Below are positions 1 through 50,748 of a stretch of 50,748 nucleotides of DNA, one piece after another. Position 1 is the stretch's first letter, and the number at the start of each line of letters is the position of its first letter. Made by a program: the position numbers and the translations under genes. The notes beneath the pieces are model-generated. The model was given only the letters and a program-made list of their open reading frames with translations. It did no database searches and was not told where the DNA came from. Source of the stretch: Gammaproteobacteria bacterium (GTDB lineage Bacteria > Pseudomonadota > Gammaproteobacteria > UBA6429 > Thiohalophilaceae); the NCBI GenBank assembly GCA_026197095.1, contig JAPHTF010000016.1, forward strand, positions 1 through 50,748, given 5' to 3'.

Positions 1-1
1 C

Positions 2-2962
2 CAGCGTTGGATTAGTAATAGTGAAAGTGAACTTGGGCTTGGGCTAATCCAATCGCTCGATCACCGCACAATTACCATTGATTTTCCCGCCAGCAATGAA
101 GTCCGTACTTATGCCATTGAACAAGCTCCCCTCAGCCGGGTCAGTTTTGCTGTGGGTGATTCAATTCAGAATAAGGAAAATGAAGAATTTAAAGTAACGG
201 CACTACTCGAAGATAATGGCATTATCAGCTATGAAGTCATAGATGCAGAAGGCATAACCCGTACGCTTTGTGAAACTCAATTAAGTGCCGCAATTAAACT
301 GAACCGCCCACAGGATCGACTATTTACCGCCCAGTTTGATCCTGAAAAAGCCTATATCCTGCGTCACGATACCTTAAATAAAAAACACCAGTTATCGACC
401 TCATTAGTTAGCGGATTATATGGTGCACGCATGAGCTTGATTCCGCATCAACTCTACATTGCATATGAAGTTGCACAGCGTCCTTCACCCCGCGTATTAC
501 TTGCCGATGAAGTTGGTTTGGGTAAAACAATTGAAGCAGGATTAATTCTTCATCACCAACTTGTTTCGGGGCGAGCACAACGCATCTTAATTATTGTTCC
601 CGATGCATTACTTCATCAATGGTTAGTTGAGATGTTACGCCGTTTCAATCTCAAGTTTAGTTTGTTTAATGAAGAACGTTGCCAGTCATTAGATGAAGAG
701 AATGGAATAAGTGCAGATGAAGATCCCGATATATTAGATCGCGAGTTAAATCCTTTTCATAGCGAACAACTTATTTTGTGTAGTCTTGATTTTCTTATGC
801 AAAATCCTGATCGCCATCAACAGATTATTAATGGTGAGTGGGATACCTTAATTATTGATGAAGCCCATCATCTGAAATGGGAAGTGAATAATGTTAGCGC
901 AGAATATCAACTCATCGATAAATTAGCACAAAACACCGCAAGTGTTTTACTGTTAACTGCGACACCGGAACAACTTGGACCTTCGAGTCATTTTGCCCGT
1001 TTACGTTTACTTGACCCGCATCGTTTCCATGATCTCGATATGTTCTTGGCTGAAGAATCGCATTATGCAAAATTAGCTGAAACAGCAGAAGCACTGATTG
1101 ATGATAAGCCTTTGGCAAAACATGATGTTCATGTGTTAAAAGAATTTATTTCTCATGATAACCAGGACTTGCTCAAACAATTAGTCAGCCTGAGTGGAGA
1201 TGCACTTTCAAACTTAAAACAGAAAATCGTTGACCTGTTAATAGATCAACATGGCACCGGTCGTGTTTTATTCAGAAATACACGCCATGCAATTAAAGGG
1301 TTCCCTGAAAGAAAAGTAAATGGTTACGCGCTGGATACCTGTACGATATATTCATCCATTTTTGAAAAAATATTTACCACAGAAGAGAAAAAAACACAGT
1401 TTTCTCTCGATTTTAGACGTCGCTATGCCGAACTCATGCTCACGCCTGAGATTGCTTACCAGTCCCTTAAGGACATCGGGATTTCTATACTTCAAAACAC
1501 ACCACACTGGACAAGTTTTGATCCACGTGTAGCCTGGATTATTAATTTACTACAGGGATTAAAAAATAAAAAAGTCCTGGTGATTTGTGCGCATGCGCAA
1601 ACAGCACTTGAATTAGAAGACCTGCTAAAGAATAAGCATGGAATACGTGCATCTGTCTTCCACGAAGACTTAAGTATTATTGAACGCGATCGTGCTGCTG
1701 CCTATTTTGCCGATGAAGAAGAAGGCGCACAGGTGCTTATTTGTTCTGAAATAGGCAGTGAAGGACGTAACTTCCAGTTCTCTCATAACCTGGTGTTATT
1801 TGATTTACCCTTTAACCCGGATTTGCTTGAACAGCGTATTGGCCGACTTGATCGGATTGGGCAAAAAGAAGTTATTCAGATTCATATACCTTATATAAAA
1901 GAGTCGGCACAAGAAATTTTGTTCCACTGGTATAAAGAAGGTTTAAATGCTTTTGCACAAACCTGCCCGGCTGGACAAGGTATGATGGCTCAACTGGGAA
2001 CTGATTTACAAAACCAGTTAGAACAGACACATTATGACGTTGAAAATATTATTTCATTGCTCGATAAAGCAAAACCACTTTACAACGAACTGAACCAGGA
2101 ATTACAAAAAGGACGTGATCGTTTACTGGAAATGAACGCCTTTCGTAAACCTGTCGCGGAGAAACTGGTTAAAGCAATTAATAGCATCGAAGCTAATCAT
2201 GAGCTCGAAGATTATATGATGCGTGTATGTGATACATACGGAGTAGATCAAACAGAACATAGTTTGCATAGTTACGTACTTCACCCCGGCAACCATATGT
2301 TAACCCCTCATTTTCCTGAATTACCTGATGATGGGGTCACGATTACCTTTGATCGTGAAACAGCTTTAGTGCATGAAGACAGGCTGTTCATGAGCTGGGA
2401 ACACCCCATGGTAACAGGTGCAATGGATATGGTATTTGAAGGTGAGCATGGCAATGTTGCATTCAGTATTATTAAAAATAAAACCTTCGCTACGGGAACA
2501 GTGCTATTAGAGATGTTATTTGTCGTTCAATGTATCGCGCCCGCACACTTACAAGTTGATCGGTTTATGCCTGCACAGCTTATTCGTCTTGTGATGGATA
2601 AAGAAAATATTGATTACAGCGACAAAATTAGTTTTGAACAATGTAAGAGCCTGGTTCCATCTATTGATGTGCATACTTGCCAACAGATTGTTGCAGGCCA
2701 TCGTGAGAATTTACGCCGTATTATTTCTCATGCAGAATCGCAATTATCACAAAACATACCGACTTTGATTAATATTGCTGAAACAGAAATTGAAGAACAA
2801 TTAGGTGCACAAATATCAAGATTGCTTTCATTACAAAAAACAAACCCGAATGTACGCGACGATGAAATACAGCAATTACAGGAAGAAAGAAATCAACTCA
2901 ATAGTTACATACAACATCCGCAACTTCGTTTAGATGCGCTCCGTTTAATTATCGCGGGTTAA
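2..2962 (+). CDS. rapA: RNA polymerase-associated helicase-like ATPase RapA (5' end off window)
   Basis: SWI2/SNF2-type ATPase that binds core RNA polymerase and promotes its recycling after transcription. The open frame runs without a stop from base 2, and its first visible residues (QRWISNSESELGLG) match the known RapA N-terminus just after the initiator region. About six codons therefore lie outside the window, and the GTG at 152 is an internal valine, not the start. Visible part is 986 aa; E. coli RapA is 968 aa. Motifs: Walker A in LLADEVGLGKTIEAG (about residue 170), DEAH box in LIIDEAHHL (about 286), TATPEQLG, and helicase motif VI QRIGRLDRIGQ. The C-terminus ends LDALRLIIAG as in the family. 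The REP-like array begins 9 bp after the stop. Confidence 0.97.
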   Translation, partial: QRWISNSESELGLGLIQSLDHRTITIDFPASNEVRTYAIEQAPLSRVSFAVGDSIQNKENEEFKVTALLEDNGIISYEVIDAEGITRTLCETQLSAAIKLNRPQDRLFTAQFDPEKAYILRHDTLNKKHQLSTSLVSGLYGARMSLIPHQLYIAYEVAQRPSPRVLLADEVGLGKTIEAGLILHHQLVSGRAQRILIIVPDALLHQWLVEMLRRFNLKFSLFNEERCQSLDEENGISADEDPDILDRELNPFHSEQLILCSLDFLMQNPDRHQQIINGEWDTLIIDEAHHLKWEVNNVSAEYQLIDKLAQNTASVLLLTATPEQLGPSSHFARLRLLDPHRFHDLDMFLAEESHYAKLAETAEALIDDKPLAKHDVHVLKEFISHDNQDLLKQLVSLSGDALSNLKQKIVDLLIDQHGTGRVLFRNTRHAIKGFPERKVNGYALDTCTIYSSIFEKIFTTEEKKTQFSLDFRRRYAELMLTPEIAYQSLKDIGISILQNTPHWTSFDPRVAWIINLLQGLKNKKVLVICAHAQTALELEDLLKNKHGIRASVFHEDLSIIERDRAAAYFADEEEGAQVLICSEIGSEGRNFQFSHNLVLFDLPFNPDLLEQRIGRLDRIGQKEVIQIHIPYIKESAQEILFHWYKEGLNAFAQTCPAGQGMMAQLGTDLQNQLEQTHYDVENIISLLDKAKPLYNELNQELQKGRDRLLEMNAFRKPVAEKLVKAINSIEANHELEDYMMRVCDTYGVDQTEHSLHSYVLHPGNHMLTPHFPELPDDGVTITFDRETALVHEDRLFMSWEHPMVTGAMDMVFEGEHGNVAFSIIKNKTFATGTVLLEMLFVVQCIAPAHLQVDRFMPAQLIRLVMDKENIDYSDKISFEQCKSLVPSIDVHTCQQIVAGHRENLRRIISHAESQLSQNIPTLINIAETEIEEQLGAQISRLLSLQKTNPNVRDDEIQQLQEERNQLNSYIQHPQLRLDALRLIIAG

Positions 2963-2970
2963 ATATTTTT

Positions 2971-3661
2971 GTAGGTCGGCTTTCAAGCCGACGCAGAGAC
3001 AAAAAAACAGCTTAACTAATGGTATTCATCGCAAACTAATATAATTCATTTTTAGAGTATCGAGTCGGGCTGAAGCCCGACCTACTGAGTGCATAATGAT
3101 TAATGATCACATTGTAGGTCGGCTTTCAAGCCGACAAAGCGGCAAAAAAAAACCGCTTAATCTAATCTGTTCCTTATAACTTACTACACTTCATTTTTCG
3201 TATACCGCGTCGGGCTGAAGCCCGACCTACTGAGTGCATTATGATTAATAATCACATTGTAGGTCGGCTTTCAAGCCGACGCAGAGACAAAAAAAACAAC
3301 TTAATTAATGGCAGTCATCGCAAACTAATATAATTCATTTTTAGAGTATCGCGTCGGGCTGAAGCCCGACCTACTGAGTGCATTATGATTAATGATCACA
3401 TTGTAGGTCGGCTTTCAAGCCGACAAAGCGGCAAAGAAAACCACTTAAGTTAATCTATTCATCGCAACTTACTATACTTCCTTTCTCGATATTAGCGTCG
3501 GGCTGAAGCCCGACCTACTGAGTGTATTATGATTAATGATCACATTGTAGGTCGGCTTTCAAGCCGACGCAGTGGCAAAAAAACCGATTAAGTTAATCTA
3601 TTCCTCGCAACTTACTGTAATTCATTTTTCGTGTATCGTGTCGGGCTGAAGCCCGACCTAC
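2971..3661. repeat. Array of five ~144-bp units with paired REP-like palindromes
   Basis: Five head-to-tail units start at 2971, 3114, 3259, 3403 and 3547. Each begins with a palindrome GTCGGCTTTCAAGCCGAC preceded by GTAG. After a 71-73 nt spacer comes a related palindrome in inverted orientation, GTCGGGCTGAAGCCCGAC, followed by CTAC (at 3064, 3209, 3353, 3497, 3640). The gap from the second palindrome to the next unit is always 28 nt. Spacers of units 1 and 3 are nearly identical and those of 2 and 4 resemble each other, so a 288-bp two-unit block seems to have duplicated. The motif resembles REP elements mobilised by RAYT (TnpA-REP) transposases; none is encoded here. This fills the whole rapA to DUF523 gap. 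It is not CRISPR: the spacers are repeated, not unique. Confidence 0.95.
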
Positions 3662-4179
3662 AAATATACTTCGGCATACTTAAGTACCTTAGATAAAAAC
3701 TCAACCTGCATACGTTTATTCAAAAAATCTTCTTCATCAATAACCGGTAATAAAGGTAGTGCCTTCATTATAGTAGCCGCATATATTCCCTGACCTCGCT
3801 GTTCATATTCTCCGCTTTTAATATTAAAGACTTTAACCTTATCGGTTCCACAGCTGGGTGAATTTTTTTTGAAAATATAACCACATATATCAGGATGTAA
3901 ATCTAAAATACTTCTCCCGTAATCCGTTAACGGTTTTGTCTGGTTATTTTCAGGATGTTCGATACCGCAAGCTTGAACTGAATATCCATCATCAAGCAAA
4001 TGAATCGGTAAACGTGGCACACCCATTCCCACTGCCATTTCAGGGCATAACGAAATCAGATTATATTCTTTAGCAAGTTGCTGTGTGATATATTCAATAT
4101 GTTTATCGGTTCCATCGTAACGAACTGCTTCACCTAATAAACAACTACTCACGGCTATTTTAATTTTTTTATTAAGCAT
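3658..4179 (-). CDS. DUF523 family protein, TudS-like (2-thiouracil desulfurase family)
   Basis: 173 aa, a stand-alone DUF523 domain. Characterised members (TudS) are [4Fe-4S] enzymes that remove sulfur from 2-thiouracil. Three conserved Cys motifs fit the cluster ligands: SSCLLG (C13), LCPE (C45) and NSPSCG (C110). The family hallmark VRYDG is at 19-23. No DUF1722 domain is fused, as in the TudS type. The gene is divergent from the TSUP exporter, with only 30 bp between start codons, so they probably share a promoter region. The TAG stop lies in the last REP-like palindrome of the neighbouring array, so the repeat sets the C-terminus. Family assignment is firm; substrate is inferred from the family. 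Confidence 0.85.
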   Translation of the reverse strand: MLNKKIKIAVSSCLLGEAVRYDGTDKHIEYITQQLAKEYNLISLCPEMAVGMGVPRLPIHLLDDGYSVQACGIEHPENNQTKPLTDYGRSILDLHPDICGYIFKKNSPSCGTDKVKVFNIKSGEYEQRGQGIYAATIMKALPLLPVIDEEDFLNKRMQVEFLSKVLKYAEVYL

Positions 4180-4209
4180 AATTATCTATATAGGCAAAGC
4201 TTACCTCTC

Positions 4210-4944
4210 ATGATCGATTCATTAACATATACACAATACAGTTTAGCACTGATCATTCTTGTTGTTGCTTATACATTTCGCGGTGTGACCGGCTTCGGTT
4301 CAGGTTTAATATCTATTCCCCTGCTCGCTCTGTTTTTGCCTTTAACCTTTGTTGTCCCTTTTATCAGCATTTTGGATATCTCTGCCTCTGTTATACATAG
4401 CATTCATACCCGCAAACATATTGCCTGGAACGTCATTTTACGTGCAATACCCTTTGCGGTATTCGGTGTTGTTTTTGCTTTATTTATTATTAAATCGGTT
4501 AACACCTTAATTCTGGTAAAAGCATTAGGTATATTTATTATATTATTTGCTATTTATAGCCTGATATCCCCGACACTGAAAAAAAATGATTCTTTCGTAT
4601 GGCCAGTTTTTGCCGGTTTTTTTGGCAGCCTGGTCGGCACCCTGTTTGGAACTGGCGGGCCATTTTATGTTTTTTATTTTCATTTACAAAAACTGGATAA
4701 AACCATTTTTCGTGCAACATGTGCTGCCGTTTTTCTTATTGATGGTCTTATTCGGGCAACCGGATTTACACTTTCTGGATTTTATACCTCAACGGTTCTG
4801 ATAAATATCGGTCTGGCATTGCCGATTATGTTTCTTGCCATGTATATCGGCGAGCATTTACATACCAATATTTCACAGCGTTCATTCCAAAAAGCCATTG
4901 GCGTTTTTCTTATATTTAGTGGAATTGCTCTGTTACTTAAATAA
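4210..4944 (+). CDS. TSUP (TauE/SafE) family membrane exporter
   Basis: 244 aa, almost entirely hydrophobic, with about eight predicted membrane segments. The N-terminal motif RGVTGFGSGLISIPLL and the repeat-related GTLFGTGGPFYVFY are typical of the TauE/SafE permease family, which exports sulfite, sulfoacetate or other sulfur-containing anions. Divergent from the TudS-like gene, which removes sulfur from thio-bases. Exporting released sulfur would fit, but that link is inference. Followed by 190 bp before phoB with no obvious strong terminator. Confidence 0.85.
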   Translation: MIDSLTYTQYSLALIILVVAYTFRGVTGFGSGLISIPLLALFLPLTFVVPFISILDISASVIHSIHTRKHIAWNVILRAIPFAVFGVVFALFIIKSVNTLILVKALGIFIILFAIYSLISPTLKKNDSFVWPVFAGFFGSLVGTLFGTGGPFYVFYFHLQKLDKTIFRATCAAVFLIDGLIRATGFTLSGFYTSTVLINIGLALPIMFLAMYIGEHLHTNISQRSFQKAIGVFLIFSGIALLLK

Positions 4945-5059
4945 CATTTTTTATTATGCTACACCCTATATGTCTTCTATACCTTTGTATGATTATCAAG
5001 TAGTAAATGAGCATTTTGAGCTGTTTTATTATACTTCTTGTTAATCATGCTAAGGTATA

Positions 5060-5077
5060 GTGTCATATATATGTAAC
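5060..5077 (+). promoter_or_regulatory. Pho box upstream of phoB
   Basis: GTGTCAT-ATAT-ATGTAAC matches the 7-4-7 direct repeat bound by PhoB (consensus CTGTCAT-AWAW-CTGTCAT). An AT-rich -10 candidate (TTAAAT, about 5088) lies downstream and phoB starts at 5135. This indicates autoregulation. Confidence 0.8.
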
Positions 5078-5134
5078 ATAACTTTGTTTAAATAGCATTT
5101 ATGACAAATAGACCCGTTTCAATGTGAAAGAAAA

Positions 5135-5830
5135 ATGACAAACAAAAATGATTATATTTTAGTTGTAGATGATGAGCGTGCAATTCGAGACATGGTATGT
5201 ATGGCACTTGCCCAGGAACTCTACCAGTGGGAAGAAGCCAGTGATGCACATAAAGCAGAATCAATAATTAAGCAAAATCCGCCACAACTCATATTGCTTG
5301 ACTGGATGATGCCGGGTATTAGTGGAATTGATTTTGCCCGAAAACTCCGCCGCATGCCTGAAACTGAACATATTCCTATTATAATGCTCACGGCAAAAAC
5401 TGAAGAAGACAATGTTATACGCGGCCTGGAAAGCGGTGCCGACGACTACCTCACTAAACCTTTTTCTCCACGAGAACTCATTGCACGAATCAAAGCATTA
5501 TTACGCCGTAGCAAACAGGAAAATACTCAAGATATAATTCGAGTCAATGGCCTTATGCTAGATACAGGATCTTATCGTGTTGAAGGAAACGGCCAAACTA
5601 TCGAACTTGGACCAACTGAATTCAAACTATTACGCTTTTTTATGGAAAATTCTGATCGTGTTTTTAGTCGTGAACAGGTGCTAAATAATGTCTGGGGTGA
5701 TAATGTCTACGTTGAAGAACGTACAGTCGATGTTCACATACGCCGACTGCGAAAAGCACTGGAAAAAACAGGTCTCCAGGATATGGTGCAAACTGTTCGC
5801 GGTGCAGGTTATCGTCTGTCTAATAAATAA
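5135..5830 (+). CDS. phoB: Phosphate regulon response regulator PhoB
   Basis: 231 aa OmpR/PhoB-type regulator, the usual family length. Receiver domain at 1-120: acidic pair D12-D13, phospho-acceptor D56 in LILLDWMMPG, T86 and K108 (YLTKPFSPREL). A C-terminal winged helix (about 130-230) ends in TVRGAGYRLS. PhoB phosphorylated by PhoR activates phosphate-starvation genes at Pho boxes. A Pho box precedes this gene and others in the window. phoR follows after 12 nt, so the two are co-transcribed. Confidence 0.97.
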   Translation: MTNKNDYILVVDDERAIRDMVCMALAQELYQWEEASDAHKAESIIKQNPPQLILLDWMMPGISGIDFARKLRRMPETEHIPIIMLTAKTEEDNVIRGLESGADDYLTKPFSPRELIARIKALLRRSKQENTQDIIRVNGLMLDTGSYRVEGNGQTIELGPTEFKLLRFFMENSDRVFSREQVLNNVWGDNVYVEERTVDVHIRRLRKALEKTGLQDMVQTVRGAGYRLSNK

Positions 5831-5842
5831 CAATTATTTTAA

Positions 5843-7129
5843 ATGTCACCTCAACAACAACATGAAATAACAACGCTTCTGGTACTCATTGCCACCAGCG
5901 CAGCAATTGGTGCTTTATTTAATAAATCACTACTCTTCGTTACGATTGTTCTTTTTATCTATATTATTTTTATGTTGGGTAATGTCTTTAAACTGCATGA
6001 CTGGTTACTTGAACAAAAAAGTGAACTACCCGATGCCCAGGGTTACTGGGGTGAAATATTTAATGAGCTGCACTTACTTGAAAGAAAAAAGAACAAACAA
6101 CAAAAACTATTATCGGTAGCCCTGTCCCGTTTTAAAAAAGCAGCTGAGGCTTTACCTGATGGTGTTGTTATTTTAAGTCAGCAAAATGAAATCGAATGGG
6201 TAAACCCGATTGCCAGTTCATTGCTGGGTATTGCCTATCCACGCGATGCCGGACAGAAAATTAATAACCTTATCCGTCATCCAAATTTTCAACGTTATTT
6301 AAGTAAGGAAAAATTTAGCAAAACAATTACGATTCCATCTCCCGATAATGCTGAAAACATTTTGACTATTCAAATCATTCCCTTTGGTTATAAACAAAAA
6401 ATGATTTTCTGCCGAGATGTTACCCATATTCATAAACTTGAAGAGATGCGTACAAACTTCGTATCTAATGTTTCTCATGAAATGCGTTCACCTTTAACCG
6501 TATTAACCGGCTACCTGGAAATGTTTTCAGACAACATTCCCAAAGATGAAAAAAGTTTCAAATTAGGTCTCGAAAATATGTATCAACAGGCAATGCGTAT
6601 GCAGCGACTTGTTACAGATCTTCTGGCCTTATCAAAAATGGAAACAGCCCCTATTGAACACGCTAAACAGGTTGATGTTGCTACCCTGTTAATTACTTTA
6701 AAAGAGAATGCCGAGGTTTTAGGTCAGCACAAAAAGCAGACTATTACACTTGATGCTGACGAAGACGTTAAACTACGCGGTAATGTTCATGAACTGCATA
6801 GCTTATTTGCCAACCTGATTAATAATGCCGTTCGTTATACGCAGGAAAACGGCTCTATCAAAATCAGCTGGAAAAAGCAGGGGAATGAAGCGGTCTTTTC
6901 CGTTTCAGATAATGGACCTGGCATTGCTGCAAAACATATCCCTCACTTAACTGAGCGTTTTTATCGTGCGGATATTGATCGCTCACGAGAATCAGGTGGT
7001 ACTGGTTTAGGACTCGCGATAGTGAAATATGCGGCTGAGCGTCATGATGGCCGCCTGGTAATCAGCAGCTCCCTGGGTGAAGGCTCCACTTTTAAGTGTT
7101 ATTTTCCTGAACAACGTATTTCAGCTTAA
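5843..7129 (+). CDS. phoR: Phosphate regulon sensor histidine kinase PhoR
   Basis: 428 aa inner-membrane histidine kinase that phosphorylates PhoB when phosphate is scarce. Two N-terminal membrane segments (about 10-26 and 29-47) are joined by almost no periplasmic loop, as in PhoR. A PAS domain (about 100-195) follows, then HisKA with H212 in NVSHEMRSPLTVL. The HATPase domain has N-box LFANLINNAVRYTQ (about 321-334), DNGPG, and GGTGLGLAIVK. The Pst transporter and PhoU, also in this window, are expected to control its activity. Confidence 0.96.
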   Translation: MSPQQQHEITTLLVLIATSAAIGALFNKSLLFVTIVLFIYIIFMLGNVFKLHDWLLEQKSELPDAQGYWGEIFNELHLLERKKNKQQKLLSVALSRFKKAAEALPDGVVILSQQNEIEWVNPIASSLLGIAYPRDAGQKINNLIRHPNFQRYLSKEKFSKTITIPSPDNAENILTIQIIPFGYKQKMIFCRDVTHIHKLEEMRTNFVSNVSHEMRSPLTVLTGYLEMFSDNIPKDEKSFKLGLENMYQQAMRMQRLVTDLLALSKMETAPIEHAKQVDVATLLITLKENAEVLGQHKKQTITLDADEDVKLRGNVHELHSLFANLINNAVRYTQENGSIKISWKKQGNEAVFSVSDNGPGIAAKHIPHLTERFYRADIDRSRESGGTGLGLAIVKYAAERHDGRLVISSSLGEGSTFKCYFPEQRISA

Positions 7130-7168
7130 AAATCATTAGTTTAATCTGATATCCCAGCAGCTTTTCGT

Positions 7169-7186
7169 CATTCATAAAACTGTAAC
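7169..7186 (+). promoter_or_regulatory. Pho box upstream of pstS
   Basis: CATTCAT-AAAA-CTGTAAC fits the 7-4-7 PhoB site, with the second half stronger than the first. TCTTAT lies 7 nt downstream as a -10 candidate. The pstS start is 93 nt further on. A lone TTGTCAT at about 7202 may be an extra half-site. Confidence 0.7.
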
Positions 7187-7279
7187 AATAAAGTCTTATT
7201 ATTGTCATATATAGCAAGCAGAATACATACACTTTAAAAACAACTTTTATTACTAATTAATTTTCCCTGGGAGAATAAA

Positions 7280-8263
7280 ATGAAATCTAAACTACTCCAG
7301 ACTATCAGCATGAGCGTGTTGGCAGTCAGTTTATCTTCTTTTGTTACATTGGCTCATGCTGGTTCAACATTAGATAAGAAACTACCTGAATACAAAAAAG
7401 CAAGCGGTGTAACAGGCAACCTTTCAAGTGTAGGTTCTGACACTTTAGCTAACTTAATGGCATTATGGACAGAAGAGTTCACTCATCTTTACCCAAATGT
7501 GAACGTACAAGTTCAAGCTGCAGGTTCTTCTACTGCGCCACCCGCTTTAACTGAAGGCACGTCAAATTTCGGACCTATGAGCCGTAAAATGAAGGATAAA
7601 GAATTACAGGCTTTCGAAAAGAAATTCGGTTACAAACCAACGGCAATTGCTGTAGCGATTGACGCATTAGCAGTATATGTACATAAAGATAACCCAATCA
7701 AAGGTTTAACTATTCCTCAAGTTGATGCAATTTTCTCTTCTACACGTAAGTGTAAAGGTGACAAAGATATCGCCACATGGGGTGATGCTGGTTTAGATGG
7801 CTCATGGAAAAATAAGAGCATCCAAATCTACGGTCGTAACTCAGTATCGGGTACATACGGTTACTTCAAGAAAAAAGCATTATGTAAAGGTGACTACAAA
7901 ACAACGGTAAATGAACAGCCCGGTTCTGCTTCAGTCGTTCAGTCTGTATCATCTTCATTAAATGGCATTGGTTACTCAGGTATTGGTTATAAAACTTCTG
8001 GCGTGCGCGCTTTAGCTTTAACAAAAAAACCAGGTAAGCCATTTGTTGCGGCGACTGCAGAAAATGCGGCAAACAAAACATACCCATTAGGTCGTAACTT
8101 ATGGGTCTATGTTAACAAGAAGCCAAATACACCTTTAAACCCAATGCAATATGAATTCCTTAAAATGGTTTTATCTAAGCAAGGTCAAAAAGTGGTAATT
8201 AAAGATGGATACATTCCATTGAGCGCTAAAATGGTTGAAAAAGAACTCGCTAAATTAAAATAA
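7280..8263 (+). CDS. pstS: Periplasmic phosphate-binding protein PstS
   Basis: 327 aa ABC-type substrate-binding protein that captures phosphate in the periplasm for PstCAB. A Sec signal peptide ends near AHA-GST (about residue 28). Phosphate-contacting motifs are visible: [28 protein letters not shown] and [12 protein letters not shown]. It resembles the PstS group of aquatic proteobacteria more than E. coli PstS. Good ribosome site: GGGAG before ATAAAATG. It is separated from pstCAB by a catalase gene on the other strand and ends in a strong terminator, so it is its own transcription unit. Confidence 0.95.
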
Positions 8264-8281
8264 GCTGTTTTTTTTTCTAAT

Positions 8282-8311
8282 AAAAAACCCGGTCTAAGTA
8301 CCGGGTTTTTT
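8282..8311 (+). terminator. Rho-independent terminator after pstS
   Basis: A perfect 12-bp stem (AAAAAACCCGGT / ACCGGGTTTTTT) with loop CTAAGT begins 18 bp after the pstS stop. The A-run and T-run flanks allow it to work in both directions. Confidence 0.9.
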
Positions 8312-8439
8312 ATTGCCTGTAATATATGACTTTTCAATGTCAATAGTATCAAAAGTGTTCAATCATTAGCGTTCGTCCGTTTGCCAACAAACATCATCTT
8401 TATTAAACACTGAAAATGAACAGTAGAAATGTTAATTGG

Positions 8440-8467
8440 CTGCCCAAAGCAAACCCGCTTTGGGCAG
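8440..8467 (-). terminator. Stem-loop downstream of catalase gene
   Basis: A perfect 11-bp stem (CTGCCCAAAGC / GCTTTGGGCAG) with a 6-nt loop lies 27 bp beyond the catalase stop. There is no clear U-tract on the minus strand, so it is a probable 3' stabilising hairpin or weak terminator. Confidence 0.6.
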
Positions 8468-8494
8468 TCCGAATTATCATAGTAATGAGTGACT

Positions 8495-9955
8495 TTATTT
8501 TGTTACATCACTTAACTTAACACCTAATGCTTTAGCCACACCTTCGCCGTATGCGGGATCGGCTTTGAGGCAATTACTAATGTGCCGCTTTTGTACATCA
8601 ACATCTGCACCCCCAACAGAACGCGCCGTATTTTCGAACAATAGCTGCTGCTGCTGTGGTGTCATTAAGCGGAATAAATCACCCGGCTGCGTATAATAAT
8701 CATGGTCATCTTCACGATAATTCCAGTGATCTGCAGCGCCATTAATGGCTAATGGGGGTTCCATACTCTCAGGTTGTTCTTGCCATTCACCCAGACTGTT
8801 TGGTTCATAACCTTTTGTACTTCCAAAGTTACCATCTACACGCATCGCACCATCACGATGAAAACTGTGCACGGGGCAACGCGGTTGATTAACCGGAATT
8901 TGAGAATGGTTCACACCCAGTCGGTACCGCTGCGTGTCTCCATAAGAAAACAAACGACCTTGCAACATTTTGTCCGGCGAAAACCCAATACCCGGAACAA
9001 CATTAGCAGGGTTAAAAGCCGACTGTTCCACCTCAGCATGGTAATTTTCAGGGTTACGGTTAAGTTCAAGCACACCAACATCGATCAACGGATAATCCTT
9101 ATGCGGCCAGACTTTAGTTAAATCAAACGGATGGAAACGATAGGTCTCCGCATCTTTCTCCGGCATGATTTGCACTTTGAAATCCCAGCGAGGAAAGTCA
9201 CCGTTTTCAATACTTTCATACAAATCTTTTTGATGACTTTCACGGTCTTTGCCCACTAGCTCTTCTGCTTCCTGATCGCTCAGGTTTTCAATTGGCTGTT
9301 GGCTCTTGAAGTGAAACTTGACCCAATAACGTTCATTTTTAGCAGTGATAAAACTGAAAGTATGGCTACCGAAGCCGTGCATGTGGCGATAGGTTCGGGG
9401 GTTACCACGGTCACTCATCAGAATAGTAATTTGATGCAATGCCTCAGGCAATAAAGTCCAGAAATCCCAGTTGCTGTGCGCACTGCGCATATTGGTGCGA
9501 GGGTCACGTTTAACCGCATGATTGAGATCGGGAAACTTTAAAGGATCACGCAAAAAGAAAACGGGAGTATTATTACCAACCATATCCCAGTTGCCTTCTT
9601 CAGTATAAAATTTCACTGCAAATCCACGAATATCTCGTTCTGCATCAGCTGCGCCACGTTCACCGGCCACAGTAGAGAAGCGCAAAAATACATCCGTCTT
9701 TTTTCCTACTTCTGAAAAAATCTTGGCCTTGGTATATTTGCTTATGTCATTGGTTACGGTAAAAGTACCGTATGCACCTGAACCCTTGGCATGCATACGG
9801 CGTTCAGGAATAACTTCTCGATCGAAATGGGCTAACTTTTCCAGGAACCAGAGATCTTGAAGTAACATTGGGCCTCGAGGCCCCGCAGTCAATACATTCT
9901 GATTGTCAGCAACCGGTGCGCCACCGGTGGTGGTTAATTTGGATTTATCTTTCAT
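8495..9955 (-). CDS. katA: Monofunctional heme catalase (clade 3, small subunit)
   Basis: 486 aa cytoplasmic catalase that disproportionates hydrogen peroxide to water and oxygen. Distal His H55 is in [12 protein letters not shown], the essential Asn about 128 in VGNNTPVFF, and the proximal heme ligand Y338 in [14 protein letters not shown]. Length and lack of a C-terminal flavodoxin-like domain place it among small-subunit clade 3 enzymes. Ribosome site GGAGAGCAAT precedes ATG. It lies on the opposite strand between pstS and pstC. I looked for a Pho box upstream and did not find one. The symbol katA is by type only. Confidence 0.95.
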
Positions 9956-10342
9956 ATTGCTCTCCTTGATTAGAAAATATTTTTAGCCTGTATTGCTTGG
10001 CATGAGTCTAATTTAATGAAAAGCAGGTAATAGATAAAATCGTTTATTTATTAATATATAATAGCTATTACCAATCATAAGAATTCTGAGATCAGCCTGC
10101 CTTTTATAAAGACGATTTAAGTCTAATTTAGAATAGTCGAAATCCATTGAGCTAGATCATGTATGGTGCATAAAAGACTATGAGTATGATTAGCTATTAT
10201 TGAAATATGGGATTAAAGGCAATGAATACGACTTTTAATGCCGGCAATACCTGCTATATCTATAGCCTCAATAGATTGGGTATCAGGTGCGAGGGATAAA
10301 ATTTATATTTATACTTTCTCCTGCACTGGCTCTACTAATATA

Positions 10343-10367
10343 TTTTACATTTTACATTTTACATTTT
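10343..10367. repeat. Short tandem repeat TTTTACA x3.6
   Basis: Three exact copies of the 7-mer TTTTACA followed by TTTT, in the katA-pstC intergenic region about 100 bp before the distal Pho box. Such repeats can vary by slippage; no function is shown. Confidence 0.85.
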
Positions 10368-10463
10368 GTCTTTTGAAGCAAATCGAAGAGCTGCTTTGGA
10401 TTTATTGAAATTGATGATACTCCAGTAACCAGAAATATCACTTTTAGCTAATTTATGTACTCA

Positions 10464-10481
10464 GATTCATCTCACTGTCAT
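10464..10481 (+). promoter_or_regulatory. Distal Pho box and promoter of pstC
   Basis: GATTCAT-CTCA-CTGTCAT: the second half is perfect, the first has two mismatches. A perfect -10 TATAAT lies at 10489-10494, 7 nt after the box. It sits exactly 100 bp upstream of the proximal box and would give a leader of about 100 nt. Confidence 0.7.
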
Positions 10482-10563
10482 AAAGGGATATAATTGTATT
10501 TTCTACCTGCTCATGCTTCCATATCAAAAACTAAAAATACTATATTTATCAACCGGTTATAGA

Positions 10564-10581
10564 TTGTCATATTACTGTCAT
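10564..10581 (+). promoter_or_regulatory. Proximal Pho box of pstC
   Basis: TTGTCAT-ATTA-CTGTCAT is nearly identical to consensus. -10 candidate TATTAT at 10589-10594, again 7 nt downstream. Transcription from it would start only a few bases before the pstC ATG at 10604. Confidence 0.9.
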
Positions 10582-10603
10582 ATTCAGGTATTATCATTCG
10601 TAC

Positions 10604-12898
10604 ATGTCAGAATCCAGCACCCAAACTCCAGCAGCCTCTTCTAGCGAAGCTTCTGCATTAGCCCAGGCACTCACATCGAAGATGAATCGTGCGCGAGCTA
10701 TAAAAAATAAAATCACCAGTGTCAGCATGGCGGTTGGCGGTATCAGCGTCATCATTGCGATTGTCTTAATTTTCTTCTATCTCGCTTACGTGGTATTTCC
10801 ACTTTTCCTTGCTCCCGAAATGGAAAGAACAACACAATACCCAACGCCAGCCGTGACTGAAGGCAAAACTCTCCACCTCGCTATTGAAGAACAAAATTCG
10901 ATTGCAGTGCGTTTTACCGACCAGGCGAAAGCCATTTTCTTTAATGTGAACAATGGCCAGGTTGAAGAAAGTGTCGATGTGGATTTGCCACAAAACTCGA
11001 ATATCACCAGTTTTACCACCAGTCGACTGGCAAAAGGTTTTATTGCTTTTGGACTGAGTGATGGCAAAATGGTTTTTGCCCAACATAAATATCGAACGAC
11101 CTATTTTGATGACATCAAAAAAGTTGTTCCTTCTCTCGCTTTTCCATTAGGTGAGACTCCACTTGTTTTAGATCCGAATGAACATGCTTTAACTCATGTT
11201 GGTTTGATGCATGATGAAGAGAAAGCAACCTTTGTTGCTTATACGGATGATAATCGCTTGTTATTAAATCAGCTGATATTTGATGACGAACTGACAGGTG
11301 ATGCTGAAGATGTGACTTATGAGAGTACACAAATTGAAATTCCAAATATTCAATATGTGAATTACTTACTTATCGATAACTCACAAAGCTTGCTTTATGT
11401 TGCGCATAACAATAACGAAGTATCCTTAATTGATATCAGCGATCTTGATGATGTACAGGTGCTGGAACGTAAACGTGTTGTTGCAGATGATGCTGCAATT
11501 TCAGAGTTTACTTTTTTAACCGGTGAAATTTCATTATTAGTCGGTGATAACAAGGGCCGCATCAGCCAATGGTTCCCGGTACAAAAAGAAACCGGTTTAA
11601 CTTTATCGCGAATCCGAGATTTTGACAGCCAGCACACGACTATTACTGATATTGTAACCGAACAACGTCGTAAAGGTTTTGCGGCTATTGATGACAAGGG
11701 GCAACTCGCGTTCTATCACTCAACAGCACACCGCACCCTGTTGCACGATGTTGTCAGTAATGCACCTTTAAACATACTTGCCGTTTCTCCTCGTGCAAAT
11801 ACCTTTATTACTGAAGATAACCAACAACAAATGCAACTTTGGCATATTGAGAATGAACATCCTGAAATGTCATGGGGTGTGTTGTGGGATCAAATCTGGT
11901 ATGAAAGCTATCCTGAACCTTCTTATACCTGGCAATCATCATCAGCCAGTAATGACTTTGAACCTAAATTTAGTTTAATGCCACTTGCATTCGGTACATT
12001 GAAAGCAGCATTTTATGCCATGCTGTTTGCGATGCCACTTGCTATCATGGGCGCAATTTACACAGCTTATTTTATGTCTGCGAAAATGCGTGGATATGTA
12101 AAACCCACCATTGAAATCATGGAAGCCTTACCCACTGTTATCCTCGGTTTCCTCGCAGGACTTTGGTTAGCTCCCGTCATTGAGAGTCATTTACCCGGTT
12201 TTTTTAGCATGTTGCTCATATTACCTGCCGGTGTTTTACTTTTTGCATTCTTATGGCAAAAGCTTCCGGAACACGTACGCCACAAAATTCCTGATGGCTG
12301 GCAAGCCGCGTTACTGATCCCGGTACTCCTTATTACAGGTTGGATCGCAATGTCATTAAGCTTGCCAATGGAACATTTCTTTTTTGGCGGCGACATGAAG
12401 ATCTGGTTAAGTGAAAACCTGGGAATGGATTACGATCAACGTAACTCTTTGGTCGTTGGTATTGCAATGGGTGTTGCCGTTATCCCAACTATATTCTCAA
12501 TTACTGAAGATGCGATCTTCAGCGTACCAAAGAACCTGACATTTGGTTCACTCGCGTTAGGTGCTACCCCATGGCAAACGCTTATTTATGTTGTCATATT
12601 AACAGCAAGCCCAGGCATCTTCTCTGCGGTAATGATCGGTATGGGTCGTGCAGTGGGTGAAACCATGATCGTATTAATGGCAACAGGTAATACTCCTGTT
12701 ATGGACTTTAGTATCTTTCAGGGTATGCGTACTCTTGCAGCAAACGTAGCAGTTGAGATGCCGGAATCAGAAGTTGATAGTACTCATTATCGAATCTTAT
12801 TCCTTGCTGCGCTGGTTCTGTTTGTCTTTACCTTTGTCTTTAACACGCTGGCTGAGATTATTCGCCATCGCTTAAGAAAGAAATATAGCAGCTTATGA
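10604..12898 (+). CDS. pstC: Phosphate ABC transporter permease PstC (long form)
   Basis: 764 aa, more than twice the ~320 aa of E. coli PstC. One N-terminal membrane helix (about 46-70) is followed by a ~350-residue domain (about 80-430), predicted outside the membrane. Its repeated strands resemble a beta-propeller (for example LLYVAHNNNEVSLIDISDL). The C-terminal permease core (about 455-760) carries the ABC-binding loop LALGATPWQTL and GMGRAVGETMIVLMATGNTP. It forms the phosphate channel with PstA. Two Pho boxes precede it. It overlaps pstA by 4 nt (ATGA), so translation is coupled. No clear Shine-Dalgarno is visible at the ATG, fitting a near-leaderless message from the proximal promoter. 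Confidence 0.94.
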   Translation: MSESSTQTPAASSSEASALAQALTSKMNRARAIKNKITSVSMAVGGISVIIAIVLIFFYLAYVVFPLFLAPEMERTTQYPTPAVTEGKTLHLAIEEQNSIAVRFTDQAKAIFFNVNNGQVEESVDVDLPQNSNITSFTTSRLAKGFIAFGLSDGKMVFAQHKYRTTYFDDIKKVVPSLAFPLGETPLVLDPNEHALTHVGLMHDEEKATFVAYTDDNRLLLNQLIFDDELTGDAEDVTYESTQIEIPNIQYVNYLLIDNSQSLLYVAHNNNEVSLIDISDLDDVQVLERKRVVADDAAISEFTFLTGEISLLVGDNKGRISQWFPVQKETGLTLSRIRDFDSQHTTITDIVTEQRRKGFAAIDDKGQLAFYHSTAHRTLLHDVVSNAPLNILAVSPRANTFITEDNQQQMQLWHIENEHPEMSWGVLWDQIWYESYPEPSYTWQSSSASNDFEPKFSLMPLAFGTLKAAFYAMLFAMPLAIMGAIYTAYFMSAKMRGYVKPTIEIMEALPTVILGFLAGLWLAPVIESHLPGFFSMLLILPAGVLLFAFLWQKLPEHVRHKIPDGWQAALLIPVLLITGWIAMSLSLPMEHFFFGGDMKIWLSENLGMDYDQRNSLVVGIAMGVAVIPTIFSITEDAIFSVPKNLTFGSLALGATPWQTLIYVVILTASPGIFSAVMIGMGRAVGETMIVLMATGNTPVMDFSIFQGMRTLAANVAVEMPESEVDSTHYRILFLAALVLFVFTFVFNTLAEIIRHRLRKKYSSL

Positions 12899-14565
12899 TT
12901 AAGAAATGGTTCAAATCAGGTGACCCCTGGATCTGGCTTAATGCAGCAGCAGTTAGCGCCAGTTTAATTATCGTGCTGGGATTACTTGCACTTATTGCGG
13001 TGAAAGGGTTATCGCACTTCTGGCCAAAGTCTGTCATGCAGGCCCAGTATGTCCAGGCAACTGCGACAAACTCCAATCCAGAATCCCTGCGAATAATTGG
13101 TGAAGTTCACAACCAGGAAGAAGTGACCCTTGAAGCTTTACATGGTATGGGGGTTCATTTAGAGCTGGATGCTCTAACGGCAACACGTATTCTGCTTAAA
13201 ACAGGTAACCGCGATATCAGCGGTGCTGATTTTAAATGGATGTTACAGCCTTATCTAAAAGACGAACAATATCCGGAAAATATTGTTGTTTTAGAACGCC
13301 GCGAATGGGGTAATTTCTATGGTTTCTTAAAGTCGGTTAAAAGCGATAACAAGACTGTTGCATCAGAAGATACTGCATGGCAAGAACTTGAAACACAATT
13401 AGAACGCGCTGAATTAATCTACAAACAAATCCGTGAGATTGAAAAAGATGACATTGGTAGTATCAACTATGGCATGGAACAAATTCGTCTTGGTAAACGT
13501 CGTCTTGAACTTGAAAAAGAAGATACACCCGAGCGTATACAGAAACTTGATCTTGAGCGTAAGCAACTTGAAAAAGAATATGCCGTATTAGAACAGGATC
13601 TTAAAAAGCTGTATAAAAAATTTAATCGCGACAGCATAATCGCAGAAACAATGAGTGGCCAACAGATTGAAATACCGCTGTCGAAAATTGTACGCGCTTA
13701 CCGGCCTAACTCACTGAATATTTTTCAGAAAATCATACTTTATTTTGAAAAGCTCTGGGAGTTTGTCGCGGACGAACCGCGTGAAGCCAATACTGAAGGT
13801 GGTATTTTTCCCGCCATTTTTGGCACGGTCATGATGGTTTTACTCATGTCCGTATTAGTAACACCTTTTGGCGTTATCGCAGCAGTTTACTTACGTGAGT
13901 ATGCCAAGCAAGGTGCGTTTACCCGTACAATTCGTATCGCGGTCAATAATCTCGCGGGTGTACCTTCAATTGTATACGGTGTATTTGGTTTAGGTTTCTT
14001 TGTCTACTTCCTGGGTGGAAACCTTGATCAACTCTTCTATCCTGAAGCATTACCATCCCCAACCTTCGGTACTCCTGGTATTTTATGGTCTTCGTTAACA
14101 TTGGCAATATTAACAGTACCGGTTGTTATTGTAGCGACAGAAGAAGGCTTATCACGTATACCGCGTTCTATTCGTGAAGGCAGCCTTGCCTTAGGCGCAA
14201 CCAAAGCAGAAACGTTATGGCGTACAATTTTACCAATGGCAACACCTTCCATGATGACAGGAATGATTCTGGCAATAGCACGTGCTGCAGGCGAAGTTGC
14301 ACCGTTAATGCTTGTCGGTGTGGTTAAACTTGCACCTTCATTGCCGCTTGATACAAACGCACCGTTCTTCCATTTAGAACGTAAATTTATGCATCTTGGT
14401 TTCCATATATATGATGTCGGATTCCAAAGTCCAAACGTGGAAGCGGCAAGGCCTTTAGTTTATGCCACGGCACTTTTATTAATTGCAGTTATTGTTTTAC
14501 TCAACCTGAGCGCAATTTATATTCGTAACCGTTTACGCGAGCAATATCGTAGCCTCGAATCTTAG
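12895..14565 (+). CDS. pstA: Phosphate ABC transporter permease PstA (long form)
   Basis: 556 aa against about 296 in E. coli. Helix at about 14-40, then a long insert with a charged coiled-coil stretch (about 160-245, rich in E, K, L, R). The permease core at about 300-550 has LREYAKQGAFTR, GVPSIVYGVFGLGF, the ABC-contact loop SLALGATKAETLWRTILP and ARAAGEVAPLMLVG. The enlarged domain pairs with the enlarged PstC, so the two extra domains probably interact outside the membrane (inference). Second gene of the pstC-pstA-pstB-phoU operon. Confidence 0.94.
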   Translation: MIKKWFKSGDPWIWLNAAAVSASLIIVLGLLALIAVKGLSHFWPKSVMQAQYVQATATNSNPESLRIIGEVHNQEEVTLEALHGMGVHLELDALTATRILLKTGNRDISGADFKWMLQPYLKDEQYPENIVVLERREWGNFYGFLKSVKSDNKTVASEDTAWQELETQLERAELIYKQIREIEKDDIGSINYGMEQIRLGKRRLELEKEDTPERIQKLDLERKQLEKEYAVLEQDLKKLYKKFNRDSIIAETMSGQQIEIPLSKIVRAYRPNSLNIFQKIILYFEKLWEFVADEPREANTEGGIFPAIFGTVMMVLLMSVLVTPFGVIAAVYLREYAKQGAFTRTIRIAVNNLAGVPSIVYGVFGLGFFVYFLGGNLDQLFYPEALPSPTFGTPGILWSSLTLAILTVPVVIVATEEGLSRIPRSIREGSLALGATKAETLWRTILPMATPSMMTGMILAIARAAGEVAPLMLVGVVKLAPSLPLDTNAPFFHLERKFMHLGFHIYDVGFQSPNVEAARPLVYATALLLIAVIVLLNLSAIYIRNRLREQYRSLES

Positions 14566-14641
14566 AACTTAGTTAAGATAAAATTCAGGCAAATTTTTAA
14601 TTTAAGAAATATTGATACACTGGTCTTAACTGGTAAATATT

Positions 14642-15490
14642 ATGACAACGAATACAAATACAACAGAAACGAAAACACATGCAGTGAATTTAAAGTCTCT
14701 TGGACGCGAGCAACGTTCAAATGTTCTGAAGAATGAAACAACATGTATTTCAACTGATAACCTCAATCTTTTCTATGCTGAAAAGCAGGCGTTACAGAAT
14801 GTCAATCTCAGCATCCCGGAGAAAAAAGTATCCGCATTTATTGGTCCCAGTGGTTGTGGTAAATCGACTTTATTACGCTGCTTTAACCGGATGAATGACC
14901 TTGTTGATGGTTGCCGGATTGAAGGTAAAATAAATATTGATGGCAGCAATATTTACGAAAAAAATGTTGATGTTTCAGAATTACGTCGCCGCGTGGGAAT
15001 GGTATTTCAAAAGCCTAACCCTTTTCCAAAAACCATTTATGAAAATGTCGCCTACGGTTTACGTTTACAGGGTGTAAAAAGCCGGCGTGTACTTGATGAG
15101 GTCGTTGAAAAGTCATTACGTGGTGCAGCACTTTGGGATGAAGTTAAAGACCGTTTACATGAAAGCGCTTTAGGTATGTCGGGTGGTCAACAGCAACGTC
15201 TGGTTATTGCCCGCGCTATTGCGATTGAACCTGAAGTGTTATTACTTGACGAGCCCGCTTCGGCACTTGATCCCATATCAACATTAAAAATTGAAGAGCT
15301 CATTAGTGAACTAAAAGACCGCTATACTATTGTTATCGTTACACATAACATGCAGCAAGCTGCGCGTGTTTCTGATTACACTGCATTTATGTATATGGGT
15401 GAAATGATTGAGTTTGATAATACAGATAAAATTTTCACCAACCCAAGTAAAAAACAAACTGAAGATTACATTACAGGCCGTTACGGATAA
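14642..15490 (+). CDS. pstB: Phosphate ABC transporter ATPase PstB
   Basis: 282 aa cytoplasmic ATPase that powers PstCA. Walker A GPSGCGKS (68-75), Q-loop [16 protein letters not shown] (121-136), signature SGGQQQR (180-186), Walker [12 protein letters not shown] (200-210), H-loop VTHNM. The first ~35 residues extend beyond the usual PstB start. There are 76 nt between pstA and pstB and no promoter or Pho box that I can see, so it is likely read from the pstC promoters. Confidence 0.96.
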
Positions 15491-15502
15491 AAGGAAAATA
15501 TC

Positions 15503-16216
15503 ATGGACAAGTCAAAAATTGGACACCATATATCACAGCAATTTAATTCCGAACTCGAAGAAATTCGAACTCTCGTGCTTTCAATGGGCGGCCTGGTAGA
15601 AGAACAAATTCGTAATGCGACTCAGGCACTGGTTGAAGGTAATGTCGAACTTGGTGAAGCGGTTATCAGTCGTGATGTTAAGGTTAACAAGGCAGAAGTG
15701 AACATTGATGAAGAATGTACACATATCATTGCCCGACGCCAGCCGGCAGCAACAGACTTAAGACTTGTTATTGCGGTTATCAAAACGATTACAGATTTAG
15801 AACGTATAGGTGACCAGGCAGAACGCGTTGCTCGCATGGGTATCCGCTTAGCGGAAGTGGATCGTCCTAAAAATAACTATCATGAAATACAAAACATGGG
15901 AGACCATGTTGCTAAAATGGTGCATGGTGCCCTGGATGCTTTTGCGCGTATGGACGTAGAAAGCGCCATTGAAGTCAGTAAACGTGATAACCAGGTTGAC
16001 CAGGAATACGATGGTCTTATGCGTCAATGCTTAACCTTCATGATGGAAGATCCACGTAAAATTACCCAGATGTTAGACATCATGTGGGCGGCGCGAGCTA
16101 TCGAACGTATCGGTGACCACGCTAAGAATATTTGTGAATATGTTATTTACCTGGTGAAAGGTAAAGATGTACGCCATATCACGATTGAACAAATTGAAGA
16201 CGAGTTAAGCAGATAA
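15503..16216 (+). CDS. phoU: Phosphate signalling protein PhoU
   Basis: 237 aa, two PhoU helical-bundle repeats (about 15-110 and 120-225) with metal-binding type motifs around DLERIGDQAERVAR and IERIGDHAKNICE. PhoU connects the Pst transporter with PhoR and keeps the Pho regulon off when phosphate is plentiful. Strong ribosome site AAGGAAAATATC before ATG. Starts 12 nt after pstB and ends the operon. Confidence 0.96.
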   Translation: MDKSKIGHHISQQFNSELEEIRTLVLSMGGLVEEQIRNATQALVEGNVELGEAVISRDVKVNKAEVNIDEECTHIIARRQPAATDLRLVIAVIKTITDLERIGDQAERVARMGIRLAEVDRPKNNYHEIQNMGDHVAKMVHGALDAFARMDVESAIEVSKRDNQVDQEYDGLMRQCLTFMMEDPRKITQMLDIMWAARAIERIGDHAKNICEYVIYLVKGKDVRHITIEQIEDELSR

Positions 16217-16558
16217 AAAAATGGGGTACGCCATGGAATTGGGGTACCCCTAAAAATAACCTAACTATTGAGGAGGGAGAACATAAAGAACAAATAAAAT
16301 AATATTCTTTAATGTTTTTGCTCATTAACAGTATGGCAACAAATATTCACTTTAGTTCACTATTTCTGTAAACATATGTAACACCTGCTTTTTAGCATAT
16401 GCTTAATTACTGTTGCCTCTGGCTAATTCACTCCCGGATTGCTTTCTGACTACTCTCTTTTAAGTCCCTGTTTTTGCGCAAGTATTCCATTAGATATTTG
16501 CGTGCCGGTAAAATAAAAGCAAAAGCGCCCTTCCCGATCGCTTTTTAAAGTCAAAAAT
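16217..16558. other. Intergenic region between phoU and thioesterase gene (convergent)
   Basis: 342 bp between convergent genes. Right after phoU a GGGGTAC / GTACCCC stem (16223-16229 with 16244-16250) could be a weak 3' hairpin; it lacks a U-tract. A strong ribosome-site-like AGGAGGGAGA (16271) has no start codon at a usable distance. A terminator-like hairpin for the minus-strand gene lies at 16521-16545. I see nothing else. Confidence 0.5.
16521..16545 (-). terminator. Probable terminator of thioesterase gene
   Basis: On the minus strand, AAAAGCG and CGCTTTT form a 7-bp stem with an 11-nt loop, followed by GCTTTTATTTT, 13 bp after the stop of the minus-strand gene. Confidence 0.6.
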
Positions 16559-17011
16559 TTAATGACATAAGGCAACAAAGTCACCTTTAAAACTTGCACA
16601 GCACTGCTCATTTTGTCTAACAATAGCATCAAGAGAAATCCTGGCACGGCCATGGCGCAGCAGGGTTTTCATAAAACGGGACCAACGCGCAGCATCATCA
16701 AATTCACAACGCGCAATCATTTCTCCCTCTATAGGATGTTCATACTGCATCGTATTTTGCTGAATAAGAATATGACATTGTGGATGATGGGTGTTGAGTC
16801 GCAAGTACAACAAACTATATGCCGAGACTATGGCTAAAGTGTTAGCACTACCACCAAATACAGTACCCTGATGATTGATATTTGGCTGCAAGGGTGCCGA
16901 GACTATTGCACAGGTTGGGTCGGCCTGTATCACCTCAATCCCCATCGACTCAGTCAGTGGAATCTGTGTATATAACAAATGCTTGAGTTCTGTTGCTGTC
17001 AGCTGTTTCAT
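16559..17011 (-). CDS. YiiD C-terminal-type thioesterase domain protein
   Basis: 150 aa, a single hot-dog-fold domain like the C-terminal thioesterase domain of YiiD. NINHQGTVFGGSANTLAIVSAYSLLY is the family hallmark region, with GTVFGG in the central helix start. Expected to hydrolyse an acyl-CoA or acyl-ACP thioester; substrate unknown. It follows the thiol operon in the same direction, 125 bp after the small thioredoxin gene, and may be read with it. A hairpin ends it. Confidence 0.7.
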   Translation of the reverse strand: MKQLTATELKHLLYTQIPLTESMGIEVIQADPTCAIVSAPLQPNINHQGTVFGGSANTLAIVSAYSLLYLRLNTHHPQCHILIQQNTMQYEHPIEGEMIARCEFDDAARWSRFMKTLLRHGRARISLDAIVRQNEQCCASFKGDFVALCH

Positions 17012-17023
17012 TTTTTAACACAT

Positions 17024-17107
17024 TTAACCCGCTTCAGCCATTGCTCCCAACCAGGCTATCACCTGTTTTTCGGTCGTATCCCTGCCTGATGATAAGCGGC
17101 TATACGT
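17024..17107 (-). CDS. Possible 27-aa small ORF with ACG at the start position
   Basis: On the minus strand a good ribosome site (AAGGAG) is followed 5 nt later by ACG. A 27-codon frame with coding-like composition (it ends VIAWLGAMAEAG) runs to a TAA 12 nt before the thioesterase ATG. ACG is a rare initiator, so this may be a start-codon mutant of a small gene, the remnant of a longer one, or chance. I do not recognise the peptide. Confidence 0.2.
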   Translation of the reverse strand, partial: TYSRLSSGRDTTEKQVIAWLGAMAEAG

Positions 17108-17136
17108 GATTACTCCTTAGTATATTTAACGTGAAT

Positions 17137-17370
17137 TTAGTCGAACCAGCTTTCAATTTTCTTTCGATCTGGCACACCACCGGCGTGCACTACCGTACCA
17201 TCGATGACCACACCCGGCGTGGACATAACACCGTACCCCATAATGGCACCAATATCCTCCACCTTTTCCAGTTCAACCTTAACGCCTTTGGCACTCGCTG
17301 CCTCTTCGATCAGCTTCAGGGTCGTCTTGCAGTTAGTGCAACCCGAGCCAAGTACTTTAATATTTTTCAT
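17137..17370 (-). CDS. Small thioredoxin-like redox-active disulfide protein
   Basis: 77 aa, thioredoxin fold of the 'redox-active disulfide protein 2' type. Active site GSGCTNCKTT (CxxC) near the N-terminus, cis-Pro region MSTPGVVIDG. I chose the ATG at 17370 because AGGA lies 9 nt upstream. The earlier ATG at 17379 directly abuts that site. Such proteins commonly sit beside ArsP-like permeases and probably supply reducing equivalents or handle a thiol-bound substrate. Last clear gene of the six-gene minus-strand operon; 29 nt after the Cys-tail gene. Confidence 0.85.
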   Translation of the reverse strand: MKNIKVLGSGCTNCKTTLKLIEEAASAKGVKVELEKVEDIGAIMGYGVMSTPGVVIDGTVVHAGGVPDRKKIESWFD

Positions 17371-17399
17371 AACGTGCATTCCTTAAATCATGTTAATCA

Positions 17400-17720
17400 T
17401 TAACAGCAGGACTGGCCACTTGCAGTAGGTGTGCAGCATGAGGTCCCCGCTTCACTATTATCAAGTGGCTTGCCTTTTTCTACTTTCGGTTTGCCTGATG
17501 TGTTTGCTTTCTCATCGAAAGCAGCATCAAGCTTTTGTGCTGCCTCGTCCCGAATATGGCGCGCAATCTCGATCACCGCATCGATCTGGTGTTGCGGTAC
17601 GCCGGCTTGGCGCAAACGATCCAGCTGACATTGCCCCATATCTGGATGATTAGAAGCAATACCTGATGCCAACGACACCATGGCAACAATGGAAGAATGC
17701 AATTGTGTTTGTTCCGTCAT
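17400..17720 (-). CDS. AhpD/CMD-like helical protein with Cys-rich tail
   Basis: 106 aa. The N-terminal ~60 residues (VSLASGIASNHPDMGQCQLDRL...) resemble the helical core of AhpD/carboxymuconolactone-decarboxylase proteins, but the usual CxxC is absent and only C30 or so remains. A charged linker leads to a tail GTSCCTPTASGQSCC with two vicinal Cys pairs. Such pairs suit binding of As(III), Hg(II) or copper. It lies between the periplasmic rhodanese and the thioredoxin in the same operon, so a thiol carrier or metalloid-handling role is plausible but inferred. Family assignment is tentative. Confidence 0.6.
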   Translation of the reverse strand: MTEQTQLHSSIVAMVSLASGIASNHPDMGQCQLDRLRQAGVPQHQIDAVIEIARHIRDEAAQKLDAAFDEKANTSGKPKVEKGKPLDNSEAGTSCCTPTASGQSCC

Positions 17721-17733
17721 AAAAAACTCCTAA

Positions 17734-18177
17734 TCATTTGGGAAGCTGTTGGATAAAATCTCGTGCGGCATCTCCACGCAGGTTTTCTGCCATACCAATA
17801 AGACCATCGGTTAAATACTTTGCAGCAATACCTTTTGAACGAAGATAAACCATGGCAACAGCGGCTCTATCTTTGTGTGGACAAGCAGTGACAATAATCT
17901 TGTTAGTATCGAGTTCATTTAAGCGGTTCGGCAGTTCATTGATAGGAATGCTTATAGAAGGTCCAACTTTCCAGGCGGCATATTCTTCTTTGAAGCGAAT
18001 ATCGACCAATTGCGCCTTACCCTCTTTTAACAACCTGATCAAACCCTTGCTGTCCATTTTCATTTCTTTTCTGGCGGCATAATCAAAACTGAAAATATAG
18101 TTTTCCAGTTTTGCATCATCCGCAAATGCAACGGGGGATAATGAGACTATCAAAATACTTATTAACATTTTTTTCAT
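17734..18177 (-). CDS. Periplasmic single-domain rhodanese
   Basis: 147 aa with a Sec signal peptide (MKKMLISILIVSLSPVAFA, cut about residue 19). One rhodanese domain: QLVDIRFKEEYAAWKVGPSISIPINEL, then the active loop TACPHKDRAAVA with the catalytic Cys. It would carry a persulfide or bind a thiophilic oxyanion in the periplasm. Located 13 nt upstream of the Cys-tail gene and 25 nt downstream of the permease gene. Confidence 0.88.
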   Translation of the reverse strand: MKKMLISILIVSLSPVAFADDAKLENYIFSFDYAARKEMKMDSKGLIRLLKEGKAQLVDIRFKEEYAAWKVGPSISIPINELPNRLNELDTNKIIVTACPHKDRAAVAMVYLRSKGIAAKYLTDGLIGMAENLRGDAARDFIQQLPK

Positions 18178-18202
18178 GACTCGCTCCTTGGGTATTCAAT
18201 CT

Positions 18203-19162
18203 TCATAAATTAATTACATTAAAACCCCAACCCACCAGGGTAAATGCAACGGCCAGGACGCTGGCATACAATGCCAATGCTGGCCACTTAATCACTTTAC
18301 GCAAGATAATCATTTCAGGTAGTGACAGCGCGGCGATACTCATCATAAAGGCCAGCGTGGTACCTATCGCAACACCTTTGCCGAGCATCGCTTCAGCTAC
18401 CGGAATAACGCCGGTTGCATTGGAATACAATGGCACGCCTAGCAGCACCGCACCGGGCACGGCCAACCAGTTATCCTTACCGCCCAGGTGTTCGGTAACC
18501 CAACCTTCAGGTACATAGCCATGAAATACTGCACCCACCGCAATGCCCGCAATTATCCATTTCCATAAGCGGCGAAGAATTTCTTTTACCTCACCCCATG
18601 CATAAGTGTGTCTGCCACGAAGACTGGTATCAACTTCGGCCAGGTTGGCTTCCCCCATCTGGATTTTCCATACATACTCTTCAACCCAGCGTTCTGGTTT
18701 AAAGTGCTGCATGATAACGCCACCGATATAAGCAACAACCAGTCCGGCTGCAACATACATGGCCGTGAGTTCCCAACCAAGGATGCCGAGCAAAATAACC
18801 ACTGCCACTTCGTTGATCATCGGGCTGGCAATAAGAAACGAAAAGGTCACACCCAGTGGTATCCCCGCCTCAACAAAACCGATAAATAAAGGCACCGATG
18901 AACAGGAGCAAAAGGGTGTGATCGCACCGAGAAGAATTGCCAGGGTACGCGCTAACCATTGTGGTTTACCGCGTACATACTCGCGGACCTTTTCTGGTGA
19001 CAACAGGGCACGTAGCAACCCCATCACGTAAATAATAATAACCAGCATGACAAAGATCTTCGTCGTATCCATCACAAAAAAATGCAACGCGGCACCGGCA
19101 TGGCTGTCAGCATTGAGACCAAGCCATTGATAGGCGACAAGATTTGCTAATTCATCAAACAT
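18203..19162 (-). CDS. ArsP_1/DUF318 family permease
   Basis: 319 aa integral membrane protein with about eight helices. The family signature PFCSCSSVPLFIGFVEAGIPLGVTF (about 82-106) contains the CSC motif, and a mirrored motif GVPLYSNATGVIPVAEAML occurs in the second half. Relatives include ArsP, which exports trivalent organoarsenicals, but many family members have unknown substrates. Its ATG overlaps the upstream sulfurtransferase stop (TAATG), so translation is coupled. The three redox/thiol proteins downstream suggest a soft-metal or sulfur-bound substrate. Confidence 0.85.
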   Translation of the reverse strand: MFDELANLVAYQWLGLNADSHAGAALHFFVMDTTKIFVMLVIIIYVMGLLRALLSPEKVREYVRGKPQWLARTLAILLGAITPFCSCSSVPLFIGFVEAGIPLGVTFSFLIASPMINEVAVVILLGILGWELTAMYVAAGLVVAYIGGVIMQHFKPERWVEEYVWKIQMGEANLAEVDTSLRGRHTYAWGEVKEILRRLWKWIIAGIAVGAVFHGYVPEGWVTEHLGGKDNWLAVPGAVLLGVPLYSNATGVIPVAEAMLGKGVAIGTTLAFMMSIAALSLPEMIILRKVIKWPALALYASVLAVAFTLVGWGFNVINL

Positions 19163-20088
19163 TACAGTGCAAATGCCTCATCATAAGGTTTATTACCTTC
19201 TACGACTGGCAGGGTCAGGCTATTTCCCCAGTGTGACCAGCCGCCGTTGTACATGCGAACATCTATATAACCCAGGCTTTTCAATTGCATAAAAGCAAGA
19301 CTCATACGGAAACCGTCATGACAATAAACATAGATGGTCTTGTTTTTAGGTATCGCTTTGTACATCTCGGCCAGCTGTTCTTTGCTCAACCATTTCTGAC
19401 TCAGGGCATCAGTTCCATCAAGGCTAACAACATTAATCGCTCCGGGAATATGTCCACCCTGGATGGCATGCTGGATCACTTTGCCGGTGTACATATCATG
19501 TGGCCGTGCATCCAGCAGTACCACACCAGGATCACGCCGTGACACCACGTCATCATAAACAGCCGTCCACTCAACAAACAATTTTTGATTGGCAGGTTTG
19601 AGTATGACCTTGCCTGCCTTTGGTTTTATCGCTTTAGTAGAAAGCTCATTAAATGCCGTCCACTCGATAGTACCTCCATCAAGCACTTTGACCCGTGACA
19701 TATCATAACCATATAAATTAAGCAGGAAATACAGGCGTGATGCCAGCGCGGTGCGTGAGTCATCATAGATAACGATCACGGAATCATTATTCACTCCCCA
19801 ACGACGTAGCGTATTTTGAAATGCTTTTTGTGAAGGAAAACGCATCAGAGGATCAGCGTTATTATCTCCCAGGTCTTTGAATCGCTGTACCTGGCGTGCA
19901 CCTGAAATATGACCAACAGTGAAGTAACGGTGAGGGTGATAGCGCACTTCAAGCAAAACCAGTTTTGGATCATTGATGTGTTGTTCCAGCCACCCGGCCG
20001 AAACGAGCGCCTGGTTTTCTGCCATCGCTGCTACTGGCAATAAAAGCCAGCTAAAAATGATAATCAAATGTTTAAAGTGCCTTTTCAT
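19162..20088 (-). CDS. Periplasmic two-domain sulfurtransferase (rhodanese)
   Basis: 308 aa: signal peptide (MKRHFKHLIIIFSWLLLPVAAMA) and two tandem rhodanese domains. The first (about 25-145) lacks a Cys in its loop (IYDDSRTALASR), as in inactive first domains. The second (about 165-295) has the active Cys in VYCHDGFRMSLAF. Start at 20088 is chosen because GGAG lies 6 nt before it; the longer frame would need a GTG at 20100 with no ribosome site. Overlaps the permease by 1 nt; 92 nt after the sigma factor gene. Confidence 0.88.
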   Translation of the reverse strand: MKRHFKHLIIIFSWLLLPVAAMAENQALVSAGWLEQHINDPKLVLLEVRYHPHRYFTVGHISGARQVQRFKDLGDNNADPLMRFPSQKAFQNTLRRWGVNNDSVIVIYDDSRTALASRLYFLLNLYGYDMSRVKVLDGGTIEWTAFNELSTKAIKPKAGKVILKPANQKLFVEWTAVYDDVVSRRDPGVVLLDARPHDMYTGKVIQHAIQGGHIPGAINVVSLDGTDALSQKWLSKEQLAEMYKAIPKNKTIYVYCHDGFRMSLAFMQLKSLGYIDVRMYNGGWSHWGNSLTLPVVEGNKPYDEAFAL

Positions 20089-20180
20089 TTTAATCTCCAC
20101 TGAATGCTTGTTGTTTACGACAATTCATAGAAAAGAGGTATGTAACAGTGAAGACGCATGTAAAGGTAAAAGGATGCAGC

Positions 20181-20759
20181 TTAATTTGAATTTTTTGGCT
20201 TTTCTGGGCTTTCTATCTTTTCAGGTTGGCAGGATTCATGACAACAGACATTGCCTGTCTCGTCATATTTCACTTCACATAGTGTGTGTAATTGCTGCTT
20301 GAGGCGTTGCCGGGCACGTTGTATGCGTGACTTGGCACCCGGTAAACTAATATTTTTTTTCACTGCATACTCAGCCTGGTTTACACCATCCAGATCACAC
20401 AAAGTGATGGCTTCCCTGTCCTGTTCGCCTAACAATTGCAAGGCACGCGGCAAACAGGCCGATAGACTTTCAACTGCAGGTATTTCCTGCACAACATGTG
20501 GCTGTTCATCATCGAGTTCATCAAGTTCCGCGAAGTTCTTCTCTTTACGAAAAACATCAATCAACTGGTTTCGTGCAACTTTATACAGCCATGCACGAGT
20601 ATTATTAATGTCACAGAAGTTTTTACCCTGAGCTATCGCCTTGACAAAAACATTCTGCAGCAAGTCTTCAGACAACTGTCTGTCTCCCCGTGTTTGTTTA
20701 TTCAGGTAGCCACGCAGTTCTGCTTCATACTGTGTCCAACTATTAATAATGCAGTTCAT
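20181..20759 (-). CDS. sigZ: SigZ-family ECF-like RNA polymerase sigma factor
   Basis: 192 aa. Sigma-70 region 2 (about 10-80: LSEDLLQNVFVKAIAQG, RAWLYKVARNQLIDVFRK) and region 4 (about 115-165: LGEQDREAITLCDLDGVNQAEYA, GAKSRIQRARQRLKQQL). The tail carries GNVCCHESC, which could bind metal or sense redox state. Such factors usually pair with an anti-sigma factor, but none is adjacent. The next genes are a sulfurtransferase and permease, so it probably controls its own operon in response to a thiol or metalloid stress (inference). Confidence 0.85.
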   Translation of the reverse strand: MNCIINSWTQYEAELRGYLNKQTRGDRQLSEDLLQNVFVKAIAQGKNFCDINNTRAWLYKVARNQLIDVFRKEKNFAELDELDDEQPHVVQEIPAVESLSACLPRALQLLGEQDREAITLCDLDGVNQAEYAVKKNISLPGAKSRIQRARQRLKQQLHTLCEVKYDETGNVCCHESCQPEKIESPEKPKNSN

Positions 20760-20819
20760 TATATTTAAAGAATAGCAGAAGTTACTCTACAGTATCTGCT
20801 GATTCTTATTTCCTCCCTG

Positions 20820-22013
20820 TTACCGGGGCAGCTTGATCGACAAGAACGCGGCTATTATCACAAAGATACTCGACCACCATAAACAACCGGTTAAGCCCTG
20901 TGTTTGATAGATCAACCCCGACAATACCGTTCCGCTAAGACGACCACCTGCATTGGCCATATAATAAAACCCCACGTTCATCGATACCTTGTCTTTATCT
21001 GACCAGGCAACAATTAAATAAGAATGTACTGCAGAGTTAATGGCAAAAATGGCGCCGAAGATAATTAAGCCCGTGACCAGGGTAAGTTGTGGTTGAACGT
21101 CATAGCTTAACGCGATGGCAATAAACGCCGGTATTAACGCCAGGATAAACGCCCACAACTTCGCGGTATTGCCATCCGGGCCTTTACCGTGATGACTGTA
21201 ACGTAATAATTTTGGTGCACTGGCCTGGATAAAACCATAGCCGATAATCCAGAGTGCAAGATAACTTCCTACCTGCATAAAACTCCAGTTAAAAACGGAA
21301 TAGAGATAAACCGGTAAGGCCACTACGAACCAGACATCACGTGCACCAAAGAGGAAAAACCGTGCCGCGGATAACCAGTTAATCGCAGGCGCTTTAGAAA
21401 AAACCTGGGTAAATTTGGGTTTAGCTTTAGACTTTCCTAAACCAGACGGTAACAACAGCATGGTAATGATTAACACCAGCAAAAGGCTTGCGGATAAAAC
21501 AGCCAAGGCTCCCCTGAATTCAAGCGTCTGTAATAACAAGGCACCAATAAAAAAACCTGCGCCTTTAAGTGCATTTTTAGAACCGGTCAGAACAGCTATC
21601 CATTTAAATAATTTTGTTTCGCTTTCATGTTGTGGCAATAATGTTTTCACACTGGCCTTGGCCGACATTTTATTCAGGTCTTTTGCAATTCCCGACAGGG
21701 CCTGCGCTGCCATAACATATACCACTGACAACCATGATTCCGGTACCATTAACATGGCCAGCGCAATTACTTGTATCGCCATACCGATATGCATTGTTAA
21801 ATTTAAACCAATACGTGAACCTAGCCAGCCACCTACAAGGTTAGTCACAATGCCAAAGAACTCATAAAACAAAAACAACATTGCCACCTCAAAAGGTGAA
21901 TAACCGAGCAAGTGGAAGTACAACACCACCAGCATACGGATGGCACCATCGGTAATGGTGAAAGCCCAGTAACCTGCGGTAACAACCAGGTAATTTTTCA
22001 ATGCTGTCGTCAT
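20820..22013 (-). CDS. arsJ: Organoarsenical efflux MFS transporter ArsJ
   Basis: 397 aa, 11-12 membrane helices, major facilitator superfamily. N-terminal MTTALKNYLVVTAGYWAFTITDGAIRMLVVLYFHLLGYSPFEVA is typical of ArsJ. ArsJ exports 1-arseno-3-phosphoglycerate made by the partner GAPDH, removing arsenate from the cell. The GAPDH gene is immediately upstream (6 nt gap) with ArsR before it, the standard cluster. The stop is 61 bp before sigZ, which could allow read-through into the thiol operon. Confidence 0.94.
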   Translation of the reverse strand: MTTALKNYLVVTAGYWAFTITDGAIRMLVVLYFHLLGYSPFEVAMLFLFYEFFGIVTNLVGGWLGSRIGLNLTMHIGMAIQVIALAMLMVPESWLSVVYVMAAQALSGIAKDLNKMSAKASVKTLLPQHESETKLFKWIAVLTGSKNALKGAGFFIGALLLQTLEFRGALAVLSASLLLVLIITMLLLPSGLGKSKAKPKFTQVFSKAPAINWLSAARFFLFGARDVWFVVALPVYLYSVFNWSFMQVGSYLALWIIGYGFIQASAPKLLRYSHHGKGPDGNTAKLWAFILALIPAFIAIALSYDVQPQLTLVTGLIIFGAIFAINSAVHSYLIVAWSDKDKVSMNVGFYYMANAGGRLSGTVLSGLIYQTQGLTGCLWWSSIFVIIAAFLSIKLPR

Positions 22014-22019
22014 ATATGA

Positions 22020-23042
22020 TTAAAGTTGACTTGCAACTTTGCGGGTTAAATCCATCATGCGATTAACATAGCCCCATTCATTATCATACCATGCGTAAAT
22101 TTTTACCTGGGTGCCGTCTATCACCATGGTTGATAAGGCATCAATAATGGATGAACGTGGATCGTTAACATAATCAATCGAGACAAGCGGACGTTCTTCA
22201 TAACCTAAAATACCTTCCAGGTAATTTTCAGAAGCATACTTAAACAACTCGTTTACTTCCTCGATAGTTGTCGCTCTTTCTGACTCAAAAACAAAATCCG
22301 TTAGCGAAGCGTTTAATAAGGGAACACGCACTGCATGGCCGTTAAGCTTGCCTTCAAGATCGGGGAAAATTTTTGTTATCGCTTTGGCTGAACCGGTTGA
22401 AGTCGGAATTAAAGACTGGCCACAGGCACGTGCGCGGCGTAAATCTTTATGACCTTTATCAACAATAGTTTGCGTGTTGGTAATATCATGGATAGTCGTC
22501 ATGCAGCCATGTTTAATCCCCAAACTTTCATTCATGACTTTAACCACGGGCGCGAGGCAGTTAGTTGTACATGAAGCCGCCGTTACTAAATGATGTTTAT
22601 CCGCGTCATACTGATCATCGTTAATACCGTATACAATATTTAACGCACCTTCTGTCGGTGCCGCGACAATCACTATTTTCACCCCTTGTGCAAAATAATC
22701 ATTCAGGCTTTCAGGATTTTTATGATGTTTGCCCGTGGCCTCAATAACAATATCGCAACCTGACCAGTCAGTGTCTGCAATCTTCTGGTTTGATGAATAT
22801 AGAATTTCCTGATCATCCACGATCATTTTATTATCTTTAGATGAAGTTTCGTGATTCGCTGAAGTCTCGTGATTCCAGATACCATGCACCGAATCAAACT
22901 TCAATAAATGCGCTGAGCCCACAGCATCGGTTGCCGTTTCATTCACCTGCACCAGTGAAAATTCGTCTTTGTTCCAGCCCGCCCTGAAGCCAAGACGCCC
23001 CATACGGCCGAAACCGTTTATACCCACACGTTTTTTAGTCAT
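22020..23042 (-). CDS. gapdh: ArsJ-associated glyceraldehyde-3-phosphate dehydrogenase
   Basis: 340 aa, NAD-dependent GAPDH of the ArsJ-linked type. Rossmann motif [11 protein letters not shown] (6-16), catalytic Cys C158 in [12 protein letters not shown]-terminal [15 protein letters not shown]. In place of phosphate it uses arsenate with glyceraldehyde-3-phosphate, giving unstable 1-arseno-3-phosphoglycerate for export by ArsJ. Residues 58-68 show a small internal duplication, [12 protein letters not shown]. Second gene of arsR-gapdh-arsJ, 21 nt after arsR. Confidence 0.93.
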
Positions 23043-23063
23043 TGTTTTATTCCTAATATGTAT

Positions 23064-23417
23064 TTATGCACAACAGCGCCCACCGGGGCGATCTGGCATT
23101 ATTGATAAACGAGTAAAATCTGATTTATAAGGTTGCTGTTCAGCTGATGTGCTAAGCGTTTCTGCTAAAACAGTATTCACCCAGCGCGGCAAATCCGGGT
23201 TAAGCCGGTAGTGCACCCACACCCCTTCCTTGCGATCTACCACCAGGCCCGCCTTACGCAGGGTCGCCAGGTGACGTGAGATCTTGGGTTGCGATTCGCT
23301 AATGGCATGAATGAGCTCGCATACACACAGTTCACCTTCTGACTGCAATAACAGCAAAGTACGCAGCCGTGTGCCATCCGCTAGCTGTTTAAAAAATTCT
23401 GAGGCTTCAATATTCAT
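23064..23417 (-). CDS. arsR: Arsenic-responsive repressor ArsR
   Basis: 117 aa winged-helix SmtB/ArsR protein. The As(III) site of classical ArsR is visible as ELCVCEL with C31 and C33. The recognition helix is SESQPKISRHLATLRKAGLV. The tail ends GGRCCA with another vicinal Cys pair. I start at 23417 (MNIEASEFFKQLADGTR), the normal family start. A longer frame to 23483 exists but would run through the likely operator palindrome. No clear ribosome site at either start. It should repress gapdh-arsJ until arsenite binds. Confidence 0.88.
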   Translation of the reverse strand: MNIEASEFFKQLADGTRLRTLLLLQSEGELCVCELIHAISESQPKISRHLATLRKAGLVVDRKEGVWVHYRLNPDLPRWVNTVLAETLSTSAEQQPYKSDFTRLSIMPDRPGGRCCA

Positions 23418-23435
23418 GCGCGAAATATACGCCAA

Positions 23436-23449
23436 ACCATATATATGGT
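23436..23449. promoter_or_regulatory. Candidate ArsR operator
   Basis: A perfect 14-bp palindrome ACCATATATATGGT lies 19 bp upstream of the chosen arsR start, in an AT-rich stretch that could also hold the -10 element. Position and form suit an ArsR-family site; binding is inferred. Confidence 0.55.
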
Positions 23450-23554
23450 AAAGCATATATATAAGACCAGGTGCTAATTTCATAAAAAGTTCATCTGGTC
23501 ATAAAACGGCAATCTCTAGCGTGTACATATTAGTTTCTTAACGATTAATTAATC

Positions 23555-24304
23555 ATGAACATGGATAAAATAAACACTGGCGTTTTGATACACGGGTGTA
23601 ACCTGGGAGCATTTCAGTGGCAGCGCATTGTCTGGGGAGAGCCACCCCATAAAATCGGGCGCATTACCCGTGCCCTGCTCGTGCTGCTTGAAGATACATT
23701 ACAACTGCAGTCGAAGCTGGCAGTATTGGTGATCGGAACCAATGTGGTCTGGAATGGCGGCGGAAAAAGAGCAAAACGCAGTGGTCGTACCGAGGCCGAG
23801 GAAATGCGAAAATTGATGTTTAAAAACCTTCATTGACTCAGGAAGTTTACGGTATTTAATACACGTTTTCCCGAAGTCAGTGATGATGGGTTCATTGAAA
23901 AATTACGTCAGCAACTAGAACAACACACAAAACTTGCTACTAACTGTGAAAATACCGCGGAAGAAATTCGAAATGTACTTCAGATTTTTCAGCAACATGA
24001 GGTCAACCGGGCTGTCCTGGTATCAAGCCCAGTTCATTTACCTCGCTGTATTAAAGAAGCTGCAATAATCTTCAATAAAACTGAATCTACCTCAATGCAC
24101 CATAATCTTTATGCTACACCCAGCGATACCAATTACCAGGATACTGCCCCCTCCGATGTCGCAATATTTGAACCGCCCCACCGCCCTGACCGGCCAATGT
24201 ACCCCATACAACAATTCGTCAGTCGCATCGCACAGGTAAGCCATAAGAAAATGGAATTCTTTCTCAGAGATCTCGATGAGCTTTTAGAAGACTACGGTGC
24301 TTAG
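23555..24304 (+). pseudogene. YdcF/DUF218-like protein frame interrupted by one TGA
   Basis: A 249-codon reading frame in a single phase, broken only by TGA at 23834-23836 (codon 94). The part before (LIHGCNLGAFQWQRIVWGEPPHKIGRI..., then TEAEEMRKLMFKNLH) and after (TAEEIRNVLQIFQQHEVNRAVLVSSPVHLPRCIKEA) both read as a DUF218-like alpha/beta protein. The 3' part runs to TAG at 24304. Most likely a recent nonsense change (for example CGA to TGA) or a sequencing error. UGA recoding as selenocysteine is an alternative that I do not favour. No strong ribosome site at the first ATG. Confidence 0.65.
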
Positions 24305-24339
24305 TCAAACGTTAACACCCTCACCTGCGAAATTTAAAA

Positions 24340-26151
24340 CTAATCCCGGTGAACACGACGCTCATGAAATAAACTGTTACCGGGAATATTTTTCGCATTA
24401 CTCTTTGCCTGGCTGGCCAATTCAGCCACATCGGTGTATGAATGGCAATGATCCAGGTCTGGAATAACGGCGCCGATAGACAAGCTCATGACAGGGTAAA
24501 ATTCGTTTTCACCATTACGGGCACTGGCGAAGATACCATTATTTTTTAAATCCATATCGGTATAAAACTTTACAATTTCCTGTTCAAAACTGTTCAATAT
24601 ATTTTCACAACATTGATGCCAGTTTTCACTTTTGAATATCAAGATAAAATCGTCACCACCAACATGCCCGACAAAATCCTGGTTAGGGATAACATACTGT
24701 AAAAGAATGCCGGCAACCGTTTTAATCACTTTATCACCCTTGGCATAACCATAGACATCGTTGTATGGTTTAAAGTTATCAATGTCACAATAAGCAATAC
24801 AAAACTTATTGTTAGCGGCAAGCATGGCATCAATTTTTTCATAAATAGGCACATTGCCTGGCAGCATGGTTAAGGGGTTGGCATAGCGTGCATTTCTTAT
24901 TTGTAAATCTGTAATCTTTTTTAATAACTGTACCACCTTACCCAGGCCTGCAAACTTTCCATTCTCGGTAATAACAAAATCATCTTCAATTTGCATTTGC
25001 ATGTTATCGGTAACAAATTTACTTACCTGCTCAAAACTCCAATCCTTATCAACAATAACCGGGGAATGATCAATAAATTCCTGAACTGAGCGCGCACCAT
25101 ATAAAGAACGGCCATACTGAGTTGAAAATGTTGCTAACAGCTGATTGCGCCTGACCAGACCCCGGGTGATTCCATCCTGATCCAGTACAGGTATTGAATT
25201 TATTGTTTCATTACCATGAAAAATCTTATGTACTTCTTCCAGTGTGATATCTGGTAATACGCCGGGTACCTTAATTAATAATTCAGATATATTTTCTGAT
25301 GAACTATTTTTTAATTCACCACAGTCCCGGGGTGAAGAGCAACAAAATAACTCGTTTGAAATAACATAGGGTGGATTTAATTGGGGTCGGGAAAAATAGT
25401 ACCCCTGGATAAGCGTGATCCCCATCGCATAGATGGTGCGGTATTCATCTAAAGTTTCTATACCTTCAGCAATAACCTTACAACCTAGCCCCTGCGCAAT
25501 ATCATTGATGGATTTAACAAATGACTTTTTTACCTGGTCTTCATTTATACCCTGTATAAAATGTTTATCTATCTTTACGTAATCTGGCCTGATTTCAGAC
25601 CAACGCCGCAGGCCAGAGTAACCGGCACCAAGATCATCAATCGCAATTTTAAATCCCATTAACTTGTAATGTTCAATCGCGTTGCGCATGACTTCAAAAT
25701 TCTCCATCGGAGACTGCTCTGTCATTTCAATTACAACATTTTCAGGTTGAATCCCTGCCTTTGATAAAATCTCAAGCGTAAGCCCGGAACGATGTCCCGG
25801 CTCAAGTAAACTTTCAGGTGTTGCATTCAGGAATAACTTTCCAGGTAATTGTTTTTGCTGGAAATGGGTTATACCCACCTCGCGACAAAGCAGATCAAGT
25901 TCAAGTAATTGTCCGCTACGAATAGCTATATCAAATAACTTGACGGGGCTATGGTACGGACTGTCTGACGGTCCCCTGATAAGCGACTCATACCCGTATA
26001 TTGTACGCTGGTCTAAATCAACAATAGGCTGGAAAAGTGGTGATAGTTTTTTTGAAGCAATAATTTCTCCAAAGACCTGGAAATCATCATGCAACTCATG
26101 TTGTGACATAGATGTAGTGTTCCTCATCGCTAATGAGTGACTCGTGTTCAT
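24340..26151 (-). CDS. EAL-CBS-GGDEF c-di-GMP turnover protein
   Basis: 603 aa, cytoplasmic, no membrane helix. EAL domain (about 30-265) with ESL in place of EAL but the other catalytic signatures kept: N in LFLNATPE, E in IEMTEQ, IDDLGAGYS, KIDKHFI, IAEGIET, QGYYF; probably an active phosphodiesterase. A CBS pair spans about 285-415. GGDEF domain (about 425-595) has GGDDF as its signature and no RxxD inhibitory site, so cyclase activity is uncertain. A Pho box lies 51 nt upstream, so expression probably rises in phosphate starvation. Divergent from a chemoreceptor gene. Confidence 0.9.
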   Translation of the reverse strand: MNTSHSLAMRNTTSMSQHELHDDFQVFGEIIASKKLSPLFQPIVDLDQRTIYGYESLIRGPSDSPYHSPVKLFDIAIRSGQLLELDLLCREVGITHFQQKQLPGKLFLNATPESLLEPGHRSGLTLEILSKAGIQPENVVIEMTEQSPMENFEVMRNAIEHYKLMGFKIAIDDLGAGYSGLRRWSEIRPDYVKIDKHFIQGINEDQVKKSFVKSINDIAQGLGCKVIAEGIETLDEYRTIYAMGITLIQGYYFSRPQLNPPYVISNELFCCSSPRDCGELKNSSSENISELLIKVPGVLPDITLEEVHKIFHGNETINSIPVLDQDGITRGLVRRNQLLATFSTQYGRSLYGARSVQEFIDHSPVIVDKDWSFEQVSKFVTDNMQMQIEDDFVITENGKFAGLGKVVQLLKKITDLQIRNARYANPLTMLPGNVPIYEKIDAMLAANNKFCIAYCDIDNFKPYNDVYGYAKGDKVIKTVAGILLQYVIPNQDFVGHVGGDDFILIFKSENWHQCCENILNSFEQEIVKFYTDMDLKNNGIFASARNGENEFYPVMSLSIGAVIPDLDHCHSYTDVAELASQAKSNAKNIPGNSLFHERRVHRD

Positions 26152-26202
26152 AAAATTTTTTCCGTACTAAAATATTTCAAAAATACATGTTGATACAGCA
26201 AT

Positions 26203-26220
26203 ATGACAGTTACATGACAA
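26203..26220 (-). promoter_or_regulatory. Pho box facing the EAL-CBS-GGDEF gene
   Basis: On the minus strand TTGTCAT-GTAA-CTGTCAT, as good as the proximal pstC box. -10 candidate TATCAA lies 7 nt downstream (26190-26195), the same spacing as at pstC. The start codon follows at 26151. Confidence 0.85.
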
Positions 26221-26313
26221 TGATTAAATCATTGTTACCTGGATCGTTATTTTCTTAGTTAGACGGCTGATACTGCCTGATTAACAGGGTGTATTTTCAA
26301 AATATTTAAATTT

Positions 26314-26331
26314 CTGTAATACAAATGTAAC
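26314..26331 (+). promoter_or_regulatory. Probable Pho box facing the chemoreceptor gene
   Basis: CTGTAAT-ACAA-ATGTAAC on the plus strand, 57 nt before the chemoreceptor ATG. It keeps the 7-4-7 layout with the CTGTAAC-type variant seen at pstS and phoB. The -10 is less clear than at the other sites. Confidence 0.6.
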
Positions 26332-26388
26332 AAAACTTTCGTAACTTCACTTACTTAAATTATGGTTTGTTAATACCCAGGTATTGTT

Positions 26389-28332
26389 ATGAAACTTGCA
26401 CTTGCATCACGTATAAATAGCGCTCTTATTATTCTTTTTGTATTTCTCATGGTAACCGTTGGTATCTGGGGCTGGATACAAATGGAAAAACCCTATGCTT
26501 ATAACCGCGAATATCAACAAATACAAAACATCGTTAATCTTGATATCAGAATTACGCTGGAACGTTATTTACGCTCGGGTAATGCAACCTTGTTACTGGA
26601 GGCTGAAAACCATCTGAATAAACTGTCACAGATAAATGTCGACTGGCTGCCACAGGACGCGACAAGCAAAATAAAAAAGAGTACCTCAGACGTGCTACAT
26701 GCGTTACAGAACGTACGTGCAGCAGGAAAACTTTCAGCCAACCCACAGGGCTTGCTGGTCAATAATGAACGCGATCGTATTTCCGATATTTCATTATTAA
26801 AATCCTATATTAACAATGACACAAAAAACATATCCACTTTAAAAGACAAATACCGGAACCATATTATTGATCTGGCAATGGGCATGCAGAACATCGCCTA
26901 TTACCGCCAGCGCTATATTGAAACCAGTAATACAAAATTAAAAACCGCCTTGTTAAATGAAAATAAAGTGTTCAGTAATACTTTAGATGCATTAAATAAA
27001 CTTCCACGCCTGGGTATTTTTACTGCAGTGGATAAAGGTGATGATTTCGCTGATGAAGAAAAAACAGAAAAAGGACAGGAAATAATTGATAGCCTTATTT
27101 CACTTACCCGGCGTTATGAAAAAGAACTGGCTAACACAACCAATATTTACCAACGTATAAGAGAAAGCCAGCAGAACCTGTCAGCAGCGATTTCTTCACT
27201 TAATAATGAGATTACAGTGTATGCCACTGAAGTAGATGCGATTAAAGATCGTATTTCGAGGGATGTAAAACTGTTAGTCTCACTGTTTGTACTGCTTACT
27301 ATTTTCGCCATTGTTATTTCATTTGTTTTGCAAAACAAGATCATCAATTTCCTGCAGCAACTGGTTCCTTTTCTTAAAGGCATGACCACGGGTAATTTCA
27401 AAACGAACCTGATAAGCACTTCTCGTTTTAGCGAAGTGAATTCTGTCACTACCTCGGCTAACCAGCTTCGTCATTACCTTGCAGAAACAATTGAAAAACT
27501 CCAGCTCGAAGCAAGCCAGATATTAAGTACCAGCAACAAGGTACAGTGGGCGATTGACCAGGCCACGGATTTGGCCAACCAGCAAAATATTGAGACCGAG
27601 CAGGTTTCAAGCTCCATTCAACAAATGTCACAGTCGTTCAGTGATGTCGCAGCAAGCGCTGTGCATGCTTCGGACGCCGCAAATGAGGCGAACGATGCCG
27701 TTCAAAATGCCAATACCGAGTTGCAGCTTTCAAATAACAATATCGAGCAACTCTCTTCCGATATTCTCTCGCTGGTACAGTTAATGAACCACCTCGAAGA
27801 AGGTAGTAATAATGTACAGACCGTACTGGACGTGATTCAAAGTATCGCAGAACAAACCAACTTATTGGCGCTGAATGCTGCCATCGAAGCGGCTCGTGCT
27901 GGTGAGCAAGGTCGTGGCTTTGCAGTGGTCGCAGACGAAGTGCGGCAACTCGCACAGCGCACGGCAGATTCCACCCTGGAAATCAGGCACATCGTGGAAA
28001 GCTTAACCAACATCGCCTCCGAAGCAGCCACTAGCGTCAAACGTCACAGTACAGCCGCGGGAGTATGTGTGCAAAGCACCCAGCAAGCACAGCAAGCGTT
28101 ATTACCCGTCGTCAGTTCGGTACAAATTATTAACGAGATGAATGCCGGCATCGCGGCAGCAACAGAGGAGCAGTCTACCGTGGCCGCCGGCGTGGTGGAG
28201 AATTCCAGGGTGATTAAGCAAAGTGCTGAAGATGTCAGTGTGAATCTCGTCATGGTGCGTGATTCAAGTGACAGTTTGTCCCAGGTCAGTCAGAGTTTAA
28301 ACCAGCTGGTAGCGCAACTAAAAGCTGGATAA
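26389..28332 (+). CDS. Methyl-accepting chemotaxis protein
   Basis: 647 aa transmembrane chemoreceptor. Helix 1 at about 8-30, a ~255-residue largely helical periplasmic sensor domain (about 31-290), helix 2 at about 291-314 ([21 protein letters not shown]), a HAMP linker (about 315-370), then the signalling domain. The hairpin tip is [37 protein letters not shown] (about 484-520). No C-terminal CheR-docking pentapeptide. No che genes are nearby, so it feeds a pathway encoded elsewhere. A Pho box upstream suggests induction by phosphate limitation; the ligand is unknown. Confidence 0.92.
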
Positions 28333-28430
28333 TGCTCTAAACGCCTGGCCACTAATCCCGCAAAGCCTTTATTTAATCCTGCCCAACTCTGGGCTAAGAT
28401 ACAGACTTGCTTGCTTAGATGAGGCCAGGT

Positions 28431-28829
28431 ATGAAAGATAAACCGTTAACCATCGGCGTTTTAGCCAAAACGGCCAAGGTAAATATCGAGACTGTCCGTT
28501 ATTATCAGCGATTTGGCATTATCGATGAACCGCCTAAACCCGCAGATGGCTATCGTATCTACCCGGCGGAGACGATTGATCGTATTCGGTTTATCAAGCG
28601 AGCGCAGCAACTGGGTTTTAGCTTGAAGGAAATTGCTGAATTATTAGAGTTAGGCGACGGCCATTGTGATGATGTTCGGTTACGTGCCGAAGAAAAACAG
28701 GCGCACATCGATGCGCAAATTAAAGACTTGAGGATGCTACGCGGGACACTGGATAAGCTAATTAAAGCATGCCAATCTGGCAGTGACACCGCCCATTGCC
28801 CAATTGTGGATACACTTACAGGGAAATAA
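28431..28829 (+). CDS. merR: Mercury-responsive regulator MerR
   Basis: 132 aa from the chosen ATG. MerR HTH at about 7-45 (TIGVLAKTAKVNIETVRYYQRFGII) and dimerisation helix. The three Hg(II)-binding Cys of Tn21/Tn501 MerR are kept with exact spacing: C79, C114, C123. Start at 28431 has GAGG 6 nt upstream; the ATG at 28419 does not. Unusually it points the same way as merTPA rather than diverging, and the mer operator lies after it. Confidence 0.93.
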   Translation: MKDKPLTIGVLAKTAKVNIETVRYYQRFGIIDEPPKPADGYRIYPAETIDRIRFIKRAQQLGFSLKEIAELLELGDGHCDDVRLRAEEKQAHIDAQIKDLRMLRGTLDKLIKACQSGSDTAHCPIVDTLTGK

Positions 28830-28905
28830 ATCAATCATATCAATCACTTATTCATAAATACTTAAAATAATTATTTTTTTTCTGACTAATTTTAGATCTT
28901 TTTAC

Positions 28906-28936
28906 TTGACTCTGTACCTATGTACGGCATTTAAGC
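28906..28936 (+). promoter_or_regulatory. MerR-controlled mer promoter and operator
   Basis: -35 TTGACT (28906-28911) and -10 TTAAGC (28931-28936) are separated by 19 bp, the over-long spacer typical of MerR-activated promoters. The dyad CTGTAC-CTAT-GTACGG sits between them, close to the Tn501 merO. merT starts 34 bp later. Confidence 0.85.
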
Positions 28937-28970
28937 TCCTTAGTAATTCAAGATAACTGGAGCAAACAAG

Positions 28971-29336
28971 ATGGTAAATTCCTCCTCTACCAACAGCCGC
29001 ACAGTCACAAGCGTCATCGCTGCAACACTGGCTGCCATTGGTGCATCGCTTTGCTGTATAGGGCCACTGGTACTTCTGACATTGGGAATCGGCGGTACCT
29101 GGATCAGCAACCTTGCAGCACTGGAGCCCTATCGCCCCGTATTTATTGGCATCACTCTTTTTTTCCTATTCCTCGCTTTTCGCAAACTTTACCTGGTTCC
29201 TCGTCAATGTGCGCCAGATGCTGCCTGTGTGATACCCAGTACCTTGCGTAACCAGCGGATTATATTTTGGGTCGTCTCAGTGTTGTTAATCGCATTACTG
29301 ACCTTTCCGTACTACGGCTTGGCATTTTTTGAATGA
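28971..29336 (+). CDS. merT: Mercuric ion transporter MerT
   Basis: 121 aa inner-membrane protein with three helices. Vicinal Cys pair C28-C29 in the first helix (GASLCCIGPLVLL) and the cytoplasmic pair C80/C86 (RQCAPDAAC) match MerT. It takes Hg(II) from MerP and passes it to MerA. First gene after the mer operator; merP follows 51 nt later. Confidence 0.95.
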   Translation: MVNSSSTNSRTVTSVIAATLAAIGASLCCIGPLVLLTLGIGGTWISNLAALEPYRPVFIGITLFFLFLAFRKLYLVPRQCAPDAACVIPSTLRNQRIIFWVVSVLLIALLTFPYYGLAFFE

Positions 29337-29387
29337 GCCGCTCTTTTTGAATAAATAGTGAAATCGATAACTATCTGGAGTAACCAA

Positions 29388-29681
29388 ATGAATCGCAACC
29401 TTATATTTTCAGCCCTCATGCTGCTTGGCGCACTGTTAACACCCTTCTTAGCATCTGCGGCAGAAACTAAAACAGTTACCTTAGATGTGCCTGGCATGAC
29501 ATGTAAATTCTGCCCCATCACCATTCGTAAAGCACTGGAAAAAGTACCAGGGGTGATCGATGCAAAATCCGATTATGAAACGAAGTCAGCAACAGTGACA
29601 TTCGATCCTGACAAGACAAATATTGAGGCACTTACCAAGGCAACGGAAAATGCAGGCTATCCTTCTGTGCTCAAAAAATAG
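29388..29681 (+). CDS. merP: Periplasmic mercuric ion-binding protein MerP
   Basis: 97 aa: signal peptide (about 1-24, ending FLASA) and one HMA domain with the Hg-binding motif GMTCKFC (C39, C42). Start at 29388 is chosen for its GGAG ribosome site; an in-frame ATG 30 nt earlier lacks one and would misplace the signal peptide. It scavenges Hg(II) in the periplasm for MerT. Confidence 0.95.
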   Translation: MNRNLIFSALMLLGALLTPFLASAAETKTVTLDVPGMTCKFCPITIRKALEKVPGVIDAKSDYETKSATVTFDPDKTNIEALTKATENAGYPSVLKK

Positions 29682-29688
29682 GTCATAG

Positions 29689-31329
<1,641 letters not shown>

Positions 31330-31361
31330 CTTATAAACAGTCCATATTTGAGGAAAATAAA

Positions 31362-31796
31362 ATGAGCGATTGTTGTAGTTCCAGCTGTGATAGCCAAAGT
31401 AATGATAACAAATCATCACCTCGTAAATTGGCCTGCCCGGAAAACCAGCTTAAATATGTCCAGGTACCGGTTAAAACCATGCTGCATCATCTAAAGGAAC
31501 CCTGGAAGTATTACTTTAAAGATCAGGCGTATTATTTTTGTACAGACACAGACTGTGATGTGGCTTATTTTGCAGAAGATGGTTCAGTCATTAATAAAAC
31601 AGAGCTAAGAACAGCACTCGCTGGAACCGAAAAATATGAAGATAAGGTGATCTGTTTTTGCTTTGGCGTTACTTTACAAGATGCAAAAGCAAATCCCGGT
31701 ATAAAAGCATTTGTCATGCAGCACACGAAGCTTGGGACTTGTGACTGCGAAACCCGCAACCCGTCCGGACACTGTTGTTTAAAAAATTTTCCATAA
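31362..31796 (+). CDS. CopZ-like iron-sulfur metallochaperone-type protein
   Basis: 144 aa, Cys-rich throughout. N-terminus MSDCCSSSC, central CTDTDCDVAYF, then ICFCFGV and the tail CDCETRNPSGHCC. The arrangement matches the N-terminal [2Fe-2S]/Zn domain of Archaeoglobus CopZ; no HMA domain is fused here. Start at 31362 has GAGGA upstream; the longer frame to 31317 would overlap merA. It closes the mer operon in the same direction. A role in delivering metal or electrons to MerA or in soft-metal buffering is inferred. Confidence 0.78.
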   Translation: MSDCCSSSCDSQSNDNKSSPRKLACPENQLKYVQVPVKTMLHHLKEPWKYYFKDQAYYFCTDTDCDVAYFAEDGSVINKTELRTALAGTEKYEDKVICFCFGVTLQDAKANPGIKAFVMQHTKLGTCDCETRNPSGHCCLKNFP

Positions 31797-31805
31797 TTCA
31801 TAGTA

Positions 31806-31823
31806 CTGTCACATCTTTGTCAA
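31806..31823 (+). promoter_or_regulatory. Pho box upstream of the PhoX-like gene
   Basis: CTGTCAC-ATCT-TTGTCAA: the 7-4-7 layout with one mismatch in the first half and two in the second. -10 TAATAC at 31831-31836, 7 nt downstream as at pstC. It begins 10 bp after the stop of the mer operon. Confidence 0.8.
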
Positions 31824-31897
31824 ACCAACTTAATACTTCAACCTCATAGTTCACCCAGCACTTAAAACCGTTAACTTATTTAAAGGGACTCTGGACT

Positions 31898-33220
31898 ATG
31901 CTAAATAAAAAGCTTAATAAAAAAGCTACTGCACTTGCTGTAGCAACATCATTGCTTATTTCTTATGCTGCTTTTGCAGATGGTCATAAACATAAAACAT
32001 TTAATTTTAAAGAACTCGATAGTTCAGCAAATGCGGCTGACTGGAATGTGGAAAAACCCTGGAAATTACCAAAAGGGTTTACACAAACGGTCGTCTCTGA
32101 TGAATCAGACTTAAATATCTACGATGCGGGTCGTGATGACTGGAATGATATGAACGTAGTCAATGAAACCGGTCCACAGGCTGGTCGTTTCATGTACCGT
32201 ACTCATGAAGTACGTGGTGTACCTGAAGGTGGCGCGATTTCAGTTATTGATTTAAAAACAGGTAAAACAAAAATTCTGGCACAGGATTTATCCTGGACTG
32301 CGTTAGATGGTATTCGCTGGACGCCATGGGGCACTTTAGTCACTGCTGAAGAAACAACAGGTGGTCGTTTTCTGGAAATTGAATTGAATGAAGACATGAT
32401 GTCAGTAAAAGCGATACATGATCGTCCTGAAGTAGGCCGTCTGGCTCATGAAGGCATCGACATCGATGCAGAAGGTAATGTCTATATCGTTGATGAACAT
32501 CGTGGCCGCTCTTCAGGTTGTAATGGTGTTGTACCTTGTGGTGGTGGCATTTATAAATTTGTACCGGAAACATATGGTGATTTATCACGTGGTTCACTTT
32601 ACGTATTGAAAGTGAATGGTGCTGATGGTCTTGGCCAGGGTGAATGGGCTGGCCCAATTGATCCATTAACGGCTCGTGAATCAGGCTCAGCAGCAGGTGG
32701 TCAAAGTTACCAACGTCCTGAAGATGTCGAAATTATTGGTGATAATCTTTATGTTGCTATTACTGAAGGTCCACGCGATGTAGCAACTGCAAATGGTTCA
32801 TTAACTTTCAAGAGTGAACTTTATGAAGGCCGCGTTATTGCTGTTAACATGAAAAACATGAAAGTTTCTAACTTCGTTAAACCTGGCATGAATGTTCCTG
32901 TTGAAATCGGCAAGCCGGGTGAAGAAGGCCACCAAACAGGTTTCGATAGTATTGATAACCTTGCTGAAGCACCAAACGGTGATTTAATCATGATTGAAGA
33001 TAACAAACCTTCAGATATCTGGTTTGCTTCAACTAAAACCAACGAGTTTGGCGCTTCTAAAAAGGTAAAACTGTTTGCTTCATTAACGGATCCAGAAGCT
33101 GAAGGTACAGGTATTTACTTTAGCCCTACCGATCCCAAAACGTTATATGTAAATATCCAGCATTCTGCAGCAGAAGATGGTGATGGTACCTGGGCTATCA
33201 CACGCAAACATGATAAGTAA
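31898..33220 (+). CDS. Secreted PhoX/DUF839-family phosphatase-like protein
   Basis: 440 aa with a Sec-type signal peptide (about 1-27, ending YAAFA), not the twin-arginine signal of classical PhoX, and shorter than classical PhoX. Beta-propeller DUF839 motifs: RTHEV, LVTAEETTGGR, LAHEGIDIDAEGNVYIVDE, YQRPEDVEI and a Cys-containing loop SSGCNGVVPCGGG. PhoX enzymes are Fe/Ca-dependent extracellular alkaline phosphatases. The Pho box upstream supports a phosphate-scavenging role. A terminator follows. Phosphatase activity is inferred. Confidence 0.82.
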   Translation: MLNKKLNKKATALAVATSLLISYAAFADGHKHKTFNFKELDSSANAADWNVEKPWKLPKGFTQTVVSDESDLNIYDAGRDDWNDMNVVNETGPQAGRFMYRTHEVRGVPEGGAISVIDLKTGKTKILAQDLSWTALDGIRWTPWGTLVTAEETTGGRFLEIELNEDMMSVKAIHDRPEVGRLAHEGIDIDAEGNVYIVDEHRGRSSGCNGVVPCGGGIYKFVPETYGDLSRGSLYVLKVNGADGLGQGEWAGPIDPLTARESGSAAGGQSYQRPEDVEIIGDNLYVAITEGPRDVATANGSLTFKSELYEGRVIAVNMKNMKVSNFVKPGMNVPVEIGKPGEEGHQTGFDSIDNLAEAPNGDLIMIEDNKPSDIWFASTKTNEFGASKKVKLFASLTDPEAEGTGIYFSPTDPKTLYVNIQHSAAEDGDGTWAITRKHDK

Positions 33221-33248
33221 CACTTAAATATCATTTTTGTTAAAAATA

Positions 33249-33279
33249 AAAAAGGGATACGATTTTCGTATCCCTTTTT
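33249..33279 (+). terminator. Rho-independent terminator after the PhoX-like gene
   Basis: 14-bp perfect stem (AAAAAGGGATACGA / TCGTATCCCTTTTT) with loop TTT, 28 bp after the stop and ending in a T-run. Confidence 0.93.
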
Positions 33280-33342
33280 GCTTATTACTATGTGTAAAAT
33301 TGTAGTAAAATCACATTAATTTTATTCACAGAAAGTTAAATT

Positions 33343-33960
33343 ATGATTGATGCAATATCTGCTTTAAAACAACTCCAGCAAGGAAACCAGCGTTTTGTTT
33401 CGGGAAACCGAAAAGGTAACGTCATGTTAGAGCATAATGACCTTACTTCTGGACAAGAACCTTTTGCCATTATTCTGGGTTGTTCAGATTCTCGTGTGCC
33501 CGCTGAAATTGTTTTTGATCAGGGTTTAGGTGATTTATTTGTTATTCGTGTTGCAGGCAATATTGTTGCCCCGTCACAAATTGGTAGTGTTGAATTCGCC
33601 GCTGCTCAGTTTAAAACGCGATTAGTGGTGGTATTAGGGCATTCTTTCTGTGGTGCAATTTGTGCCACGATTGATGAAATGAAAAATCCTTCTGATAAAA
33701 AATCAATCAATATTAGTGCTATTGTCGATCGTATCCAGCCTTCGATTGAACCTTTTAGATCCACCGATGTATGGAATAACCGGGAAATGCTTATTCATGA
33801 ATCAATGAGGGCAAATGTCCGCGCCTCAGTCAACCAGCTTCGACATGGTTCAGCCGTTCTGGAAGAACTCATTGCAAATGAAGGCTTGCTTATTGTTGGT
33901 GCAGAATATTGTCTGCAAACGGGTACAGTGACATTTTTTGATCACGTTCCAAAAGAATAA
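33343..33960 (+). CDS. Beta-class carbonic anhydrase
   Basis: 205 aa zinc enzyme interconverting CO2 and bicarbonate. Zn ligands C47 (GCSDSRVPAE), H100 and C103 (LGHSFCGAI), with the D49/R51 dyad. Probably cytoplasmic: no signal peptide. It stands alone between the PhoX-like gene, which has its own terminator, and a convergent minus-strand gene, with which it shares a terminator. Confidence 0.93.
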   Translation: MIDAISALKQLQQGNQRFVSGNRKGNVMLEHNDLTSGQEPFAIILGCSDSRVPAEIVFDQGLGDLFVIRVAGNIVAPSQIGSVEFAAAQFKTRLVVVLGHSFCGAICATIDEMKNPSDKKSINISAIVDRIQPSIEPFRSTDVWNNREMLIHESMRANVRASVNQLRHGSAVLEELIANEGLLIVGAEYCLQTGTVTFFDHVPKE

Positions 33961-33987
33961 AATTAGCCTAAACTATTAAGCTAATTT
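33960..33987. terminator. Shared terminator overlapping the end of the convergent gene
   Basis: AAATTAGC / GCTAATTT stem (8 bp) with a 12-nt loop and T-run for the carbonic anhydrase. Its right arm and loop lie inside the last codons of the minus-strand gene ending at 33968. Confidence 0.7.
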
Positions 33988-34336
33988 TTTCTTTCAGCAT
34001 AGTCATAGAATCACATTCATTAATGTCATCTGCATCAAGAGCCACTTCGAGTTGAGTGCCACTTCTAAAAAATACTGTTGGGTAGGTATAATCCGTTAGT
34101 TGATATTTTTTCTCAAACTCATCCCGATGTAAAAATTCACATTCTGCACCAAGCTGCTCAATAAACTCTTTCCATTCATCACGCTCACTAAAATACGAAT
34201 GGGAAATAGCGCAAAGGTTGCATGAGTATGTAGATGGTGAAAATACCTTATGCGCAATATCAGTTAAGGTATTAAACATGCCGCTATCCGCGTTATAAAC
34301 AAAAACGAGGTGTTTAACATTCGGCTGTTTAGTCAT
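33968..34336 (-). CDS. Conserved protein of unknown function
   Basis: 122 aa, no signal peptide or membrane helix. Distinct region YNADSGMFNTLTDIAHKVFSPSTYSCNLCAISHSYF with a CNLC motif, then EWKEFIEQL and HRDEFEKKY. The N-terminal LVFVYNADSG strand looks like the start of an alpha/beta fold. I do not recognise a function. It overlaps the upstream small membrane protein gene by 8 nt and ends the arsenosugar-type gene run. Confidence 0.75.
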   Translation of the reverse strand: MTKQPNVKHLVFVYNADSGMFNTLTDIAHKVFSPSTYSCNLCAISHSYFSERDEWKEFIEQLGAECEFLHRDEFEKKYQLTDYTYPTVFFRSGTQLEVALDADDINECDSMTMLKEKISLIV

Positions 34337-34577
34337 TTCCCTGTTTTTTTCCTGTCAGGCTCATCTTATAAAAGTGACGTATGGTTTTAAGACCCAATAT
34401 TATCCAGGGAGTACCATGCATAAACAAATCAAAAATATCTATTGGCTTAGAGAGGTTACCGTCTGCTAACATTTTCAACTTTTCCCAGACGTGCGGTTCA
34501 GGCGCAAATGGGGCTAAACCCAGCAATAGTGAAATAATAATTAATGTTGAGAATGGGATTTTATCTAACCAATTCAT
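34329..34577 (-). CDS. Small membrane protein of unknown function
   Basis: 82 aa with one clear N-terminal helix (about 9-25, STLIIISLLLGLAPF) and a second hydrophobic stretch (about 52-64). Motif APFAPEPHVWEKLKMLADG, then IDIFDLFMHGTPW. Proteins of this type are conserved and sometimes labelled as RND transporters in databases, but it is far too short for that. It overlaps the next gene and follows the glycosyltransferase gene by 12 nt, so it is part of the operon. Confidence 0.7.
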   Translation of the reverse strand: MNWLDKIPFSTLIIISLLLGLAPFAPEPHVWEKLKMLADGNLSKPIDIFDLFMHGTPWIILGLKTIRHFYKMSLTGKKQGND

Positions 34578-34589
34578 GCACTCTTTCCT

Positions 34590-35213
34590 TTAAATAATTT
34601 CATTTAATAATTCTTTATTACGGTAGAGATCTTCAGGTCGATCAATATCCTGCAGTATATCTAATTCCTGATAAGACCAGGGCAAATCATTTAACACTTT
34701 TTTTGTCTGTTCCAGTACGGCATTACTCCCCCATGAAAACCCCGTAAACAAATCGGGGGAAAATTTTCTCAAGCCTAATAAAACATATCCGCCATCAGTG
34801 GCCGGGCCAATCACCGCATCAACATTGTCCAAAGCGTTTATCGCCAGTGTAACGTATTCCTCGTTGATGGCCGGACAATCTGTTCCAATAATAATTACCT
34901 TGTCATAAGTCTGTAAGGCAATAGAAAATGAAAAAGCCATGCGTTCACCTAAATCATCGCCTTGCTGATCACTAAGTGAAACAGGAAAACGGTTTTCACA
35001 ATCCAGAAAAAACAAGGTATTTCGATTAGGTGTGCAGCAAAGTTCGGTATCAACATCAGTAAACTTCTCTGATAATGCTAATGTATTGAGTAACATCGTT
35101 TTATGCAGCTTTAAGGATTGTTCCTGAGAAAAATCTGGCTGCAGGCGTGTCTTTACTTCACCCAATACTGGTGACCTGGTAAATACTAACAATTTAATCG
35201 AATTTTTTTTCAT
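34590..35213 (-). CDS. TIGR04282-type (DUF2064) arsenosugar-cluster glycosyltransferase
   Basis: 207 aa nucleotide-sugar transferase-like fold. LLVFTRSPVLGEVKTRLQP (N-terminal nucleotide-binding loop), GDDLGERM, IIGTDCPAI and GPATDGGYVLLGL mark the DUF2064/TIGR04282 family. That family is named for its co-occurrence with ArsS and the partner TIGR04283 enzyme, which is the next gene upstream (8 nt). A role in adding a sugar or sugar nucleotide in arsenosugar synthesis is inferred from context. Confidence 0.88.
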   Translation of the reverse strand: MKKNSIKLLVFTRSPVLGEVKTRLQPDFSQEQSLKLHKTMLLNTLALSEKFTDVDTELCCTPNRNTLFFLDCENRFPVSLSDQQGDDLGERMAFSFSIALQTYDKVIIIGTDCPAINEEYVTLAINALDNVDAVIGPATDGGYVLLGLRKFSPDLFTGFSWGSNAVLEQTKKVLNDLPWSYQELDILQDIDRPEDLYRNKELLNEII

Positions 35214-35221
35214 TTTTCACT

Positions 35222-35896
35222 TTATTTATACTGTGAAACGAGTTTATCTGCACTTATGCCAAGCCAGTATAAAAACCGCAATCGCCACATGAGCAGAATT
35301 GTTGACAAGATACCATTTTTTTCCCAGCGGCGGCTTGAAGTGGTTAACGTTTCTTTAATACATACCGATCGCGACTGGGCTCTTAATTTTTTACTGATAT
35401 CAATATCTTCCATTAATGGAATATTTGAATAGCCACCTACGTCATCAAAAATTTTTCGTTTAATAAAAATACCCTGATCACCCGTTGCAATACTGCTTAA
35501 GCAAGATCGGAAATTAATCATTTTTTCAATAATTCGAAACATATAATGTAAACCGGAAAGTTTTATATTAAACCGTCCCCAGTCTTTATTTTGTTCATTT
35601 AAATTAAACTGGATATTTTTAATTGCGTTTTCAGAAATCACGCTATCGGCATGTAAGAACCACAAAATATCCCCACTGGCTTGCACAGCACCTTTATTCA
35701 TTTGTACTGCTCGACCGGGGTCAGACTGAATGACTTTATCGGCTAGTAATGTAGATACGGCGATAGTCTGGTCTTCACTTCCACCATCAACCACGATAAC
35801 TTCGTGACCTTGCTGTCGAGACACCTGCAGTTGTTGCAGTAAGTTCTTGATTGAACTTTCTTCATTTAATGCAGGAATGATAATTGAAACAAACAT
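35222..35896 (-). CDS. TIGR04283-type family 2 glycosyltransferase
   Basis: 224 aa GT-A fold transferase. N-terminus MFVSIIIPALNEESSI, then VIVVDGGSEDQT and the DxD-like LHADS. C-terminal VCIKETLTTSSRRWEKNGI. Start at 35896 gives the canonical N-terminus; the frame also opens to 35923 without a better ribosome site. Characteristic partner of the TIGR04282 enzyme in arsenosugar clusters. Separated from arsS by a hairpin repeat of about 80 bp. Confidence 0.88.
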   Translation of the reverse strand: MFVSIIIPALNEESSIKNLLQQLQVSRQQGHEVIVVDGGSEDQTIAVSTLLADKVIQSDPGRAVQMNKGAVQASGDILWFLHADSVISENAIKNIQFNLNEQNKDWGRFNIKLSGLHYMFRIIEKMINFRSCLSSIATGDQGIFIKRKIFDDVGGYSNIPLMEDIDISKKLRAQSRSVCIKETLTTSSRRWEKNGILSTILLMWRLRFLYWLGISADKLVSQYK

Positions 35897-35930
35897 TGTT
35901 CTCACTAGTACTTTATGTGGCAACCATCAT

Positions 35931-36013
35931 GAGATTGCTTCGCTCACTTTGTTTACTCGCAATGACGGAGAGAACGCGTCATTGCGAGCCGTGTTTTATG
36001 GCGAAGCAATCTC
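35931..36013. repeat. MITE-like nested inverted repeat between arsS and glycosyltransferase
   Basis: Outer arms GAGATTGCTTCGC (35931-35943) and GCGAAGCAATCTC (36001-36013) are perfect 13-bp inverted repeats. Inner arms CTCGCAATGACG (35956-35967) and CGTCATTGCGAG (35977-35988) are perfect over 12 bp. The whole folds into one long hairpin. Similar GAGATTGCTTCGC...CGCAATGACG elements are scattered in many bacterial genomes. Only one copy is in this window. Confidence 0.85.
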
Positions 36014-36027
36014 AAGCTACGAAGAGT

Positions 36028-36987
36028 TTATGCTAGTGCCCCACCACAGCTTGACCCTTGTCCAGCGGTACAACCATAACAATGGTCCGCAATAATAATG
36101 TCACGTTCATGCATGTTATCACTTGTAATGTCATTCAAATGCATTTTTTTACCTTTTTCAGTTAAAGGTAATTCAAGCATCTGGTTAAAATCGCAATCAT
36201 AGACATGTCCTTTCCAGTCAACACTAATCAGGCTTCGACACATCACTGTTTCTAAATTAGTTGTTTTATATGCACTTTTGAGTAATGTCATATAATTATC
36301 AAATTCACCTTTGGAAATTAAGCTACTGCCAAAACGTTTAATAGGCATATTCGTCAAAGCAAATAAATGATTAAAGACGATGCCATAACGTTGTTTTAGT
36401 TCACGTTTATAATCTTGTTCCAACTGACATTGTGCCGGCGGTAAATGTGCACCCGTTGGGTTATACATCAGGTTTAACTTGAGCTCACTGCCTTCAATAC
36501 CGTAACCGGTTTTATTTAATAAATGAATTGCCTCAACACTGGTATGGAATACACCATCACCACGTTGACCATCCACATTCTCTTCCAGGTAACAGGGTAA
36601 TGACGCAACAATTTCCACTTGATGTTGTGCTAAAAAATCAGCAGTATCTTCCTGACCAGGCTCATGTAATACCGTAAGGTTACACCGGTCTATAACATGT
36701 ATACCCATTTCTACAGCTGCAGATACCAGGTATCTGAAATACGGATTAAGCTCAGGTGCACCACCGGTTAAATCTAATCTTTTAATATTACTTTTATCTA
36801 AGAAACGAATAATATCTTCTATTGTTTCTTTCTGCATGATTTCTTTTCGTTTTGGTCCGGCATTAACATGGCAATGTAAACAGGACTGGTTGCATAAATA
36901 ACCCAGGTTGACTTGCAACGTTTCAAGCTGGTCACGTTTTATATTTGGAAAATCTGTTCGAGCCAAACGAGGCAATGTTGCGTGCAT
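36028..36987 (-). CDS. arsS: Arsenosugar biosynthesis radical SAM protein ArsS
   Basis: 319 aa radical SAM enzyme. Cluster motif CNQSCLHC (C32, C36, C39) after QVNLGYLCNQS. C-terminal domain ends CYGCTAGQGSSCGGALA, with C303, C306 and C314. This family has selenoprotein members; here the terminal position is an ordinary Cys. ArsS joins the 5'-deoxyadenosyl group of SAM to dimethylarsenic to make arsenosugar precursors. It needs methylated arsenic from ArsM, which is not in the window. Pathway placement rests on family and the flanking TIGR04282/04283 genes. Confidence 0.92.
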   Translation of the reverse strand: MHATLPRLARTDFPNIKRDQLETLQVNLGYLCNQSCLHCHVNAGPKRKEIMQKETIEDIIRFLDKSNIKRLDLTGGAPELNPYFRYLVSAAVEMGIHVIDRCNLTVLHEPGQEDTADFLAQHQVEIVASLPCYLEENVDGQRGDGVFHTSVEAIHLLNKTGYGIEGSELKLNLMYNPTGAHLPPAQCQLEQDYKRELKQRYGIVFNHLFALTNMPIKRFGSSLISKGEFDNYMTLLKSAYKTTNLETVMCRSLISVDWKGHVYDCDFNQMLELPLTEKGKKMHLNDITSDNMHERDIIIADHCYGCTAGQGSSCGGALA

Positions 36988-37243
36988 ATTAAATCCTGTT
37001 TTTTACTAATGCTGTTGTTAAAAATCCTGCATAAGGAAAATGATAAGGTGCGAAACTTTCTACAAACCGAAAAAATAGCGGCTACCGCTTCTGATGTTCA
37101 GTAATATCTGACCTTCTTTTTTCTTTAAAATTTTCAATAAGACAGAAATTCTTCTTGTTTAATCCAGTGGCACCGCAGACTATGGTACCAGTCATTATAC
37201 GTTTCAGGAGGAATAGAATAATATTAAGACAACACATTAATCA

Positions 37244-38209
37244 TTATGTTTCTACTGCAAAGCCTTTTTTAATCCAGTCCGCCATGCCCTGCTTTACAAT
37301 ATGCACATGATTAAATCCATTGTCAGTTAAGATTTGTGCTGCTTTTGCTGAGCAGCGGTTTGTTCGGCAGACTATCGCAATTGTTTTTTCAGCATAACGG
37401 CTAAGTTCTTCAATGCGTGAAGCTAACTCTTCAACTGCAATATTTTTTGCATTATGTATATGACCCTGCTCACCGGTAAAATCTTCTGCTGTCCTCACAT
37501 CAAGGATAATAATATCTTCATTACTCTCTAATTTTTGTTTTAATGATTCAACATCGAGCATTGGAGCCCGGCGCAATGCACTTATAAAGCGAGGCAAAAA
37601 TAAAATAACCGCAACCAGTGCTAACGCCATCAAACTTTTTTGAATCAAGCCATCACCACCGGTTGCGGCTTCTTTTCCTATATAGCCAAAATACGTATAT
37701 GCAAACCCACCCGGTAACATACAAATGTAAGAAGCGATAACATAATGTGAAAATTTAATTCGAGTTAAACCCAGCGCATAATTTAACAGGTTAAAGGGAA
37801 ATAAGGGGACCAGACGCACGAAGGCAATAAACCGCCAGCCTTCATTCTCAACACCATCTTTGAGTTGTTTCATGCGGCCGCCGGTTTTTTGTTCTACATA
37901 GTCAGATAACATATAACGTGCAATTAAAAATGAAATCGCCGCACCAATGGTTGCACCGGTTAAATTGTAAAATGTTCCGTAAACAGGGCCAAACAAGGCA
38001 CCACCAACTAATGTTAATGCAGCTCCGGGGAAAAATAATACCGTTCCTAAGACATACATCAGCATAAATACCAGGGGAGCTAATATCCCAAAATCATTAA
38101 TCCAGTTTTCTATAATGGATGGACTAATTTCTTTACTGTAAACAACTACAAGAGTAATACCCGTAATTAGGATTATTAATAAAATTATGCGTAATAAAGA
38201 TTTATTCAT
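37244..38209 (-). CDS. TVP38/TMEM64 membrane protein fused to a rhodanese domain
   Basis: 321 aa. N-terminal helix (about 6-24), SNARE-associated/VTT (DedA-like) domain (about 40-205) with FFPGAALTLVGGALFGPVYGT and FVRLVPLFPFNLLNYALG, then a cytoplasmic rhodanese domain (about 220-320) with catalytic C281 in AIVCRTNRCSA. The VTT domain is linked to lipid scrambling or transport; the fusion couples it to sulfur or arsenic chemistry. Between the sterol-desaturase-like gene and arsS in the same direction. Confidence 0.88.
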   Translation of the reverse strand: MNKSLLRIILLIILITGITLVVVYSKEISPSIIENWINDFGILAPLVFMLMYVLGTVLFFPGAALTLVGGALFGPVYGTFYNLTGATIGAAISFLIARYMLSDYVEQKTGGRMKQLKDGVENEGWRFIAFVRLVPLFPFNLLNYALGLTRIKFSHYVIASYICMLPGGFAYTYFGYIGKEAATGGDGLIQKSLMALALVAVILFLPRFISALRRAPMLDVESLKQKLESNEDIIILDVRTAEDFTGEQGHIHNAKNIAVEELASRIEELSRYAEKTIAIVCRTNRCSAKAAQILTDNGFNHVHIVKQGMADWIKKGFAVET

Positions 38210-38254
38210 TTTTTCTCTTTAATAACTTGCTCTTTAATAATTTGGAGCAGCCTT

Positions 38255-38301
38255 GTCATTGCACTTAATGAACCGCTGTGCGGTTCATTAAGTGCAATGA
38301 C
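38255..38301. repeat. Perfect 22-bp inverted repeat with 3-nt loop
   Basis: Arms 38255-38276 and 38280-38301 are exact reverse complements (they begin GTCATTGCACTTAATG) around loop TGT. No T-run follows on either strand, so it is not a standard terminator. It lies between the sterol-desaturase-like stop and the TVP38-rhodanese start, and could be a mobile palindrome or an RNA-processing hairpin. Confidence 0.9.
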
Positions 38302-38307
38302 CGGGCA

Positions 38308-39171
38308 TTATTCACCTTTTCCGTCATCCCATTGCCGGCGGTTAATCACATAGCCCGACATCTTACCGATGAAGGGTAATGTGAGTAAGCCTGGTAACCA
38401 GCTGACTTGTTTAGGATCACGAAACTTATTAATACCTATTGTCATTCCCTGGTGTCCCGCACGCGGTTGATCCCGGTAGGTGCCAAATAAACGATCCCAC
38501 CATGGCAGGCTAAAACCAAAATTACTATTTGCTTCATCATCTTCAACTGAGTGATGGACACGATGCATATCGGGTGTCACTAAGAATAAACGTAAATATT
38601 TATCGAGTGTTTTTGGTAATGAAATGTTTCCGTGGTTAAACATTGCTGTAGCATTGAGGATAATTTCAAAAACAATCACCGCAACAATTGGAGGACCCAA
38701 TAACAATATAGTTGCAAATTTAATCAGCATTGAAAGAATTATTTCAAGTGTATGAAAGCGTGAACCTGTAGTGACATCATAATCCAGATCGGCATGATGA
38801 ACCCGGTGTAAGCGCCACAATATTGGAATAGCATGAACCATCACATGCTGAATATAAATAACCAAATCCATAATAATGACTGAGGCGGGCACTGCAAACC
38901 AAAATGGCATTTCGATATAATTAAATAATCCCCAGCCCTGCTTTTGAGCAAATATTGCGACTCCCACTGCCGCGGCTGGAAATAAAGCCTTAGAGATAAA
39001 AGTATTAAAAAAGACCAGCCCAAGATTATTAACCCAGCGAACACTTTTCGATACAGTTAATGCTCGAGTTGGTGAAATCAGTTCCCACAATCCAATCAGT
39101 AATAACATGCCAAAAAAGAAGCCCATACGAACCTCTTTTTCATTGGCTAATAAAAATTCATCGAACGACAT
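38308..39171 (-). CDS. Sterol desaturase/fatty acid hydroxylase family membrane protein
   Basis: 287 aa, about four membrane helices. Di-iron histidine boxes are visible: HVMVH, HRVHHADLDYD, and HRVHHSVEDDE near the end. This superfamily hydroxylates or desaturates lipids. Start at 39171 (MSFDEFLLANEKE) is preferred because AGGTGG lies just before it; an in-frame ATG at 39198 is possible. First gene of the run leading to arsS, divergent from the ArsR-rhodanese regulator. A lipid role in making arsenolipids would fit but is not shown. Confidence 0.85.
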   Translation of the reverse strand: MSFDEFLLANEKEVRMGFFFGMLLLIGLWELISPTRALTVSKSVRWVNNLGLVFFNTFISKALFPAAAVGVAIFAQKQGWGLFNYIEMPFWFAVPASVIIMDLVIYIQHVMVHAIPILWRLHRVHHADLDYDVTTGSRFHTLEIILSMLIKFATILLLGPPIVAVIVFEIILNATAMFNHGNISLPKTLDKYLRLFLVTPDMHRVHHSVEDDEANSNFGFSLPWWDRLFGTYRDQPRAGHQGMTIGINKFRDPKQVSWLPGLLTLPFIGKMSGYVINRRQWDDGKGE

Positions 39172-39228
39172 ATATCCACCTGAGTATTCATATTCCAAGT
39201 ATTTTTCAGATCTTAAAAGTATTCAGAC

Positions 39229-39256
39229 TTGCCCTGAAGTAAAATCGCGTTATAAT
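39229..39256 (+). promoter_or_regulatory. Promoter of the ArsR-rhodanese gene
   Basis: -35 TTGCCC (39229-39234) and -10 TATAAT (39251-39256) with a 16-bp spacer, 52 bp before the start codon. The candidate operator lies just downstream. Confidence 0.55.
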
Positions 39257-39274
39257 CATTTTTCAAATTTTAGC

Positions 39275-39294
39275 ATTCAATTAACTACTTGAAT
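39275..39294. promoter_or_regulatory. Candidate operator for the ArsR-rhodanese regulator
   Basis: ATTCAA-N8-TTGAAT inverted repeat between the promoter and the start codon of the regulator, in the intergenic region shared with the sterol-desaturase-like gene. The form resembles sites of ArsR-family sulfur sensors (ATTC/GAAT arms). Confidence 0.5.
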
Positions 39295-39308
39295 ACTTTG
39301 TTATATAA

Positions 39309-39986
39309 ATGAAAGCAAATACCTTCAAATACAATCTTTTTAACCAGTTTGCCCGTGTTGGTAAAGCCTTAAGCAATCCTAACCGACTGGAATTACTGGA
39401 GTTTTTAGCACAAAGCGCCCGCAGCGTGGATACGCTCGCCAAACTTGCAAATCTCAGCATCGCAAATACATCACAGCATTTGCAGCACTTGCGACAAGCT
39501 GGCCTGGTGACGAGTGAAAAGGATGGCCTTAAAGTCTATTACAGCATCAGTGGTGATGACGTAATTAGCTTGCTTGATTCACTACGCGATGTAGCGGAAC
39601 GGCATATATCAGATGTAGATAAGTTAGTTAATACTTACCTTACGGCTAAAGATAATCTTGATCCGGTGCCCGCGGCAGAATTACTTGAACGCGTAAAGCT
39701 CAATTTAGTGACCGTATTGGATGTTCGGCCAAAAGAAGAATTTGATGCCGGACATATACAGGGCGCAATGAATATTCCTCTTGAAGAACTTGAGCAGCAA
39801 CTGCAACAATTTGATCCTGACCAGGAAATTGTCGCATATTGCCGCGGACCTCATTGCATATTGGCTTTTGATGCCGTCGCGCAACTTCGAAAAAGTGGAT
39901 TTCAGGCGTACCGTTTAGACAGCGGCTATCCGGAATGGAAACTTGCCGGCTTACCGGTAGAAAAAAATATTTCGAATACACACTAA
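39309..39986 (+). CDS. ArsR-type regulator fused to a rhodanese domain
   Basis: 225 aa. Winged-helix domain (about 10-100, recognition helix NLSIANTSQHLQHLRQAGLV) without any Cys, so it lacks the classical As(III) site. A rhodanese domain (about 120-215) has the active loop VAYCRGPHC (C178, C183), the only two Cys in the protein. Sensing is therefore likely through the rhodanese Cys (persulfide, oxidation or thiophilic ligand). Divergent from the sterol-desaturase-TVP38-arsS run, with a palindrome in between. A small membrane protein gene follows 22 nt later. Confidence 0.88.
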   Translation: MKANTFKYNLFNQFARVGKALSNPNRLELLEFLAQSARSVDTLAKLANLSIANTSQHLQHLRQAGLVTSEKDGLKVYYSISGDDVISLLDSLRDVAERHISDVDKLVNTYLTAKDNLDPVPAAELLERVKLNLVTVLDVRPKEEFDAGHIQGAMNIPLEELEQQLQQFDPDQEIVAYCRGPHCILAFDAVAQLRKSGFQAYRLDSGYPEWKLAGLPVEKNISNTH

Positions 39987-40008
39987 TGATTACAAAGAAG
40001 AAATAAAA

Positions 40009-40287
40009 ATGAAAAATTTACTGCAGAATATCTTTTCCCCTATATTAAATATATTTGAAAAAAATAATGATGAATTTATCTATCGCTCGTTAAATAGAAA
40101 AATTGTGATATTTATAAGTGTCGTTTTTTCCCTGCTCGCGTTTGCATTGCCCGCATACATGCCTAAGCTCATTGAAATGGGTTACTGGTTTGTTATGATT
40201 GTTTTCGGAGCATTAAGCCTTGTCGGGCTGGTTGTTGGATTTTTAGGCAGCGATAAAGCGGTTGCAAAGTTACTCGGTAGTCGCTAG
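40009..40287 (+). CDS. Small two-helix membrane protein of unknown function
   Basis: 92 aa. Helices at about 32-49 (IVIFISVVFSLLAFALPAYM) and about 58-81 (YWFVMIVFGALSLVGLVVGFLG). Charged N-terminus, basic tail. No recognised family. Probably co-transcribed with the ArsR-rhodanese gene (22 nt gap). Confidence 0.65.
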   Translation: MKNLLQNIFSPILNIFEKNNDEFIYRSLNRKIVIFISVVFSLLAFALPAYMPKLIEMGYWFVMIVFGALSLVGLVVGFLGSDKAVAKLLGSR

Positions 40288-40420
40288 TCGCTAATATTTT
40301 TAGATTCAACGCTTCTTCATGGCTAACTTCATTTTTTTGTTTCCATAGCCGATGTTATTGCATAACAGTGGCCACTTTATCACCTTTAACTTTTTCTATA
40401 GTTGCTGTTTTTATCTGCTA

Positions 40421-41935
40421 TCAATAGATCGATAAACAGTTTTTACCCCCCGCTTTTGCCTTATAAAGCGCTTCATCTGCCGCAGTCATAAAATCTTTTA
40501 AATTATCAAAATTATGTTTATCCATATGGGTAGCAATCCCAATAGATACACTTGCGGATATCTTGATGTCTTTCACATCCAGTATAACTTCATCAATATA
40601 TAATTTTAACAATCGCTCTAATACTGTTTTAGTAATGTCAGATGTTGAACCTGGCAGCATCAATAAAAACTCATCACCACCATAACGAGCAAGGATATCT
40701 GTTTCACGTATATTCTTTGAGAAAAAGTCTGATATTAATTTAAGAATTTCATCACCCACTAAATGACCAAAAGTATCATTAATGACTTTAAAATCATCAA
40801 TATCAATAAACGCTAAAGATAGAGGCCAGCGGTTTATATTTGCTTCCTCAAACTCTGTCTCTAATAATTTATCAATATGTTGTCGGTTGTATACTTTTGT
40901 TAAATGATCAATGCGGCTTGATTTTTCAATCTGCTCAACTCTATCGGTGATACTTTCAATATACCGCCGTGCATCTTCAGATTGTTTTATTGCACTAATG
41001 CTCCGTTCCAGAAGAAGTTCACGTGCCTCATTGAGAACTTTTTCCCGCTCATAATCACCGACTAAGGATATTTGAAACATATTCGAAATTTCAGGTAATG
41101 CATTATCAATATCAACAATAAGCTGATTAAATTCAGTTTCATCATAAACAAGAACTTTTTTTGTAACATTCAAAACAGATAACAATAATTCACTCGGGTT
41201 TTCATCTAGCCATATATCCGCAAGATTACCCGATAGATTTAAACAATAATGAAAATAACTATTTACTGTATTCAGAGCCGGATCACTCATATTTAAAGAA
41301 TGACTATTCAAAACCGCGTTAACAAGATACCCAGGTAACTTCCAGGACGATAACAACCATGCACCGACTACGCTGTGCTCCACGCCAAGAAAATCCTGTT
41401 CCAGTTTAGCTCGTTCACTGTGCTTTAAATAATGATGTTCATTATGTGGGTAGGGAGAATTTTTTATACACTGTATAACCAGAACACCTATATCCTGTAA
41501 CAGGCTCGCAAGAAAAAGATCTTCAAGTTTTGACACATGCAATCGTTCACCAAGCAATCGAGCTATTGATGCAGCAAGAATTGAACGTTTCCAATAAGAC
41601 TCATGATCACTATCACTGCCTAATGACTGCAGTAGTGAAAAGCTCAGCGCAATCGTTAAGGATGCATTAAAACCTAATAATGTTAATGCCTCACGCAAAT
41701 TATTTAATGAGCGTCGTTGTGAATAAAGTGGTGAATTTGCCACTTTCAATAATTTTACCGTTATTGCCGGGTCACTAGAAATAATGGCGGCAACTTCATG
41801 CAGGCTTATGTCCGGATCTTTACTTGCCTCGATAATTCTTAAGGCAACAGCGGGCAAACTCGGTAAATGAGTGCATGATTTAAGCACTTTCTCCAGCTCG
41901 GGAGAAATAAGTGAATGTATGTTGTCGTTAATCAT
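40421..41935 (-). CDS. HDOD-GGDEF protein (diguanylate cyclase)
   Basis: 504 aa. HDOD domain (about 18-210: LPSLPAVALRIIEASKDPDIS, SDPAITVKLLKVANSPLY), helical linker with coiled coil (about 280-335), GGDEF domain (about 340-504) with intact ARYGGDEFLLM and an RETD inhibitory (I-) site five residues before it. Expected to make c-di-GMP with product feedback. HDOD proteins act in signalling without enzyme activity. Monocistronic as far as I can see; no Pho box noticed. Confidence 0.92.
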   Translation of the reverse strand: MINDNIHSLISPELEKVLKSCTHLPSLPAVALRIIEASKDPDISLHEVAAIISSDPAITVKLLKVANSPLYSQRRSLNNLREALTLLGFNASLTIALSFSLLQSLGSDSDHESYWKRSILAASIARLLGERLHVSKLEDLFLASLLQDIGVLVIQCIKNSPYPHNEHHYLKHSERAKLEQDFLGVEHSVVGAWLLSSWKLPGYLVNAVLNSHSLNMSDPALNTVNSYFHYCLNLSGNLADIWLDENPSELLLSVLNVTKKVLVYDETEFNQLIVDIDNALPEISNMFQISLVGDYEREKVLNEARELLLERSISAIKQSEDARRYIESITDRVEQIEKSSRIDHLTKVYNRQHIDKLLETEFEEANINRWPLSLAFIDIDDFKVINDTFGHLVGDEILKLISDFFSKNIRETDILARYGGDEFLLMLPGSTSDITKTVLERLLKLYIDEVILDVKDIKISASVSIGIATHMDKHNFDNLKDFMTAADEALYKAKAGGKNCLSIY

Positions 41936-42061
41936 GCTAAGTGCTTATAAGCCAAATTTATTCAAAAAACTCATCCGTATACTATCTGTATCAACCAGTA
42001 ATTGCTATGCAGATTGACACACTCATAGAATAATTTCTTATTTACTGGTAATACATATAAG

Positions 42062-44149
42062 TTATATGGATAAATAAATAATCGCTTTCTGAAAAAGTTT
42101 TCTGGCCTCATCCTGCCCGATTAAAGCTATTTCTTTTCCGATATCTTTCCAGTCTGCTTTGTTGATAACTTTCAAATTTAAAACCTTTCTAAAATTATCC
42201 GGAAAACTATCCAGCATAATCTCATCCTGTTTTGACATGACAAATTTATTTAGTGCAGAAATACACAATTCATAATTACGTGAATAATGAATAAATGAAT
42301 AGAGATCTTCTTTATCTAGTTGAGTCAAAATATGTGACACACTATTGTCAATAATAAATTTGTTTTTAATTGCTGTCGGGATATCTTTTAATACATCATC
42401 AAACCAGTAGGATAGCTGCCCGGCAAAGCGGGAACAGGCCTCTTGTTTAACATTTTCACCTTGTGGACTTAACGGCAAAATCATAATCGCGGCATGCTCA
42501 CCACTGGTTTGCTCTCTTTTAAAACCAATGCGGACAACATTGAAATGAGATTTTTTCCAGAAATGTAAGAGTGATTCATTCATACCAAAACTTGTACCAA
42601 TAGCATCACAGCCATTAACTTTCTCATTATTAATCACAAAATTTATAAGCTTTGTTCCTATTCCTTGTTGTTGGTATTCTGGATGAACTGCGATGCGCAT
42701 AATACGTGCATAATTCAGAGTTGCGGCATGTTCAACACCGCAGTGGTATGTCAGTGCCTGCGCAAGTAAATGTCCATGCGGGCGACGCTCACCACGATAT
42801 ACTTGTGTTGATAATGAATCAGAAAATCCTCCTTCATGGCTCACTAATGCGACAGAAAGAACATGCTGATTGTATTTAACAATATAAAGTGAAATCTGCT
42901 CATCATCTAACATGCGCTGCAAGTCACTGGGCTGAGTTCGATAGTGCGCCAGAACTAACAGCGCAAAAACTTCTTTAAGCAGCGTTTCATCCTGTGCAAT
43001 TTGAAATTGACTAAGACAAAGTATTTCAAGCTTATTATCTTCAATAATACCTATTGAATACGGCGACACTATTTCCGCATCTAAACACAATAAGCTAAAC
43101 ATCCATTTTTCCAATGGATCATTTTCCGCCCACCGTACAGGCGTTTGCATTCGACACTTTTTCCAGCCGGGGGCTTTCTCAGTCAACACAGTATTGAAAC
43201 GTAATGCAAAACCCCTTCCGGTTCCTTCATAGCCATGTACAGTTGATGCAAAAACACAATATTGATATTTGTTTAAAATCGTTGTCAGCACGGGAACAGG
43301 GATTGCTGCCGCTTCATCAGTAAATACAATATCCACTTTGATATCAGCACTGATAAGTTGATCAGGAGAATAAAATTGAATAATTCGGTTTTTATATATG
43401 ACCTTTCCCTGCGCTATTTCAGCACCAGGCAATAATAACTCAATGTGCTTAAAAATAATTTCGGCTGAACGAAATCGTGGAGCAGTTATCGCAATATGAT
43501 TTGTTCCGCTATTAACCAGGCGTGCTGCTGCTATACCCAGTGCGGCTGATTTCCCCCTGCCTCTGTCTGAATTAATCACGACAGGATTAAAGCTTTTATT
43601 CCTCACTTCCGCTTCAATCACCTCAACAACATGTTGTTGTTCAAATGTAAAAAACGGTTTAACACAAGAATGTGGAGATGTTTTTTTACCTTCTGCAGGA
43701 GAGAAATTTATTTGTTTATCTGTTTGCCTGACAACAAATAATTCTGCTGTGCTATTAATACTCTGCACAAGACGCTGCCCAAAATAAGATAAATAAATAT
43801 TATCCCAGCGCTCAGTCGCGGGCATGAGCAGAATAAACAATCCTCCGCCAACAACAATGCCCGTAACTGCTGCAAAGGCATCCGTATTAAAATGAGTATT
43901 CGCATCAAATACAACAACCTGTTTTTCTCTTCCCAACCAACTATGTGCTTTTTTAACAGAAATGGAAGGAAATATTTCAGGTGCCTGTTCACCAACCCAG
44001 AGACTGCTCGCTTCATGGCCACTTAAAATTTCTTCCATGCATGCTACTTGCCAGCCACTATCACCGGCAAATATTAATACACTGCGGTGTCTGGATGCAT
44101 CACTTTTCTGAGAAAGCAACTTTCGTATTTGTGAAAAGTTATGTGACAA
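42062..44149 (-). CDS. tmcA: tRNA(Met) cytidine acetyltransferase TmcA
   Basis: 695 aa (E. coli 671). It uses acetyl-CoA and ATP to make N4-acetylcytidine at the wobble base of elongator tRNA-Met. DUF1726-type N-terminus (about 20-140), helicase-like ATPase with Walker A DRGRGKSAALG (about 195-205) and FTDEAAAIPVP, then a GNAT domain (about 430-560) with RIMRIAVHPEYQQQGIGTKL, and a tRNA-binding tail. The start codon is TTG at 44149, supported by AAGGA 6 nt upstream. Confidence 0.95.
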   Translation of the reverse strand: MSHNFSQIRKLLSQKSDASRHRSVLIFAGDSGWQVACMEEILSGHEASSLWVGEQAPEIFPSISVKKAHSWLGREKQVVVFDANTHFNTDAFAAVTGIVVGGGLFILLMPATERWDNIYLSYFGQRLVQSINSTAELFVVRQTDKQINFSPAEGKKTSPHSCVKPFFTFEQQHVVEVIEAEVRNKSFNPVVINSDRGRGKSAALGIAAARLVNSGTNHIAITAPRFRSAEIIFKHIELLLPGAEIAQGKVIYKNRIIQFYSPDQLISADIKVDIVFTDEAAAIPVPVLTTILNKYQYCVFASTVHGYEGTGRGFALRFNTVLTEKAPGWKKCRMQTPVRWAENDPLEKWMFSLLCLDAEIVSPYSIGIIEDNKLEILCLSQFQIAQDETLLKEVFALLVLAHYRTQPSDLQRMLDDEQISLYIVKYNQHVLSVALVSHEGGFSDSLSTQVYRGERRPHGHLLAQALTYHCGVEHAATLNYARIMRIAVHPEYQQQGIGTKLINFVINNEKVNGCDAIGTSFGMNESLLHFWKKSHFNVVRIGFKREQTSGEHAAIMILPLSPQGENVKQEACSRFAGQLSYWFDDVLKDIPTAIKNKFIIDNSVSHILTQLDKEDLYSFIHYSRNYELCISALNKFVMSKQDEIMLDSFPDNFRKVLNLKVINKADWKDIGKEIALIGQDEARKLFQKAIIYLSI

Positions 44150-44333
44150 CTCTTTTCCTTACTCTGTTTACCGAAAACCAATTTTAATTATTATTAAATT
44201 ATAAACTTTACTTGCGGTTCAGAATACGAAAATGTTTAATGAAAAATTCAGAAATAACATCTGATTTTTAATTATAAGATTATATCTAAATTTATAAGAA
44301 TTGCTGAAAAATAATCAAACTGTTTGAAGACTG

Positions 44334-45551
44334 TTAAATGGTCGTTTCATCTATTAATTCTAACCAGTGTTTTACCGGTAACAGTGCTTTACTTGCCATA
44401 TGCATCTGGCAACCTATATTTGCAGTGGCTATCACATCCGGCGCATTTTTTTGCAGTGCAGATAATTTATTGTTTAATAATTGCTGTGATAATTTTGGCT
44501 GCAAAAGGGAATAGGTGCCCGCTGAACCACAACACAAATGGGAATCTTCAACCTGTGTTAGTGTAAATCCCGCATTTTGTAATATTTGTTCCACTACACC
44601 ATTAATTTTCTGACCATGCTGCAAAGTACAGGGACTATGAAAGGCCACTTTAAGTGATGATTTTTTTGTAGTGATATCTGCAAGGTTTTCTTCATACAAT
44701 ATTTCACTGATGTCTTTAGCCAGTTTACTTACGCGCTTTGCTTTTTCTGCATAAACAGTGTCATGCTTTAATAAATCGGCATATTCCTTAACCACACTGC
44801 CACAGCCACTGGCCGTTACAACAATGGCCTCAACACCTTGCTCTACATGTGGCCACCATGCATCAATATTACGACGCATGAAATCCAGTCCTTCTTCCTG
44901 TGCTGATAAGTGATGACTTACCGCACCGCAACAGCCGGCTTCCGGCGCAGCAATTAACTCAATTTCCAGCTTCTGTAAAATTCTTGTGGCTGCCTGATTA
45001 GTTTGTGGTGTGACTACCGATTGCACACAACCTTGTAATACCAGCATCTTACGCACTTTTGTTTCTACCACCGTAGCAGTAGAGAGATGTGGTAATGGTA
45101 ACTTTCTTTTTATTGTTACGGGTAATAACGGGCGGAATAACAAACCGGTCTTATATAAAAAAGAAAAACGTATGGGATAAGGTACGATTAAACGTAACAG
45201 TTTTCGTGTAAAGCGTTGCAACATATTACGCGGCACATGTTGATCGACAATCTCCCGGCCTATCTCTGCAAGACGACCATATCGCACTCCAGAAGGACAG
45301 GTTGTCTCGCAGGAACGACAGGTTAGACACCGATCTAAATGAGATTGAGTGCGGCGACTTATTTCATTGCCTTCAAGTACTTGCTTAATGAGATAAATTC
45401 GACCACGCGGCCCGTCGAGCTCATCACCTAATAACTGGTAGGTCGGACAAGTCGCAGTACAAAAACCGCAATGCACACAGGAGCGTAAAATCGCTTCCGC
45501 CTCCTCGATATGAGGGTTCGTTAAAAATGTAGGACTGATCGAAGTCTGCAT
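44334..45551 (-). CDS. glcF: Glycolate oxidase iron-sulfur subunit GlcF
   Basis: 405 aa. Two [4Fe-4S] motifs near the N-terminus: CVHCGFCTATCPTY and CLTCRSCETTCPSG, then two CCG-type domains (about CCGAVSHH and CCGSAGTYS). It passes electrons from GlcD/E to the membrane quinone pool. Starts 5 nt after glcE, end of the operon. Confidence 0.95.
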   Translation of the reverse strand: MQTSISPTFLTNPHIEEAEAILRSCVHCGFCTATCPTYQLLGDELDGPRGRIYLIKQVLEGNEISRRTQSHLDRCLTCRSCETTCPSGVRYGRLAEIGREIVDQHVPRNMLQRFTRKLLRLIVPYPIRFSFLYKTGLLFRPLLPVTIKRKLPLPHLSTATVVETKVRKMLVLQGCVQSVVTPQTNQAATRILQKLEIELIAAPEAGCCGAVSHHLSAQEEGLDFMRRNIDAWWPHVEQGVEAIVVTASGCGSVVKEYADLLKHDTVYAEKAKRVSKLAKDISEILYEENLADITTKKSSLKVAFHSPCTLQHGQKINGVVEQILQNAGFTLTQVEDSHLCCGSAGTYSLLQPKLSQQLLNNKLSALQKNAPDVIATANIGCQMHMASKALLPVKHWLELIDETTI

Positions 45552-45556
45552 GACGA

Positions 45557-46624
45557 TTATAGCTCTGGGTAAAGTTTGCCTGGATTTAAAATGTTATGAG
45601 GATCAAATGCTGTTTTTAAATTTTTATGAATACGCATCAAGCCTGGTGTTAATGGCTGAAATACATTTACCTTATCAGCATGTCGAAAAAGACTGGCGTG
45701 ACCATCAAACTCATCCATTGCAGCGTGTATCGTTTCAGCAGACTCATCGCTTTTTAACCAGCGTAATGCACCACCCCATTCATAAAAAGTGTCATCCGGA
45801 TTTTCTTCAAATGAGAGTGATTCTATATCTGATGCCAGTGATAATCGCCATAAGGGTTTATCGCTATTAAAAAAATCCAGCCGCTGCTCTTTCAAGTCCT
45901 GCCAGTATTTTTCTGCGTTTTCCATAACCTCTCCACCGACATTATCAACCGCGGCATTAACCGCTTTAGTTGCACCGGAGAAACGAACAGACAAAACTGA
46001 ATCATGAAAGCTGGTCGCAGATATGGGTAAGGGTGTTTGCGACCAGGCATGCATTTTATCAATAGCTTCATTAGCAGAACAATTAAAGAGCTGGGTAATT
46101 TCTGTTTCAGGTTTGGGTAATACTTTTAATGAAACTTCCAGCAACACACCTAACGTACCCATGGCACCTGCCATTAACCGCGACACATCGTAGCCGGCAA
46201 CATTTTTCATCACCTCGCCGCCAAATTTGAGTATCTCACCCTTACCATTAATAATTTTGCAGCCTAAAAGATAATCACGTGCTGCGCCGGCATAAGCACG
46301 GCGCGGCCCAGATAAATTACAGGCAATGGTACCGCCAATCGTCGCATCCTCATTAAAGGCAGGTGGCTCAAAGGGCAACATTTGCCCATGCTGATCAAGC
46401 AATGCTTCAATTTCTTTTAACGGAGTACCGGAACGAGCCGTAATAACTAACTCAGTGGGTTCATAGCTAAGTACACCAGTATGATCAGCAAGCGATAATG
46501 TTTCAGCTGTAACAGCGCGCCCATAAAAAGCTTTGCTATTACCACCAATTATCGCAAGCGCAGTTTTATCTTCATAAGCATTTTGAACACGCTGTTGAAG
46601 TTGCAAACTCATATCAGCATTCAT
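45557..46624 (-). CDS. glcE: Glycolate oxidase FAD-binding subunit GlcE
   Basis: 355 aa, FAD-linked oxidase domain (PP-loop LVITARSGTPLKEIEALL, then GGTIACNLSGPRRAYAGAARDYLLG). The C-terminus ends DPHNILNPGKLYPEL as in GlcE. Partner subunit of GlcD and GlcF in oxidising glycolate to glyoxylate. 64 nt after glcD. Confidence 0.94.
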   Translation of the reverse strand: MNADMSLQLQQRVQNAYEDKTALAIIGGNSKAFYGRAVTAETLSLADHTGVLSYEPTELVITARSGTPLKEIEALLDQHGQMLPFEPPAFNEDATIGGTIACNLSGPRRAYAGAARDYLLGCKIINGKGEILKFGGEVMKNVAGYDVSRLMAGAMGTLGVLLEVSLKVLPKPETEITQLFNCSANEAIDKMHAWSQTPLPISATSFHDSVLSVRFSGATKAVNAAVDNVGGEVMENAEKYWQDLKEQRLDFFNSDKPLWRLSLASDIESLSFEENPDDTFYEWGGALRWLKSDESAETIHAAMDEFDGHASLFRHADKVNVFQPLTPGLMRIHKNLKTAFDPHNILNPGKLYPEL

Positions 46625-46688
46625 GCTTGCTTCCCAACTAGTTTCTTTTTCATCATATAACCTGACATAACTTTACATAACATGGCCG

Positions 46689-48173
46689 TTAAAACCGTTC
46701 CAGTTCCGGGAAGGGTAATTCACCTTTATGCACATGCATAGCACCAAACTCGGCACAGCGATGTAATGTTGGTACGGCTTTACCCGGATTGAGTAAACTT
46801 TGTGGATCAAACGCTGCTTTCACCGCATGGAATTGCGTCAGTTCAAGGGGATTAAACTGCACACACATCTGGTTGATTTTTTCTATACCCACACCGTGCT
46901 CACCTGTAATGGTGCCGCCGACTTCGACACATAACTCCAGAATCTTTCCACCAAATTCTTCAGTACGTTCTAATTCGCCCGGTATATTGGCATCATACAA
47001 AATCAAGGGGTGTAAGTTGCCATCACCGGCATGAAAGACATTGGCCACCGGTAAATTATAGTCTTTAGATAACTCAGCCATTGCTTCAAGTACACGCGGT
47101 AATTGTTTGCGCGGAATGGTGCCATCCATACAATAATAATCGGGTGATAAACGACCCACTGCTGGGAATGCAGCTTTACGGCCTTTCCAGAAAGTCAGGC
47201 GCTCAGCTTCATCTTTTGCGGTACGTACTTCGGTTGCCCCACTTTGCTGTAATACTTCACGTACTTTGGCAACATGTTCAGATACTTCTTCATTGGTACC
47301 ATCAAGCTCACACAGCAAGATAGCTTCTGCATCTAACGGGTAACCGGCATGGACAAAATCTTCAGCTGCGCTGATCGCCAGCTTATCCATCATTTCTAAA
47401 CCGGCAGGAATAATACCTGCAGAAATAATATTACCGACTGCTTCACCCGCTTTTACCACGTTATCAAATGCTGCCAATATAACTTGAGCGCGCTCAGGTT
47501 TAGGCAATAACTTAACAGTGACTTCAACAATCACACCGAGCATGCCTTCGGAACCCGTCATTAGAGCTAATAAATCATAACCTGCACTATCAAGACCACT
47601 ACCGCCAATCGTTAACAACTCGCCGTCAATAGTAATAATTTTTAATTGCTGAATATTGTGCACCGTTAAACCGTACTTTAAACAATGCACGCCACCCGAA
47701 TTTTCAGCCACGTTACCACCGATGGTGCAAGCAATTTGCGAGGAAGGATCCGGTGCGTAATACAAACCAAATTGATCGACTGCCTGTGAAATAGCCAGGT
47801 TACGCACGCCAGGTTGAACACGCGCAATACGGCGCTTTGGATCGATATGAATAATATCTTTAAACTTGGCAAGGCTTAACAAAACACCATTATCGAGTGG
47901 CAACGCACCACCTGATAAACCGGTACCTGCACCACGCGCAACGACCGGGACTTCACATTGATAACATAAACGAAGCACGGCCTGAACCTGTTCAAACGTA
48001 TCCGGTAATACAACAATCATGGGCAAATGGCGGTATGCAGACAGGCCATCACATTCATAAGGATGTAAATCTTCTTCCTCATGCAGTACAGCATCTTCAG
48101 GCAGCAGCTTTAATAAAGCTTTAAGCAATGACACCTTGTTACCCGCTTGTATATTGTGTTCAGTCATATTCAT
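46689..48173 (-). CDS. glcD: Glycolate oxidase catalytic subunit GlcD
   Basis: 494 aa. FAD-binding VAO-type domain with VVARGAGTGLSGGALPLDNGVLLSL, CTIGGNVAENSGGVHCLKYG, and a C-terminal domain with HAGDGNLHPLILYD and GTITGEHGVGIEK. Oxidises glycolate (D-2-hydroxyacids) to the ketoacid. 9 nt after the aldolase gene. Confidence 0.95.
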   Translation of the reverse strand: MNMTEHNIQAGNKVSLLKALLKLLPEDAVLHEEEDLHPYECDGLSAYRHLPMIVVLPDTFEQVQAVLRLCYQCEVPVVARGAGTGLSGGALPLDNGVLLSLAKFKDIIHIDPKRRIARVQPGVRNLAISQAVDQFGLYYAPDPSSQIACTIGGNVAENSGGVHCLKYGLTVHNIQQLKIITIDGELLTIGGSGLDSAGYDLLALMTGSEGMLGVIVEVTVKLLPKPERAQVILAAFDNVVKAGEAVGNIISAGIIPAGLEMMDKLAISAAEDFVHAGYPLDAEAILLCELDGTNEEVSEHVAKVREVLQQSGATEVRTAKDEAERLTFWKGRKAAFPAVGRLSPDYYCMDGTIPRKQLPRVLEAMAELSKDYNLPVANVFHAGDGNLHPLILYDANIPGELERTEEFGGKILELCVEVGGTITGEHGVGIEKINQMCVQFNPLELTQFHAVKAAFDPQSLLNPGKAVPTLHRCAEFGAMHVHKGELPFPELERF

Positions 48174-48182
48174 TGAAAATCA

Positions 48183-49049
48183 TCAGGCCTGTTTATACGA
48201 CTTTACAGGTAAGTTAGCATAAAGCGCAATTTGTTCAGCAATAACATCACGCCATTGTTTTTGCATTTGCTGTTTAAACAGGAGAAAATCATTGCCTTGA
48301 GATTCGTAACCTCTTATTTCATCCATGGCTGTCTGCAACAAACCTGAAAAATAATTTATTTTTCGTATACCGTTAGTTACCGCTTTTTGCATTGATGCAT
48401 CAGAAACGCCTGTCGCCCCATGCATCACTAACGGGACATCAAGCATGGATGAAATTTCTTTAATCACATCAAAATTGATATGCGGTTCAGATTTATAAAT
48501 ACCATGCGCAGTGCCAACCGCTATAGCTAAAGCATCAACATTCGTTGCAGTAACAAATTGCTGTGCTTCGACCGCATCAGTATACGGAATATATTCCGGG
48601 CTATCAGCTTGAGTGTCGGCAACGCCTTCTTCACCAGCAATACCGCCTATCTCCCCTTCTACACTTGCATTGTAACGATGACTGATTTCAACCACTTTGT
48701 TAGTAATCGCTATATTTTCCTCGAGTGGCAATAATGAACCATCAATCATGATACTACTGAAACCCAAATCAAGTGCTTGCTTAATCATATCAAATTGATC
48801 CGGTGCTGCATGATCCAGGTGCAACGCTATCGGTAACTCAGTTGTCTCGATAGCTTTTAATATAGAAGGAACTAATAAAGGTGCACGAATATCATTAAAG
48901 TGACGACTCGCGATCCCTATTATCACAGGTTTTTGTAGTGCCTCTGCACAATCAATAATACTCAAGGCCATATCAAGATCAAGAATATTAAATGATCCGA
49001 TTGCTGACGGAGAGTCTTTATTTAATAAATGATTAAGATTTGTTTTCAT
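48183..49049 (-). CDS. Class II fructose-bisphosphate aldolase family protein
   Basis: 288 aa, KbaY/GatY/FbaA-type Zn-dependent TIM barrel. Likely Zn ligands in LHLDHAAPD, AVGTAHGIYK and VMHGATGVSD; GEIGGIAGEEG loop. It would split a ketose (bis)phosphate to DHAP and an aldehyde. Located 27 nt after a DUF1537 kinase gene and 9 nt before glcD, so kinase, aldolase and glycolate oxidase form one unit. The natural substrate is unknown; if glycolaldehyde were released it could feed glycolate to GlcDEF (inference). Confidence 0.88.
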   Translation of the reverse strand: MKTNLNHLLNKDSPSAIGSFNILDLDMALSIIDCAEALQKPVIIGIASRHFNDIRAPLLVPSILKAIETTELPIALHLDHAAPDQFDMIKQALDLGFSSIMIDGSLLPLEENIAITNKVVEISHRYNASVEGEIGGIAGEEGVADTQADSPEYIPYTDAVEAQQFVTATNVDALAIAVGTAHGIYKSEPHINFDVIKEISSMLDVPLVMHGATGVSDASMQKAVTNGIRKINYFSGLLQTAMDEIRGYESQGNDFLLFKQQMQKQWRDVIAEQIALYANLPVKSYKQA

Positions 49050-49076
49050 CAGGCAACTCTTTTTTTATAAATAACT

Positions 49077-50393
49077 CTATGCAGCAAGTCGTTTAACCGC
49101 TGTTGTTATACTGCTTTCATCACCAACGTTTCCCGGGAATATCACCACCGGCATATCAGGAAAACGAGGATGATCATGGGGGCAACGCACAACCGAACAA
49201 CCCGCTAATATTTGTCCAACCACGCGTGAAGTTTTTAAGGCCAGGCCATCACTCAACACATCGTTTGAAGTAATGCCGCCCTTGCTGATCAAAAACCCAA
49301 TCGTAGCGGGCAAGTTTCTTACCACGTCCATTAAAAACGCAGATACTTGCTCACCAAATGCCAGGCGTGTTTGCTGATCATCAAATTGCAATTCTGTACG
49401 GCTGGTATAAATAACCGGTGTAATATTCTTTGCGTGACATTCCTGTACAACAACTGAAATATCTTTTAATAACTTATCGCGTTGCTCTGCAATTTTTTCA
49501 TCATCAATTTCAATCCCCTGAATGCTATCTTGCCTTAACAGGTGATTTAACTGTTGTGTTGTCTTCGACACATGCGAACCAACAATGACGGCACCGGCTT
49601 TACCATCACGTACATACTCACGCATTTTTTCCGCGGCAACAGGCTGAGGAGGCAATTGAGCCAATGCCGTTAACAAGCTGGCTGCACTGCGAAACAGGAA
49701 TCGTTTTCCGTCTGCTGCAGCCTGCATCAATTGCGAACAGAAATGATTGAGATCATCTTGTGTCTCGCCATCCACCACGCAGCATTGATTATTTTTCAAT
49801 GCCTGTAACCGTGGTAGTGAATTGCCTCTCACATCTCTTAAAACAAAACGTTCAACCTCTGTTGCTTTAATACGTCCCGAGGTTTTTTCCTCAACATAAT
49901 CTGGCAGGTAACTATGTGAATAACCAAATACCGAGTCACGCGCAAATTCAGTTTCATGTACCGGTACTGGCTCACTATCAACCACCAGGTAATGGATACT
50001 ATCTTTAGTAATACGACCACCTTCAAAAAAGGCGGGCACCATAAAGTGTGCGTCGAATGGACCCAGCTCTTCTGCGATGATATCCGTTTCTACCGGGTAA
50101 TGACCACGCAAGGTCGAATCGGAACGGCTCACTAACAACGGGTTTATAGTATTACCCTCCGCTGATAGTTGCTTTAATGCTTCACGTAAATTAACGCACA
50201 CTTCGCGAGTTAAATCAGCTGCATCCGTAGCACTCATACCGCGCGTGTTTGTCAGTACAAAAAATAAAGGCGCACTATCGGTTAAACCCTGTTTTAATGT
50301 TTCCACATCCCAGCGAGTCAACAGCAAACAACTATGAACCGTTTGCGAACCTGTTGGATCATCATCCAGTACAATGATTTTCGTTTTACTCAT
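49077..50393 (-). CDS. Four-carbon acid sugar kinase family protein (DUF1537)
   Basis: 438 aa. N-terminal DUF1537 domain with IVLDDDPTGSQTV (8-20) and LVSRSDSTLRGHYPVETD (about 104-121), C-terminal nucleotide-binding domain with SKGGITSNDVLSDGL. Characterised relatives phosphorylate 3-oxo-tetronate, threonate or erythronate. Here it precedes a class II aldolase in an operon with glcDEF, not the OtnC-type aldolase of the tetronate pathway, so the substrate may differ. Confidence 0.88.
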   Translation of the reverse strand: MSKTKIIVLDDDPTGSQTVHSCLLLTRWDVETLKQGLTDSAPLFFVLTNTRGMSATDAADLTREVCVNLREALKQLSAEGNTINPLLVSRSDSTLRGHYPVETDIIAEELGPFDAHFMVPAFFEGGRITKDSIHYLVVDSEPVPVHETEFARDSVFGYSHSYLPDYVEEKTSGRIKATEVERFVLRDVRGNSLPRLQALKNNQCCVVDGETQDDLNHFCSQLMQAAADGKRFLFRSAASLLTALAQLPPQPVAAEKMREYVRDGKAGAVIVGSHVSKTTQQLNHLLRQDSIQGIEIDDEKIAEQRDKLLKDISVVVQECHAKNITPVIYTSRTELQFDDQQTRLAFGEQVSAFLMDVVRNLPATIGFLISKGGITSNDVLSDGLALKTSRVVGQILAGCSVVRCPHDHPRFPDMPVVIFPGNVGDESSITTAVKRLAA

Positions 50394-50465
50394 AACCTAC
50401 TACTCCAATTATTTCGCTGTTACTTTCGTAACAGCGAAACCATCTCTATCAAGTATCAGTGTTGA

Positions 50466-50747
50466 TTATGCAGCTGATTTATTTGCCGCAAAAAAACCAT
50501 TGATACTCGCTTGCATGGCTTCTGCAGTGATGCCATTGAATGCCATAATTTCAGCGGGTGTTGCCGTGGTTTCACCACGCTTCCAGCAGAACGTATCGCG
50601 TTTAGGTGCACGCGTGCGAAGTAATACCGGTTCCAACGCGGCACTTGGTCCACCACTTACCGCCAGTAATGCATCACCATCAAACAGTTCATTAAATTGA
50701 TCATCATTCATAAACTTGTCATCCGGTTGTGAAACCGTATCCCATGC
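50466..50747 (-). CDS. C-terminal part of an unidentified protein (5' end off window)
   Basis: The minus-strand frame is open to the right edge; the ATG at 50711 is internal, because coding-like residues (AWDTVSQPDDKF) precede it. About 93 visible residues end ASINGFFAANKSAA. A stretch TRAPKRDTFCWKRGETTATP looks conserved, but I do not recognise the family. It lies 72 nt upstream of the DUF1537 kinase in the same direction and is likely the preceding gene of that operon. Confidence 0.6.
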   Translation of the reverse strand, partial: AWDTVSQPDDKFMNDDQFNELFDGDALLAVSGGPSAALEPVLLRTRAPKRDTFCWKRGETTATPAEIMAFNGITAEAMQASINGFFAANKSAA

Positions 50748-50748
50748 A

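Follow-up and report, generated by a model that had tools for sequence, protein, structure and literature searches.

In Vibrio cholerae, the c-di-GMP genes acgAB are under PhoB control; to our knowledge, no chemoreceptor gene lies beside them. In Pseudomonas fluorescens Pf0-1, rapA is reported to have an upstream Pho box to which phosphorylated PhoB (PhoB~P) binds, RapA to deplete c-di-GMP and cells to detach (PMC3032545). PA3258 of P. aeruginosa is named a putative RapA orthologue in another paper (PMC9394441). Among chemoreceptors, CtpL of P. putida BIRD-1 is described as made at low phosphate and as one of the proteins silenced in a phoBR mutant (PMC5082522), and CtpL is further described as having a large sensor domain without a recognised fold and as detecting phosphate through PstS (PMC4926252). 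In Agrobacterium tumefaciens GW4, a chemoreceptor gene, mcp, beside the aio genes is reported to encode a protein that senses arsenite and to be regulated by AioR (PMC7533571). In P. protegens Pf-5, mutants in phoB and in phoR are reported to swim like the parent at both phosphate levels. A literature search that took in few subscription papers returned none that joins the CBS domain, EAL, GGDEF and PhoB, and none that joins PhoB with acgA and acgB.

Here we describe a gammaproteobacterial locus in which a c-di-GMP enzyme gene of this kind and a chemoreceptor gene stand back to back. The window, by which we mean the whole stretch of DNA that was analysed (50,748 nucleotides), forms a single contig within a draft genome of 3.12 Mb that is 98.5% complete. 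The two genes are divergent and separated by a gap of 237 bases; phoB and phoR lie on this contig too, at a distance of 20 kb, and pst genes are also in the window. The ranks given with some of the features are explained further below.

5060-5077: Pho-type site of phoB itself, rank 15 in the window (orthologue matrix)
5135..5830, plus strand: phoB, the presumed regulator (NCBIfam PhoB equivalog, above cut-off)
5843..7129, plus strand: phoR (NCBIfam PhoR equivalog, above cut-off)
7169-7186: Pho-type site upstream of pstS, rank 23 in the window
7280..8263, plus strand: pstS (NCBIfam PstS subfamily, above cut-off)
10564..10581, plus strand: pstC Pho box TTGTCAT-ATTA-CTGTCAT, one mismatch, joint rank 1
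10604-12898: pstC gene (best NCBIfam family PstC, just under its cut-off)
24340..26151, minus strand: gene for an EAL-CBS-GGDEF protein of RapA/PA3258 type, 603 aa (Pfam EAL, CBS, GGDEF)
26389..28332, plus strand: gene for a methyl-accepting chemoreceptor, 647 aa (Pfam MCPsignal only)

Along the window, the phoB-phoR-pstS row is followed by pstC, pstA/pstB-like genes (assigned by eye) and phoU, then by arsenic genes and finally by the divergent pair. The enzyme shares with RapA and PA3258 an upstream Pho box and, with PA3258, the order EAL-CBS-GGDEF, but its gene faces away from a chemoreceptor gene and has pst close by, whereas in P. aeruginosa a gene for a carboxy-terminal-processing peptidase comes before it. 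With acgAB it has a predicted PhoB link in common; the genes and the architecture are different. The receptor resembles CtpL by description in having a large sensor domain without a recognised fold, and its conserved upstream box would fit expression at low phosphate, and it resembles the A. tumefaciens GW4 receptor in adjoining arsenic genes; in such Agrobacterium strains a pst1/pho1 cluster lies by aioBA, and the available sections of the GW4 paper mention no c-di-GMP enzyme alongside mcp (PMC7533571). An earlier, sequence-only reading of the locus had stated that neither gene is a classical member of the Pho regulon; this is misleading, given that the enzyme belongs with RapA and PA3258, that RapA is PhoB-activated and that CtpL is Pho-dependent.

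Several further features of the window were observed. On either side of the pair, at 18203-23483 and 28419-31329, lie genes for arsenic (ArsP, ArsJ, GAPDH, ArsR) and for mercury (MerR family, MerT, MerA), and the segment between the ArsR and EAL genes (23556-24304) appears by eye to be a broken-up ORF of a YdcF-like protein. A PhoX-like gene at 31898-33220 (PF05787), which has tandem Pho-like sites upstream (31795-31823, window ranks 4 and 10), is likely to be a further Pho member within the window. A good minus-strand Pho-like site (5124-5141, rank 3) spans the start codon of phoB.

Candidate PhoB sites were scored with a matrix built from 28 orthologue promoter sites, the window being excluded, and all 101,462 window positions were ranked; the matrix reads TTGTCAT-AAAA-CTGTCAC. 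The window as a whole holds 15 sites with at most three mismatches to the pattern CTGTCAT-N4-CTGTCAT, compared with 4.05 +/- 1.86 expected, and none of 100 shuffles reached 15. In the gap between the two genes, the following elements are found.

26192..26198, minus strand: third, poorer half-site on the enzyme side, CTGTATC, in the same 11-bp period
26220-26203, minus strand: predicted Pho box upstream of the EAL-CBS-GGDEF gene (TTGTCAT-GTAA-CTGTCAT), one mismatch
26314..26331, plus strand: predicted Pho box upstream of the chemoreceptor gene, at 75 nt from the ATG (CTGTAAT-ACAA-ATGTAAC)
26336..26342, plus strand: third, poorer half-site on the receptor side, CTTTCGT, in the same period
26342..26347, plus strand: tentative -10, TAACTT, 10 nt past the receptor box; uncertain, placed by analogy with the 10-nt gap of relatives

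Two divergent boxes of the 7-4-7 type, as first noticed in the bare sequence, are thus present between the genes, and relatives keep both. The minus-strand box had been called near perfect, and with the matrix it shares first place with the pstC box among all ranked positions. Only five sites with at most one mismatch occur in the whole draft genome: these two, one inside an ORF, one just upstream of a proteasome-subunit-like gene and one at a PstS-like/OmpA fusion gene. The last of these genes, in which a phosphate-binding-protein-like domain is fused to OmpA (L001, contig G000:C105), has a perfect Pho box 48 bases upstream (912-929), overlapped by one more site. The plus-strand box is, as had been noted, the weaker one (three mismatches, rank 25, shuffle p=0.033), with a score comparable to those of the sites before phoB and pstS. 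The boxes are separated by 93 bp, which argues for two separate promoters facing away from each other and against a single element in common. We assign a probability of roughly 0.65 to the reading that both promoters would be activated by PhoB, so that c-di-GMP falls while a phosphate receptor is made.

The start signals of both promoters are uncertain. It had been proposed that the enzyme-side promoter has a -10 element at the same 7-nt spacing as pstC, and by eye a TATCAA does follow the enzyme-side box, and a TATTAT the pstC box, at 7 nt; many relatives, however, point to a gap of 10-12 nt between box and -10. At 10 nt, the pstC promoter offers TATCAT and the EAL promoter a poor CAACAT, and inspection of the EAL promoter at 7- and 10-nt gaps gave no convincing -10. 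On the receptor side, the tentative TAACTT shares one base with the third half-site.

The kinship of the enzyme with PA3258 was examined through a P. aeruginosa plasmid record (L204), which carries a putative PA3258 gene with a processing-protease neighbour. The plasmid gene encodes a protein with 41% identity to the window enzyme and the same EAL-CBS-GGDEF order by Pfam, an order also seen in three scanned orthologues, and the window gene is by far its best match in the genome (513.6 bits, the next match scoring 83). Its upstream region contains a Pho box, GCGTCAT-AAAA-CAGTCAT-GGGA-CTGTCGT (shuffle p=0.004). The processing-protease gene before it is presumably PA3257. We regard the plasmid gene as likely to be PA3258 because it encodes a P. 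aeruginosa EAL-CBS-GGDEF protein, has the processing-protease neighbour and has alanine at residue 221, one paper giving both that residue and that domain order for PA3258 (PMC12900916). Four PA3258 positions given in another paper (PMC9394441) misfit the plasmid protein as numbered (all leucine), and all four fit if the start is placed 19 codons further upstream.

The window enzyme is a probable c-di-GMP phosphodiesterase. Of 70 aligned proteins, the window protein among them and one wrongly chosen ORF (G435) excluded, 69 or 70 retain the eight catalytic columns of the EAL domain. All 70 show GGDDF as their GGDEF motif, again including that of the window, and its GGDEF domain could make c-di-GMP too. 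Reports on PA3258 conflict. They describe phosphodiesterase behaviour of the intact protein and apparent cyclase activity once the EAL domain is disabled; one paper recalls that PA3258 had no phenotype in PAO1 and PA14 in an earlier screen, and deletion is reported to disrupt the mushroom-like structures of the mature biofilm, a loss that is not simply predicted from the absence of a phosphodiesterase. Because of these mutant reports we lowered our confidence in net phosphodiesterase activity slightly, to a level at which we still call it likely.

The same reports bear on an alternative, which we hold to be rather improbable, in which both genes are Pho-controlled but either the enzyme is mainly a cyclase or the receptor's ligand is something other than phosphate (arsenate, phosphonate or another phosphorus source). 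A mainly cyclase enzyme would fit the EAL-disabled PA3258 protein and a second paper that considers such activity possible, but RapA lowers c-di-GMP and PA3258 is reported to behave as a phosphodiesterase when intact. The effect of RapA in Pf0-1 is carried by LapG, whereas a search for LapG-type (C93) proteases found none in the draft genome, the same search having matched in only one of 14 control genomes; the known output route of RapA is therefore not seen in this genome. Output through LapD-LapG is the Pf0-1 route and does not define the enzyme type.

The enzyme is not a core trait of the lineage, since it is present (E<=1e-60) in only one of eight genomes of the genus and four of 40 of the family, with the window's own genome counted in both. 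At class level, 33 of 369 genomes carry an orthologue, again counting the window's own, and further orthologues come from named public records. In each upstream region, the best site on the gene strand within 300 bases was taken and was called significant at p<=0.05 by shuffling; the orthologue counts that follow are not independent samples. With the window left aside, 30 of 45 enzyme orthologues have such a box on the gene strand and 5 have one on the opposite strand, and the remaining 15 had no significant gene-strand box in those 300 bases. Counting sites with at most two mismatches gives 28 on the gene strand and 3 on the opposite one, and the gene-strand figure is far above that for neighbouring genes in the same loci (28/45 vs 17/358, Fisher 5e-20; opposite strand of the neighbours, 20/358). 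Eleven of 35 public-record loci entered the scan; L045 (no upstream sequence), L054-L056 (long, unclear N-termini) and L058-L077 (partial or distant matches) were among those left out, while L048 and L052, each split into two ORFs, were included.

In a tree of 71 proteins, which includes the wrongly chosen ORF and from which L048 and L052 are missing, among others, the window protein groups with the enzyme of genome G170 and five proteins from metagenome-assembled genomes in a clade of seven with support 100, all boxed. The wider clade of 12 is likewise boxed throughout, the window included (node support 82). One unboxed enzyme gene, in genome G122, lies 9 bases behind another gene in the same direction, and before that preceding gene are the half-sites TTGTCAT and CTGTCAC, 22 bases apart from start to start. 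In the family f3, by comparison, 28 of 30 scanned enzyme orthologues (those with loci among 34 matches) had no gene-strand box; two had one, and two had one on the opposite strand. The f3 loci (L175-L203) thus show mostly unboxed enzymes alongside boxed receptors, an apparent rewiring.

Boxes of this form might in principle belong to a different regulator of the OmpR family whose tandem motif is similar, since tandem repeats are common in that family; we consider this very improbable. The matrix, made without the window, has the GTCA(C/T) half-site and the 6-bp spacing reported for P. aeruginosa PhoB, the same motif stands before pstC, and several neighbours of the orthologues are phosphate genes. 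phoB itself adjoins the orthologue in genomes G365 and G268, which are sisters in the tree; in G401 (L127) the orthologue is followed by phnC, phnE and a gene for a phosphonate/phosphate binding protein; an Na/Pi cotransporter gene lies 3.4 kb away in G163; and ppk- and ppx-like genes lie 5-7 kb away in L046, L047 and L057. From the site and its conservation, we strongly infer PhoB control of the enzyme gene and would be surprised to see it fail.

The receptor side gave a similar picture. Relatives of the sensor domain were found in five other genomes of the class and in 23 of 57 genomes of f3, and 25 of 29 scanned upstream regions have a gene-strand box, with one of 29 on the opposite strand (shuffle p<=0.05). 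The boxed receptors comprise all 22 scanned in f3 (22 of 23 matches, L174 being left out for its short open frame) together with those of G122, G005 and one of two in G259 (G259b); the four regions in which the scan detected no box are those of G158, G259a, G367 and G003. The position of the box is also kept, with 21 of the 22 f3 boxes lying 63-81 nt before the start, a range that includes the window's own distance, and those outside f3 at 71 (G122), 108 (G259b) and 132 bases (G005). Many f3 receptor promoters show, by eye, a TAnnnT hexamer 10 bases past the box. A receptor in G200, matched by profile only, has CTGTCAC-GTGA-CTGACAT at -63 (shuffle p=0.004), and two Aeromonas records have CTGTCAT-AAAA-[GA]CGCCAT at -79 and -68 (p=0.004 and 0.008).

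These counts weigh against the idea that only the enzyme gene is PhoB-controlled, the receptor promoter being ordinary and its plus-strand match a chance one. By its rank and its mismatches such a match is poor enough to be suspected, and an equal site would be expected about 0.1 times in the gap (from the rank); a chance match would not account for boxes in all 22 scanned relatives of f3, in G200 and in two Aeromonas records, nor for a score like those of the phoB and pstS sites of the same window. We therefore regard this idea as unlikely. PhoB control of the receptor gene, predicted from the conserved box, is highly probable, only a little less so than that of the enzyme gene. The proposal of a phosphate-starvation circuit over both genes, made from the sequence of this one locus, is in this respect well supported by the conservation of boxes in orthologous upstream regions; a lack of such conservation had been named by the earlier reading as refuting it.

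The receptor's sensor domain spans about residues 31-290, and only the signalling domain of the protein is recognised. A profile search of the PDB gave no convincing match to the sensor domain (best E 0.38), NCBIfam gave no match, and Pfam gave only weak coiled-coil-like matches in two of 28 members (best E 0.0013). An AlphaFold model made without an alignment is helical and of low confidence (pLDDT 53.9). The conserved residues are, in window numbering, Y60, G64, GKL 113-115, R173, R242 and Y243, with R173 and R242-Y243 invariant in the aligned set, R128 invariant in the 28-row alignment and nearly so in a wider one, and GKL...ER as the family signature. The invariant basic residues would, as a guess, suit phosphate or a protein partner. 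On kinship with CtpL, tblastn searches of plasmid records for a Pseudomonas relative returned only Aeromonas matches.

A ligand other than phosphate, the second form of the alternative raised above, would be in keeping with a sensor domain that has no known relative, with the arsenic genes beside the pair and near the enzyme orthologues of G359 and G334 (both of which have arsJ-like genes nearby), and with phnC and phnE next to the orthologue of G401. Phosphate itself, or phosphate bound to PstS, is a guess made from the regulation of the receptor gene, and we think it about as probable as all other signals together.

Whether the enzyme and the receptor act together was judged from their distribution and arrangement. 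In f3 the enzyme is present in 22 of 23 genomes that have the receptor and in 12 of 34 that lack it (Fisher 4e-6), and within genera of f3 the co-occurrence gives p=0.0026 (g20) and p=0.13 (g177). Distantly related Gammaproteobacteria also have both, arranged in different ways. In G170, the boxed enzyme gene overlaps the gene of another chemoreceptor by 4 bases, and phoBR follow after about 1.9 kb; in G177, the enzyme gene has a chemoreceptor gene before it in the same direction; in G122, enzyme and receptor are 0.6 kb apart; and in G198 and G158 their genes are on different contigs. An MCP gene lies beside the enzyme orthologue in 3 of 34 loci, the window left out, which is hardly above chance (p 0.01-0.06, depending on the MCP density assumed). 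By sequence, joint Pho boxes are present in the window, G005, G457 and G200, and in G122 if an operon is counted; f3 mostly boxes the receptor only, so joint control is seen in few genomes and is not a rule.

Two side observations concern related arrangements. A Marinobacter salarius plasmid (L205) has a chemoreceptor gene divergent from an EAL-CBS gene, the GGDEF part being encoded by an ORF of its own, and only a weak Pho-like site (p=0.04). On contig G200:C1 (L218/L221), a Pho-boxed receptor of the same family directly follows a REC-REC-GGDEF gene. The latter arrangement resembles the neighbourhood of ctpL in P. aeruginosa, where we take ctpL to adjoin gcbA; the G200 enzyme groups with the P. 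aeruginosa enzyme in the 71-protein tree.

The pair might also be a chance neighbourhood in which each gene is Pho-regulated for reasons of its own, without a joint function. The separate contigs, the mostly unboxed enzymes of f3 and the low rate of adjacency speak for this, while the co-occurrence across f3 and the close arrangements in G170, G177 and G122 speak against it. We regard a chance neighbourhood as doubtful, although of the alternatives weighed here it is the one to which we give most room.

Under the reading of two PhoB-activated promoters, PhoR would phosphorylate PhoB when phosphate is low. PhoB~P would then bind the strong minus-strand box, leading to synthesis of the RapA/PA3258-type enzyme and a fall in c-di-GMP, and the weaker plus-strand box, leading to synthesis of a chemoreceptor from a regularly Pho-boxed family. 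The sessile signal would thereby be reduced as a phosphate receptor is installed, one that detects phosphate either directly or, as in CtpL, via PstS-phosphate. Starved cells may in this way let go of the surface and search for phosphate. The earlier suggestion of leaving a biofilm to seek phosphate corresponds in its first half to known RapA biology; for the genes of the window, we infer it by analogy, and both the negative LapG search and the parent-like swimming of the P. protegens mutants count against it. In its full form, as a module for letting go and looking for phosphate that combines a RapA-type phosphodiesterase with a receptor whose undescribed sensor detects phosphate or PstS-phosphate, the idea is tentative, and we would place it somewhat below even odds.

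The half of this scheme that links PhoB, RapA and detachment is already known in Pseudomonas and is here extended widely. New here are the pairing of the two genes, the extent to which the boxes are conserved, and a family of Pho-boxed receptors for whose sensor domain neither Pfam nor the PDB offers a convincing match. The boxes in many families of Gammaproteobacteria suggest that what is known of RapA in Pseudomonas is a single example of a widespread pattern. For the chemoreceptor family, a signal is predicted from regulation alone, which is hard to do for chemoreceptors, and the locus is compact enough that dispersal and the search for a single nutrient could be tested together.
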